From Pyropia yezoensis (lineage: Eukaryota > Rhodophyta > Bangiophyceae > Bangiales > Bangiaceae), in the NCBI GenBank assembly GCA_009829735.1, contig CM020619.1:17179816-17243815 (forward strand): a stretch of 64,000 nucleotides of DNA. The letters are read 5' to 3'. How positions within the stretch are numbered: the first letter of the stretch is position 1; each line of letters begins with the position of its first letter. A model generated the notes under the pieces. It had not been told where the DNA came from, ran no database searches, and saw only the letters and a program-made list of their open reading frames with translations. Below are positions 1 through 64,000 of the stretch, one piece after another. The position numbers were made by a program, and so were the translations under genes.

Positions 1-697
1 GATCGAGAGGGTTCAAAGGGTGAAGGTCGTTTTTGGTCTGTGTCTGTGGTTGCCCTTCCGGTCTCCCCCGGTGGCGCCGACACTCACGCACTATATACTC
101 GCGTCGGGGCACCCGTGGTGCCCCAAAGCATGCGTTTCCCCGTCGCTCCACCGGTAGGCACAAAACGGCCCAAAAACAAAGCATGGCTCTCAGAACAAAG
201 CATGGGCGGGCGTGCGCACTAAAGGAGTGCAGCCCCAGTTTGCCCCAAACGAAGGGGTCCGGCGTGCGGCGCCTAGGGCGCCGCCCCAGCCGGCTCCAGA
301 CGCCAGTCGGCCCGAAGGTCCGAGAGGCGTGTAAGCACGATTCGATCGAGTCGGCCGAATCGGCCAGCCGGCTAGCCAGTCACATCGCTGCAATGCTGCA
401 GCGAGGACATTTTAACGGACTCGCCAGCTGTGGCAGATGTGGCTCGTCATGGGTGCTGACGGTGGCGCCTTTCAACAGGCCATGATGGGCTGTCGATGGC
501 TGCTGTCGTGCGGCCGGCAGACACCGTGAGACAGCGGCTGACTCATCTTGCGTCTGGAAGGTACACCGCATCATGCCCCACAATACAAGGAGTTGATCCA
601 TGTTGCCAGGAGTTGATTCGGCAGGATCTGTAAGGAGAGGTCCCAGATATTATCCCTTAAGTATTAGGCATGGGATTAGGGGGGACATCCTTACACC
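1..697. other. Element A: leader between aORF and missing 3' LTR
   Basis: No convincing gene is seen. The short plus-strand frame at 33-485 has no recognisable domain. In the related element C the same interval (aORF start to 3' LTR) is about 1 kb of non-coding DNA, so this stretch is read as the matching leader, with A's 3' LTR lying left of the window. A TATATA-type sequence near 90-96 lies upstream of the aORF on its strand and could be its promoter; this is inference. No copy of the A-type LTR (compare 19251-19589) is present here. Confidence 0.4.
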
Positions 698-724
698 TTG
701 GCGGCGGGTCAACCTGCCGTGTCG

Positions 725-2376
725 ATGTCCGACTTGGTGGCTCGGGTTCGAGGCCTAACTGTGCAGGAGTCCATGGACTCCGCTGGGCGGATGCGCGCGG
801 ACTTCCACCAGCCGCGTCACCGTGGAGGGTCCTCCCGGCGCGTCAAGTTGGACCCGAGTTGGGAGCGGGAGTTGGTGCGGCTGGTCAACCAGCCGAACGC
901 GGTCCAGGTGGAGCATCATTGGGTCCTGAGTCAGCCGGACGACCGGCACGCGCAGCTCTGGCGCACTCGGGTGGGGCGGGGTGAAGTCTTCCTCGACCCC
1001 GCCTTCTGGGTATGTGACTTGGTTGCCGCCGCGTTGCCGCGGGAGGTTGACTACCCGGCTAGTGCTCGGGGGGTTGCGTCGGCGGCGGCGCCTGTGGCGT
1101 TTGGGGAGACGGTGGGCGATACCGGCCGGTATCCCGGGTTTGAGTACTTCCCAGGGGTATCCCCGTATCTGACGTTGACGGCTCCGTACCCGCCCATGGC
1201 GGGGTTGAAGTCGTCGTCGAGCTGGCGACGCAACCATGGTGTCATGGCGGATGCGTTCCGCACCGATATACGTGTGCGTTGCAGACCGGTAACGGTCGCG
1301 CGCCGGTGTACACTCCCGTGCGCCCGCCTCTGTGGCAGGAGGGGTGGGAACCCGCCCCTGCTTTCCGGTTTGACACCGGCTCCTGTCTCCGATACTTCGG
1401 GAGTGTGTTGGCCTCCCGGCCGGTCTACCCGTTGCAGGGGATCTTCACCCTTGAGGTTACCCTCGGGCAGGCTTCCTCCTTCTTGCTGTCCGTCCGTCAG
1501 CAGGGGCGCCTGTTCCATCTTCCGACGGGTGTCCGTCGGCACATCGGGCAGCTGCGCGTGGACATGATAGCTGCCAAGACCGGGTTGGCCCGGGAGTTCG
1601 AGGCCCTCCTGGCTGTTCACGATGCCGTGAACTGGGCTGGGGTGTTGACCCTTCCCCCCTACCGAGATCCGCAGCCTGGGGCTGCCCCCTTGCCTCTTCA
1701 CTCGTTGCGCATCCGGCGAACTCAGCCGGGTGAGCCCAATTGCCGTGGGTGGGCGTCCACCGAGGCTGTTCCTGACCTGGGTATTCCCATGGTTATCCAT
1801 GACCCTCTTCAGGTCCTTGCCCCGTGGTTCGGTAACCCGATACCGGTGGCGGTTGGCCGTCGTCCCCGAGAGTGGGACTCTGCGGGTGCGGAGCGTGAGG
1901 TGTCCCGTCGTCGGGCGGAGCCCCGCCGGGTTTACGGTGGAGCCCCTTCAGTAGGGTCCTACCGGGCCTCGTATCAGGCGCCACCGGCTCCGGTGGTAGC
2001 CGTGTCGGCTCCTGTGACTCTTCTGGCTGCGCCACTGTCACCTTCCGCTCCTGTCATACGTGACGGGGGTCCCCGTCTATGGTACGAGGGCGTTGACGCC
2101 CTCATTGCCCGCGAGATGCGGGAGGGTCTCTCTGTTAGCTGGGGGGATATCCCCCCAGGTGCTGCGCTGGTTGGGTCCGCGCGTTGCTTCGGTGGCGTGC
2201 TGGACCGCCTCCAGACAGCTCTGGAGGACGTGGAGGCTGGTCGCTGCACGCTCGTCCAGCTATGCACCGAGGTAACTCGGGCGATTGACCGTCGCGAGAT
2301 TGCCGACCGGTGGAGCATGGAGGTGTACGCGTTTACGCGTGAGTGGCCTCCCTCGGGCAGCGGGTCTACCCACTGA
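725..2376 (+). pseudogene. Antisense ORF (aORF) of chromovirus A, frameshifted
   Basis: This is a protein of unknown function, homologous to the aORFs of elements C (34479-36395) and D (43163-45106). The first ATG in the opening frame is at 725. That frame carries the N-terminal half, and near 1275 the homology moves to another frame that ends at 2376, consistent with a single-base loss or a sequencing error. After the shift the shared block is clear: a W-rich motif (PLWQEGWEP), then YFGSVLAS, then GRLFHLP, then a VNW-x2-VL helix near 1630-1650. These line up in order with WWPQVEVP, HFGSVM, GMFWHLS and IEWESIE in D. The C-terminal third is predicted helical. The ORF lies on the plus strand, opposite to gag/pol of element A, and its stop is 488 bp from the end of pol. 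No signal peptide, membrane span or catalytic motif is visible. Confidence 0.7.
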
Positions 2377-2864
2377 GGAGTCCTATTGTTGTGAGAGAGA
2401 GGGACCCGGTGACCCTTATGGTGGCCGGGTAGTAGTGAGTATAAACTCATCTCCCGCTGGGGCGTTTGCATGATACCAATGCCTGCCTTTGGGGAGTACC
2501 CTGTCTGACTTAGCCGTGGCCTGCCTCGGTTCTTTCTCGCTCCCCCCAACCTATCCTGGTTGGTTAATACTCATGAAGGTCAACCTTCCTTGGTCCGTCA
2601 CTTGCCCCATGGATGAAGCTTTACATTGGTGTAAGCCTCAGGATACTTTGAATTAACGGAGTTAGTAATCTCCTTCAAGTAAGCTTGTAAAAGTCAATAG
2701 CTTACTTAGTTTGCCTAAGTCCGCTCCAACTTATTAAACCTAAGTCTTGCCGAATCCATGTGACACCCTACTTAGTAGGTATAAGCCTCACCCCCCAACA
2801 GCCGAAGTCGGTGTCGGTTGGGTTGTTACAGTAGGCGTCGTCGCCTCATGTAAGGCACGAGAAG
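2377..2864. other. Intergenic spacer between convergent aORF and pol (element A)
   Basis: This non-coding stretch lies between the plus-strand aORF stop and the minus-strand pol stop. It has lower GC than its surroundings. No gene or promoter is recognised. The matching spacer is about 128 bp in element C and about 111 bp in D. Confidence 0.4.
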
Positions 2865-2931
2865 TTAGCGGGGTATATTCGCCGCCTGTTCCCAGGTGGG
2901 TGAGTCGTATCCGACCCACATCAACTTGACG
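2865..2931 (-). pseudogene. 3' end of chromovirus A pol (chromodomain tail), split from the rest
   Basis: The minus strand encodes the end of a chromodomain: YVKLMWVGYDSPTWEQ followed by AANIPR and a TAA stop at 2865-2867. The first half of the same chromodomain (VESVVGHTDPDLPGLW) ends at 12776. The two halves meet exactly in one tyrosine codon that supplied the TA target of the transposon at 2934-12773. Chromodomains at the C terminus of integrase direct chromoviruses to marked chromatin (known for the family). The fragment shows that A's pol was uninterrupted here before the insertion. Confidence 0.85.
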
Positions 2932-2933
2932 TA

Positions 2934-2955
2934 TTGTGCATCCTCCAAAAAGTAG
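2934..2955 (+). repeat. Left terminal inverted repeat
   Basis: It starts TTGTGCATCC and ends AAAAAGTAG. It matches the inverted copy at 12752-12773 at 20 of 22 positions. Directly inside, the sequence continues ACGTG...GTCGTG, which resembles the subterminal sequence of the MITEs. Confidence 0.9.
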
Positions 2956-3603
2956 ACGTGTCGTAGTCGTGAACGTGCAATTCGTGTGCACCACATGCCT
3001 GGCACGTGCGTGGAAGCTGTAAATTGCCAAGCAATTCGTGAGCACTCGTGCACAATGGGTGACTCTAATTCGCTGCGCGATATTGATCGCGAAGTGGCTT
3101 CACGTCCCAACCCCGTGTCCTGCAAAAGCAGCGGAACATTGCCAAAGAGATGGAAGACTGGGGACCAGATCAGGCGGCAGCACACCTCCCAGGGAGTGGG
3201 GTGCTCTATTCGTGTCTGGCCCAGAACGAAAAAAACATGAAGACCAAGGACGGGCGCGACCCCAGCTCGCTGTGTGTGGCTCAGAGCCTTTCTCCGTTCC
3301 AGCGGACAGAAAATTGCTTGGCAGGGAGGCCGATCATGCACCTGTTCCTGCCGCAGTCGTGCACCCGAGAAAGACCACGTGCCTGCCTGGCCGCCGGGCT
3401 TCAGTGATGCCTGTGACGCCAGCAGGAGCAGAGATATGTGCTGACTGACCGGCAGAAAATCAGCCTCGGCTGAGATCGCGCCGTCCACTGCTGTTGCGAC
3501 TCCAGGCCCTCCAGGGCCGCCTGGATTGTGCTTTGGATGCAGGTCCTAATGTAGACCTTGCGTGACGCCTCAGTCCTTGACTGGTGCTAAAAAACAAAAA
3601 CAC

Positions 3604-3650
3604 TATATATATATATATACATATATACATATACATATATATATATATCA
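3604..3650. repeat. AT-rich microsatellite
   Basis: A run of TATATA/CATATA units in otherwise GC-rich DNA, inside the TIR transposon and upstream of its transposase. No coding sense is apparent. Confidence 0.8.
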
Positions 3651-4270
3651 TCTGGCCGATGTACGCATGTACATGGTTTTGAAACGAACTAAGCGCGAAG
3701 AAATTGCAGCCAGACGCAAAGCATTCCTCGTCGCACCAGTCTCCCCGGTGCTGATTGGCTACTTGTGCCCGAAGTGCGTGTGAGCATCCAAAACATTTTC
3801 TGCGCTGGGCTCGCGCGACCCGCTTCTACCGCGTCTCTGGGCACGCTTGGGCACGCTGCGAGATGAGCGGCTGCAAGTGCTTTTTTTGGCTTGGCGAGAT
3901 TCCACTCTGTCCGTGAGGAGGCTTCACTTCGTGGATATCGCGCGGCCGGTTCGTCCTTCCACGGAGCCCTTCGTGACCACCCAGGAAGATCACTTCCTGC
4001 TGGTTGGACGTCGGATCCCGTGTGACGCAGCACAGCCTCTGCTGAACCGCGCGCTGGGGCGAGCGCGCCATTATGCGACGTTTATCAAAATATATTAATA
4101 TTTTGTCGCTCTATATTTTCGCAAATAAGGAATTTGAAAAAGTATCCGCAGTACGTCCAGTTCGGTCGCCGGCGGTCGTGGCCGGTTCCAGGCTAAGTCT
4201 CCAGACGAAGTCGACTTGTGGACATTGGGTGTCGGCGCTGACGCGTTCAGCCTCCCTCCTCTACGCGACC

Positions 4271-5359
4271 ATGTACCCTACTGCTATCCGATGGCAGGTC
4301 ATCGAGAACCGGCACCAAGGAAAGTCATGGGCGTCCATTTTGGAGCACGTCGGGTGCAGTACTGCAGCTGCGAAGCAGTGGTGGGCCAATTTCGAGCGCC
4401 ACGGCTCCCCGTGGAACGATGATGTTATCAACAACAGGCATGCGGACGCCGCGGTCTTCAATCCAGAGTTTTTGGCGGCGCTGAACACCCCGGTGCGCAC
4501 CCACCCAGAAATGTTTCTTTGAGAAATGGAGGCAATATTCGGGAAGCTGGCGGGCCTGCCTGGCTGGGAGCAGAGCTGGCCAGTGTCGACAAGCACTCTG
4601 TCTCGAATGCTGAACAAAATCGGATTTTCGGTGAAGCAGGTCGAGCGACTGGCGCTGGAGAGGTCGCAGGAGTTGAGGGTGGCTTTTTCTCGGCTGTACC
4701 GTCAAGTCCCAGATCGCTGAATCGTCGTCCTGGGCGAAACGCACGTGGCTGGTCAGGCCATGGTTCGCCGGCGCGGCTGGGCGCCCGTTGATCGACCACT
4801 GGAAGCGCTCGCGCCGGACCCTAGGGCCCGCGCGCGCTTCTCTTCCACGGTGGCCATATCGTATACTCGTGGTATTTAGGAGCTCATTGTTAACGAGGTA
4901 CCCCCTGCATTGAATGGTGATGATTTTGTTTTGTTTTGCACCAGCCTCGTGCGGAGAATGAATGCGTATCACGCGGGCTTGCCTTGGTCAGAACAGCCCA
5001 GTGACTGCGTGGTGGTATACGATATCGCCTCTGTTCACACTGCGTTTGCGGATGAGATTTTTGCGGAGAACGGGGTCGCTCGTATCCGTCTCTCCCCTTA
5101 CTCACCCGACTTCTCTGCCATTGAGCCTGTTTTTAAGGACTACAAGCATGGAGTGCGCAGCTTGGTGCATTGGCATCCGCTGTTGCCGGATCGTTTTGCT
5201 CATGTTCTCGCGTTTTCATCTATTTCTTTGTCATCTATACAAGGCCATTATCGCGAGGCGCGACGGCAGGTCCTGCGCAATCTCCCCGAGATGACTGGGG
5301 AAGGGATGCCATTGGAGGGCGTGTTTCCTGCCCTTCCCGGTCAGCTGGGGCCGCCTTGA
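4271..5359 (+). pseudogene. Tc1/mariner/IS630-type DDE transposase, nonsense-mutated
   Basis: A single plus-strand frame runs from ATG 4271 to a stop at 5359 (about 362 codons, a normal family length) but contains at least three internal stops: 4520-4522, 4718-4720 and a TAG near 4876. The N-terminal part is a helix-turn-helix region (IENRHQGKSWASILEHVGCS...AAAKQWW). The core has VVLGETHV where the first catalytic DE is expected, so the Asp is Gly; then VVVYDIASVH for the second Asp; then SPYSPDFSAIEPVFK for the third acidic residue. These motifs place it in the DDE_3 (Tc1/IS630) group. It would cut and paste the element that holds it at TA sites, in agreement with the TA flanks. With the stops and the lost Asp it is dead. 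Confidence 0.85.
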
Positions 5360-7216
5360 CATCTGCTTCGTTATGATTGCTTTTCTCTGTTTCACCCTGG
5401 AAGAGCAAGATGCTGGGACTTTTTTTCCTTTACTGATATCGCATCGTTTTTCTGTCTTCAATCTGCTTTTTAGGGCGATGTGAGGGCATTGGCTCGCCCG
5501 GCGACGTTTCTTGGCATCCAATGGCAAACTACCGGACGGCCGTGGCGTGGCCGCGATGGCGGCCGGGGCCGGCAATGGGCCGGCCGCCGTCGCCAAAGAC
5601 GTGGGTGGCGACAAGCAGCTATTGGCGGACGCGGCGGCGGCGACGCCCGCCGAGCTCGACATTCTCCCGGCGACGGCGGACAAGGGCGGCGCGGCGGTCG
5701 CGACGGACGGGCTCGCCGGCGGCGTAGCGGGCGCCGTGGCGGCGGGCGGGCGTGGAGTGGCCGCCCTGGCGGTCGTCGCCGTTGCCGGGCCGGCCGCCGG
5801 GGACAGGGACGCGGCCGGCGACGGGCCGAAGACGAAGGTCGTGGCGGCGGCAACGGCGGCGGCGACGGATGAGCTCCTTTTGGCGGTGGCGACGGACGGC
5901 AAGGTGGCGACGGCCGGCGGTGCGCCGGCCGCACTCGCCTCGGCGGCGGCTAGGGCAGGGGAGAACGGGGGCGGCGGCAGCGGCGATGGGGAGGTGCTGC
6001 GGCGGCGCCGGGGGGAGCGACCCCCCTCCGTTGGCCCCCCCGTGGCGGCCGCCAAGGGTGGCGCGGCGGCGACGGGGTACAGGCTGGTCGGCGCCGCGGC
6101 GGTCGCGCCCGCGAACGGCGGCCGCGAAGTCGCCGTGCGGGGGGCCGGCGCCGGCGCTGGGCCGCCCGGCGGCATCACGAGCGGGGCGGACGGCGGGCCG
6201 GCGATGGCGGGCACGGCGGCGGCGTCGGGCGCCACGACGGACGCCCTCCTGGCGGCGGCGGCGACGGACTGCAAGGCGGTGACGGCTGCCGGCGCCCCGG
6301 CCGACCTCGGCGGGGCGGTGGCCAAGTGGGGGGCGGACTGGGGCGGTGGCGGCGGCGGCGGGGGGTTGCGATCCCTCTCTGCCTGCCCCCTCGCAGACGC
6401 CGCGACCGCTGCCGCCCACCCCCGCGACCAGGGGTGGCAGGCGCGCGACGGCGTGGCGGCGACGGCTGCGGCGGCGTCGTCTGGTGGTGGCCCGGCGGTC
6501 GCGGCGGCGAAGGGCGCGCCCGCGGCTCGCGGGACGTCGCCCGCGGCAGACGAGCAGACGGCGGGGGGTGGTGGCGGGTCGAGTGGCGCCGGTGGGGCCG
6601 GGGGGGGATTGTAGCCCGGCGAGGGGGGGGCGAGTCCCCCGAGCTGGCCCCCCACCGGCCGTCGCTGCCGCCGTCGCGACCGCCCGCGTCGCCGGCATGG
6701 AAGCAAGTGGCGCCTCCACGGCGGCAGCTGCGGCGATGGTGGCAAGCGGCGGGGGGGCGGGCGGCGGGCCGGACGCGGCGGGCTGGCAGCCAGGGGCTTG
6801 TGCAGGGAGTGGCGGCGGGGCGTCTTCGGAGGGGGGGCGCTGTTGCTGGGCGGCGGGGGGTGCTTCCCCCCCGTCTCCCCCCCCTAGGCCCTTGCCGCCG
6901 CCGCCCCCGCCACCGCAACCGCCGCCATGGCGCCGCGCGGCAGCGACGGCGCGATGGCGGTGCTGGCGACGAGCGACGACGACGCGCCGGCGGCGACGGG
7001 CGATGGGCGCGCCGCGGCGCTCACGTCGGCGGCGGCGGGAGGCGGGCGCGCGGGGGGTGGTGGGCCGGGAGGCGGGCGCGGGGGTTTTGACGGCGGGGGA
7101 CGGTCCCCTGTCGCCCACGTCCCCCCCCCCCCCCCCCCTCCCCAGCGAAGTATCCCTCCCCCTCTCTCCCGGTGGGCGTCGCGTGCACGCTCGGTCCACG
7201 CGCCACCACTGGGGAA

Positions 7217-7270
<54 letters not shown>
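7217..7270 (+). repeat. G homopolymer tract of 54 bases
   Basis: An uninterrupted run of G. It can form G-quadruplexes and is likely to be of uncertain length in the assembly. Shorter runs lie at 8041-8060 (C) and about 8355-8374 (G). Confidence 0.9.
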
Positions 7271-9245
7271 CGGCCGGCGGCGGGGGCGCCGGAGTGGCGA
7301 GAGGGGGGGAGCGGGACGAAGCCGCCTTGCAAAAAACCACCCACGCGAGCCCTCTCGCCCCGCCCGCCCACCCCCCCCCAACGCTGCTTCGTTGCCTGCC
7401 CGCCGCTGCCGCCGCTGCCACCACCGCTGCCGCGGCTGCTACCGGCGGCCGCTGCTAGCGCCGCCGACACACGGCCGCCGCTGTCCCTGTGGCCGCCGCC
7501 GTGGCCGCCGCCGCTTCCGCTGCCGGTGCAGAAGTGGTGTCGGCGGCGGGGCGGTCGCGGCTGGCGCTCGACCCTCTTTGCGCTGTCAACCGACCAACGC
7601 GCATGCCGTCCCCCCCCCCCCCGGCCGTCCCCCCTGCCCCCCCCCTTCGCCGCCCTCACCACCGCCCCCCCCACCCCGCATCGAGCACCCGCTCGAGGCT
7701 GCCGCCAAGCATGCCGTCGGTGGTAGCCGCCGCCGGCCGCTGCCCCCCCCCCCCTCGCCCAAGACACACCCCCTCCACCGCCACGGTCGCCTTCCCCTCC
7801 TCCCCCAAAACGGTCCATCCCCACAAGCCCCACCACCCGCCGGTCGGGTATCGTTTTTTGTGCTCTCAGGTCGGCGCTCCCGCGCCCTCCCCTGCGGTGG
7901 GGGTCCCGCGGCGGCACGAGGCGGGCGGCACCGGGTGCTCCGCATGAGCGCAAGCGGGGGGGGGGGAAGGAGGACCAAGCCTGGGGGGGGGCGCTGCCGC
8001 TGGCGGCGGCGGTCCCTGTTGGCCGGCATTGTTCGTGGCCCCCCCCCCCCCCCCCCCCCCGTCGCCCCCCCCGCCCTGCGGTGTCTTTTTTTGTTCTTGC
8101 TCTTGATCTCCCATCCGCCGGCGCACCCTCACCCCCCGCCTGCCCTGCCCTCCCCGACCCCCCCCGCCCCCCACCTCTCTCCCTCTCTCTCTCTCTCTCT
8201 CCCGGCCACGCCCAGTGCCAGCGCCGGCGTGGCGTCCACCCCCGCCGCCGCCGGCCACGGGCTGTCGCTGCGCCGCCGTCGTGCGCCGGGGAGGAATGCC
8301 GCGGAGGCAAGGGGAGGGGCGGGGGGGGGGGGGGGAGGAAGGGTCGACAGCGCGGGGGGGGGGGGGGGGGGGGGCGAGGGAGTTAGTTGAAAGGCTGGGG
8401 GGGGTTGGAGGAAAAGGGGGGGGGGAGGGGGAGGGGGTGGTCGCTGGGGGGGGATCGGGGCCGACGGGGCCGCTTGTGCCACCCGCCGCCCCCTGCCGCC
8501 CCTCCTCCCCCCCCACCGCGCACGCGGGCGGGGAAGCCAACGCCACCGCAGTACACCGGCGGCGGCAGCCCCCATATAGGGGCGCCCCATGGTCGCAGCG
8601 TCGCCCTCCCCGCCACCCCCGCACGTCGTCAACAGTCCCACCGCGAGCAGCCCCCCCGTAGCACCTGCTCGCCCTTCACCCCCCCCCCCCCGTTCTTCCC
8701 TTCCCTCCCCGACTCTCTTCCCCCCCCCACTCCCCGCCGCCAACATCTTCCACCAAACCACCACCATACCCACCCACCTCACCCACCCCGCCCCTCCCCT
8801 CCACCTCCCCCCCCTTGCCCCACCCCCCCCCCCCCCGGGAGCCCCCCTCCCCCCGCCCTTTTCACAGCCGCCATGGCCCGCCGTGGCCGCCGCTCCGCCG
8901 GCCGCCGCACCACCACCGCGGCGGCCGCGGCTGTGGCGCTGAACGCCGCCGCCGCCGCCGTGTTGGTCCGGGGCGCGCCCCTGGGCGGCCCCGTCGCTGC
9001 CGCCACGCCCGCGCGGCCGGTGTGGGCGGCGGCGGAAGCAGCGCGGGCGCGGCCGCTGTTGCTCTAGGACGGGGGCTGGGAACGGTGGTGGCCCCGGCGC
9101 TGGCAACGGTGGGGGCGCTGGTAGTGGGGCTGGTGGTGGCGGCGGCGGAGGCAGCGGCGGCGGCGGCGGTGGCGCTGGCGCCGGCGAAGGTGGTGGCGCT
9201 GGCTGCGCTGGCGTGCCGGCGCCCGGCAGCGGCGCTGGAGGGGAT

Positions 9246-9329
9246 GGTCCGGGCGCCGGTGGGGATGGTTCGGGCGTCGGTGGCGGTGGTCCGGGCGCCG
9301 GTGGCGCTAGTCCGGGCGGCGGCGGCGGG
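9246..9329 (+). repeat. Four 21-bp tandem units
   Basis: Units begin at 9246, 9267, 9288 and 9309 with the pattern GGTCCGGGCGCCGGTGG. In one plus frame they read as a seven-residue Gly-rich repeat (GPGAGGD, GSGVGGG, GPGAGGA, SPGGGGG). The 21-bp period keeps frame, but this alone does not show that it is translated. Confidence 0.7.
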
Positions 9330-10544
9330 GGCGGCGGCGGTGGCCCGGGCGGCCCAGGCGCTGGTGGTGGCGGCGGCCCTGCAGGTGGCAATGGCTGTGG
9401 CGGTGGCGGCGGCGCCGCTGGTAGCGGTGCTGGCGCGGCCGCCGATGGCGGTGCCGCGGCATGGGCGGCGGCGCCGGTTCCCCCCCCCACTGCCGCTGGT
9501 GGCGGAGGTGGTGGCGGTGGCAGCGGCCGCGGGTCGCCGCTCCCACTGCCGCCGGCGGACGGCCCGGCGCCCAGCGACGGCGCCGACGGTGCCGGTGAGG
9601 GCGGCGACGACGGCGGCGGCGGCGGCCCGGCGCCAATCGAGGAGGGCGCCGACGATGGCGAGCCGCCCATTGCCAAGAGCCGCACGGCGGCGGCGACCGG
9701 GGGGGACGAGGTGGCGGGCCCTGGCGCTGGCGCCCACGGCGGGCAGGGGGGGGCCGGGGGAAGGGTGCAGGCGCCCCTCTCTCTCTCCACCCCGGGAACG
9801 CACCCCCGGGGCCCAAGCGCGAGCTTGGGGGGGGGCGGCGACGTGACACGGCGGAGGTGAGGCTCGGGGGCAGTTCCCCCCTCCCACGCCTCCGCCGGGG
9901 GCCACAGGGTATTGGGGGGGGAAGCGCGGAGGCGGGGGGAGGGACAGCTTGCCGCTTCCCCCCTACGGCGCCCCAGGTTCCATATACCCGTGGTCGCGGG
10001 GGTGCGGCGCGGCTGCCGCCGCACCCCCACCTGCAGCGTCCCCACCTCCGCGGGGCCCCGCCAGCACGACTGACCGGCACGCGCCGGCCCGCGGGGGTAC
10101 CACGCCGACCCCGCTTGCTGCGCCGCCGGCCGCCGACTCGGCGGCCACCGGTAAGGCCCCCCCCTGCGCGACCGTGCGTTGGGGGGAGGCCGTGCGGCAG
10201 TCCCTGTCGCCCCAAGGGGCGGCGGAGGCGTCAGCCGCCGACGACGGCGCCCGCGGCGACGCTGCCGACCCGGCGGCGGCCACCTCCACGGCTTCCCCCC
10301 CACGCCCGCCAGGCCCTTTGTGAGCACACCCAGCTCCGCCGGCATGGGCGTTGCGCGTATGACAAAAACTCTCGTATTGCCACTGGCCTTTCCCCCACAC
10401 ACTGAGCCATATGCCCTCCAGTGCAAATATAGGCAAAGGAAAGTCATTGGTCACAGAGTGTATCGACCGAAAGTAAGAAAAAAAAATAAGATGGACCAAT
10501 CAAAGAAAAGTAACAAACGCAGAAACAGCCGCGAGCGCCTGATC

Positions 10545-12206
10545 TCACGTGCTATTCTGGCGCAGTTCGCGGATCCAGTCATGACAGCTCGCCTCGAAGC
10601 TGGACCGAGCATTGGCCGTCTCGTCCACACCATCGAGCAGCTGGCCTGTCAATCGACCAACATCACCCGACCCACTCAAAGTCGACCCACGGATACCAAA
10701 CTTGGTGGCGGCGGTCGTCACCACGGCCAAAAAAGAGACTCGCTCCTCGCTCTGCTCGTCACCAAAAATAAACCCAGTCAGATCCATAGCGGCCTCTGCG
10801 GGTGACAGGCGCAGACGAGCAGGTGGAGGCGCCACGGGAGGAACTTCGACCCCTGTCGCCGTTCTCGAGATCTCGGCGTCGTACTGTGCCCGACGCTCCG
10901 CTCTGATGTCACGCCGATCGCAAGGAAAATGGAACTAACCCAGTCGACAGAACCACCGTGGAGACAATCAAAGCCAGCGGAAAAAAATAGATAGCAGTCC
11001 AGTCGCAACAGTCAGTGTCTTGTCCGCACAGAAGCTCCATCAGACCCGTCTCTGAGCCAACCAGAAGTAAAAGAAGAAAAAGAACATCAACATACATGCG
11101 GTGAGAACCACTGGGGGCTGAGAGAGACAGCGCCGATTGGCTGAGCCGCTACGCTCCCACCCGTTGGGCGCCGGCTTCGGCGCCGTGTAAATTTGCCAAG
11201 GCCGCTGCCGGCGCAAGATCGTCGATGATGCCGCTGGAGCGGCCGGTAGCGGCCGAGATGGCTCCACCCAGCGCAGAGGCACAGGCGGAGAGCCCAGAGT
11301 CGGCGAATCGCGCCTGCTCGCTAGTGGCCACCAAATTGGGCGTCGCCAACCCGGATGCCGAAGACCCCAGTGAACGTAGGGTAGACACTGTAGTCATGAT
11401 GGGGGCGACCGCTTCAACAATGTTCGACACGAGCCCCGCCCGTTGGCTGGCCGTCTGATTCAGCGCCGCGTCTTTTTCGGCATACATCGCTCGAACCCTC
11501 TGCAATTCGGCGAGGAAGAACGCCGGCGTAGAGCCCAGGCAAACATAGTTGGAAGATTCCAGGCGCTTGTGTCCCTTCTTGTTGAAGGAGACGCCTTTCT
11601 CTGATATGACGCGCTTGAAAAGCCTGGGGTCCAGCGCAATCGTTTTCTGCGTGTGGCCCGGACGGCGGCACTTGGGACACCTACGCAGAGGCACAGCAGG
11701 CAACAATAATAAAATGTCACAACGAGCAGACACAGACGACAGTAAAAAAAAACAAAACAGAGAAGCGTACCCAGTGCGTAGAAAAATGAACTAGTCAACA
11801 AGCTGGTATAGCGATATCTCATCATGCGCCCTCATTTGACCGCCACACAAGTAAAAAGTGTATACACAAGAACGTACATCATACGGCACACGCAGTGCTG
11901 GTTCTGGCATTGCGCCCCGGTGTAAAAAAAGTGACCAGCCATCAAGGTGTTCGCGCACTGCAGGTTTCCCGCCACCAGAGCGCACTGACCAAAATAGTGC
12001 CCCTTGCCGTGGGCACCAATCTTCTGGTGGCCACACGCCCCGCATGCAGGTGTCTTCGGACCTGTCACGGCAGCGCCGTCGGCTGCGTCTGGATGGCCGA
12101 CACTGGGCGCCTGGGCGGGAGAGGGAGAGGTGGGAGCACCATCTGCTGCATTGTTCGGCCAGATCCAGGACATCATAAAAAAGTAAACATTGGCATGCCG
12201 CATCAC
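10545..12206 (-). CDS. Probable spliced gene of unknown function, zinc-ribbon/knuckle-like motifs
   Basis: Three minus-strand open blocks look coding and have splice-like borders. Block 1 (12206 to about 11870) contains ACGACGHQKIGAHGKGHYF followed by GQC, a Cys/His-rich motif; a GTACGT donor follows. Block 2 starts after a CTGCGTAG acceptor near 11676 and runs to 11149. It contains CPKCRRPGHTQKT (CxxC...H) and then a helical region (FFLAELQRVRAMYAEKDAALN). Block 3 (about 10905 to 10545) follows an ACATCAG acceptor and contains ERRAQYDAEI and FGDEQSEERVSFLAVV. The exon joins are my prediction; no known family is recognised. The gene lies inside the TIR transposon with opposite orientation to the transposase. 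It could be an accessory protein of the element or a captured host gene. Confidence 0.4.
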
Positions 12207-12751
12207 TTGAGCATTGTCAGAAATATTTGCATCACGCGCAGATCATGTGATGCGGCCGGGCACCAGCGTTCCACTCATATCTAATGGCCCCCCACCTATG
12301 ATTCCCACCATGACGCACCTGTCTCACGGCTCATTGTATTGGCTGGAGCGCAGTCGGCGATCGGGTGTGGAGTGGGTGGGAAGGTGATCGGGGCAGGAGG
12401 GTGAAGCATTCGCCGAGGTCGGATGGTGGGGGTGCCCTCGTCACGGGAACGCCCGGCGAGAAGAAGACGGTGACCACGACGGTGGTGTCGGCGACGGTGG
12501 CCGATGTCCGAGGTCCCTGTTCAGCTGTCCGCTGGAATGGCAACCAATTAGCGAAGAAGCTAAACATCTCCGGCCATTGGTTTGGTTGGTTCTTGGATAT
12601 GCAATAGTATTAAAGTAGATTCTAGTAGTGTACCTTTTCATGTTCGAGATCTGTACATTCCTGATGCGAGTCAGCTTGTACATTCGACATCGTGCTGTAA
12701 TGGTGTGCGAAACATGTTACCATGCTTGTTGCGCATCTCAACGTGCATGAG

Positions 12752-12773
12752 CTACTTTTTGGGGGATGCATAA
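12752..12773 (-). repeat. Right terminal inverted repeat
   Basis: Read on the minus strand it starts TTATGCATCC and ends AAAAAGTAG, the inverted partner of 2934-2955. It is followed outward by the TA target copy at 12774-12775. Confidence 0.9.
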
Positions 12774-12775
12774 TA

Positions 12776-15700
12776 CCAGAGTCCTGGTAGGTCCGGGTCG
12801 GTGTGTCCGACCACGCTCTCTACTTGGTATGGAATCCCATCCGGTCCCACCGGGTCATCCGACCGCTGGGTTGTAAGAGCTTCATGTGGCAACTCAGCCG
12901 ATACCGGCTGAGGCTGTTCCGGCTTCGGAGCGGGTGTCACATCAATGAGATTGATGCGTTGTATCTCGGTATCGGAGTGCAGGATGAAAGAGTGATCATC
13001 TCTGTGTAAGATTTGGTACGGTCCCTTGACCGGTTGCATGAGCTTGTTCCCTCGGAACTTCTGGTGTCTGATATAGACCCAGTCACCTGTTACCAGGGTT
13101 GCGTTGCGTACCCGTAGTCGGGCGTCGAATTTCTTCTTGTATCGAAGTTGGGTACGGTCAAGGGCACCCTTGAGCTTCGGTATCATCCACGATAGCTTGG
13201 CCAACCAAGCTAAGTGGATCCTTTTGGCCGGTCGGCCCTTCGGTATGTCATACCGAGTGCATCTGCCTGGTGGCAGCGTCAGGTTACCGACGCCCATCGG
13301 CACGACCCATTCCAGTGGGGCAATGCTGGTACTCCGGTGGGGCATGGCATTGCATGCCAGGGTCAAGACGGACAGAAGCCTGTCCCATGTTTTCGTGTGC
13401 TCCGCCACATAGCATTAAAGCATCTTGACGATGGTGCGGTTGAACTGCTCCACCTACCCGTTGGATTGCGGGTGGTAGTCGGATGCCCGACGGGGTTCGA
13501 TACCGAACATGCCCAGGACCTTAATGCAGAATGCTGACGTAAGGTTTGCTCCGTTATCGGAGAGGAGTTGCTTCATTACTCCGTAAGCACTGATCCAGTG
13601 GTCAACCACTGCATTCATGACGGTGTAGGCCGTATCGTTCGGGATTGCTACTGCCCGTGACAGCTTGGTAAAGCGGTCCGACATGACCAGGATGTACCTG
13701 TTCCCTTCTTCCGTTACCGGAAGCGGTCCGAGTATGTCGATAGCGACTTGCTCGTTGGGTCCATCCGGGGGGAACAGTTTCATAGCGGGTGCCCGCCTAT
13801 GAAGACTCATACGATTCCGTGCACACAGGTGGCATCCCCGCACGTGGTCGATGACGTCAACGGCAATTGCTGGCCAGTAGAAGAACCTTCGCATTGCTGT
13901 GAACATGCGCGAAACCCCCGGGTGTCCGGCTGTGGGGTTCTCGTGTTCTCGTTCCATGACGGCTTGTAGTAAGGACACGGGAACCACGACCTGATGCCGT
14001 CCATCGGCGGTTGCCCGCCGGTATATGATTCTGTCTTCATTCTCGGAGAAGATGCCGGCCGTTCCGGCCAGGAGGTTAGCACGATGGCGTTTACAGTCAT
14101 CGTCATTGGCCTGTGCCTCGCGGAAGTCCTCGAGGGTCAATGGGCACGCAAGGTGTGCCATGGTATGGTCAACCATACCTTGGGTGGCATTACCCACCAT
14201 GCAGACCGGTACAACCGGGATGTCCTCGTCCACCTGTCGGGTATCCCCGCTCGGTGTATCAAGTCGCAACAGTGCGTCTCCCAGATGATGGGTAGAGCCG
14301 GCTTTATATATGGTCCGGTAGTCGTGCTCGGGCATCTCCAGCCTCCACCGGGCTAGCCGACCGTGGCTGTCGGAATCCTTGTCACCCAAGGTTGAGAAGC
14401 CATCGTAAAGGTTCGTGGTCGGACCTCACGATGAACCTGGAACCTTCCAGGTATGGCCGGAGCAGTTGCACTGCCCATATGACTCCGAGGCACTCGCGCT
14501 TGGTGCCACTATAGTGTCGCTCAGCCGGGTTGAGTGTCCGGCTGAAGTACCCTACCGGATGTAGGTCCGGGATAGCATTATCGGTACCGATGATTGTCTC
14601 TCCCTGTAACAGGGTGCATCCCACTTGGGTATCGCAGGCATCGACGTCGATGACGAAGGTCGCGCGTCTATGCGGCAACGCAAGCACGGGTGGGGCTAGC
14701 AGAGCTTGCTTGAGCAGCTCGAATGCCTCTCCCTCGCTGGGCGAGGGAGGTTGGAGTACCTTTGGCAAGGCGCTGCTCGTCAGAACCGTTAATGGTTTGG
14801 CTATACGAGCGAAGTCCCTGACGAACCGTCGGTATACGTTGAACATGCCCAGGAAGCTTTTCAGCTGTGTCTGGGTGGTTGGGTATTACGCATCCCGGAG
14901 TGCCCGTGTATTAGCTTCGAGCACTCCCAGTTTACCTGGTGTGATCTGGTGACCCAGATACTCGACGGTCTGCTGAAAGAAAGCGCACTTCTTGAGGCGC
15001 AGGGTCACCCCGGCGTTCCGCAAGAGGGTGAGTACCTCGTCGACATGTTGCACATGGTCATCCATGGTACGTGAGAAGACGATGATATCGTCCAGGTACA
15101 CCAGGCAGTTACGCCACTTTACTCCCGACAGTATAATGTCGATGGCCCGCTGGAATGTGGCGGGAGCGTTGGACAATCCGAAGGGCATCCTTAGGAACTC
15201 GGACACGCCACTGTGACAGACGAACGCCGTCTTGGGGATATCCTCCTCCGCAACTGGGATCTGCCAGTACCCGGCATTGCAGTCGGTAGTGTTAAACACT
15301 GTGGCCTCCCCCAGCGAGTCGATGCACTCGTCCATCCGTGGTAAAGGGTATGAGTCTTTCTTGGTAACCAAATTGAGGCGTCGATAATCGATGCAGAACC
15401 GAGGGGTTTGATCCTTCTTCGGTACGATAACGACTGGGGCGCCCCACTCCGACATCGAAGGTCGGATCACCTTAGCTTCACTCATCCTCTTCACATCTCC
15501 ATCAACGATCTCTCGTTGCATAGGTCCCGCGCGATGCGGTTGAGACCGTGCTGGTCGTGCACCTGGTACCAGGTCTATACGGTGTTGGGTTGCCCCAATG
15601 GTACCCAGCGCCCCGCCGGGCCACATGACGTCATGCTTTCTTAACATCCGTCGTACCCCATCAGCTACCGACGGGGGAAGATGGTCGACGTCAGCCACGG

Positions 15701-16530
15701 CCAGTGTTATCAAGGCTTCTTGGTCCTTTGGCGGAATGTCCGCCGGAGCTGTTGATGGGTTAGGCTTCCCGTCATCGAGTTCCTGTAGCTCGGTGATCTC
15801 CGCGGCCGTCAGTACCTCAAGTGGATCCACTTGACCTTCCTTGTCAGGGGTAAGGATGTATCGTTCGTAGAGCTCGGCGATCCCGAGGATAGTTCCTTTC
15901 GGAAGGGTGACTGCCTCACGGCGATAGTTCGCCATCACGAGCAGTGATGACCCCCCTGCTGGGAGGTCTGCGATACCGTTGGCCATGGTCAACCCATGGC
16001 GCTTGTAGGTTCGTAGGTTGGACTGGACTCTGCAGATTTCTGCGAGGTCACAGTTAACCGGGAGGACGGTCTCCGATGACGGCTCAAAGCGAGTCCGCGT
16101 GGCCAGCCGGAGTGTCTTCGGTTCTACGCTGGCGTATACCTCAGCCACGGTAACGTGGCTCCCTTGTAGCGTCAGGTCCCTGACGAGAGCAGTCTGTCCC
16201 CTCTTCGTCCCGTCGACCTCTTGCAGCTCGACGATCCTCCGGCCCGGCCGGACTGCATCCATCAACGTGAACGTTGATGAAGGTGCACCCCAGTATGCAG
16301 GGCACAGATAGAGTCTCACACACCAGGAAGTCAACTTCCGTGGTGAGCTCCCCGATGGTGCCCTGCAGCGGCATCGCTGCGGTCGTACGAATGAGACGAC
16401 CATTCGCATCCTTTATGGTGGTTCCCCGAGCAACTCTGACTCGCGGGAGCCACTTGTCCGGGAGGGTATCCTTCCGGATCAGGTTCGGTCCAGCTCCTGT
16501 ATCCAGTACAGGGTAATACGATCGGGTCGA
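12776..16530 (-). pseudogene. Chromovirus A pol: protease, RT, RNase H, integrase (broken)
   Basis: On the minus strand, in order: an aspartic protease with VLDTGAGPN near 16495; reverse transcriptase with FCIDYRRLN, PFGLSNAPATFQ and the catalytic YLDDIIVF (about 15095); RNase H with FVIDVDACD and VRSDHEPLRWLL; integrase with an HHCC zinc finger (GHPGVSRM...CHLCARN), DILGPLP, SDNGANLTS and a chromodomain start. The frame is broken by an in-frame stop just before the protease, after RT near 14886, before 14382 and at 13454 inside the integrase core, with frame changes between blocks. The chromodomain is cut at 12776 by the TIR transposon and ends at 2865. The copy cannot make a functional polyprotein. 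Confidence 0.9.
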
Positions 16531-16592
16531 CTAGGGGTCAACCCTCAGTGTGGCTGATACCTTGAAGTTCTTCAAGGTGAACAGTACGTGGC

Positions 16593-19031
16593 CTACACCG
16601 ATATCCGGTGTAGCTCGGGCATCCTGAACATGGCCCTTGTCTGGTTCCATGTGACGGGGCTTCCCGTCCTCTCCTCCCAACCTTGGAGGTTGGTCATCAG
16701 TCCCCTGACGTTGTGTCGTCGGGGTCGGAAGGTGTACCCAGGGATTGATGCGGCGTCGGCTCCATCGCGCTCTCCGTGGGGCTTTCCCCGCGGCAGTCCG
16801 GGAAGGCTTGCTAGGGTTTCCCCAGCAACCCCGTGTCGTCCTTCCTCTTCCTCGTTTCCCGTGCTCGGCCAGGTACTATCTTCCGGGATACCCGGGGGAG
16901 GAGGTGCCTCCTCGACTGCCAGTACTTCTCCTGGAGCTTGCTGCCTACCCGGTGCCGGGCCTCTGGCGGGATACCCCCCAACGGATGCCTTGCGTTGCGC
17001 CGCCGCCCGTCGAGACTCCTCCGGGATGAGCGGGCATGAGAACATCCAGTGTTGGGGGTCTCCGCACAGCATGCATCCGGACGTGCCGGCCGTCCCGGGC
17101 GTCCGCGTCGGGTTGGCTCCATAGGTCCGGTTGCCTGCCTCGGGCGCCCGAGTGCCTGCCCTTTGGTAGGCCTTGGGTCTCGGTGCCAACCGGAACATGG
17201 GCTTCCCCAGCCGGTTGGTTCTACCAGCGATGTGCGGAGGTGCCTCCGTACGCACTGCCCATGTCGGCAGGGGTTGGTGAGGGTTACTCGTAACCGTGGC
17301 ATACCCCGTAGTCCGCACATACGGGACGCGCCGGCGCGCTCCCTCGTTGACCTGGAACTGGGTCCCAGCCAGGGCGATGTACGCTACCGTACCATGCTCA
17401 TCAATCACCGGCGTCGCCGGTAGCAACAGGTGCCCCTGTTGGTCGACTAGAGGTTAAACCTCACCCGTAGGGGTATGTTCGGTCGCCACCAGTACTGGTG
17501 CGGCCTTAGGCTCCACCTTCTTTTGCCTCGGTACCGGGAGAAGACAGGGCTTGCCTCCCTCACCCTTGGGCTTCGGGGCCAAGGCACCTTCCGGGTGTAG
17601 CACCCGATAGGCGTCTCCTAGGGACTTGCACATATGCATCAGTCGACTGAAGTTCGTCCGGGCCGTATTGGCTCCCCGTGCGGATATCCGCACATAGTTG
17701 GGTACTCCTGCGAACAGGATGGCCCGTAGCTCCCCTTCCCCGAGAAGCTTCCCCAGCTCGTAGTCGAGCTCTTGAATCCGGCATCCAAACGTCTCCTCAT
17801 CCTCTCAGGACTGGGCGGTGGCGTTTCGAAGGGCCCGATAGTGGTCTTCGCACTTGTCCTCACTGAGGTAGCTGCTAAGCAGCTCCTTCAGTATACCACA
17901 GTAATCCATGTGGGTGGCCGCGACCCTCATTCCCGGAATCGGGGATGCCTGGCGGAGGATGGCTCGGACCCGTTCATCACCAAAGAACGGGAGGATCGCC
18001 AGCGCCAGCCCCTCGTTGACGAGTGCCTTGTCCGCGGCTGCCTTGAAGCTAGTCAAGAAGCCAATGAATGCCAACGGGCGTCCGTTGGGGCCCCCGAACA
18101 TAGGGACTCCCTTCATAAGGGTCTGCGTAGAGCGGATCGCTCGGTGCGAGGTCGTACGCATCGATTCCGACCCGGTAGTGGATCGGTCCTCCAAACGATA
18201 ACGTTCAGGGGTCAATACCGACCTGAAGAACTCGTTGACAATCTCTGTGTCCGCGTCCTGGATATCCAGTCGCTTGGCCAGTTGATGAGTAAACTCATCG
18301 GACTCCATCCGCTCCAATAAGCTCGCAGTAACCTGCGCTGTCATCGCTTGTACCAGTGACGCTGGAGCTTCCGGCGAGGGCGCCTCGGGTACCCGAGGTG
18401 CTTGGCTGAAGTCGTCGATGGCGTACTGCGATATGGTACCGTCTCCCCCCATCGCCGACTCCGTTCCGGCTTAAGTATCTGCCGGACCATGTCCGCGGAG
18501 CCTGCTCTGCGTGCTCCGAGCGTAGCGCTCCGTATGGCTACGTTCCAACTCGGCTGACGAGTCGGATCCATAACCCGCCGTGTCCGGGGGTTGTCCAGGA
18601 GTAGCAACACCGGGGTTGACCCTGGTGGACTCCGAAAGCAGTCCGGCCGGTTCGAACCGTACCGGTGTGGGAGGAACACGACGGGGTACCGTCGTGTGGC
18701 GTGTTGACATCAGCACAGCCATTGCGTCCTCCGTACGCTCTTGACAGGCGTCGAGCCCGGTGAACCAGGCCTCGATGCGAGCCAATGATGCCATCAGGGA
18801 ATCCCCTGGTGAGGGTGGCGGCGGCGTGAAGTCGGCAGAGGACAGTTGCGGCGGTCCGCCGCCCCCGGCCGTCCGTGCCGTACCAAACGTCGATCCGGCA
18901 CCGGAGAGCATCGGCGTCTCAATGTTGTCGATCGGGTTACCGATCCCGGTTCCCGTAGTCACCTCCGGGGTCGGCGTCGACGCCGATCCGTCATCTTGAA
19001 CGTTCCCCGTCTCTTGGGGAGACATAGTCAC
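16593..19031 (-). pseudogene. Chromovirus A gag, frameshifted
   Basis: The open blocks are 19031-18471, 18452-17805, 17693-17454 and 17426-16593, which together follow the same order as the gag of element B. The start is taken near 19025-19031 (MTMSPQETG), 220 bp inside the 5' LTR. The middle block is the capsid-like helical region (ASLVQAMTAQVTASLLERM...PMFGGPNGRPLAFIGF). The last block carries a CCHC zinc knuckle, CMLCGDPQHWMFSC, near 17065, which binds RNA in retroelement nucleocapsids. At least three frame breaks separate the blocks. Confidence 0.8.
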
Positions 19032-19233
19032 AATCAGTCAACCGACGTAACAGTCACCACGAATAAGAGAGCGAGGGGGTAGTTGGGGGAGAGTAACCGT
19101 AGAGCGCAGTCAAACGCAACCACTCAGAACAATCAACCAGATCGCAGCACCACGAGTACAAGAAAAGGACTGGATCCCTACCCGTGTGCCAGCGCCGAAG
19201 ACGGCGTCACCACAAGGGTGACCCAAACCCGTC

Positions 19234-19249
19234 CCCTGCTGCTCCACCA
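19234..19249 (-). promoter_or_regulatory. Primer-binding site, element A
   Basis: The minus strand reads TGGTGGAGCAGCAGGG one base inside the LTR end. It would pair with a tRNA ending ...CTGCTCCACCA. The same type of site occurs in elements B, C and D. Confidence 0.75.
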
Positions 19250-19250
19250 A

Positions 19251-19589
19251 TGTAGCACAATAGGTATCCGCTGCACGTCCACTCTCAGGGAACACTCACG
19301 AAGGGGGATCGACACCAACGTTACCGGGAGGCCAAGGTTGCTGTCCTTGGAGCACAAGCCACGGGACCAAGATGGGAGCCCAAATGGGAGGGGTTTGTTG
19401 TTCTACCATGGCCGGCGGTGGATTCGCCGCCGGCCCCCTCGTTATAAACCCTCGGAGCCACTACTAACTACCCTCCACCCCAAGATGCAAGTCCCTCCGG
19501 TCATACGTAACTTATAGGTACCGTGACCAGTACGGACTGCCAAATTGAAAGTTAAGGGTTAGAAGTAGTCCCCCTATATTAGGGTCACA
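19251..19589 (-). repeat. 5' LTR of chromovirus A (339 bp)
   Basis: Read on the minus strand it begins TGTGACCCTA and ends GCTACA, directly followed by the primer-binding site. It aligns along its length with the LTR of element B (42354-42359 plus 47935-48395), including a TTTATAACGAGGG promoter-like sequence at 19438-19450. The 3' LTR is not in the window. Confidence 0.85.
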
Positions 19590-20352
19590 GTATGGTCATC
19601 CATATTGCTACACTCCCCCTACCTATGCCGCTGCACCGGCCTCTGGGACAACACAGTCCGCTGCCTTCGGGGAAGTCAGCGCAGCCTTACCAGTGGGTGC
19701 CATATGCGGCGGACGGGACGGTGACGGAGGGTGAGGCGGCTGCCCGTCGGCTTAAACGCGTCGAGCAGCACGGCCAGTGAATCCACCAACAACTCCGCTG
19801 AAGTTTGTATCGCCACCCTGCAATTCCCCTAGCGGCGCAGGACCCACGCCTCGGTCTGCGTGTGGGGCGGTGGCAGCACGGTAATTGCCGTTACATGGCA
19901 AAGTGGAGGGAGAAGCGGGTGAGAAGCCCCCGCTGGGCGGACCTTGGTGATGCGCGCGGGTTTGTATGCGCTCGGTGGCATGGCCCACCACTGCACCACG
20001 ACCACCCCCCGCACCACCCCCTCGGTCGCTGCAGCACGAGTAGGAGCAACACGGATGTCAGGCGCGATGGGGGGTACAGTACCCCAGCGTGAAAAGTGTG
20101 GGGGGTCCGGGCCACCGCGACCGCTCCGACCGGCTCGCCGACAGGCTACATCTTCATCCTAGGGAGGTAAGAGAGACTCGAAGGGGGCTATCCACGTTGG
20201 GCTCTTCGACAAGGGAGGCAGAACGACCAGTAACAGCACACCCCCTGCTGCAAAGGTAGGCCTGAGAGTCCTGATTGCTGCTGCCGCAGTAGCAGCAGAG
20301 CGAGAGGCCATAACCCCGCGTGGCAGATGCCCAGGCCCCCGGGCAGCTCTTC
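19590..20352. other. Host DNA between elements A and C
   Basis: 763 bp without a gene I can support. Short frames on both strands lack recognisable motifs. It ends at the CGAGC target copy of element C. Confidence 0.5.
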
Positions 20353-20357
20353 CGAGC

Positions 20358-20896
20358 TGTGGGAGATTGGGCCGGAATTCGGTACCAATACTTTGAAGAT
20401 TCGGGTCAAGTGGACCTGACCGGAAGTCGAAATTCACCCGACCCACGATGGTGAAACTTCTGACTTCTGGACGGAAATTCGACTAGGACTTCCGACATAC
20501 TAGAGCAGGGTAATGCTGCTGGTATTTGTTTCTTGGGATTTTTGCACGGGAGCCAGACGGATTTCTACGCTTTGAGTTCTTTGCATGTGGAGTGATATGA
20601 TTGGTTTGTTTGAGGGTTCATTTTCTGAGTGTTTTGAGGGGTTGCGTGAGCGTGTGAGGAGGGTTGATAAGGAGGGACAGCAAGGCGGGGAGGGCCCACC
20701 TTGGCTGGCCAAGCAAGAAAGCACCGTCTGGCTCCGACACATCTTGTTCGTGCCTTGGTGAGTGGACCCGCTCACCACACGCAAGTTCCGTGTTCGGCTG
20801 TGTGGAGGTGCTTGCTTCCGGTGTCCCAAGTTGGGATATCGGCAATACTCCTCTTCCTTCCCTGACTCGGGGTTGGTGCTTGGGAGTACTGCTACA
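20358..20896 (+). repeat. 5' LTR of chromovirus C (539 bp)
   Basis: Starts TGTGGGAGATT and ends GTACTGCTACA. The outer 3' copy at 37399-37937 has the same length. Confidence 0.95.
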
Positions 20897-20898
20897 GT

Positions 20899-20915
20899 TG
20901 GTGGATCAGCGGGGG
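20899..20915 (+). promoter_or_regulatory. Primer-binding site, element C
   Basis: TGGTGGATCAGCGGGGG starts 2 bp after the LTR. The complement predicts a primer tRNA ending CTGATCCACCA, so a host tRNA starting GGATCAG. I cannot assign its amino acid. Confidence 0.75.
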
Positions 20916-21212
20916 AAAGGATATCGACTTTGGTACCTCCCTTGACCGGAGACGGGACCAAGTTGGCCCCTCTCCCCCTTCGGCACCGAGACTTCCGGTG
21001 AAACGATCGACTCGCCTACGTTCCGAGCGTTCGCTGGGTGACGAGGTTGGCCACCGTGAGCCTTGGTGGGAGACCCGGAGTTTCGGGAAACCTCACCGCC
21101 TTCCTTGTGGTAGGTGGAGGGGTGGAACGTGCTCTAGGAACTCCCTAGCTGACGATCCCCGACTCTGGACACCGTTGTTCGTTTTGGTTGACTCCACGTG
21201 ACTCTTGTGGAG

Positions 21213-22976
21213 ATGGCTGGTGAGGGAGACCCCCCCATTGCGCCGAGTGTACCTGGGGAGGGGGAGCGTAGTCCTCCCCCGACGGGCGGAGTACCACCCA
21301 GGCCGGGCAGTGCGGATGTGGTGGGTCCAGAGGTTGGACCCCGACGGCGATCGGCCAGGTTCCTTCCCAGGCCGTCACCGGAAGAGACGGGCGGAGTTCG
21401 CCCTTCTCCGGTGGGAGCGCCGAGCCAGCGTCAGGTTCCGGCAACCTCTTCGGGGAGTGACGACACTCACTTCGGCATGGGACCGCCGACCGGCAGAGGT
21501 GACGGGACAGGGAGTTCTGTACCCCGGGTTGGTGGGTCCGCGCCACGACTGGTGCCGGAAGGACCGGGTGGGAGCTCGAGTCAAGCTCCACCTGGATCAT
21601 CCGGTATCGTGGATAACTCGGTGATGACTGCCATCGCACAAGTCGTGCGAGAGGAGGTGGGGAAGGCGTTGAAGGGGAGCACCCCTCCGCCTGAGCAGGC
21701 CTCGAGGCGTCAGAAGCGACGGGAGATTCGACGTACTCTCCGTCGTGAGGTGGACTCGGAGTCTGAGTCCTCTGCAAGTGGCAAGTCGGGTGAAGAAGAT
21801 CTTACTCGACATGGTCGTGTGACTCACACGGACCGTCTTGGGACTAGAGTCGTCCCAGGAAAGATCGTGGTGAATAATCCATTGTTCAAGGATGTCTTCG
21901 ACTGTGAGACATATGGGTTGGTCAACAAGTCGTTGACCTACTCAAATAGCCAGGCCCGTACCCTGGGCCGGCGCAAGAAACACGTTGCGCAATCCTTCGG
22001 GGTCCGTTCAGAATGGGACGGGACTCCACCCCTGAAGGTCTTCCAGTTTTTGCGGAAGTTCGCAAAAGCCTGCGATGACAATGATGTCTCTGAAGCTGAA
22101 GCGTTTTTCATGCTTCAGGACTTCACCAAGGAGCCACTCCGCTCCGAGGTGATGAACGTCATGCCAAGTCGGCATGGTGGGAATCCGGGTAAGGTGACCT
22201 CCTACCTGGAGTTGGTTAATTGGATCCTTCGTCTTCACGCAGACGAGGCTTCCTTGGCTGTGCAGGTTGAAGAGTTCAACCGCGCCACCCAGACTAAGGG
22301 TGAAGAGGAACGGGAGTTCGCTGAACGACTCCGTCAGCTGAACGTCCTCTGTGGATTCCTATATCCCCAAGGAGTCATTAAGGGACGCTTTGTGGAGGGT
22401 GTCCACCGAGCAGCTCGAGCGACTGTGCGAGAGCGTAATACTCCGACCATGACTCTGGCGGAGTTGGCACGCATCGCCCAGACTAAGGGTGATGAGTACC
22501 GCTGGCTCGTGTCTGAGCAGCGGAAGGAACGAGAGAAAGAAGTTAAGGGAATGGAAGCAAGTCGCTTCCGCAGAACTGCAAGGATGCCTTCCTACATGCG
22601 GACGTACCCTGCAGTACCTTCGTCCTCAACTCGAGAGACGGAAGGTATGGTGGCCGCCATCCCTGATAAGTCACAGGGAAAAGCGGGGCCATCGGCGTCG
22701 ATGAGTGATCGGCCGTGTTGGCAGTGTTCCAAGTCGGGACACTGGGCAGCCCAATGCCCCACTCTGGACGTTCGTTTGAGAGCCCTGTTGGCTCGTATTG
22801 GGAAGCTCGGTATTCCGAGGACTGATTCGGATACCCGGCCACACACCACACGTGTGACGGCCATGACTCAACCTAAGTCAGAGGATGAGTCCACGCTTGA
22901 GAAGGGGGAAACCTCTTCCCCCAGCTCAAGTGGCAAGGATACTCCATCATCCGAGTCGGATGAGGGAAACGCCTAG
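21213..22976 (+). CDS. gag: Gag polyprotein of chromovirus C
   Basis: An intact frame of 587 codons from ATG 21213. GTG 21198 is in frame upstream, but eukaryotic initiation favours the ATG. The first 150 residues are Pro/Gly/Arg-rich; then comes a basic-acidic linker (SRRQKRREIRRTLRREVDSE), then the helical capsid-like domain (VFQFLRKFAKACDDNDVSEA... to ...TLAELARIAQ). Near the C terminus is one CCHC zinc knuckle, CWQCSKSGHWAAQC, encoded from 22716. Gag forms the virus-like particle and packages element RNA. The last codons contain a slippery heptamer (22964-22970), so some ribosomes should shift into pol before the TAG at 22974. Confidence 0.9.
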   Translation: MAGEGDPPIAPSVPGEGERSPPPTGGVPPRPGSADVVGPEVGPRRRSARFLPRPSPEETGGVRPSPVGAPSQRQVPATSSGSDDTHFGMGPPTGRGDGTGSSVPRVGGSAPRLVPEGPGGSSSQAPPGSSGIVDNSVMTAIAQVVREEVGKALKGSTPPPEQASRRQKRREIRRTLRREVDSESESSASGKSGEEDLTRHGRVTHTDRLGTRVVPGKIVVNNPLFKDVFDCETYGLVNKSLTYSNSQARTLGRRKKHVAQSFGVRSEWDGTPPLKVFQFLRKFAKACDDNDVSEAEAFFMLQDFTKEPLRSEVMNVMPSRHGGNPGKVTSYLELVNWILRLHADEASLAVQVEEFNRATQTKGEEEREFAERLRQLNVLCGFLYPQGVIKGRFVEGVHRAARATVRERNTPTMTLAELARIAQTKGDEYRWLVSEQRKEREKEVKGMEASRFRRTARMPSYMRTYPAVPSSSTRETEGMVAAIPDKSQGKAGPSASMSDRPCWQCSKSGHWAAQCPTLDVRLRALLARIGKLGIPRTDSDTRPHTTRVTAMTQPKSEDESTLEKGETSSPSSSGKDTPSSESDEGNA

Positions 22977-23031
22977 CCGCTGGGACTAAGACTGACCCAA
23001 AGGCTCCAGCGGTAATGAAGCGGGTTGCTTC
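22964..23031 (+). promoter_or_regulatory. -1 programmed ribosomal frameshift signal between gag and pol
   Basis: G GGA AAC at 22964-22970 is in the gag frame and fits X XXY YYZ. A shift of -1 there enters the pol frame, which is open from 22964 onward. After a 6-base spacer that contains the gag stop, CCGCTGG (22977-22983) pairs perfectly with CCAGCGG (23006-23012). Its 22-base loop contains GACCC (22994-22998), which can pair with GGGTT (23022-23026). That GGGTT is itself the loop of a second hairpin, GAAGC/GCTTC (23017-23031). This makes either an H-type pseudoknot or kissing hairpins. Heptamer, spacer and structure all match the known layout of retroviral -1 signals. Confidence 0.8.
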
Positions 23032-26000
23032 ACGCTCACCGACCCATGGGAGAGTGAAGGTCCTGACTCGACCTCGAGGGGTGAGACCTAGGGACAAGGC
23101 CCCTCCTCAGAAGCACGACCCGAGTCGGATTGTGTCAGTGCTGGTAGGGAGTAACTACCAGGTCGCAGCTCGACTCTGGCTGCAGGATGGATATGAGTTT
23201 ACCTCTCGTGTCATAGTCGACACAGGCTCTGCTGCCTCTCTCATTAGGCAAGACTTATTGCCAAAGGGGACAGATGTGAGCCCCGCCGGCTCACCCGAGT
23301 GGCGTATGTTTGATGTCAATGGGGGACTCCTCCCCATTGTTGGGTCTATTGCATTGACTGTTTGCATTGGGTTCTACCAGACGCAGGTGAACTTTGGAGT
23401 AGTCTCCAATATGTCAGTCCCCGTACTCCTGGGAACTGACTATCTGGACCTCCATGTCCCGGCCGTCTGTGGACCGGAAGGGATAATCCGAATGCGTAAT
23501 GGAGAGACTGTCCCCATATTGCGTAAAGGGAGGACTGTTTCCCCTACGACTCATCAACCTAGGGAAAACTCTCCCAAGGGTGGAGGCTCTACGACCCATG
23601 TACGAGTATGTAAGGGTACGGTAGTCCCGCCCCGATCAAGGACCTTTGTGCGAGTACGCACACGGTTTCGAGGGAATGGACTTGTTTCCCCCGTGGACCG
23701 AGTCTATTATACTCACCAAGTGCAAGTTGCTTGGGGCCCCATGACTTGTGGGGATGACCAAACCTGGTGGGTGGAGGTCCTCAACACGTCGGAGGAACCT
23801 CGACGACTCCCCGGAGGCATGAAGATTGCGTCGATCTCTACCTTTGAGGGGAATGTCGTTGCTGTGACTCAACAGCAATGGGAGGATATTGGAATGGCAG
23901 GCTCTGCCGACCAATCGAGTTCATCGACGGCTAAGTCGCCGACGGTACATCGGGAGAACATCCCGGAGTGTTTACATGGACGACTGGATGAGTTAATCCA
24001 GAAGCATCACAAGTTGTGGAATGGTGACCTTGGGCTCATCAAGGCCACCGAACACAGAATCGTGTTGAAGCCAGGGGCTAGGCCAGTTCGCCTGAGTCCC
24101 TACCGTATGGGACCAGACTCACGGGAACTCACCCGAGAGCAGGTCCAACGGATGCAAGACATGGGTGTCATTGAGCCTTGCTCAAGTGAGTGGGCCAGTC
24201 CCATAGTCTTGGTGCCCAAGTCAGACGGCACGATGCGGTTCTGCATCGATTATCGTAAGCTAAACGAGCGGACGGTAAGGGATAGTTACCCCTTACCCCG
24301 TATGGACGATTGCCTTGACTCACTCGGTGAGGCACAGTACTTTTCCACGTTGGACTGCAACGCGGGGTACTGGCAGATACCCATCCGCAAGGAGGACAGA
24401 CACTTGACCACCTTCACGTGTCACTGTGGAGTTTATCAGTGTACACGGCTCCCTTTTGGGCTTTGCAATGCACCTGCGACTTTCCAGCGTGCTATTGACT
24501 TGATACTTGCCGGAGTCAAGTGGCAGATCGCCCTGGTGTATCTGGACGATATCATTGTGTTCTCCGGGACTGCCGAAGAACACTTGTCCCACTTGGACAG
24601 AGTGTTTACCCTGTTGGGTGACGCAGGAGTAACACTCAAACCTACGAAGTGTCACCTCTTTAGTAATGAGGTGGAGTACCTCGGCCATATAGTCCGGCCA
24701 GGTCGCATTCTGGTCAATGAGAAGAACCTCATGGCCATCCGTCGGGCGAAGTTCCCCCAGACGCAGACACAACTCAGGAGCTTCCTGGGTATGTGTAACG
24801 TATACAGACGCTTTGTGGCGAACTATGCCAAAGTGTCTGCACCGTTGAACCACTTGGTAAGTTCCAAGATGCCCAAGCGCTTGGATGCTCCCAAACCCCC
24901 GGAGCAAGAAGCGTTTGATAGGTTGCGAGAGCTCCTCTGCAACCCACCGGTGTTAGCGATCCCGAGACCGGGGGCTCACTACATCGTTGATGTGGACGCA
25001 AGTTACGACCAACTCGGTTGTTGCTTACTCCAACAACAGCCTTCGGGGGAGTATTTACCCGTTGGCTATTTCAGTAAGGGACTCTCACCCGCCCAGAAGA
25101 ACTATTCTGTGACGGAGGTAGAGGGTCTTGGCGTGGTATGGGCAGTCTCCATGCTACGGCCATACATCGAAGGAAGGGAGTTCCTCATTCGATGTGACCA
25201 CAAGGCTTTGAAGTGGATACTCACCACTACAGCCTGTACGAATAACCGACTCAATCGATGGCGACTCTGCCTCGCTGAGTTCGATTATGATGTTGAATAT
25301 CGGCCAGGCCCGAAGCATGCGGTTGCGGACGCGTTGTCTCGCATACCGACGGATGGGAAAGACACTTCCCCTATCCCTGAGGAACTCCCTCATGTGGCAG
25401 TGACCACTCGCTCCGGAACTGTCCTCGACCCGAGGATGCCTGGCATGGCCAAATTATTACCCGTGTCTTTGGATGAGTTTGTCCAGGCACAGGAGAACGA
25501 CAAACTTTGTCGACGACTCAGGAAGGAGCTCGACCAGGCTCAACCGACTCGGTTCTTCCTGAATGACAACGGCATACTCTGCCGTAAGGGATATACCCAG
25601 GGGGACAAGCAAGTCGTCGTCCCCAAGGAGTTACGCAAGAGTATCCTCCAACGGGAGCACTCCTCACCGTTGGGTGGACACCCAGGGTCTACGAGGATGT
25701 ATCAGACCCTACGTAAGAAGTACTATTGGCCATCACTCGTGGCTGATGTGTACGGATATGTAGCCGCATGCGCGACTTGCGCAAAGAATAGACTCATGGA
25801 GTCCCGGCAGACTTCTTCCATGAGACTCTTTCCTGCAACAGAGCCGTTTGCAGCGATAGCAGTGGACTTACTCGGTCCACTACCACGAACACCTGAAGGA
25901 TATGAGTACCTTCTGGTGATGTGTGATCGCTTCACTAAGCTCACACGGGTATCCCCACTCAAGGATATCACAGCCGTGGACGTTCTGAGTGAGTTACTCG

Positions 26001-27004
26001 ACGTCTGGGTTGCCAGTTATGGCATCCCCGACTCTATCCTTTCGGATAACGGACCACAGTTTGCGTCCGTCCTGTATCAGGGAGTCATGAAGATGTTGGG
26101 GGTGCAGACGAACTTCGCCACCCCTTACCATCCCCAGACTAATGGGCAGGTGGAACGATTCAACAGGACTCTAGTGCGCCAATTGCGTCACTATGTCCAT
26201 GACCATGTAGTCACATGGGCTCGTTATGCGTCACTTCTCGTGACAGCATACAACTCCCAGGTACACAGTAGTACGGGAGAGGCACCGTTTGCCTTCGTCT
26301 GCCCCCGACGACTTCCGTCAGTAGCTGTGGAGCGTCTCACCCAGACTGAGGGTGAGACTTCGACTCAAACACCGAGTCAGGCGAAAGCCTCCCTACTCCA
26401 GAGACTGGAGGAGATGATACCCCTTGTCCGGGCTACTATGGAGAAGGCCCAAGCCCGTTACAAGAGGTACTTCGATGTCCGAGTCAGACATCGTCGCGAT
26501 CCGCTCCGAGTTGGAGATTGGATTTATGTTAACTCCCACGACAATAAGGGAGGGAAATTGGTCTTCAAGACTCTGGGACCATATCACATCCTTAAAACGG
26601 ATGGACGTCGGTTAACCATCGAGAGTGATGATGGTATCCGGACAATAAATGGGAATCACGCGACTCGCGCACCCGAACCCCCAGAGGGAGATCCCGCTTG
26701 GGAAAGGGCTTTGCAAGCATGGAAAGTCCCATCCTTGCCGACCTCTTCCAATAAGCCATTGGAGGCGGTGTTCGACAAGTTTGTCGGGCACGGATATGAT
26801 GAGTCGGGGCGACTCATGCTCCGAGTCAGGTGGTTCGGGTATGGACCAACTTCCGACACATGGGAGTTTGTAGAGGACCTACCAGTAGAGAAGGTCCGTA
26901 GATACTGCCAGACTGTGGGCATATCTATACGCCGACGTAGCACTCGTACGTCGGGGGATGAAGTCCCTGCTCCAAGTCAGAGCAGAGCGGCAAGCCAACC
27001 ATGA
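23015..27004 (+). CDS. pol: Pol polyprotein of chromovirus C
   Basis: An intact frame, 1329 aa from ATG 23015, but open in frame back to 22964, so synthesis is more likely by -1 frameshift from gag. Domains by residue from that ATG: aspartic protease with VDTGSAASL (Asp69); reverse transcriptase about 390-600 with FCIDYRKLNE, LPFGLCNAPATFQ and YLDDIIVF (about 508); RNase H about 650-770 with VDVDASYD, TEVEGLGVVWAV and CDHKALKW; integrase about 870-1120 with an HHCC finger (GGHPGSTRMYQ ... CATCAKNR), AVDLLGPLP, LSDNGPQFAS and NGQVERFNR; chromodomain about 1250-1300 (VFDKFVGHGYDESGRL, RVRWFGYGPTSDTWEF). All catalytic residues are present. Stop 128 bp before the aORF stop on the other strand. 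Confidence 0.95.
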   Translation: MKRVASRSPTHGRVKVLTRPRGVRPRDKAPPQKHDPSRIVSVLVGSNYQVAARLWLQDGYEFTSRVIVDTGSAASLIRQDLLPKGTDVSPAGSPEWRMFDVNGGLLPIVGSIALTVCIGFYQTQVNFGVVSNMSVPVLLGTDYLDLHVPAVCGPEGIIRMRNGETVPILRKGRTVSPTTHQPRENSPKGGGSTTHVRVCKGTVVPPRSRTFVRVRTRFRGNGLVSPVDRVYYTHQVQVAWGPMTCGDDQTWWVEVLNTSEEPRRLPGGMKIASISTFEGNVVAVTQQQWEDIGMAGSADQSSSSTAKSPTVHRENIPECLHGRLDELIQKHHKLWNGDLGLIKATEHRIVLKPGARPVRLSPYRMGPDSRELTREQVQRMQDMGVIEPCSSEWASPIVLVPKSDGTMRFCIDYRKLNERTVRDSYPLPRMDDCLDSLGEAQYFSTLDCNAGYWQIPIRKEDRHLTTFTCHCGVYQCTRLPFGLCNAPATFQRAIDLILAGVKWQIALVYLDDIIVFSGTAEEHLSHLDRVFTLLGDAGVTLKPTKCHLFSNEVEYLGHIVRPGRILVNEKNLMAIRRAKFPQTQTQLRSFLGMCNVYRRFVANYAKVSAPLNHLVSSKMPKRLDAPKPPEQEAFDRLRELLCNPPVLAIPRPGAHYIVDVDASYDQLGCCLLQQQPSGEYLPVGYFSKGLSPAQKNYSVTEVEGLGVVWAVSMLRPYIEGREFLIRCDHKALKWILTTTACTNNRLNRWRLCLAEFDYDVEYRPGPKHAVADALSRIPTDGKDTSPIPEELPHVAVTTRSGTVLDPRMPGMAKLLPVSLDEFVQAQENDKLCRRLRKELDQAQPTRFFLNDNGILCRKGYTQGDKQVVVPKELRKSILQREHSSPLGGHPGSTRMYQTLRKKYYWPSLVADVYGYVAACATCAKNRLMESRQTSSMRLFPATEPFAAIAVDLLGPLPRTPEGYEYLLVMCDRFTKLTRVSPLKDITAVDVLSELLDVWVASYGIPDSILSDNGPQFASVLYQGVMKMLGVQTNFATPYHPQTNGQVERFNRTLVRQLRHYVHDHVVTWARYASLLVTAYNSQVHSSTGEAPFAFVCPRRLPSVAVERLTQTEGETSTQTPSQAKASLLQRLEEMIPLVRATMEKAQARYKRYFDVRVRHRRDPLRVGDWIYVNSHDNKGGKLVFKTLGPYHILKTDGRRLTIESDDGIRTINGNHATRAPEPPEGDPAWERALQAWKVPSLPTSSNKPLEAVFDKFVGHGYDESGRLMLRVRWFGYGPTSDTWEFVEDLPVEKVRRYCQTVGISIRRRSTRTSGDEVPAPSQSRAASQP

Positions 27005-27132
27005 GTACAAACACATACCATGGTTCTTCAAAGATTCTCTACTAACAAAGCCGACTATGGCACAATACAAAACGAGAAGAATACCCACCACTTTTCTCAC
27101 CAAGGAAAGAACAAGTCGTTCGACCGCTGACT

Positions 27133-29050
27133 CTAGCGTTCCATATGGCCACCCCCACCACTATAGGGACCGCCCGACCACGAACCCCCAGGGTCGTAGG
27201 CCGGTAGCGGAGGGGCGTAACCCACTCGGGAGGGCCCCGGAGTGGAAGCACTGGGAGGGGCCCGCCGACTCGCGGACCCATCCCCATCGTAAGATAGATG
27301 TCCGGAGGTACTCCCTCCGTGACGCGGAAGCTGCTGCTGAGTCGACAGCAGCCGTTGGACAAACTCGTGTCCAACCGCGAGGCGAGTGACCTCAGCTGCC
27401 AATGACTGTCGCGCCGTGGCTGAGTCGCCCGACGCGAGGAAGTGACTGACACGCCGGGTGACCCAAGCCAACGTGTCAAGGGAGGCCACGAGTGAGGCCT
27501 CCACCGTGGCGTCATACATGATGGCTCCCAAGTTGGGAAGCATCTCGCCAACGCCACGCGCAATCGGCATGGGTACCGGAGTTCGGACCCGTAGCGAACC
27601 CAACGCCACGTCGGGGAAGGGCTCGAGGAACTGGAAGGGTGGAGCCTGAGTCGGCTCCACACCCCCCGAGGTCGGAGTCGCGACCCGCGGGGAAGTCGTC
27701 GGCACAGCTCGCCCGCGGCTTCGAGGGGCTCCTCGATGAGCACCACGACGAGTCGTCGCCGATGATGTCGCCCACCCAGAGCCAGGGGGCGACGTAGAGG
27801 GAGTAACCCCCTCTGCGTAGGGAAGGGAAGAGTCCCCCAACCCCTCACGCAAGAACAGCTGTCCCTGCACCAGAGTATGGGTGACATGGACGAACTCCCG
27901 GGGTGGCTCACTCTCCCAACCCCGGCTCTGGACGCTTGTTGCGGCGGAGGAAGGGTTCCAGCTGCGCCCAATCGAGTCGATTGTGCAGGGTGACCATACC
28001 CTTAAGGAGGAACGGAGCCAGGTCCCCCGCGCCCAAGGCTAACCAGTGGAAGCCAAGGGTTTCCATACCCTCCACCAGAGCCGGTGGGAGGTGCCACAGG
28101 TAACCCCGATGGACTACATCGGAGTACCAGCCCCGAGCCACCACGACCACCCAGTGCGTGGCGAGGTAGGCGAAGACCCGGTTACCCTCCGAGCTGGAGC
28201 GTAGCACGGAGCCAAAGTAGGCAACGAGGAGGGGGATCCGAGCCGGAAACCCACAAGGTACCTCCACTGTCTCCCACCACCCTGGGAGAAAAGGGTACTG
28301 GTGCTCACGCTCCTCCAGAGGTACGTGGGTGAACTCCACCCGCGACCCGTGGATGAGGAAGCCCGAGGAGCCCCGGAGTCGGAACTCCTCTCGCACCACG
28401 CCGTGTTGGGCGTGGGCGTCCTCTCCGCCCAGGTAGGGACGGGGAAGGGCACACCACTCGGTAGACACAACCGCGTGGGTGTCGTCGATCTCCACGTCGC
28501 CCGACCCCAAGGCGAGGGAGGTTGACAACGCCTGGACTTCAGGCGCGTCCGCCAGGCAGAGTAGCGCTGGTAGGTCGCAGACCACCCCATCAGGTAGAGT
28601 CACCTGGTTGGGGTACCGACGAGTCCGGCGGTACCATACGTCGGTCCGCCGTGGCTCGGGGATGATCAAGTAGACATCCTTGAGCTTGCAGTCGGGAAGC
28701 TCCCCGACTGACTTGGGAGGCGCCCAGGCTCGGGGCCCCATAGGAGGACGGGGCCGCGGCGGGAGTAGCAGCCGTGACTCAGGAAGGCGGGGGATGGGAG
28801 TCACATCCCCTTCCGCCACCGGGTTGGAAGACCCATCCCCCGGTGGGACCACGGCCGAGGGGGCAGTAGGAGGTGACGGGGCGGGGACGGCTGAGGCGGC
28901 CGCCTCCGACCCTCGCCCGGGACGAGTCGTCTCCATGGCCGACCCCCGGCTGAGAGACTCCTCAGTCCCGAGGGCCTCCTCTCCCGTCCGTCGCTTGTCC
29001 GACAGAGACGTCGGAGACGGGGACAAAGGCCGACTCGGCTCACCCGCCAT
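27133..29050 (-). pseudogene. Antisense ORF (aORF) of chromovirus C, first copy, one-base frameshift
   Basis: The same gene as 34479-36395, but an extra C in the run near 27915 (CTCTCCCAAC versus CTCTCCAAC in the other copy) shifts the frame, leaving open blocks 29050-27908 and 27870-27133. The change lies in a homopolymer, so a sequencing error is as likely as a mutation. The start ATG is at 29048-29050. It is convergent with pol. See the entry for the intact copy for domains. Confidence 0.8.
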
Positions 29051-30048
29051 CACGCGACCAACCTTGACCGACTCGGTGAGGTTGAGCACGGGGGGGACAC
29101 GACCCGCTCCCCCTCCGACGACAACCAACCTTGACCGACTCGGTGAGGTAGAGCAAGGGGGGGGACACGACCCACACCCCCCACCGACAACGAAGAAGCC
29201 CGACACAAGGGGCAGCGCGGGGAAAACACAACCCCGCCGACGAAGAGAAGGGGGGGGGAACACGACCCGCGCCCCCACCGACAACGAAGACGCCCGACAC
29301 AGGGGCGGAAGGGGGAAGACACCACCCCAACCAACGACACCAACCGCACGGCGGGAAGAGACAGACCCGCCGACGCGAGGGAGCAGCGGCGGGAAGGCAC
29401 ACACCCGCCCGCCCACACGAAGGGGAGAGAAGACCCCGCACCGGCGGCCGAGTCCCACCGCCGGCGACCGAGTGCAACACCCCCAACTCGGGGTGCGCAC
29501 ACCCCTCAACCCTGACTAGAAAGGGGGGGAAGGAGTGAGGAACACCCCGCAGAGAGCCAGCTGGGGTGGGATCGAGCTGAAGGGGGGGACACAACCCGAC
29601 CCCCGAGAGCAACCGTACCCCAACTGAAGGGGCAGGTGCAGGTCGACGTTCCGAGTGAGAACGTCGACGCCCTACTCCTCCAGTTGAGGGGCAGGGGGTG
29701 TGGCGGAGGTACGCCGACACCCAGGTTAGGGGCTCACCCACACGTGAGTCCACCCGTGGAGCACCCTGACCAGGTGGGGGACGACTTTCCCCACACCTGT
29801 TTCGCGTGGAGGGGGCTCCTCTACCCAGTGTCAGGGCAGAGAGCGCACCCCACGGAGAGGGACTGCCTCTCCCGGAGGGCCCCGCCGGACGCGAGTGCAT
29901 CCCCGGCGTAACCCTGGTGCACGCTAGACGCCAGCGATGCACCGTACTTTGCATCTCAACTCGGGAATTGCATCCTCCTCTCCCGGTCACTGCGACTCGC
30001 GCTGATTGGACGTCCACCGGGACGGCTGGACTTTTGAGAAGGGGGAAA
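29051..30048. other. Non-coding leader between aORF and middle LTR (element C, first copy)
   Basis: About 1 kb. It contains two direct copies of CCAACCTTGACCGACTCGG about 70 bp apart near 29060-29145, followed by degenerate GACACGACCC / CCGACAACGAAG units to about 29310. Homopolymer lengths differ slightly from the second copy (36396-37398). It ends with the purine tract GAGAAGGGGGAAA (30036-30048) used to prime plus-strand DNA. Confidence 0.65.
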
Positions 30049-30531
30049 TGTGGGAGATTGGGCCCGGAATTCGGTACCAATACTTTGAAGATTCGGGTCA
30101 AGTGGACCTGACCGGAAGTCGAAATTCACCCGACCCACGATGGTGAAACTTCTGACTTCTGGACGGAAATTCGACTAGGACTTCCGACATACTAGAGCAG
30201 GGTAATGCTGCTGGTATTTGTTTCTTGGGATTTTTGCACGGGAGCCAGACGGATTTCTACGCTTTGAGTTCTTTGCATGTGGAGTGATATGATTGGTTTG
30301 TTTGAGGGTTCATTTTCTGAGTGTTTTGAGGGGTTGCGTGAGCGTGTGAGGAGGGTTGATAAGGAGGACGCAAGGCGGGAGGCCCACCTTGGCTGGCCAA
30401 GCAAGAAAACACCGTCTGGCTCCGACACATCTTGTTCGTGCCTTGGTGAGTGGACCCGCTCACCACACGCAAGTTCCGTGTTCGGCTGTGTGGAGGTGCT
30501 TGCTTCCGGTGTCCCAAGTTGGGATATCGGC
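30049..30531 (+). repeat. Middle LTR of element C, truncated by the gap
   Basis: It matches the first 483 or so of 539 LTR bases, with several one-base indels near 30364-30382. It shares the A variant of the right outer LTR (GAAAACACC) rather than the G of the left one. It ends at the run of N. Confidence 0.9.
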
Positions 30532-31031
30532 NNNNNNNNNNNNNNNNNNNNNNNNNNNNNNNNNNNNNNNNNNNNNNNNNNNNNNNNNNNNNNNNNNNNN
30601 NNNNNNNNNNNNNNNNNNNNNNNNNNNNNNNNNNNNNNNNNNNNNNNNNNNNNNNNNNNNNNNNNNNNNNNNNNNNNNNNNNNNNNNNNNNNNNNNNNNN
30701 NNNNNNNNNNNNNNNNNNNNNNNNNNNNNNNNNNNNNNNNNNNNNNNNNNNNNNNNNNNNNNNNNNNNNNNNNNNNNNNNNNNNNNNNNNNNNNNNNNNN
30801 NNNNNNNNNNNNNNNNNNNNNNNNNNNNNNNNNNNNNNNNNNNNNNNNNNNNNNNNNNNNNNNNNNNNNNNNNNNNNNNNNNNNNNNNNNNNNNNNNNNN
30901 NNNNNNNNNNNNNNNNNNNNNNNNNNNNNNNNNNNNNNNNNNNNNNNNNNNNNNNNNNNNNNNNNNNNNNNNNNNNNNNNNNNNNNNNNNNNNNNNNNNN
31001 NNNNNNNNNNNNNNNNNNNNNNNNNNNNNNN
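30532..31031. other. Assembly gap of exactly 500 N
   Basis: A round-number gap of unknown true size. If the tandem structure were real, comparison with the first copy predicts about 2.85 kb missing (end of LTR, primer site, gag, start of pol). Confidence 0.98.
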
Positions 31032-34000
31032 CCGTGGACCGAGTCTATTATACTCACCAAGTGCAAAGTTGCTTGGGCCCCATGACTTGTGGGGATGACC
31101 AAACCTGGTGGGTGGAGGTCCTCAAACACGTCGGAGGAACCTCGACGACTCCCCGGAGGCATGAAGATTGCGTCGATCTCTACTTTGAGGGAATGTCGTT
31201 GCTGTGACTCAACAGCAATGGGAGGATATTGGAATGGCAGGCTCTGCCGACCAATCGAGTTCATCGACGGCTAAGTCGCCGACGGTACATCGGGAGAACA
31301 TCCCGGAGTGTTTACATGGACGACTGGATGAGTTTAATCCAGAAGCATCACAAGTTGTGGAATGGTGACCTTGGGCTCATCAAGGCCACCGAACACAGAA
31401 TCGTGTTGAAGCCAGGGGCTAGGCCAGTTCGCCTGAGTCCCTACCGGTATGGGACCAGACTCACGGGAACTCACCCGAGAGCAGGTCCAACGGATGCAAG
31501 ACATGGGTGTCATTGAGCCTTGCTCAAGTGAGTGGGCCAGTCCCATAGTCTTGGTGCCCAAGTCAGACCGGCACGATGCGGTTCTGCATCGATTATCGTA
31601 AGCTAAACGAGCGGACGGTAAGGGATAGTTACCCTTACCCCGTATGGACGATTGCCTTGACTCACTCGGTGAGGCACAGTACTTTTCCACGTTGGACATG
31701 CAACGCGGGGTACTGGCAGATACCCATCCGCAAGGAGGACAGACACTTGACCACCTTCACGTGTCACTGTGGAGTTTATCAGTGTACACGGCTCCTTTTG
31801 GGCTTTGCAATGCACCTGCGACTTTCCAGCGTGCTATTGACTTGATACTTGCCGGAGTCAAGTGGCAGATCGCCCTGGTGTATCTGGACGATATCATTGT
31901 GTTCTCCGGGACTGGCCGAAGAACACTTGTCCCACTTGGACAGAGTGTTTACCCTGTTGGGTGACGCAGGAGTAACACTCAAACCTACGAAGTGTCACCT
32001 CTTTAGTAATGAGGTGGAGTACCTCGGCCATATAGTCCCGGCCAGGTCGCATTCTGGTCAATGAGAAGAACCTCATGGCCATCCGTCGGGCGAAGTTCCC
32101 CCAGACGCAGACACAACTCAGGAGCTTCCTGGGTATGTGTAACGTATACAGACGCTTTGTGGCGAACTATGCCAAAGTGTCTGCACCGTTGAACCACTTG
32201 GTAAGTTCCAAGATGCCCAAGCGCTTGGATGCTCCCAAACCCCCGGAGCAAGAAGCGTTTGATAGGTTGCGAGAGCTCCTCTGCAACCCACCGGTGTTAG
32301 CGATCCCGAGACCGGGGGCTCACTACATCGTTGATGTGGACGCAAGTTACGACCAACTCGGTTGTTGCTTACTCCAACAACAGCCTTCGGGGGAGTATTT
32401 ACCCGTTGGCTATTTCAGTAAGGGACTCTCACCCGCCCAGAAGAACTATTCTGTGACGGAGGTAGAGGGTCTTGGCGTGGTATGGGCAGTCTCCATGCTA
32501 CGGCCATACATCGAAGGAAGGGAGTTCCTCATTCGATGTGACCACAAGGCTTTGAAGTGGATACTCACCACTACAGCCTGTACGAATAACCGACTCAATC
32601 GATGGCGACTCTGCCTCGCTGAGTTCGATTATGATGTTGAATATCGGCCCAGGCCCGAAGCATGCGGTTTGCGGACGCGTTGTCTCGCATACCGACGGAT
32701 GGGAAAGACACTTCCCCTATCCCTGAGGAACTCCCTCATGTGGCAGTGACCACTCGCTCCGGAACTGTCCTCGACCCGAGGATGCCTGGCATGGCCAAAT
32801 TATTACCCGTGTCTTTGGATGAGTTTGTCCAGGCACAGGAGAACGACAAACTTTGTCGACGACTCAGGAAGGAGCTCGACCAGGCTCAACCGACTCGGTT
32901 CTTCCTGAATGACAACGGCATACTCTGCCGTAAGGGATATACCCAGGGGGACAAGCAAGTCGTCGTCCCCAAGGAGTTACGCAAGAGTATCCTCCAACGG
33001 GAGCACTCCTCACCGTTGGGTGGACACCCAGGGTCTACGAGGATGTATCAGACCCTACGTAAGAAGTACTATTGGCCATCACTCGTGGCTGATGTGTACG
33101 GATATGTAGCCGCATGCGCGACTTGCGCAAAGAATAGACTCATGGAGTCCCGGCAGACTTCTTCCATGAGACTCTTTCCTGCAACAGAGCCGTTTGCAGC
33201 GATAGCAGTGGACTTACTCGGTCCACTACCACGAACACCTGAAGGATATGAGTACCTTCTGGTGATGTGTGATCGCTTCACTAAGCTCACACGGGTATCC
33301 CCACTCAAGGATATCACAGCCGTGGACGTTCTGAGTGAGTTACTCGACGTCTGGGTTGCCAGTTATGGCATCCCCGACTCTATCCTTTCGGATAACGGAC
33401 CACAGTTTGCGTCCGTCCTGTATCAGGGAGTCATGAAGATGTTGGGGGTGCAGACGAACTTCGCCACCCCTTACCATCCCCAGACTAATGGGCAGGTGGA
33501 ACGATTCAACAGGACTCTAGTGCGCCAATTGCGTCACTATGTCCATGACCATGTAGTCACATGGGCTCGTTATGCGTCACTTCTCGTGACAGCATACAAC
33601 TCCCAGGTACACAGTAGTACGGGAGAGGCACCGTTTGCCTTCGTCTGCCCCCGACGACTTCCGTCAGTAGCTGTGGAGCGTCTCACCCAGACTGAGGGTG
33701 AGACTTCGACTCAAACACCGAGTCAGGCGAAAGCCTCCCTACTCCAGAGACTGGAGGAGATGATACCCCTTGTCCGGGCTACTATGGAGAAGGCCCAAGC
33801 CCGTTACAAGAGGTACTTCGATGTCCGAGTCAGACATCGTCGCGATCCGCTCCGAGTTGGAGATTGGATTTATGTTAACTCCCACGACAATAAGGGAGGG
33901 AAATTGGTCTTCAAGACTCTGGGACCATATCACATCCTTAAAACGGATGGACGTCGGTTAACCATCGAGAGTGATGATGGTATCCGGACAATAAATGGGA

Positions 34001-34350
34001 ATCACGCGACTCGCGCACCCGAACCCCCAGAGGGAGATCCCGCTTGGGAAAGGGCTTTGCAAGCATGGAAAGTCCCATCCTTGCCGACCTCTTCCAATAA
34101 GCCATTGGAGGCGGTGTTCGACAAGTTTGTCGGGCACGGATATGATGAGTCGGGGCGACTCATGCTCCGAGTCAGGTGGTTCGGGTATGGACCAACTTCC
34201 GACACATGGGAGTTTGTAGAGGACCTACCAGTAGAGAAGGTCCGTAGATACTGCCAGACTGTGGGCATATCTATACGCCGACGTAGCACTCGTACGTCGG
34301 GGGATGAAGTCCCTGCTCCAAGTCAGAGCAGAGCGGCAAGCCAACCATGA
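31032..34350 (+). pseudogene. pol: Second copy of chromovirus C pol, 5' part full of one-base indels
   Basis: It starts at the equivalent of 23691 in the first copy. From 31032 to about 32670 at least a dozen single-base insertions or losses break the frame (for example at about 31075, 31183, 31333, 31446, 31567, 31633, 31698, 31794, 31914, 32037, 32650 and 32669). From there to 34350 I see no difference from the first copy, and the RNase H end, integrase and chromodomain are open (32662-34350). The errors are confined to the side next to the gap, as expected for poorly polished contig ends, not for decay of a gene. Confidence 0.85.
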
Positions 34351-34478
34351 GTACAAACACATACCATGGTTCTTCAAAGATTCTCTACTAACAAAGCCGA
34401 CTATGGCACAATACAAAACGAGAAGAATACCCACCACTTTTCTCACCAAGGAAAGAACAAGTCGTTCGACCGCTGACT

Positions 34479-36395
34479 CTAGCGTTCCATATGGCCACCC
34501 CCACCACTATAGGGACCGCCCGACCACGAACCCCCAGGGTCGTAGGCCGGTAGCGGAGGGGCGTAACCCACTCGGGAGGGCCCCGGAGTGGAAGCACTGG
34601 GAGGGGCCCGCCGACTCGCGGACCCATCCCCATCGTAAGATAGATGTCCGGAGGTACTCCCTCCGTGACGCGGAAGCTGCTGCTGAGTCGACAGCAGCCG
34701 TTGGACAAACTCGTGTCCAACCGCGAGGCGAGTGACCTCAGCTGCCAATGACTGTCGCGCCGTGGCTGAGTCGCCCGACGCGAGGAAGTGACTGACACGC
34801 CGGGTGACCCAAGCCAACGTGTCAAGGGAGGCCACGAGTGAGGCCTCCACCGTGGCGTCATACATGATGGCTCCCAAGTTGGGAAGCATCTCGCCAACGC
34901 CACGCGCAATCGGCATGGGTACCGGAGTTCGGACCCGTAGCGAACCCAACGCCACGTCGGGGAAGGGCTCGAGGAACTGGAAGGGTGGAGCCTGAGTCGG
35001 CTCCACACCCCCCGAGGTCGGAGTCGCGACCCGCGGGGAAGTCGTCGGCACAGCTCGCCCGCGGCTTCGAGGGGCTCCTCGATGAGCACCACGACGAGTC
35101 GTCGCCGATGATGTCGCCCACCCAGAGCCAGGGGGCGACGTAGAGGGAGTAACCCCCTCTGCGTAGGGAAGGGAAGAGTCCCCCAACCCCTCACGCAAGA
35201 ACAGCTGTCCCTGCACCAGAGTATGGGTGACATGGACGAACTCCCGGGGTGGCTCACTCTCCAACCCCGGCTCTGGACGCTTGTTGCGGCGGAGGAAGGG
35301 TTCCAGCTGCGCCCAATCGAGTCGATTGTGCAGGGTGACCATACCCTTAAGGAGGAACGGAGCCAGGTCCCCCGCGCCCAAGGCTAACCAGTGGAAGCCA
35401 AGGGTTTCCATACCCTCCACCAGAGCCGGTGGGAGGTGCCACAGGTAACCCCGATGGACTACATCGGAGTACCAGCCCCGAGCCACCACGACCACCCAGT
35501 GCGTGGCGAGGTAGGCGAAGACCCGGTTACCCTCCGAGCTGGAGCGTAGCACGGAGCCAAAGTAGGCAACGAGGAGGGGGATCCGAGCCGGAAACCCACA
35601 AGGTACCTCCACTGTCTCCCACCACCCTGGGAGAAAAGGGTACTGGTGCTCACGCTCCTCCAGAGGTACGTGGGTGAACTCCACCCGCGACCCGTGGATG
35701 AGGAAGCCCGAGGAGCCCCGGAGTCGGAACTCCTCTCGCACCACGCCGTGTTGGGCGTGGGCGTCCTCTCCGCCCAGGTAGGGACGGGGAAGGGCACACC
35801 ACTCGGTAGACACAACCGCGTGGGTGTCGTCGATCTCCACGTCGCCCGACCCCAAGGCGAGGGAGGTTGACAACGCCTGGACTTCAGGCGCGTCCGCCAG
35901 GCAGAGTAGCGCTGGTAGGTCGCAGACCACCCCATCAGGTAGAGTCACCTGGTTGGGGTACCGACGAGTCCGGCGGTACCATACGTCGGTCCGCCGTGGC
36001 TCGGGGATGATCAAGTAGACATCCTTGAGCTTGCAGTCGGGAAGCTCCCCGACTGACTTGGGAGGCGCCCAGGCTCGGGGCCCCATAGGAGGACGGGGCC
36101 GCGGCGGGAGTAGCAGCCGTGACTCAGGAAGGCGGGGGATGGGAGTCACATCCCCTTCCGCCACCGGGTTGGAAGACCCATCCCCCGGTGGGACCACGGC
36201 CGAGGGGGCAGTAGGAGGTGACGGGGCGGGGACGGCTGAGGCGGCCGCCTCCGACCCTCGCCCGGGACGAGTCGTCTCCATGGCCGACCCCCGGCTGAGA
36301 GACTCCTCAGTCCCGAGGGCCTCCTCTCCCGTCCGTCGCTTGTCCGACAGAGACGTCGGAGACGGGGACAAAGGCCGACTCGGCTCACCCGCCAT
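34479..36395 (-). CDS. Antisense ORF (aORF) of chromovirus C, intact, function unknown
   Basis: 638 aa from ATG 36395 on the strand opposite to gag and pol, with its stop 128 bp from the pol stop. The frame is open further upstream, but that part is low-complexity leader. Residues 1-115 are Pro/Ser/Arg-rich. A conserved core covers about 120-415: ELPDCKLKDVYLIIPEPRR, then STEWCALPRPYLGG, then WWETVEVPCGFPARIP (258-273), YFGSVL, FAYLATHW, GYLWHLPPALVEGM, LHNRLDWAQLEPFLRR and FLREGLGDSSLPY. A helical segment (about 500-570) and a Gly/Ser-rich tail follow. The same motifs in the same order occur in D (43163-45106) and, more distantly, in A (725-2376). No signal peptide, membrane span, zinc finger or catalytic site is seen, so an envelope role is not supported. 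Antisense extra ORFs are known in plant Tat-lineage elements, but I see no similarity that I can name. Confidence 0.8.
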   Translation of the reverse strand: MAGEPSRPLSPSPTSLSDKRRTGEEALGTEESLSRGSAMETTRPGRGSEAAASAVPAPSPPTAPSAVVPPGDGSSNPVAEGDVTPIPRLPESRLLLPPRPRPPMGPRAWAPPKSVGELPDCKLKDVYLIIPEPRRTDVWYRRTRRYPNQVTLPDGVVCDLPALLCLADAPEVQALSTSLALGSGDVEIDDTHAVVSTEWCALPRPYLGGEDAHAQHGVVREEFRLRGSSGFLIHGSRVEFTHVPLEEREHQYPFLPGWWETVEVPCGFPARIPLLVAYFGSVLRSSSEGNRVFAYLATHWVVVVARGWYSDVVHRGYLWHLPPALVEGMETLGFHWLALGAGDLAPFLLKGMVTLHNRLDWAQLEPFLRRNKRPEPGLESEPPREFVHVTHTLVQGQLFLREGLGDSSLPYAEGVTPSTSPPGSGWATSSATTRRGAHRGAPRSRGRAVPTTSPRVATPTSGGVEPTQAPPFQFLEPFPDVALGSLRVRTPVPMPIARGVGEMLPNLGAIMYDATVEASLVASLDTLAWVTRRVSHFLASGDSATARQSLAAEVTRLAVGHEFVQRLLSTQQQLPRHGGSTSGHLSYDGDGSASRRAPPSASTPGPSRVGYAPPLPAYDPGGSWSGGPYSGGGGHMER

Positions 36396-37398
36396 CACGC
36401 GACCAACCTTGACCGACTCGGTGAGGTTGAGCACGGGGGGGGACACGACCCGCTCCCCCTCCGACGACAACCAACCTTGACCGACTCGGTGAGGTAGAGC
36501 AAGGGGGGGGGACACGACCCACACCCCCCACCGACAACGAAGAAGCCCGACACAAGGGGCAGCGCGGGGAAAACACAACCCCGCCGACGAAGAGAAGGGG
36601 GGGGGAACACGACCCGCGCCCCCACCGACAACGAAGACGCCCGACACAGGGGCGGAAGGGGGAAGACACCACCCCAACCAACGACACCAACCGCACGGCG
36701 GGAAGAGACAGACCCGCCGACGCGAGGGAGCAGCGGCGGGAAGGCACACACCCGCCCGCCCACACGAAGGGGAGAGAAGACCCCGCACCGGCGGCCGAGT
36801 CCCACCGCCGGCGACCGAGTGCAACACCCCCAACTCGGGGTGCGCACACCCCTCAACCCTGACTAGAAAGGGGGGGAAGGAGTGAGGAACACCCCGCAGA
36901 GAGCCAGCTGGGGGTGGATCGAGCTGAAGGGGGGGACACAACCCGACCCCCCGAGAGCAACCGTACCCCAACTGAAGGGGCAGGTGCAGGTCGACGTTCC
37001 GAGTGAGAACGTCGACGCCCTACTCCTCCAGTTGAGGGGCAGGGGGTGTGGCGGAGGTACGCCGACACCCAGGTTAGGGGGCTCACCCACACGTGAGTCC
37101 ACCCGTGGAGCACCCTGACCAGGTGGGGGACGACTTTCCCCCACACCTGTTTCGCGTGGAGGGGGCTCCTCTACCCAGTGTCAGGGCAGAGAGCGCACCC
37201 CACGGAGAGGGACTGCCTCTCCCGGAGGGCCCCGCCGGACGCGAGTGCATCCCCGGCGTAACCCTGGTGCACGCTAGACGCCAGCGATGCACCGTACTTT
37301 GCATCTCAACTCGGGAATTGCATCCTCCTCTCCCGGTCACTGCGACTCGCGCTGATTGGACGTCCACCGGGACGGCTGGACTTTTGAGAAGGGGGAAA
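36396..37398. other. Leader between aORF and 3' LTR with direct repeats and polypurine tract
   Basis: Contains the same CCAACCTTGACCGACTCGG direct repeats (about 36411 and 36471) and degenerate GACACGACCC units as the first copy. The purine tract GAGAAGGGGGAAA at 37386-37398 abuts the 3' LTR. Transcription of the aORF would have to start here or in the LTR on the minus strand; no TATA box is obvious. Confidence 0.65.
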
Positions 37399-37937
37399 TG
37401 TGGGAGATTGGGCCGGAATTCGGTACCAATACTTTGAAGATTCGGGTCAAGTGGACCTGACCGGAAGTCGAAATTCACCCGACCCACGATGGTGAAACTT
37501 CTGACTTCTGGACGGAAATTCGACTAGGACTTCCGACATACTAGAGCAGGGTAATGCTGCTGGTATTTGTTTCTTGGGATTTTTGCACGGGAGCCAGACG
37601 GATTTCTACGCTTTGAGTTCTTTGCATGTGGAGTGATATGATTGGTTTGTTTGAGGGTTCATTTTCTGAGTGTTTTGAGGGGTTGCGTGAGCGTGTGAGG
37701 AGGGTTGATAAGGAGGGACAGCAAGGCGGGGAGGGCCCACCTTGGCTGGCCAAGCAAGAAAACACCGTCTGGCTCCGACACATCTTGTTCGTGCCTTGGT
37801 GAGTGGACCCGCTCACCACACGCAAGTTCCGTGTTCGGCTGTGTGGAGGTGCTTGCTTCCGGTGTCCCAAGTTGGGATATCGGCAATACTCCTCTTCCTT
37901 CCCTGACTCGGGGTTGGTGCTTGGGAGTACTGCTACA
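37399..37937 (+). repeat. 3' LTR of chromovirus C (539 bp)
   Basis: TGTGGGAG...CTGCTACA, the same length as the left outer LTR and differing from it at one base that I can see. CGAGC follows, matching the five bases before 20358. Confidence 0.95.
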
Positions 37938-37942
37938 CGAGC

Positions 37943-39724
37943 GGGGGGGCAACTGCACCGGCTGCAGCGACACCGACATCAGTGACACTGCCCACGGTGG
38001 GCACAGTTCCAGTGCCGTGAACTCTTTCCACAACAGCACCCATCGCGTCAGGGAGAGGGTTCCGTGCGCCTACTGCGTCGCGGGGGCGAAGGCCTTCTCA
38101 ATCGCGCCGGCCAGGAGGTGTTGCACCATCGGAGACTGTGCCTTCCGTCGCCCCGCGGCAGTGCGCGCCGCCCTGCCGGGCGCGGTTGAGGCGGCAGTGC
38201 TTCTGCGACGCGTCAGCCACCGTGTCCCTGTTTCTTCTGTGGATGCGGCGGGGCACTTACGCGTGGGTCTCGCAGCAGCCGGCATGATGAATCCCTGTCT
38301 GGTAAAAAGCATAAGGACGCATTCCAATTCTCATGTGGGGCGGGGGAGGGAGGCGCGGGGGGATGATCGCGGATGCAGGCACAATTAGAAAAAAAAGGCA
38401 GCGTGCAATCGGTGACCTCGTCGTGCAGCACATATATCGACGCAAGGTACGAGCCACGGCGGCAGGTGCGTTGGTCAGACAGCCGTTGTAGATTTCAGCC
38501 GCAACTGTTGTCTAGCGTGACTTCCTCGCGCACGGACAAAGATTTATGATCAATTGTGAACGGACTGTGGAGTGGGAGGGGGGGGGGGCTGAGAGAGAAT
38601 GGATCGAGATGATAGTAAAGCGTGCCACAGAGGTAGATACACGTACCGTATTCGTTTAACTCAACTGGAGGATGCCAATGCACCTCGTGGCAACGAAAAG
38701 AGAGAAACCTCGCAAGCAACGGACGAGGGTGGTAAGAGTTGGCCGACACACGGACACACCCGACTCAATAACAACGGCGGGCGTGTGCCACGGCAACGAA
38801 AAAGAGGCGCCCCACCCCACCCCAGCTACCTGTGACGAGTGGACGCGCCCGTCGCAACTCCCCCCCCGCGCACCCCTTTTCGCCTGCAACCACCCCCGCA
38901 CTCATCTCAGGTCCACACTCGGCTGCGAAAGCGCGGCCTAGCCGATGCAGGACGGGGCGTACGGCCACCGCTGCAAAGAACGGGCAGGTCTTCGGCGGCC
39001 GGGCAGGGCTGGAAGATTTAATGGTAGCCAGTCCTCGGAGATGGTGAGATGGTGGCGGCATGGCACGGGTGCGCCTGTGGCCCCCACCAGGCAGCAGAAG
39101 ATCGGGGCTCGCCAGGAGGGGATGCGGGGGGGGGCGGAAGGCTGGTAAATAAGCGCGGCGGCGGCCGGAGCCCGCATCGCGCCAGCCCCCCCAGCCTTCT
39201 GTAATGCATCAAAAACGTCGTCGGACGCGGCCTACGTTGGTCTCCAACCTGTCCGGCTGGTCGGCACCACCCGTCAAATGTTGCAGAGTGACATACGGCG
39301 GAGAAGAGGGCAGGCGCCACAACAGACGCAAATACCGCCGCATTAGAGATGAGGAGGGTCGAGCCGCAGGCCATAGCTCCCGCGGCCACTACGCGGACGC
39401 GGGCGGCTATCTTGAAGACGTGAGCACCTCCATTTATGGGAGAACGGGACAGCAGGTGGAGGGAAATGGCGGGCGATTCGGCCGAGGGGGTGGAAGCAAC
39501 GAAAGCGAAGGGTGTCGTCGAGGGGGCCGGCGGAGCCGCAGGGGGCGTGGGCGGACAGCGAGGGAGCCCCAGCGTGGACATCAAGGAGGGGCTGGGGGAG
39601 GGGAGGGGGGGGGGGGGGGGGGGTTCTGTCGACAGTCAAGTAGGGCCTTAAAAGGCACCGTTCGGGCAGGCGAGCACCTCGGGGATCGCGGGCTGCAAGC
39701 GAGGGACCTGATGTGGTGTTGCTA
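37943..39724. other. Host DNA right of element C; possible small spliced minus-strand gene
   Basis: A minus-strand GTAAGTG donor at 38254-38260 and a CGTCGCAG acceptor at 38203-38210 would define a 58-bp intron, but the surrounding frame is also open without splicing (38070-38327), so coding status is undecided. The rest holds G/C runs (for example about 39604-39622) and no recognisable gene. Confidence 0.3.
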
Positions 39725-39843
39725 TTGTGCGTCCCGTAAAAGTTGGACGTGCACAGGTCGTGCAGTGTGGGTCTGATTGGTCCAGTGGCCGATATTTGAC
39801 ATGATCACGACACGAGCACGTCCACTGTTTACGGGACGCACTA
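39725..39843 (+). mobile_element. 119-bp TIR MITE, copy 1
   Basis: Ends TTGTGCGTCCCGTAAAA and TTTACGGGACGCACTA (inverted), flanked by TA at 39723-39724 and 39844-39845. It has the same length and core as the copies at 48001 and 55004. It has no coding capacity. TIR sequence and TA targets ally it with the 9.84-kb element at 2934. Confidence 0.9.
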
Positions 39844-40534
39844 TAGAGTCTGGCACACAGCCCCTCGCAGGGCTTGTGCTGTGTGGCTTATCCCCCCTGC
39901 AGGGAGCTGAGTGCCTGGCTCCTCCTGAGTGGGGCTGTGTGTGGCCAGCAAGTGCCAGCCAATTTTCAGCTTTGACGTGGCTTTCAAGAAATTGTGAGTG
40001 GAGCATCCGTGTGTGCGGATCCCCAAACCGAATGCCGCTCGAGCCCCACCGGTTCAACATGGGGCTAAGGCTATTTTGATATTGCAAACACGTCGACCAA
40101 TCGTTTCTGAACGAGGCTAAGGTAAGCGCATCCACGTCGCAGAGGAGCTTCGGTAATCACATCTTACAGTTTCCACGGTGACGCGGAGCAGACATTGGTG
40201 TAAGCTGCGCCATCTAAGGCGTGCCATAGGCCTGTCCTTGTGATCATCTCTATGGGACAAATTTCGGGCGAAGTGCAATAGGTCAGACGCAGGAGAAAGT
40301 GTTTAATGTTACAAATCCATCGCCATCCGTCACCTCCAGGAGCCCCTCCGTACAATCCGGAAGAATGAAACAGAAGTCGCGAAAGAGGAGTCCCTCCTCA
40401 GTATTCAAGAGCCCGTGACCCTTTCCTCCCTCCTCCTCGTGCATGTGCCCGAGTTTGGACACTGGTGTTACCTGCCTTGCGACCCATGGGACACAGAGGT
40501 CTAATGCCTTCACGTAGAAAGACCTTCGTAGGAA

Positions 40535-40632
40535 GTCTCTGTGGCTCAGTTGGCAGAGCGTCAGTCTCATATGAAAAGCTTCAGCAATCTGAAGGTCGCG
40601 GGTTCGAGAGAGGGATCACCCCGCCGGAGGCA
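40535..40632 (+). tRNA. tRNA-Met (CAT), elongator type, with two introns
   Basis: The acceptor stem GTCTCTG (40535-40541) pairs with CGGAGGC (40625-40631), including two G-U pairs, and the discriminator is A. The D arm is GCTC...GAGC. The anticodon arm TCAGTCTCATA...ATCTGA equals the eukaryotic elongator tRNA-Met arm once a 15-base insert (about 40572-40586) after position 37 is removed. The T stem GCGGG/CCCGC (40598-40602, 40620-40624) is perfect, but its loop has 17 bases (TTCGAGAGAGGGATCAC) rather than 7, so a second insert of about 10 bases sits in the T loop. A TTTT terminator starts 5 bases after the gene. Confidence 0.85.
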
Positions 40633-40636
40633 CTCG

Positions 40637-40640
40637 TTTT
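40637..40640 (+). terminator. RNA polymerase III terminator of tRNA-Met
   Basis: TTTT, four bases past the discriminator base. Confidence 0.7.
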
Positions 40641-42353
40641 GCATGCGTGTGACGACGTTATCTCACGTCATATGTTTTCTCTCTCAATTCTGTCGTCGTT
40701 CTGTCGATACGACCCCTTGTTTTACGAAGACGAGAGCGAAAAGTCGCAGTCTATTTTTTTTGTGCGTGATACGTTCCCGAGAACATGCCGCGCGCTAGTT
40801 TTGTGAGCTCACGACCCCAGTGCATGGGCACTTGTAGTTGCTGGAGTTTTGAATTGAATCTGTAGACGGACGGAGGATGCTCCGCGAACCAAGGAGAGGT
40901 CTTCGAAGTGGTGGTCGCGGTGGTCGAACTAGGGCTGTGCATCCTGTCGCACTTTGACAAGAACACAGGGCGAGGGCAATCAAGGAGGCGGTTTTAACAA
41001 CCCCTGAGGTCCGCCAACTCGCCGTGAAAGCACACTGGTAGCGATCCACCAAGCATGATTGGAACATTATCAGAAGCCGTAATTCCCGGGAATGGTGAAA
41101 CAAGCGCTTATCAGTGTCTCTCTGGTGATCCTTATCGCTTCTCTAGCTCCTCGTCGACCGCTCTAAAACGGAGGAGCTCGGACCTAATTAAATTTGCGCT
41201 GCACGCATCAGATCCAGACAGGATTGCGCTTTGATGGCCACGGCGACTGTAGGCGCATCGCGCCCCGTAAGCTCTTTGTCTGAACACGACATGCACAATC
41301 CATTGTTTGACGAAGATGAAACACGAAAGACCGCACTGCAAGCCACTCTTCAAGGAAGCAGGTCTCCGCGCAAATCTCTGAAACACAGACAAGGACATTT
41401 TAGGCTCTCTCGTCGCTCATAGCTATTGCTGCACGCCGAATGCTGTCGCGAATGGCAAGGACTGGGACCGCCTTCAACTTTACACGGCGTCGTCGGCAGC
41501 GCTCGTGTACTGTTTGTCGAGAATGACATGAGATTCTACGCCAAAGAAAGTACTCTCCTCTCGCAGAAGGCGCGCAAGCTAATTGGCATGTGCGGTTATT
41601 CACAGGAGCGCCTGTGAAAATCGATAGTGACGCGATTCCATGCAACAACGCCTCGTGAGAAGCTCCTGCGAAGTACTGCAAAGTACGTATTGCAGTTCTC
41701 CGAATTTTGTCGCAAGGGGACAAGAGCAAGAGCAAGTGCATTAGAGCAAGGGCAAAGCACATGCTGGGAGCAGAGAGCTCACCAATGGTTTGCTGCAGCA
41801 CGTCTCTCGAAAGAAGCTAAATAATGGTTACAGCCAAAACAGCTTTCGCAACGAACACTGGTTGGGCAAAACACTCTCGTGTTTAGTCGAATCTCGCGGG
41901 CCCTCTATCTCAGGTCAACTCTCTCAAGAACAGTTTGAAGCGCTCAACCGGTGCCTGTTCTCGTCTCGAAGTGGTCAGAAGTCCGGAAAAATTTGCAGAT
42001 CACACTTCGTACAACGAATGACCCTCATACAGAGCACTCATTGGCCAAAGAGGCACCACTGCGGCAGAGCATTGGTCACAAACAGTTTGTTATTGGTCTT
42101 TTTCACATGGGCCAGAACGTGGTAACCTACAATCTGACAGAAAAGTCTAGACCAGCGTGAACAAATTAAGTGATGGGGATTGTTCATCGACTTCTCCGTC
42201 GACTAGGCATTGAAGTCGGCATGTGTATGTCATGTTGTCACTCGGGTGACGAACGGAAGCGGCGCATGCATTGTTCAACCTTCATGCACCAGAGAAGCAC
42301 TGGGGCTCAACCAGACGCTCGCCGTCCTAGTGCAGCAATATGGATGACCGTAT
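40641..42353. other. Host DNA, no gene recognised
   Basis: Moderate GC, many short frames on both strands, none with recognisable motifs. A degenerate GAGCAAGAGCAAG stretch lies near 41720-41757. It ends at the left end of element B. Confidence 0.5.
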
Positions 42354-42359
42354 TGTGAC
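42354..42359 (+). repeat. First 6 bp of the LTR of chromovirus B
   Basis: TGTGAC, identical to the start of the A-family LTR (19589 downward). The rest of this LTR resumes at 47935 on the far side of element D. Confidence 0.7.
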
Positions 42360-42827
42360 TTTGGCAAAAACCCATTCGCACACACGGCGCTCAAGTTCGG
42401 GTGGTGCACAAGGGCTGCCTCCCGTGTCAGGGGAACCGGAAGAAGTGCAAGTCGCACACACGCTGTCTCTGTTGTGGGACAATCCCCCCACCAGTAAACA
42501 AGAAGATGGTCTGTGAACCAACAGTTTCTTGGTCGGGACGGGGAAGCGAGGACAAGCCCCGCTGTCCCTCCCCTTGTCCCCCCAGGGTCCCCTCAGAATC
42601 TCTCCACTCGGAATCTCCCACCCCAGCACCTGCCCTCCGGGCCACACGAAAATTCAAGACGATAAAATGCAGAAAACCCTCAAATCCACCTTGGATTTAC
42701 AACTAAGCTAACCATCCCTAACTAAGGGAATATGGACCCAAATGCATGGGGAGAAACGGGTCAGGCTAGCTGCCTGCCGCCCCTTGTATGGCACGTGTTG
42801 CCCTCCTACCTGGGGTCAACTGCCACA
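42360..42827 (-). repeat. 3' LTR of chromovirus D (468 bp)
   Basis: Starts TTTGGC (TGTGGC in the other copy) and ends GCCACA on the plus strand. It aligns without length change to 47467-47934 with few substitutions. Confidence 0.9.
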
Positions 42828-42874
42828 CTCCCCTCTCCTCGGTTCCGACCGACCCAGTCGGCCCTGCGAGGGGG

Positions 42875-42882
42875 TATAAAAA
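42875..42882 (+). promoter_or_regulatory. TATA box candidate for the aORF of element D
   Basis: TATAAAAA within GGGGTATAAAAAGG on the plus strand, 48 bp inside the 3' LTR and 281 bp before the aORF ATG at 43163. It would drive the aORF independently of the gag-pol transcript, which runs in the opposite direction. Confidence 0.55.
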
Positions 42883-43162
42883 GGCACATCGCGGCGTTGG
42901 GGGCGCGACTTGCTGTCACCCCGGAACGTCACGCGGTTGTGGAGGCGGTCACGTTGACCGCCCCTCTCCTCAAGCTTTCCCACTTGGCAGCTTGCTCTCA
43001 TCGGTACTCACCTCACTATTACCAACACATCCCCTTCACCTTACCCTGGGCCGCCCCACGCTGGGGAGGCCCCCCATCTAACCGCGATCCGAGCCCCCCT
43101 CAACTCGAGGCGGGTCTCGTGCAGCTGCAACCGAGTCGTCTCTCCCTAACTTGGGGAGAGCC

Positions 43163-45106
43163 ATGGTGACCCCGGGGTTGGAGACTGACGCCATGGACGA
43201 ACGGATGGGGGATACAACCTGCGATGTAGCGCCCGCCGGGACTTCCGGCGGGGGCTCCACGGTCGCTCCGGGGGATGGGATGCCCGCGTCACCCGGATTT
43301 GGGTCGGCGGCGGGATCTCCCCCGGAGTTTGGCCCCGTTATTCCACGGGAGGCCTTGGGGAGGTGGTTCTACCCCCTTTGGCCCCTGTACGAGGAGGGGT
43401 TGACGGTTACCCGCTGTGGCCGACTTGGCACAGCGATGAGTCGCGTCTGGGACCGCCTACGGGAGAAGTTCCCCCGTAGGGTTGGGTTTCCTGCCGACTT
43501 CAAGACGGACCAGTTTGCCTTCCTGGATGAGGACGAGGTCGAAGACGTGCAGCGGGCCAAGAACTTTTTGGCCCGTGGGGGTACCACCGCGGGCCCCGGC
43601 GCCGTGCCGTCCTTCACTTGGGACGCGGTGGCAGCTCGCCCCCCGTACGTACGTGACCTCGATCCGCACAGTCATCACTTCGACGTGCGGATGGGGAAGG
43701 ACTACCGGCGAGATCCCTACTTAGTGACCTCGTCTCAACTCGAGTTTCCGCAGCAGTCACCTGCTAGCAAGGAGCAATACTACCCCAAAAAGCCCGAGTG
43801 GTGGCCTCAAGTCGAGGTCCCCTATGGATTCCCGGCGCTACTACCACGGTTGGTCGACCACTTCGGCTCCGTCATGTTGACGGCTAGCCCGGACCACCTG
43901 GTGTTCGCCATGTTGGCAACCCAGTGGCTCCTTGAGGATATGTCATCCTGGGTGTCTTGTGTACAGCGGCGGGGGATGTTCTGGCATTTATCCCCCCGGC
44001 TTATCCAAGGTTTGGAGCAGCTCGCCCCTCAGCTAGTTGCTGAGGGGTGCCCGTCGGGGCAGCTCACTATACTCGAGGAGATGCTGCGTCTCCACAAGCT
44101 CATCGAGTGGGAGAGCATCGAGCACAAGTTGCGCCGATCTTCCGGCGGGCCAAAGGACGATGGCGCACTTCGCCAGTTCGTCTGGGTCGGCCGTGAACTT
44201 CACGACGCCCGCGTGGTCCTCAAGGAGGGGTTGGGCATCGGGGACTTCCCGTTTACCCCGGGGATGGAGCGCCACACTACGCCTCCCCCGGACAAGGCAA
44301 TCGTGGTGGCCATGGCCTCCCACGACGACTACATGGCTCAACCCACTGCGGGAGCCCCGAGTAGGGGTCGCGGCTACTCTCGGGCTCCGCCTATTCGGTG
44401 AGCCCCTCCTCTTCCTCCTGTCCCATTCCAGCCGCACGAGGACGTCCCGATAGGCGTTTCCGTTGAGTCGTCCACTCCGGTGTCCCCCCACTTGGGGGCC
44501 ACCCTACTCACGGTCTACCCCAAGTTCGTACTGCCGGCCACGCCCTTGAGTTCCGAGATGATGATCACCACGTTGGTGCGCACCATTTCTTGGTTGGCCG
44601 CGTCGGCTGCAACACTCCAAGTATCCGACACTCCTCAACTTGAGGAGCGCGCTCGTACTGTACTGGCGACCGCGAGTTGCGAGTCGGTAGCGGGGTTCAT
44701 GACGACCGAGTTGGCTCGTATCGGGTCGATCGTGCCCCTGTCGGCCCCACTTGGGCGCGGCAAGCGTCGAGCAAGCCGGGCATACTCGCCTCCTCACTGT
44801 CGTCGCCGTCACTTGCGGCGGTCTCCCTCCGTGTCGGAAGACGAGTTGTCTTATTCCGCCTCGGAGTCCTCTACCCCGTCGGAGACGGAGTCTGTCCGGC
44901 GTCTGCGTCTCCAACTTGCGCGCAAGACCAAGCGGGTTAATAGCCGCGGTCCTCGCCACCTGCGCGACCGTGAGGGGCGCGACGGTTTCGACTTGGAGCC
45001 GCCGCCCCCTACGACGAGTGGAGAACGTTATCGGCGTGGGTCTCGCCGCTCGCCTCCGCGTGGAGGCGAGGGTCGTGGTGGTGGGGAGTCTAGCATGCGT
45101 GCCTAG
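43163..45106 (+). CDS. Antisense ORF (aORF) of chromovirus D, one in-frame TGA
   Basis: One plus-strand frame of about 647 codons from ATG 43163 to the stop at 45106, interrupted only by TGA at 44399-44401. The part before the TGA is 412 aa. Shared core motifs with element C: PSFTWDAVAARPPYV, SSQLEF, WWPQVEVPYGFPALLPRL, HFGSVM, FAMLATQWLLE, GMFWHLSPRLIQGL, LHKLIEWESIEHKLRR, then VLKEGLGIGDFPFTPGM. After the TGA the homologous helical region follows (MITTLVRTISWLAASAATL), then an Arg/Ser-rich tail (RRGSRRSPPRGGEG). The TGA could be a CGA-to-TGA change or a readthrough codon. It is convergent with the integrase gene, stops 111 bp apart. Function unknown; survival in a gag/RT-less element is notable. 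Confidence 0.75.
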
Positions 45107-45217
45107 TTGGCAGCTGCCTTTGTTGTGAGAGTGTATGGGTTAGCGCTGTAGTTAAAAGCCACTTTGCGCACCACTTCGACTTGAAGCACACTCTCGGCAC
45201 CGTCACTTGGCCTTCCC

Positions 45218-46593
45218 TCAGACTGAGGGAGGGCAGTTAGGGCCGATATCATTCCGGGCGCAGTACGCCTGGACCTTCTCAGCCGGAAGATCCTCCACGT
45301 ACTCACACGTATCATCTTTGGCCTTATAGCCGAACCACCGCACCCTCAGCATGAGGCGGTTAGTGTCCTCATCCCACCCGTGGTCGATGACCTTATCGAA
45401 CACGTACTCCTGCGGTCCCTGTTTGGTCGCAGGTAGCGAAGGCAGGCGCCACACCTTCAGCGCACGCGCCCAAGCCGGGTCGCCTGCCGGAGGTTGTGTA
45501 CATTTTACCACGTCCTGTCCGTTTACTGTGCGGATCCCATTGTCACTTTCGATGGGAAACCGTCGCCCATCCGTACGAAGGACTTGGTATGACCCCTTCG
45601 TTTGGAACACCAACTTACCCCCAGTTGGGGGATGTGAGTGTGCAAGAACCCAGTCACCCTGCTCGGGGACGTGCTTGGCATTACGCACCTTCTTGTCAAA
45701 AGTACGTTTGTAGCGCTTTTGCGCTTTGTCCATCTCAGCCCTGACTTTTGGGATGAGTTTCTCGAGCCTAGCGGCGAACTCCGCCTTACTCTCAGTAGGA
45801 GTAGGTGTACTGCCATCGGCCTCCCTAGTTGGGAGCGGCCGCCGTACGGCAATAGACCGCACGCGACGGGGGGTCACAAATGCGAGGGGTATTCCCCGGT
45901 AGATGAGTGAACCTGCGAATTGTAGGCGGTTGTCAGAATAGAAATGTATTGGTCCCACATTCTCACGTGCTCACTCACATAGTGGCGCAGCTGTCGAACA
46001 ATAGTTTTGTTGAAGCGCTCCACCTGCCCATTGGTTTGTGGGTGGTAGGGGGTGGCATGGTTTGTCTGAACCCCCAACGTATCCAGCACTCCCTGAAACA
46101 GACAGGACGCAAACTGCGGTCCGTTGTCCGACAATGTACTGTCCGGGATGCCATAAGCGACAACCCAGTGATCTAGGAAGGCTGACACGACCGACATGGC
46201 CGTGATCTCTGCCAGAGGGATCGCTCGCGTAAGTCTCGTGAAGCGATCGCAGATGACCAAGAGGTACTGGTTGCCATCCTCTGTCACTGGCAGGGGCCCA
46301 AGGATGTCCATTGCCAACGCGGCAAAGGGCTCCTTAGCCCGGAACAGCAGCATAGCCGTAGTAGGCCGCCGTTCCATCAGACGGTTCTGTGTACAACTGG
46401 TGCAGGCGGCCACCCAACTGTAGATGTCCACCACCATGGACGGCCAGTAGTACATGGTCCTCTGGGTCTGGTATAGTTTACTAGACCCCAGGTGTCCACC
46501 TGTGGGAGCGTTATGCTCCCTCTCAAGGATACTGTCCTTGAGGGATGCGGGGACGACAAGTTGTTCAGTCCCCTGAATTACCCCCCTCCTCAA
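45218..46593 (-). pseudogene. pol: Chromovirus D integrase and chromodomain, one frameshift
   Basis: The minus strand encodes the HHCC finger (GGHLGSSKLYQT ... CTSCTQNR), the catalytic DILGPLP, TLSDNGPQFAS and NGQVERFNK, then a basic region and a chromodomain (VFDKVIDHGWDEDTNRL, RVRWFGYKAKDDTCEY). The frame shifts near 45890, so the open blocks are 46593-45874 and 45958-45218. The chromodomain has Cys where element C has Trp in DTWE. RT and RNase H, which should precede it, are absent: the sequence before 46593 is rearranged. It is closest in sequence to element C. Confidence 0.88.
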
Positions 46594-46689
46594 GAGGAGG
46601 CCATCGTCTCCGGCGAAGAATCGCGACTCTGCGACGGTGTCCAGCGCCTCCCTCTGCGACTTGCAGAAGGGATCTTCGGCCGGGTCAAT

Positions 46690-46975
46690 ACTCCTTGAAA
46701 CATAACGGACACAAACTGCGGTCCGGTCTCTGAAAAGGTCCTGTCAGGGGTGCTACACGCAGAGGTAGTGCGGGACGTCTCCACGCACCACTTGTGCATA
46801 CAACAACCCATCCACATGCGTCACTGTCATACGGGCCAGATTTTCCTGGTCCTCAGGATCTGGTATAGTGTATTAGACCCGGGATATACACCCCAGGGGG
46901 CGTTACGCTTCCGATCAAGATACTTTCCTTGAGGGTGGCGGGGGTAACAGCTTGTTCCGACCCCTGTCACAGGCT
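46690..46975 (-). pseudogene. Duplicated, deleted fragment of the D integrase region
   Basis: Several blocks repeat sequence found at 46080-46570 (ACAAACTGCGGTCCG, a GGTCCTC...TCTGGTATAGT block, and TTCCTTGAGGG...GGGG), in the same order but with large parts missing. This is the scar of a second, more diverged integrase copy next to the first. Confidence 0.55.
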
Positions 46976-47447
46976 CGAGCCCATCACCGACGAAGGAAGG
47001 TCCGCCGTCCTCCACCCGCCTAGTTGGCGATGGCTCTGCGCCGAAGCTTAATCCAACCCGGGTGGATCTCGCGGGAACAATCCTCTCACCTTGGGACGTT
47101 CCCTTTGAGTAAACCACCCGGTGGCCGAAGTGCGAACCACCGGTCCGAGGAAGTCCCTCAGGGTGAACACCCGACTCTGTCGGGGTGGCATACCGCCCGC
47201 ACCGATACCCACGGCCCTGCTGGCTGGAGTGCCTCTAGCACCTCCGCGACCCCAGGTACACCCTGTGTCGGGCCAGTATTCAAAGGCCCCGGAGTAAAGT
47301 CGTCACCGGAGAGTTTCACGAACGTCGGGGGGTCCGATCCAGCGGTGCTGACTAACGATCCGCACGACACAGTCCAAGACCATCATTCCTCTGAGACGGA
47401 GGGCCCTCCACACCCGGGTGCACCCGGAAGTCAAGTTTACCTCTGAT
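46976..47447 (-). other. Remnant of D 5' leader and gag start
   Basis: It lies between the primer-binding site and the rearranged integrase fragment. A 70-codon minus-strand frame (47370-47158) could be the N terminus of gag, but there is no capsid or zinc-knuckle motif. Confidence 0.35.
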
Positions 47448-47464
47448 CCCCTGCTGATCCACCA
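47448..47464 (-). promoter_or_regulatory. Primer-binding site, element D
   Basis: The minus strand reads TGGTGGATCAGCAGGGG two bases from the LTR end, nearly identical to that of element C. Confidence 0.75.
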
Positions 47465-47466
47465 AA

Positions 47467-47934
47467 TGTGGCAAAAACCTACTCGCACACACGGCACCCA
47501 AGTTCGGGTGGTGCACGAGGGTTGCCTCCCGTGTCAGGGGAACCGGAAGAAGTGCAAGTCGCACACACGCTGTCTCTGTTGTGGGACAATCCCCCCACCA
47601 GTAAACAAGAAGATGGTCTGTGAACCAACAGTTTCTTGGTCGGGACGGGGAAGCGAGGCCAAGCCCCGCTGTCCCTCCCCTTGTCCCCCCAGGGTCCCCT
47701 CAGAATCTCTCCACTCGGAATCTCCCACCCCAGCACCTGCCCTCCGGGCCACACGAAAATTCAAGACGATAAAATGCAGAAAACCCTCAAATCCACGTTG
47801 GATTTACAACTAAGCTAACTATCCCTAACTTAGGGAATATGGACCCAAATGCATGGGGAGAAACGGGTCAGGCTAGCTGCCTGCCGCCCCTTGTATGGCA
47901 CGTGTTGCCCTCCTACCTGGGGTCAACTGCCACA
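47467..47934 (-). repeat. 5' LTR of chromovirus D (468 bp)
   Basis: TGTGGC...GCCACA on the plus strand, so the LTR ends are 6-bp inverted repeats. Confidence 0.92.
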
Positions 47935-48395
47935 GCGACCCTACTGTAAAGGGGGCTACTTCTAACCCTTAGCTGTCAAGTTGGGAATTCGCTGTGATTA
48001 TGGTGCGTCCCGTAAAAAGTGGACGTGCGCGGGTCGTGCAGTGTGGGTTTGATTGGTCCAGTGGCCGATGTTTGACATGACCAAGACACGAGCACGACAA
48101 CGTTTTACGGGACGCACTATACGGTATCTACGAGTTACGTATAACCAGAGGGGTCATGTACCTTTGGGTGGAGGGTAGTTCATGGTGTCTCCCTGGGTTT
48201 ATAACGAGGGCGCCGGCGGCAAATCCACCGCCGGCCATGGTAGAAGAACATACTCCTCCCATTTGGACTCCCATCTTGGTCTCGTGGCTTGCGCTCCAAG
48301 GACAGCAACCTTGGCCTCCCGGTGACTTTGCTGCCGATCCCCCCTGGTGAGGCTTCCCTGAGAGTGGAAAAGTAATGGATCCGTATTGGGCTACA
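47935..48395 (+). repeat. LTR of chromovirus B, remainder, with a MITE inside
   Basis: It resumes five bases of duplicated target and then aligns with the LTR of element A to the terminal CTACA at 48395. It shares the TTTATAACGAGGG sequence (48198-48210). Bases 48001-48119 are a MITE insertion. Primer site TAGTGGAGCAGCAGGGA follows at 48397. Confidence 0.85.
48001..48119 (+). mobile_element. 119-bp TIR MITE, copy 2
   Basis: It lies inside the LTR of element B, flanked by TA (47999-48000 and 48120-48121). It has the same orientation as copy 1. Terminal repeats are GGTGCGTCCCGTAAAAA and the inverted form. Confidence 0.9.
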
Positions 48396-48618
48396 TTAGT
48401 GGAGCAGCAGGGAGCGGATTTCCGTCACCCTAGTGGTGACGCAGTCTTCGGCCCTGGCACACGGATAGGGAGTCGGTCCTTTTCTGGCATTCGTGGTGTT
48501 GCGATCTGTTGACTGTGTTGATTGTTACGTGTGACTGTGTAGGGTTGTTACGTCCCCCAACCTACTCCCTCGCTCTCTTCCTTGTGGTGACCGTTACGTC
48601 TGTTGACTGATTGTGACT

Positions 48619-50779
48619 ATGTCTACCCAAGGGACAGGGAACGCGCAAGATGACGGATCGGGGTCGACACCGATCCCGGAGGTGATCACACAGGAACCGG
48701 GACCGGTACCCTGATCGACAACATTGAGGCGCCAATGCCATCCGGTGCCGGATTGACGTCGGTACGACTCGGACGGCAGGGGGCGGAGGCCCACCTCGAC
48801 TGTCGTCGGCGGAGATCACTCTCCCTCTACCTTCACCAGGGGATTCCCTGATGGCATCGCTGGCTCGCATCCTGGCTCGGTTCTCCGGATTTGACGCCCG
48901 TCAAGAGCAAACGGACAACGCAATGGCAGTGTTGATGTCAACACGACACACGACGGGACCCCGACGTATTCCTTCTACACCGGTACGGTTTGAACGCCGG
49001 ACTCTTTTCTGAATCCACAGAGGTTGACCCCGGCGCAGTGACTACCGGGCAACCCCCGGACACGGTGTGTTATGGATCCGACTCGTCATCCGAGTTGGAA
49101 TGGATCCACGCGGAGCCATACACCCGGAGTACCCGGACCGGAATCCGCGGATACACCCCTGCGGATACTTACGCCGGAGCAGAATCCGCCATCGGAGAGG
49201 GTGGTACCCCTTCCCAGTATCCTCAAGACGGAAGAAGTCAAGCGACTCGGGAACCCGAGCTGACCGCGCAAGAAGTACCAGCCTCACTGGTTCAGGCCAT
49301 GACCGCGCAGGTTACTGCTAGCCTACTCAAGCGCATGGAGTTGGATGAGTTCACTCACCAACTGGCAAAGCGACTGGATGCCCAGGACGCTGATACGGAG
49401 ATTGTTAACGAAGTCTTCCGGTCGGTACTGACTCCGGGACGGTCTCGTTTGGAAGACCGTTCTACTTTCGTATTAAAATCAATGAGTAACACCTCGCGTC
49501 GAACCATCCGATCTATGCTGGCCCTTATCAAGAAAATACTCATGTTCGGAGGCCCGAACGGACGTCCTTTGGCAGTCATCGGCTTCTTGACCAGCTTCAA
49601 GGCAGCCGCAGACAAGGCCTCGTTGACGAGAGGTTAGCCACGGAGATCCTCCCGTTCTTTATTGATGGACGGGTACGAGGCACCCTTCGCCAGGCATCCC
49701 CGATGCCGGGAATGAGGGTCGCAGCCACCCCCATGGATTAACGTGGCATTCTCAAGGAGCTGAAGAGCAGCTATCTTAGTGAGGATAAGTGCGGACGCCA
49801 TTACCGGGCCCTTCGCACCGCCACTGCCCTGTCCTGGGAGGATGAGGAAATGTTCGGCCGACGAATCCAGGAGCTCGACTACGAGCTGGGGAAACTCCTA
49901 GGGGAAGGTGAGCTACGGGCCATCTTGTTCGCAGGAGTACCCAACTACGTGCGGATATCTGCATGGGGAGCCAACACGGCTCGGACAAACTTCAGTCGAC
50001 TGATGCACATGTGCAAGTCGCTTGGGGACGCCTACCGGGTGCTTCACCCGGAGTGTGCCTTAGGCGCGAAGCCCAAGGGTGAGGGGAGAAAGCTCAGTCT
50101 TACTCCGGTATTGAGGCAAGAGAAGGTAGAACGTAAGGCCGCACCAGTACTGGTGGCGACCGAGCACGCCCCCACGGGTGAGGTGGAACCCCGGGTCGAC
50201 CAACAGGGCCACCTGTAGCTCCCAGCTACGCCGGTGATTGATGGGCAAGGTACGGTGGCGTATATCGCCCCTGCTGGGACCCAGTTCCAGGTCAGCGAGG
50301 GCGCCGGACGTTGCGTCCCGTATGTACGGACCACAGGGTACTCCTCGATCACGGGGAACCCCCATCAACCCATGCCATCATGGGCAGTACACACGGAGGC
50401 ACCTCCGCAGATTGCGGGCAGGCCCAACCGGTTGTAAGAGTCCATGTTACGCTTGAATCAAGGACCCAAGGCCTACCGAGGAGCACGCACCCGGGCGCCG
50501 GAGGCAGTCGCCCGGAGCTCTGGAGCCACCCCGACGCGGACCCCCTGCACGGCCGGTACATTCGGATGTATGATAAGCAGATACCCTCAGCACTGGGTGT
50601 CCTCATGCCCGCTCATCGCGGAGGAGTCTCGACGGGCAGCGGTGCAACGCAAGGCAGCCACTGGGGGGTATCCCGCCAGAGCACCTGGACCCGCACCGGG
50701 CAGGCAGCAGGCACAAGGAGGAGTACTGGCCGTTGAGGAGGCACCTCCACTCTCGGATACCTCGGAAGACGCCACCTAG
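48619..50779 (+). pseudogene. gag: Chromovirus B gag, multiply broken
   Basis: The start ATG at 48619 matches that of A, but the frame closes within about 35 codons. Further gag blocks are at 48990-49637 (LVQAMTAQVTASLLKRM, MFGGPNGRPLAVIGF), 49850-50218 and 50234-50779. The zinc knuckle near 50560 reads CMISRYPQHWVSSC, so the second Cys of CCHC is lost. Non-functional. Confidence 0.8.
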
Positions 50780-50997
50780 CCAAGCGCGGAAAACGAGCAA
50801 GATGAAGGGTAACACGGAGTCGCGGGGGCAACCGTAGCGCACCCCGTACGGTCGCGGGGAAAGCCCAACAGAGAGCACGGCTGAGCCGGCGCCGCATCGA
50901 TCCCCGGGAACACCTTCCTACCCATACGACCCGGAGTCAGGGGAACGATGACCGACCCCCACGAAAACGAGGAGGTAAGGACGGGAAGCCCCGTCAC

Positions 50998-52770
50998 TTG
51001 GAACCAGCCAAGGGCCCGGTCCAGGATGCCCGCGGTACACCGGATATTGGTGCAGGCCATGTGCTGTTCACCTTGGAGAACTTCAAGGTATCGGCCACAC
51101 TGGGGTTCGACCCCCAGTCAACGCTATCATACTACCCCGCACTGGATACGGGGGCTGGTCCGAACTTTATCCGGAAGGATACCCTCCCGGACAAGTTGCT
51201 CCCGCGAGTCAGAGTGACCCGGGGACCCACGATCAAGGATGCGAGCGGTCGTCTCATTCGCACTAAAAAAGCGATATCGCTGCGGGTTACGATCGGGGAA
51301 CTCACCACGGAAGTCGACTTCCTGATTTGTGAGATCCTATCGGTGCCCTGCATACTGGGGTGTACCTTCATCAAAGTTCACGTGAACGCAATCCGGCCAG
51401 GCCGGAGGACCGTCGAGCTACTAGAGGCCAACGGTACAAAGCGAGGACAGACGGCTATCTTCAGAGACCTGACGCTGCAAGGGAACCACTTTTAACGTGG
51501 CCGAGGTATACCCAAGCGTAGAGTCGAAGACCCTTCGGCTGGCGATGCGAACTCGCTTTAAGCCGTTTTCGGAGACGGCACTCCCGGTCAGTTGTGACCT
51601 TGAAGGCATCTGCAGAGTCCAGTCTAACCTGCGCACGTACAAGCACGATGGGTTGACCATGGCCAACGGTATCATAGACCTCCCGGCAGGGGGGTCATCA
51701 CTGCTCGTGATGACGACGTATCACCGTAAGGCAGTCTTCCTTCCGAAAGAAACCATCCTCGGAATAGCTGAGCTCTACGAGGGAGACATCGTCACTCCTA
51801 ACGAGGACGTTCAAGTGGAACCACTTGAATTACTGGCGGTCGCCGAGACCCCCGAGCGGGAGGAACCCGACATCGGGAAGCCTAGTCGACCACCAGTCCC
51901 GGCGGATCTTCCGCCGAAGGACCAAGAGGCCTTGAAGGCTTTGGCCAAGGCTGACCTCGTCCATCTTTCCCCTTCGGTAGCAGAAGGGGTACGACCAATG
52001 CTAAAGCAGCACGACGTCATTTGGACAGGCGGAGCCTTGGGCACCATTGGGGCAACCAAATATCGTATAGACATGGTTCCGGGCGCACGACCCGCCCGGT
52101 CGCAAACGCACCGAGCGGGACCTATGCAACGAGAGATCGTTGATGGGGAATTGAAGAGGATGAGTGAAGCCAAGGTGATCCGACCTTGAATGTCGGAATG
52201 GGGTGTCCCAGGCGTCATCGTACCGAAGAAGGATCAAACCCCTCGGTTCTGCATCGATTTTCGACGCCTCAACGTGGTGACTAAGAAGGACTCATAAACT
52301 TTTCCAAGGATGGATGAGTACATCAACTCCCTGGGGGAGGCCACACTATCGATTGCAATGCTGGGTACTGGCCGATCCCAGTGGCCGAGGAGTATATCCC
52401 CAAGACAGCGTTTGTCTGTCACAGAGGAGTGTACGAGCTCCTAAGGATGCCCTTTGGACTGTCCAACGCACTCGCTACATTCCAGCGGGCCATCGACATT
52501 ATACTGTCGGGAGTGAAGTGGCGCAGCTGTCTAGTGTGCCTCGACGATGTCATCGTCTTCTCGCGTAGCATGGATGACCATGTCCAGCATGTCGACGAGG
52601 TACTCACCATCTTGAGGAGCGCCGGGGTAACCCTGCGACTCAAGAAATGTGCCTTCTTTCAACATACTTTCGAGTATCTGGTTCACCAGATCACCCCAGG
52701 CAAGCTGGGTGTACTCGAGGGCAATACCCGTGCCCTCCGGTATGCTCGATACCCTAACACCCAGACATAG
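50998..52770 (+). pseudogene. pol: Chromovirus B protease and reverse transcriptase, broken
   Basis: The protease block has ALDTGAGPNFIRKD (about 51140) and ends with a stop at 51495. The RT N-terminal block 51497-52189 ends in TGA. The finger/palm motifs near 52240-52380 are scrambled by indels and stops. The palm block 52381-52770 has PFGLSNALATFQ and CLDDVIVF, where the catalytic box has Cys for Tyr. It ends in a TAG. Confidence 0.85.
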
Positions 52771-52788
52771 CTCAAGAGCTTTCTGGGA

Positions 52789-54350
52789 ATGTGTAATGCA
52801 TACCGAAGGTTCGTCAACGACTCCGCTCATATAGCCAATCCGTCAACGGTTCTGACGAGCAGCACCTTGCCAAAGATACTCCAACCACCCTTGTCCAGCG
52901 AGGAGGAAGCATTCGAGTCACTGAAGCCGGCATTGATGTCCCCACCCGTCCTTGCGTTGCCGCATAGACGCGGGACCTTTGTCATCGATGTCGACGCATG
53001 CGATACCCATGTGGAAAGACCTTGTTTCAGGGAGATACGCTCATCGGTACCGATAACGCTATCGCGGAACTACATCCGGTAGTATACATCAGCCGGACAC
53101 TCAACCCGGCTGAGCGGAACTATAGTGCCACCGAGCTCGAATGCCTCTGCGTGATATGGGCAGTACAACTGCTCCAAACATACCTGGAAGGCTCCAGGTT
53201 CATCGTAAGGTCCGATCACGAACCGTTACGATGGCTTCTCAACCTTGGTGACAAGGATTCCGACAGCCATGCTCGGCTGGCCCGATGGCGGCTACAGATG
53301 GCCGAGCACGACTACCGGACCATATACAAGGCCGGCGCTACTCACCATCTGGGAGATGCGCTGTCTCGCCTCGACACACCGAGCGGGGATACCGGGCCGG
53401 TGGACGAGGACATCCCGGTGGTACCGGTGTGCATGCTAGGCAATGCCACCCAAGGTATGGTTGACCATAGCATGTACCATCTCGCGTGCCCACTGACCCT
53501 CGAGGACTTCCGCGAGGCACAGGCCAATGACTACGACTGTAGAAGCCATCGCGCCAACCTCCTGGCCGGAACGGCCGGCATCTTCTCCGAGAATGAAGAC
53601 AGAATCATATACCGGCGGGCACCAGCCGACGGACGACATCAATTCGTGGTCCCCGTATCCTTGTGGCAAGCCGCGATGGAACGGGAACTCGAGAACCCCG
53701 CAGCCGGACACTCGGGGGGTTCACGTATGTTTGCAGCCATGCGAAGGTTCTTCTACTGGCCAGCAATAGCAGTCGACGTGATCGACCACGTACGGGGGTG
53801 TCACCCATGTGCGCGTGACCGTATGAGTCTTCATAGGCGGGCATCCGCTAGGAAACTATTCCCACCAAATGGGCCCAACGAGCAAGTCACTATTGACATA
53901 CTCGGGCCGCTTCCGGTAACGGAAGAAGGGAACAGGTATATCTTGGTCATGTCCGACCGCTTCACCAAGCTGTCACGCGCGGCAGACATCCCGGATGACA
54001 CGGCCTACACTATCATGAACACAATGGTTGACCACTGGGAGAGTGCATACGCAGTCATGGATCAACTTCTCTCCGATAACGGAGCGAACCTGACCTCGGC
54101 TTTCTGCACCAAGGTCCTGGGTAGTTTCGGTGTCGAACCACATCGAGGACCCGACTACCACCCACAAACCAACGGGCAAGTGGAACGGTTCAACCGTACC
54201 ATCGTCAAGATGCTACAGTGCTACGTGGCCGAGCACACGAACAAGTGGGACAGGCTTCTGTCCGTACTTACACTGGCGTGCAACGCCAGGCCACACCGGA
54301 GCACGAACATTGCCCCACTGGAATGGGTCAGGTGGACAACGTACGTCGAT
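52789..54350 (+). pseudogene. pol: Chromovirus B RNase H and integrase, 3'-truncated
   Basis: The RNase H start (FVIDVDACD) is in 52789-53082, then a frame change. 52998 onward is open through RNase H (VRSDHEPLRWLL), the integrase zinc finger, DILGPLP, LSDNGANLTS and NGQVERFNR to APLEWV near 54330. There similarity to element A stops abruptly; the integrase tail, chromodomain, any aORF and the 3' LTR are absent. The open frame continues to 54623 through unrelated DNA. Confidence 0.88.
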
Positions 54351-55001
54351 TCTTTGAGGGGGCGCGCGCGGCCGGCCGGACGCACTCCTTCAGTAATCCA
54401 GGTGGACGTAAAATTGGTCCCCGGAAGGTCTCCTCACGAGACGGGGGGGCTGTTGTCTTGCGGCCAAGGCAACGGCGACACGCACTGCAATCGCCTACGC
54501 CTTGGCCGCGACGACGGGATTATGATCGGCTGCGACTGTGTCCTCAGGTGCGGCCGGATTACGAAGTTGGCGCAGCGCGCACTATGTAAATCCTACTACG
54601 GTCAGGAATGGGTCAGCATGTAACCCCCGTTCGTGCACACACAAAACCCGCCATTTTGATCTCGATCGGCATTCGGGCAAGACGGGCATGTCCGGTCCGC
54701 CCCACATGGGCGGGAGGACCCTCCGTACTGTTCAGGCGTGCACTCCGGCGCAAGAACACGGTTTCAGGTCCTGTCTTTTTTAGGCCCGGAGCGCAATGCT
54801 GATCAGGTCCACCTAGTTTTAGCCGTAGCCGACCAGAAGCGCATGAATGAAAACTCTTTTCTCAAGTGACTAGCTATATGGAATAGACCTTTAGCTATAT
54901 GGAATAGACCTTTAAGCAAAAACCCGCCCCTTGGTCCATGCTGGGATGCCAACAGTGAGGCGTTCGTGTTCCTAGAGGCCCATAGGGAGACAGAGGTATA
55001 G
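54351..55001. other. Host DNA after the truncation point of element B
   Basis: No gene recognised. A 21-bp direct duplication (TAGCTATATGGAATAGACC unit) occupies about 54871-54912. Confidence 0.5.
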
Positions 55002-55003
55002 TA

Positions 55004-55122
55004 TAGTGCGTCCCGTAAAAAGTGGACGTGCTCGTGTCGTGATCATGTCAAATATCGGCCACTGGACCAATCAAACCCACACTGCACGACCCGTGCACGT
55101 CCACTTTTTACGGGACGCACAA
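55004..55122 (-). mobile_element. 119-bp TIR MITE, copy 3
   Basis: Inverted relative to the other two copies. TA flanks lie at 55002-55003 and 55123-55124. The left end, TAGTGCGTCCCGTAAAAAG followed by TGGACGTGC and TCGTGTCGTG, is the best match to the left end of the 9.84-kb transposon. Confidence 0.92.
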
Positions 55123-55124
55123 TA

Positions 55125-55715
55125 TGTGATATGCCCGTGTCTGGACGCCGTCTTTCTCCAGGCTGTGGGGGGGGGGGGGGACAAAATTGGCTGTTACATG
55201 GTAGCAAGTTCTTGAAAGGGCGCCCACTGGGGCTGCACACTAAAGAAGCTCACCGCGTTTTTTACACCAGTCGAGACAGCATGGGTAGGAGGAGGTACCT
55301 GGGGCGTTTCTTTTGCCTGTGGGCGCCTTGAGGCGGAGTGATCATGGAGGAAGCGACAAACAAACGTGTTGTGAATGATACACAGATGACATCACCACGT
55401 GGCCGTTTTTCAATGTTTTTTTTCCAGAAAACATATATGGACATGAAGCGCACAGTCTGGGGAGCACAACGGTGTGGCGTCCGTCTCTTGTGGATAGACC
55501 CTTCCCTGACCAATTATGTCCACAAGAGTTCACAGGAGGGGTAGGGTGGTGAAGATCAAATGTGACTTTGCGACGCAAAATGTGACTTCTTGCAACCGCT
55601 CTCTGTCCCGGCGCTATCGTCGGGACATCTTTCGGGAGGACCCCCCGCGTGACCCCGTCTCCAACGCAGAGCTTTTCCTGTCCATGCTGGTGGTAGTGCC
55701 TGAAGCCTCTGCCAT
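55125..55715. other. Host DNA, no gene recognised
   Basis: Short frames only. A G run lies near 55167-55180. The last part may hold an upstream exon of the next gene, but no splice site decides this. Confidence 0.4.
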
Positions 55716-56366
55716 TGTGCTGCTGCTACTGCAGCAGCGCAGTGCAGTCGGCAGCACCGCCAGTCCCGGTGGTACTGGCGGGAGGGGTCGTCTCTTGCGC
55801 TCGTCATCGCCGCCGGCGCGGTTGCCCTCGCGGGCATGGGCTACCTAGACCAGCCGGAGCAAGCGGGCCACGCGTGGCGCGCCGCCGTGGTGCGCCACAG
55901 CCGCAGCATTCCCGCCAACCGGACGGAGGAGCTGAGCGAGCACGTGGCCGACCGGGACTACTGTGGCCGCGTCACGGTGGACGCCGAGACGCTCCTCATT
56001 GTCGCGCGCACCGGCTACCGCCCCCGCCTGACGCGGCTGCTGCTGGTGATCGCCACCGCCGCGTATGTGACCCTGACGGTGGCGATGCTGGTGAGGGCGG
56101 CGCTCGGAAAATGGCCGTGGCCGTCCGCCCCCGACGGCGACGACGGCGCCGCAGGGGCAGACGCCCGTCCCTGCGGCGGCGACGACAAGGGCGACGGTGG
56201 TGGCGGCGGCCGCGGCGGCGGCGTCGGCGACGGCGCCGGCGACGGCCGCGGCGGAAGCGACGGCGGGCGGTGGCGGCGGCTGCAGCAGCAGCGGCGGCGG
56301 CGGCAGCTTCGCGGACGGGCCGGCGGCGGCGGCGGCGGCGACGGCGCGGCCGCGTGCCCACCTTAA
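55716..56366 (+). CDS. Possible two-TM membrane protein, start unresolved
   Basis: The plus-strand frame ending at TAA 56364-56366 contains two hydrophobic helices, SLALVIAAGAVALAGMGYL (before the only ATG, 55836) and LTRLLLVIATAAYVTLTVAM, separated by about 75 ordinary residues (HAWRAAVVRHSRSIPANR ... VDAETLLIVARTGYRPR). This is unlike the Ala/Gly noise around it. The frame is open upstream of the ATG to a TGA near 55700, so a spliced upstream exon or a later start are both possible. The last 60 residues are Gly/Arg-rich low complexity. No family recognised. Confidence 0.4.
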   Translation, partial: CAAATAAAQCSRQHRQSRWYWREGSSLALVIAAGAVALAGMGYLDQPEQAGHAWRAAVVRHSRSIPANRTEELSEHVADRDYCGRVTVDAETLLIVARTGYRPRLTRLLLVIATAAYVTLTVAMLVRAALGKWPWPSAPDGDDGAAGADARPCGGDDKGDGGGGGRGGGVGDGAGDGRGGSDGGRWRRLQQQRRRRQLRGRAGGGGGGDGAAACPP

Positions 56367-58135
56367 ACGGGCCACCCCGTGGGGCCGCGCCCACCGCCGC
56401 TGGCGGGCGGCCGTCGCGGCCGCAGCGGCGCCGACGGCGGCGGCGGCGGCACGGCCAGCGGCCTGTGATGGGACCGCCGCATCTGGCAGGGGGGGGGGTG
56501 ATGGAGGGAGCGGCCGTTGGCGGCGGCCGCTGTCGTGGCCGCCGCTGCCCAGAGGCCAAATGGGAGGGCAGCCGCGCTGCGGAGGGGGGCTGTCTGTACT
56601 TTTGTGCCGTCCACTGTAGGTGGTGGGTGGTGCGGAAGGGGGAGACGGGCTGGGGGGGGGGGGGGGCGGCCGTTTTGTCCGACCAACCGGGGAACGCCCC
56701 GCGCGGCGCGGCGGCGGGGGGGGTGGTCGTTAGCGGCGGCGGGAAGGGGGAAGGAGAGGGAGGGTGGGGGGGGGGGGGCCGCGGCCAGCGCAGCCCGCAC
56801 GGGGGCTTGGTGGCTGGTTGCGACGGTGCGGCCCCCCCTGCCCCCTCCCCCCGCCCCGCCCGCCTTCCGGCCGCCGTCCTCCCCCGCGGCCGCCTCCCCA
56901 GCTGCCGACGCACCGCCGCCTACGCCGCAGCCCGATGCCGCCAGCCGACGCCGCCGCCAACCCACCGTTGCCGCCCCTCCGCTGCCGCCCGAGTCGAACC
57001 GCCCCGTGCCCACCCCCCCCCCCCCTTCCCCCCCAACCCCGCGCGCCTCGGCTGGCTGGCGGGCGACCGCGGCAACGGCAACGGCGGCGGCTTCGGCGGC
57101 GCATCGCTCCCCCCTGCACCCGTGGCAGTAGCAGCAGGGCGGCGGCACCCCGCCCCCCCGCCCCCCCCCCCGCGGAACTCCCCCCGCGGAGAATCTTCCG
57201 CCCCCCCACAGCAGCGGCGGCGTGGAAAAATATCGACTCGGGCCGGGGGGCAGCCCGCCGCGCAGGCGAGCGCCGCGACGAGCCCCCACGCCTGCCGGCG
57301 GGTGGACGGCGCCGGCGGCAGCTCCGCCGCTGCCCCCCAACGTCACCATCACTGGGGCCACCGCCATGGCCGCGGCCGGCCTTGCCGCCACGGCCGCCGC
57401 CACCGCCCAATGCCGCCGCCACCGCTGCTGCCGCTGCCACTGCCGACGCCGCCTTGTGCGTCGGCGTTGGCGGCGGCGGGGGGTGTCGAGGCGAGCGGCG
57501 CGGGGGGGGAGGCGGCGCCCGCGCCGGTGGGGCGGGGAGGAGAGGGGCGGGGGGGGGGAGGAGGCACCCGCGCCGGCGAGGAGTGAAGACACCAGCGCGG
57601 CGGCCGCGGCGGCCTCAGCCGCGTCATTGGCAGCGGCAGCCGCACCCGGCGGCGCCGCGCCGGGCGACATAATGGCCGGGCCTCGGGGAAGCGTGGGCCC
57701 CCCCCCGCAAACAACAGGCCTGACCAGGCGCAGACGACCACCCCCCCCGCTCCTGACGACACCACTGCTGCCGCTGCCGACCGTGGCCGCGGCAGGCGGC
57801 CCCCCGCCCCCGACGACGCTCGCTGACACAGCCGCCGCGGCAACCCCGTCGCGGGTGGGGGCAGTCAACGGGTCGACCTTGGCCGCCGCACCGGCGGGGG
57901 GGCCGGGCCGCCCAGCGGGGGTGGACGGCCCCAGTGGACGGCGCCCACTGGTGGCGCCCGCGGCGCCCGCGGCGGCAGCCGGGTGGCGGCCGCAGCTGCT
58001 GCAGCAGCAGGCGGCAGTAGCGGCAGCGCGGGTGCGGCGGCGTTTGCGGGCAACACCCACGCCGCCGCCGGGCTCCCGCCGCGCCCAGCCGGGGTGCGGG
58101 GTACCCACTAGGCGAGAGGATAAGGGGGTAGGGGG

Positions 58136-58167
<32 letters not shown>

Positions 58168-58370
58168 GCTCGGCCCCTGCCGCTCGTCGCGACCGCCCGC
58201 CGACACCGCGGGGTTGTGCGCCCACCACTGAGAACCGCAACCGAGAGCGCCACCGCAGGCCCGCGCCAGAGAGCACAGATGTGGCGACTTCGTCGCCGCA
58301 AGGGGCTGCTACGCACAGTGGCACGTGGGTCAGACGGGAGGGGGGGGCGGCGGCGAAAGGGAAGTAAAGC
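56367..58370. other. Extremely GC-rich stretch, no supported gene
   Basis: Long frames exist on both strands but are Ala/Gly/Pro/Arg noise with no conserved motif. It includes poly-G tracts at about 56651-56667 and 58140-58165. Confidence 0.5.
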
Positions 58371-58399
58371 AGACAGAGCAAGGTATGTATGTACTGTAA

Positions 58400-58987
58400 A
58401 CCGGTCAGCACCCTGGACCTGGGGCAAAGCAGAGTCTGCATTGCAGACGGCTCCAAACGAGGAACGCAAAGATAGGCATGCATGGAAAGTGGCGAAAAGC
58501 CAGAGAAGCGTGCTGGCGCTCTCCCCCCGAAGTACCGAGCCTGGACCCCCCCCCCCTAAACGTACACGTCCACTCCAGCGCGATGTTGTCCATTGTTTGC
58601 GTCTTGGCCAGCACCCCACGCAGCAGTACCCGCTCCAACCCCCGGAGGCTAAAGAAGGACGACGCAAAGCCCACCTGAAAGACGTCGGGGGTGACCATCC
58701 GCGGGTCAAGCGCCAGAAGATTATGAAGGCCGGTCGTACCCTACCGGGGAAGGCCAAGCGCAAAAACTGGGTTTGTCGGAAACTGCGTGGCAGCCACCGC
58801 CCGGAGGTGAAAATGCCAACCGAACACCGCAAACAGGCCACTCATGGCCGCTATAGTAAAGAGGAAGAGCAGCCGCCGTGCCACCCGAGGGTAGCGGAGC
58901 TCCACGTCTGACCAGTGGGGCGGACAAGGTGGCCGCCAGGGCGGTGAGCCAGTGGCACCAGTTTTTATCAACGCGGCCACTGTGCAC
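58400..58987 (-). CDS. Possible small spliced gene, unknown function
   Basis: On the minus strand a GTAGGG donor (58744) and a CTTTCAG acceptor (58675) frame a 70-bp intron candidate. Downstream of it the frame VGFASSFFSLRGLERVLLRG / VLAKTQTMDNIALEWTCTF looks coding. Upstream, one frame gives a hydrophobic stretch (RRLLFLFTIAAMSGLFAVFG) and another gives the phase that splices cleanly, so the two cues disagree. Confidence 0.3.
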
Positions 58988-59558
58988 TCTTCACAGTGTT
59001 GACGTACAGTACGAACAGGAGGGGGGCGGCGTGGGGGAGGGAACCCTCCCGTCCACCCGCCCGCCCGCCAATCCTCCCTGCGACACGCAGGAGGCGAGCG
59101 GTTTGGCTAGGGTGGCAGGGGCACCCGGCAGCGGCGGCGGCGGCGGCGGCGGCGCGGTCGCGACGGCGGTCCACCGTGGCAACCACGCCCGCAAGCGCCC
59201 ACGGCGGGAACCGCCTACGCCCCCTCAGCGGCTACGCGCGTTGGCAGTCGCCGCGGGGCGGTGCCCCACCCGTGCAGCCGGGCTGCCTGCCAAGAGCCCA
59301 CACGCCCGCCAATACCGCGGGGGGTCGGACGGCGCTCTGCCGGCAGCAGCCGCCATCCACGCACGCCATGGGTCCGCGCCCACGTCCGGGCGGGTGTGGC
59401 CACCAACAGCAACACGGACGAGCGGGACGGAAGAAAAAACACCGAGGCGCCCACCCCGCCCGCTGCCCCTTTGCTGGGCGTCATGGTCTGTGTGCCCCTA
59501 CCCTGCCGGTCCGGGCAGGTCGCGCGGCGGCCCCTCCGCCCAACCCCCCCACTCCACA

Positions 59559-61175
59559 TTATGCGTGGGGCCGCCCCCCCGCCCCCCCCGGCCCCATGGC
59601 CAACACGACGCTCCCTACGGGCCCAGACGTCGCGCCGCCCCCACTTCTCGCCAGCATGGCCGCCTTGCTGCCACCGACAGAGAGGCCGCCCAGTACGGCC
59701 TCCCCATCGTCTCGACCCGCCCCGTCCTTAGCGCCCTCCAGCCCGCCGCCCACCCCGCCAACCCCGCCGCCACTCCCACCCACCCCCGCCCGCCCGCCAC
59801 CCCCCCCACCCCCCCCCGGGCCCGCCGCGCCTGGACCATCGTCGGACGGGGGCGACGCCTCCGCCTTGATGCGGGCAAACCACACCTGCCCGGCGAGCGC
59901 AAAGAGGAGCCCCCCCACGTTGAGCGGCGTCGCGACGTACCCCCACGACCAAAACCCGAGGAGCGTTTGCAGCACGTTTTTCAGCTGCGCCGCCACCGAC
60001 GTGGTCAGCGGGCTCGTCACGTGCGTGCACAGGGCGGTCGAGTAGTTGACAAAAAAGGCCGACGCGGCGGTCGCAGCGAGCGCCCACCCAAACGCCCCCG
60101 TGCGGAGCTCCTCCCGGCCCTGCATGGCCGCCACGGCGGCGGCGGCCTCGCCGCTGCCGACCGACAGGGCGAGCACCAGGGGCATGCCCAGGAGGGCCGA
60201 GTAGTAGAGGAGGCCCAGCGGGTTGAGGCCCGGCACGTCCCGCATGGCGCGTTTGATGGACGCAAGGTAGCACGCCGTGAGCGCATTGTTGAGCATCACC
60301 AGCACGTAGCCGAGGGCGGAAAAGGTCACGTCCGACGCTGCCGACACGACCGCCCCCGCGGTGAGGAAGAGGACCGCCACCACCAACCGCCGCGGGTGGC
60401 GCTTGCGCAGCAGCAGCCGCTCGCTGCCGAGCACAAACAGGACCGTCAGCCGGCGGAGGGCAGAGAACATGGGGATGTTGACCAGCGACAGGGCCGCCAG
60501 GCCGACCGAAACGTTGGCCACAAACAGCAGCGAGGAGGGGAGGATCTTGGCAAGCTCCCGCCGCCGCAGCGACGGCACCACCACCCCGCTGCCGCGCACA
60601 CGCGACAGCACAAACAGGCAGGTGGTCGCGAAAACCGACTGGAGCAACATCAGCGACTGGGGGTACCGAAAGTGGAACGCCGTCAGCGTCATCTTGTTGA
60701 CAAAGATGGCGCCAAGGGAGGAGGCGGCAAAAAAGGCAATCACCCCGGACACGTAGGTGGCAGAGTAGACGGGCTGCTGGCCACCGCCGGCACCGCCGGC
60801 ACCGTCGCCAGCAGCGGAGGCGGCCAACCCGCCCCCACCGCCGCGGTCCCGTGGGCGCTCCCACTCCCGCGGCGGCTCCCGAGAGCCCGACGGCGACGTG
60901 GACAGGAGGGTGGCGCCATCGCCCACGGGCCGCACACCCGCAGGCACCGCCGCGAGCGCACTGGGCGCGACCGACCGCCCCACCGCAGCGCCTTGGGGCG
61001 ACGCCGTGTTCACCCCGCCACCGCCACCGCCACCCCCACCCCCACCGCCACCGCCACCGCCAACGACACCACCCCCAACGCCAACGCCACCGCCACCGCC
61101 ACCGACACCGACACCACCCGCAACGCCAACGCCGATCCCCGACCCCCCGACCGTCCCGTCGGCCTCACCTCCCAT
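59559..61175 (-). CDS. SLC35-type nucleotide-sugar transporter (TPT/EamA fold)
   Basis: Single-exon minus-strand ORF, 538 aa from ATG 61175. Residues 1-135 are Gly/Val/Ala low complexity coded by simple repeats, so the true start may be internal. From about 138 to 435 there are about ten hydrophobic segments: YVSGVIAFFAASSLGAIFVNK, MLLQSVFATTCLFVLSRV, LLFVANVSVGLAALSLV, then NIPMFSALRRLTVLFVLGSE, the signature stretch of SLC35D-like carriers, then VVAVLFLTAGAVVSAASD, LNNALTACYLASIKRAM, and NVLQTLLGFWSWGYVATPLN near the end. The C-terminal 100 residues are Gly-rich. By family it exchanges a nucleotide sugar for a nucleotide monophosphate across the Golgi or ER membrane to feed glycan synthesis. 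The exact substrate cannot be told. Confidence 0.85.
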   Translation of the reverse strand: MGGEADGTVGGSGIGVGVAGGVGVGGGGGGVGVGGGVVGGGGGGGGGGGGGGGGVNTASPQGAAVGRSVAPSALAAVPAGVRPVGDGATLLSTSPSGSREPPREWERPRDRGGGGGLAASAAGDGAGGAGGGQQPVYSATYVSGVIAFFAASSLGAIFVNKMTLTAFHFRYPQSLMLLQSVFATTCLFVLSRVRGSGVVVPSLRRRELAKILPSSLLFVANVSVGLAALSLVNIPMFSALRRLTVLFVLGSERLLLRKRHPRRLVVAVLFLTAGAVVSAASDVTFSALGYVLVMLNNALTACYLASIKRAMRDVPGLNPLGLLYYSALLGMPLVLALSVGSGEAAAAVAAMQGREELRTGAFGWALAATAASAFFVNYSTALCTHVTSPLTTSVAAQLKNVLQTLLGFWSWGYVATPLNVGGLLFALAGQVWFARIKAEASPPSDDGPGAAGPGGGGGGGGRAGVGGSGGGVGGVGGGLEGAKDGAGRDDGEAVLGGLSVGGSKAAMLARSGGGATSGPVGSVVLAMGPGGAGGRPHA

Positions 61176-61181
61176 CCCGGC

Positions 61182-61189
<8 letters not shown>

Positions 61190-61221
<32 letters not shown>

Positions 61222-61225
61222 CTCT
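61190..61225 (+). repeat. CCG trinucleotide repeat
   Basis: About 12 CGC/CCG units, just upstream of the transporter start. Confidence 0.8.
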
Positions 61226-61942
61226 GCCACCACCGCCGCCCCCCGCCGTGGGGTCACCTCCCCCTTGGCAGCGGGGAGGCGGCGGCGGCGGCAGTAGCAC
61301 TCCACCGCGACGGCCCGCCGCGGCGGGGCGGCGGGCGGCGCACCCCACCCCTCACGCGCCCCTCCGGCCGGCCCGAGCCGGGCCCGCCGGTCGCCAACGA
61401 TGGCAGCGGCGGCAGCGGCGGCAGCGGCGGCAGCAGCGGTAGCGGTGGCGAATGGGGCCGCGCTGGGTACCCGGGTATCCCCACGCCCCCCTGCCCCCCC
61501 CCCTCACCCCTCCCGCGCAGGCCTCTCTCTGCCACCTCCCCCACACGCGGCGGCAATGGCAGAGGACAGCCCGCGGCCTCCCTACCCACCAAGCAGACGA
61601 CGGGGCAGCGCCTGCCGCGGCCGTGGTCACCAACGCTGCTGATGTCGCAGCCGCTGCTGTCGACGACGCCGCCGCCGCCGCCGCTGCTGCCGCCGCCGCC
61701 ACCAACACCACCCGGACCGCTCGCCGCCGCCGCCACGCCCGCAGCCGGCCACCGCGATCGTGGGTGCCCGCGGCAAACGCCACGACGCACAGGACCTCGT
61801 GCGGTGGGCGCGGGAGAGAGGTGGCGCTGCGACTGCCACCGGCTCGCCGCCTTGCCGGCCGCCGTAGATAGGTTCGCAAGCGGCGAGGGGCCCGTGGGTG
61901 GGCACAGGAGCCCAAGCTTGCTCCTGGCCACGAAAAATGAAC

Positions 61943-62037
61943 GAGTCTCGTAGGGAGTTGAACCTAGGAATGTATGACAATTGAACGCTTCACACACTTG
62001 CACATTAGCGTAAGGTGGCCCCCCTTTACGAGGACTC
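61943..62037 (-). tRNA. tRNA-like Pol III unit, isotype unresolved
   Basis: On the minus strand the ends GAGTCCTCG and CGAGACTC pair over 8 bp with one bulged C. Inside, AAGG/CCTT (D-like), ACGCT/AGCGT (anticodon-like, 17-base loop) and TAGG/CCTA (T-like) form a four-arm order. The loop of the last arm is a perfect B box, GGTTCAACTCC (61954-61964). A TTTTT terminator lies at 61933-61937. The anticodon-like loop is too long, so an intron is needed. I cannot name the amino acid; it may be a degenerate or intron-bearing tRNA, or a tRNA-derived repeat. Confidence 0.4.
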
Positions 62038-63314
62038 AATGTATTGAAGCAGTAAGCTCTTCGTCTTGATCGCGGCGCTGATCCCCCCCCGTCGTCGTCG
62101 CCGCCTCGTCACCTTCGCAGCACTGCTTAGGGTGAACCCACCAGGCACGTCCGAAGTGACATTTATTTCTGAACTCGTGGGAACCTGGCCGAATATTTCA
62201 CACGTGGCACGTATAGGGAAGACCCGGCTTGGAAAGGGTCACGTACCAACAACACGTTCCCCATATCGCTCCATACAGCATTCGGCGATGTTCATCGCAG
62301 TGAACGTAAGTACAACCGGATAGCAAACCCGCAAATCGGGAGCTGGTCGGAACGCGGTCGGGCGTTCCACAGGATCGGCCTGTATGGGGAACGCACCCCC
62401 CCCTTCCGACCAGGTCCGAGCCTCGGATTGGCCGATTGGCAGGCCACGACGACTGTTTCCGTGATTGAACTCAAAGTCACGTTTTCGAGATCAAGATTTT
62501 GACGAGCACAAAAAGTCACACGTCACGCGTTCGTTGCAATCCGGGCCCGTCGGCGAACCACGTGCTCCATGGTACCATGGCACCTGCCGCGTGCCCGTCA
62601 TCCAGCTGTCAGAAAAGCACTGACCCCTCGACAGGGGGCGTGGACGGGGGGGGGGGGGATGCGCGCGGGTGCGGTGGGCCCCTCGAGAGGACCCTAACGT
62701 GGTCCGCCGGCAGATAGTCGACGTTCCGTGTCGCGGCCGCTGGGGCGTGTCACGTTGCGAGCCGCGGACGGCGGGGATGGGGCCCCTGGCACACGTCCAC
62801 GAGAGGGGCGGCAGTCGGTGGGGGGGTGCTAGAGCCACTGCCAGCAGGAGGGGCGGCTCCCGCGTGGAGCGGGGCCCTTTCCACAGCCTCAGAATCAGGG
62901 CAGTTGGGGGGGGGGGCGCAGAACCGGCGCCAGGAGGGGGGGCGTTGAGCGCCTGGAGCGGGACCCCTTCCACAGACCCTCAAAATCAGGGCAGTGGGGG
63001 GGGAGGGAGCGCAATACGGGCCCCAGGTGGGCAGGCAGGTCGCTCCCTGTGCCGGTCGCCAGTTTGGGGGGGGTGGAGCGCCAGGGGGGTGGGGGGCGGC
63101 GCGCTGGTGGCGCCGCGTCCGTCGTCGCACGCAGTGGCCGTCGACGACGCGACCATCTCTTTCCGCACCATCACCGTCCTGTCCGCCTCACCATCGCCGT
63201 ACCCTCCACCGCGACGCCACCATTCCTTTTCTCACCACCACAGTCCCCTCCCTCACGACGCTGCACCCTCCATCAACGTATCCTCCCCCTCGCCGCACGT
63301 CCGTCGGCACGGCC
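62038..63314. other. Host or transposon flank, no gene recognised
   Basis: Contains two diverged direct repeats of about 90 bp (from about 62874 and 62963), each with CCACAG...CTCA(A/G)AATCAGGGCAGT followed by a G run. It may include the 5' part of the Harbinger element, but no terminal repeat was found. Confidence 0.45.
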
Positions 63315-64000
63315 ATGGACCTGGGCCAGGACAGCGGCGACGACTTGGACACGTACGCCATGCTCGGTGCCAGCAATGCGCTGGCGATGCGGCGCGCCAT
63401 GGCACCATCTGACGAGGACGAGGACGACGCACCCCCCGAGGAGGAGAAGCGTTATCCCGGGTCCCTTCCTGGCCAACGGCCCAACAAGAACCGAGACTTC
63501 TCTGTCGGAGTGGACAACATCCTACGTGATTACTTTGGACTCAATGGCAACCCTCCTGTGTACGACGAGAAGGACTTCGAGCGCCGCTTTCGTGTGCCGC
63601 GGGTTGTCTTCGATCGCATCTACAAGGACATCAAGGACGAGCCCGGGTGGCAGCAGACCATCAATGCCACGGGACGCCCGCAGTCTCATCCTCTCCAGAA
63701 GCTGGTGGCGGCCTTTCGCGTCCTCGCGTACGGGGAGGCGTATGACCGCACCGACGAGTACGTCCACCTCTCTCGCAGTACGATTGAGAAGGCCACCAAG
63801 AGCTTTATTGACTTCATTGTGGACACCTACGAGCACATCTACCTCCGCCGCCCCAACAATGAGGAGCTCGCCATCATCTTGAAACGGAACGCGGAGCGAG
63901 GGATGCCGGGGTGCATGGGCTCCATCGACTGCTCGCATTGGACGTGGCGCAACTGCCCTCGCGCGCACGCTGGTATGTACCAGGGCTACAAGAAGAAGCG
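63315..64000 (+). CDS. PIF/Harbinger-type transposase, N-terminal part, cut by window edge
   Basis: The frame is open from ATG 63315 to the last base, 228 codons so far. Residues 1-60 are acidic (DEDEDDAPPEEEK). About 60-190 hold a helical DNA-binding region (RFRVPRVVFDRIYKDI, LHLSRSTIEKA-like STIEKATKSF). Then comes GMPGCMGSIDCSHWTWRNCP with the first catalytic Asp at residue 205, followed by GMYQGYKKK. This is the signature of the plant_tran/DDE_Tnp_4 family, which moves Harbinger elements at 3-bp targets. No stop or frameshift is seen in the visible part. The Myb-like partner protein is not in the window. Confidence 0.85.
   Translation, partial: MDLGQDSGDDLDTYAMLGASNALAMRRAMAPSDEDEDDAPPEEEKRYPGSLPGQRPNKNRDFSVGVDNILRDYFGLNGNPPVYDEKDFERRFRVPRVVFDRIYKDIKDEPGWQQTINATGRPQSHPLQKLVAAFRVLAYGEAYDRTDEYVHLSRSTIEKATKSFIDFIVDTYEHIYLRRPNNEELAIILKRNAERGMPGCMGSIDCSHWTWRNCPRAHAGMYQGYKKK

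What the first reader, a model, noticed from the sequence alone, without database searches (positions are those of the whole stretch)
34479..36395. A new protein family encoded antisense to pol in three chromovirus lineages
The aORF proteins of elements A, C and D share an ordered set of motifs (WW-x-x-VEVP-x-GFP, FGSV, LATxW, W-H-L-P/S, a helix with H...W, LxEGLG), while their LTRs differ completely and their pol proteins have diverged. In all three cases the gene is convergent with pol and lies before the 3' LTR. Conservation of protein and position in three families argues for a selected role in the element's life cycle. I know no domain that it matches. Antisense extra ORFs have been described in plant Tat-lineage elements, but not, to my knowledge, with this protein.
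Basis: partly seen in the sequence, partly recalled or inferred. Interest (0 to 1): 0.92.

Follow-up and report, generated by a model that had tools for sequence, protein, structure and literature searches.

The report
Antisense accessory gene of algal retrotransposons
Several families of jumping genes in the nori seaweed carry, on the opposite strand to their usual genes, an extra protein gene that natural selection has kept intact and for which no known protein relative was found; such backward extra genes are known from flowering plants and fungi, and this looks like a separate, unexplored case in red algae.

Summary
Window 34479-36395 (-) encodes a 638-aa protein, antisense to gag-pol, between pol and the 3' LTR of a Ty3/gypsy-type element of Pyropia yezoensis. 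Homologues hold the same place in at least four lineages: A and C (34-37% identical), D (remote, by profile comparison) and a fourth A-like one. Of 51 distinct loci, 48 have pol converging on the opposite strand, 3 show no pol in the flank, none the same strand. dN/dS is 0.23-0.30 (C, 10 pairs), 0.24 and 0.28 (A, 2 usable pairs), 0.34-0.56 (18 of 19 D pairs, one 0.79); a re-placement null gives means of 0.84-1.00. No significant Pfam, PHROGs, PDB-sequence or fold match. The only named protein relatives are from Pyropia vietnamensis. Antisense ORFs at this place are known from plant Retand/Grande and fungal Boty elements, so the kind is known; the protein family and host group look new. Likeliest role, inferred: nuclear, nucleic-acid-binding accessory regulator. 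Expression was not testable. In the window A2 is open, A1 frame-broken, C has an in-frame stop, D is broken and truncated.

The parts
34479..36395 (-). aORF of element copy A2: 638 aa from ATG (MAGEPS...), open; the finding itself
27133..29050 (-). aORF of element copy A1, same protein, frame broken near 27917-27921
   Evidence: residues 1-378 and 377-638 in different frames
21192..22976 (+). gag ORF of A1 (594 aa; CCHC zinc knuckle just under Pfam cut-off)
22964..27004 (+). pol ORF of A1 (1346 aa: RT, RNase H, integrase, chromodomain-like C-terminus)
32662..34350 (+). 3' part of pol of copy A2 (integrase, chromodomain-like end); no gag hit for this copy, and its upstream pol frame is broken
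20358..20896 (+). first LTR of the A array (99.8% to the last one)
30049..30531 (+). middle LTR of the A array (aligned part)
37399..37937 (+). last LTR of the A array, 3' LTR of copy A2; a purine-rich tract lies just before it
37938..37942 (.). target-site duplicate CGAGC (other copy 20353-20357)
43163..45007 (+). aORF of element C; in-frame stop at 44399-44401, homology to the 724-aa frame of L060 continues to 45007
45224..46707 (-). pol remnant of element C (integrase to chromodomain-like end), convergent with the aORF
42362..42827 (-). 3' LTR of element C (97.9% to 47469-47934)
47469..47934 (-). 5' LTR of element C
710..2373 (+). aORF remnant of element D (frame change near 1270; first ~271 residues missing)
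2874..2933 (-). last 20 aligned residues of D pol, separated from the rest of pol by ~9.8 kb
12773..19037 (-). [quoted passage not shown]
19251..19619 (-). 5' LTR of element D (93.5% to the LTR of another D copy)

Best explanation
Shown: the frame is a protein-coding gene of LTR retrotransposons of the red alga, placed antisense between pol and the 3' LTR, found with gag-pol in at least four lineages and kept by purifying selection. Inferred: it is transcribed from a promoter in or just inside the 3' LTR, independently of the genomic RNA, and makes a soluble protein with a disordered N-terminus, a conserved helical core, a flexible linker and a second helical domain (in family C followed by a very basic RS-rich tail). 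Most likely it works in the nucleus in trans as an accessory regulator: it binds element RNA or DNA and controls transcription, protects against silencing, or helps export of the genomic RNA, so that copies which have lost gag or RT can still supply it.
For: Homology A-C-D in colinear order and a fourth lineage (L062). Convergent with pol in 48 of 51 distinct loci, pol not found in the 1.5-kb flank in 3 (all D), same strand in 0. One complete C element, L060: near-identical LTRs (99.8%), TSD CACTC, open gag (678 aa), pol (1364 aa) and aORF (724-aa frame). dN/dS 0.23-0.30 (10 C pairs), 0.24 and 0.28 (the 2 of 10 A pairs with enough changes), 0.34-0.56 in 18 of 19 D pairs; in 11 of 11 pairs taken from these 39 the observed value lies below all 200 random re-placements. 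No gap in the core stretch (401 nt) in 7 of 7 C copies, against 6-15 gapped positions in the 335-nt leader. Identity falls together with that of pol: A-L062 71% pol / 50% aORF, A-C 59% / 37%. ATGGC start context in A and C. No transmembrane-like stretch in A, C or D (maximum KD19 1.38, 1.23, 1.41). RS/R-rich tail in C. Copy A2 of the window keeps the gene open although no gag was found in it.
Against: No expression, localisation or binding data could be obtained. No domain or fold match gives a function; both structure models are of low confidence (mean pLDDT 39.3 and 47.3). The basic tail is clear in C only: A and D gave no match to the basic-cluster patterns scanned. No TATAAA/TATATA/TATAAG-type box on the aORF strand in the LTR plus leader of A or C. 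dN/dS of the aORF is about twice that of pol in the same pairs (pol 0.10-0.17 in 6 pairs), so constraint is weaker than on pol. At the DNA level the LTR and the 117-bp aORF-pol gap are less diverged between C copies than the aORF core, and the second helical stretch has 2 gapped positions in 1 of 7 copies. One D pair gives 0.79.
Confidence: 0.5

Rival explanations
1. A structural or particle protein: a second Gag-like or virion-associated protein expressed from the opposite strand.
For: Helical core and disordered flanks are what a small capsid-like protein could look like (low-confidence prediction only).
Against: Profile comparison of the A, C and D families with gags of the same elements finds nothing (E 0.19-0.7 in the 4 comparisons made), whereas gag A/C to gag D is found at E 2e-12. 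No zinc knuckle match in the aORFs.
Confidence: 0.12
2. An env-like or movement protein that acts at membranes.
For: It lies where env lies, between pol and the 3' LTR.
Against: Antisense, not sense; no transmembrane-like stretch (maximum KD19 1.38 A, 1.23 C, 1.41 D).
Confidence: 0.04
3. A captured host gene, or an inserted second element, carried along and now a passenger.
For: Own strand, own start, no detected relation to gag; capture would explain the orientation.
Against: Purifying selection and presence in lineages whose pols are well diverged (A-C 59%; A or C to D 29-53% by piece); all 48 loci with pol detected have the same arrangement. No copy outside the elements was recognised in the own-genome searches, but only the best 69-108 candidates per search were scored and the contexts of only 51 loci plus L062 were read.
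Confidence: 0.12
4. The antisense transcript, not the protein, matters (a regulatory or siRNA-producing RNA), and the long frame is a by-product of GC-rich sequence.
For: Long chance frames exist in this window; antisense RNAs without coding capacity are known in other elements (PMC7264820 passages).
Against: Changes concentrate at third codon positions of this frame (e.g. 68/57/166 for L060 against L012), dN/dS below all 200 re-placements in 11 of 11 pairs tested, protein-level homology at 24-37% between lineages.
Confidence: 0.04

Closest known systems
[quoted passage not shown]
   Same: Same place, same orientation, kept in many copies, function unknown; Grande's protein is nuclear and its gene is transcribed from a promoter upstream of it (PMC7264820 and PMC11963269 passages).
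   Different: No PF04195 match in the 8 alignment members or the 8 proteins and pieces (E up to 10, though HMMER drops most matches above about 0.1), nor in this genome. Host is a red alga; the elements have a chromodomain-like pol end, whereas Retand is described as non-chromovirus (abstract). Remote kinship with TRP28 could not be tested profile to profile.
brtn of Boty-like elements in Botrytis (antisense gene)
   Same: An antisense additional gene of a fungal LTR element (seen only as passages and a reference title).
   Different: Sequence not available here; no comparison made.
HBZ of HTLV-1 and other retroviral antisense genes
   Same: Gene antisense to gag-pol near the 3' LTR, nuclear regulator (PMC11963269 and PMC7264820 passages).
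   Different: No bZIP or other Pfam domain found here; no transcript evidence; analogy only.
CERV of the Cer1 element of C. elegans
   Same: A novel extra protein of an LTR retrotransposon with a nuclear job, export of genomic RNA (abstract).
   Different: CERV comes from a spliced Cer1 mRNA (abstract); no sequence comparison made.

Membership tests
Antisense additional ORF between pol and 3' LTR (aORF-3R class) | Lies between pol and the 3' LTR | tested here: met
   A (window), C (L060) and D (L059 with L063):
Antisense additional ORF between pol and 3' LTR (aORF-3R class) | Antisense to gag-pol | tested here: met
   48 of 51 distinct loci opposite strand, 3 no pol in flank, 0 same strand
Antisense additional ORF between pol and 3' LTR (aORF-3R class) | Present and conserved in most copies of the family | tested here: inconclusive
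   Many copies found starting from the aORF itself (70, 96, 102 rows); copies were not counted starting from pol
Antisense additional ORF between pol and 3' LTR (aORF-3R class) | Own antisense transcript | not testable with these tools
   no RNA data held
TRP28 / Transposase_28 (PF04195) aORF of Retand | Match to PF04195 | tested here: not met
   remote kinship below HMMER's reach not excluded
Plant mobile domain (PF10536) or Athila ORF-1 (PF03078) aORFs | Match to the Pfam model | tested here: not met
   whole Pfam-A scans; these two were not searched singly
Env-like ORF | Sense orientation and transmembrane segment | tested here: not met
Gag-like protein | Profile similarity to gag of the same elements | tested here: not met
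HBZ-like antisense bZIP protein | bZIP domain | tested here: not met
   whole Pfam-A scans
Chromovirus (host elements) | Chromodomain at the C-terminus of pol | tested here: inconclusive
   PF00385 in the right place in A, C and D but below its cut-off
Chromovirus (host elements) | RT falls in the chromovirus clade | not tested
   no reference RT set fetched

The most novel reading that the evidence does not exclude
The algal protein is a very remote relative of the antisense TRP28-type proteins of flowering-plant elements, so that an antisense regulatory gene beside the 3' LTR would be an ancient part of Ty3/gypsy elements of red algae and land plants rather than a late, independent gain. By eye the core (helix with YFGS, helix with W, then LWHLP) has a layout like what I recall of TRP28; this is a lead from memory, not a test.
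Probability: 0.1. Interest if true: 0.8.

Novelty: new variant of a known kind. Interest (0 to 1): 0.52.

Why it matters
Antisense extra ORFs of LTR retrotransposons have been described since the 1990s without a settled function, in the papers seen here mostly from flowering plants. An apparently independent, high-copy, selectively conserved case in a red alga with a 107-Mb genome and at least one very young complete copy gives a second system in which to ask what such proteins do, and suggests that carrying an antisense accessory gene is a recurrent solution of Ty3/gypsy elements. It also warns annotators: in Pyropia vietnamensis four relatives of this gene are deposited as 'hypothetical protein'.

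Tried and rejected
Rejected: env-like (antisense, no membrane stretch); gag-derived (no profile match to the elements' own gags); chance frame; frame forced by overlap with pol (no overlap: pol ends 34350, aORF stop at 34479).

Led nowhere: AlphaFold2 of the whole A protein (15 sequences, mean pLDDT 39.3) and of the core (13 sequences, 47.3; only about residues 190-260 of the core piece reach 56-81 by 10-residue mean). Foldseek on the core model gave nothing at E below 0.3 (PDB best E 1.6, BFVD best E 0.37). Weak matches taken as noise: DUF641 to a C-family C-terminal piece (E 0.17); four PDB sequences to the C protein, best a GLYR1 chain at E 0.093. PHROGs none in 3 proteins; profile search of PDB sequences none; PF04195 in the own genome none, while the control genomes gave only a sub-cut-off ring in E. 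coli. A third, profile search of the 5.8-billion set added only P0012-P0016, unnamed. Literature: ten searches answered; among the listed titles and abstract starts, which are only part of the hits where many papers matched, I saw no report of this protein or of antisense ORFs in red algal LTR elements. Most subscription papers and preprints are not held. PyRE1G1, a Porphyra element name that I recalled, was found in no held paper.

Limits: own-genome searches score only the best candidates, so copy numbers are lower bounds and favour well-kept copies; 'no stop' does not exclude frameshifts. The dN/dS null keeps base-to-base types but not CpG context; it was run on 11 of 39 pairs. The block-wise dN/dS is from one pair. 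Kinship with TRP28 could not be tested profile to profile for want of TRP28 sequences.

Full report
What is there. The window is C2:17179816-17243815 of a 107.5-Mb genome whose contigs C1, C2 and C3, 43.6, 34.3 and 29.4 Mb, equal in length the three scaffolds published for Pyropia yezoensis (PMC7423979, passages), a genome of which 48% is repeats, mostly LTR elements. At 34479-36395 on the minus strand an ATG-to-stop frame encodes 638 aa. It belongs to the second of two nearly identical element copies that share LTRs (20358-20896, 30049-30531, 37399-37937), the whole array flanked by one CGAGC duplication. Gag (21192-22976) and pol (22964-27004) of the first copy are on the plus strand; the second copy has pol to 34350 and no gag hit. 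The 638-aa gene runs the other way, its stop 128 bp beyond the end of pol. Just inside the 3' LTR lies a purine-rich tract on the gag-pol strand in A and C, so the gene lies between pol and the presumed polypurine tract.

Is it real. Frame length is not the argument, since GC-rich parts of the window hold frames as long as 860 aa. The arguments are three. First, homology: A and C proteins are 34% identical over 290 aa (E 3e-43), and A and D profiles match over 325 columns including the C-terminal helical stretch, score 65.8 against at most 24.9 in 60 block shuffles and 15.1 reversed. C to D is weaker (41.0 against 27.9 shuffled and 31.2 reversed; BLASTP E 1.7e-7). Second, place: L001-L058 are 58 loci, 51 after removal of 7 duplicates (A 21, C 10, D 20). 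Pol was found on the opposite strand, converging, in 48, not found in the 1.5-kb flank in 3 (all D, one of them the window's own D copy, whose 20-residue opposite-strand pol tail shows), and on the same strand in none. A fourth lineage (L062: pol 71%, aORF 50% to A) has the same arrangement, with broken frames. Third, selection: NG86 dN/dS is 0.23-0.30 for L060 against 10 C-family loci; 0.28 and 0.24 for A against two loci of the other subfamily, while eight further A loci differ at too few sites to use (0.15-0.50); and 0.34-0.56 for 18 of 19 D-family loci against L028, 0.79 for one. When the same substitutions are re-placed at random the mean is 0.84-1.00, and the observed value lies below all 200 replicates in 11 of 11 pairs tested out of these 39. 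Pol in six of these pairs gives 0.10-0.17. In one C pair (L060-L012) the tightest full 100-codon blocks are 300-400 (0.11) and 500-600 (0.14), the core and the C-terminal helices; others range from 0.22 to 0.65. In seven C copies the core stretch has no gap, the leader has 6-15 gapped positions, and the C-terminal stretch has 2 in one copy.

State of the copies. In own-genome searches 59 of 70 rows for A, 82 of 96 for C (query 439 aa) and 86 of 102 for D (query 410 aa) have no stop inside, by my count of the tables; only the best candidates were scored, so this favours good copies, and frameshifts are not counted. L060 is a complete C element: LTRs 99.8% identical over 469 aligned bases, CACTC duplication, gag 678 aa, pol 1364 aa, aORF in a 724-aa stop-to-stop frame that begins about 110 bp inward of the 3' LTR. 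In the window, copy A2 is open, copy A1 is frame-broken, C has an in-frame stop, and D is truncated and frame-broken with its pol split by about 9.8 kb.

What the protein looks like. N-terminal ~100 residues rich in P, G, S, T (A); a core predicted helical with the conserved motifs; a low-complexity linker; a second helical stretch; in C a strongly basic RS-rich tail. No transmembrane-like segment. Start contexts are ATGGC in A and C. The structure models are too poor to use for fold matching, and the searches made with the core model gave nothing.

Relatives. None has a precomputed Pfam domain. Sensitivity is limited to shared 5-residue words, so absence elsewhere is not proven.

How it compares. 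[quoted passage not shown] By place and orientation the algal gene is one of this kind. By sequence it matches none of the described Pfam families at HMMER sensitivity. The host elements carry a chromodomain-like pol end below Pfam's cut-off; since chromodomains also occur in Gypsy lineages outside chromoviruses (PMC12477816, passage), the label stays open.

How it probably works. Shown: coding, antisense, found with gag-pol across lineages, selected. Inferred: its own promoter near the 3' LTR, nuclear site, nucleic-acid binding, a trans role in regulating transcription, silencing or RNA export. The inference rests on analogy with Grande gene23 (nuclear), HBZ and CERV (abstract), on the lack of membrane or gag features, and on the basic tail of one lineage. 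I give the combined statement 0.5; the coding-and-selected part alone I hold above 0.95.

Verdict. The novelty is a new protein family in a new host group within a known kind.

Noticed in passing
20353-37942: The A element is an array LTR-A1-LTR-A2-LTR with a single outer 5-bp target-site duplication (CGAGC): a tandem composite. A2 shows no gag hit and a frame-broken 5' pol but an open aORF.
   Followed up: partly
L060 2787-2903: The 117-bp gap between the convergent aORF and pol is less diverged between C-family copies (0.035-0.110) than the aORF core (0.119-0.155), without gaps in the 7 copies compared (one aligned over 113 of 117); perhaps a shared 3'-end or cis signal.
   Followed up: partly
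2934-12772: About 9.8 kb, in large part very GC-rich (up to 0.81 in 2-kb steps), splits the pol of element D; it includes an ORF at 4880-5359 that looks like a Tc1/mariner-type transposase end (by eye, not searched).
   Followed up: no
48607-54329: A D-family relic (mostly 70-80% identical in gag and pol) on the plus strand, cut off in the 3' part of pol; no aORF hit beside it.
   Followed up: partly
7212-7270: A run of about 50 G on the plus strand inside the GC-rich stretch.
   Followed up: no
L060 2439-2786: The C-family aORF ends in a basic, arginine/serine-rich tail (net +11 in one block of 60 residues); the patterns scanned did not match in A or D.
   Followed up: partly
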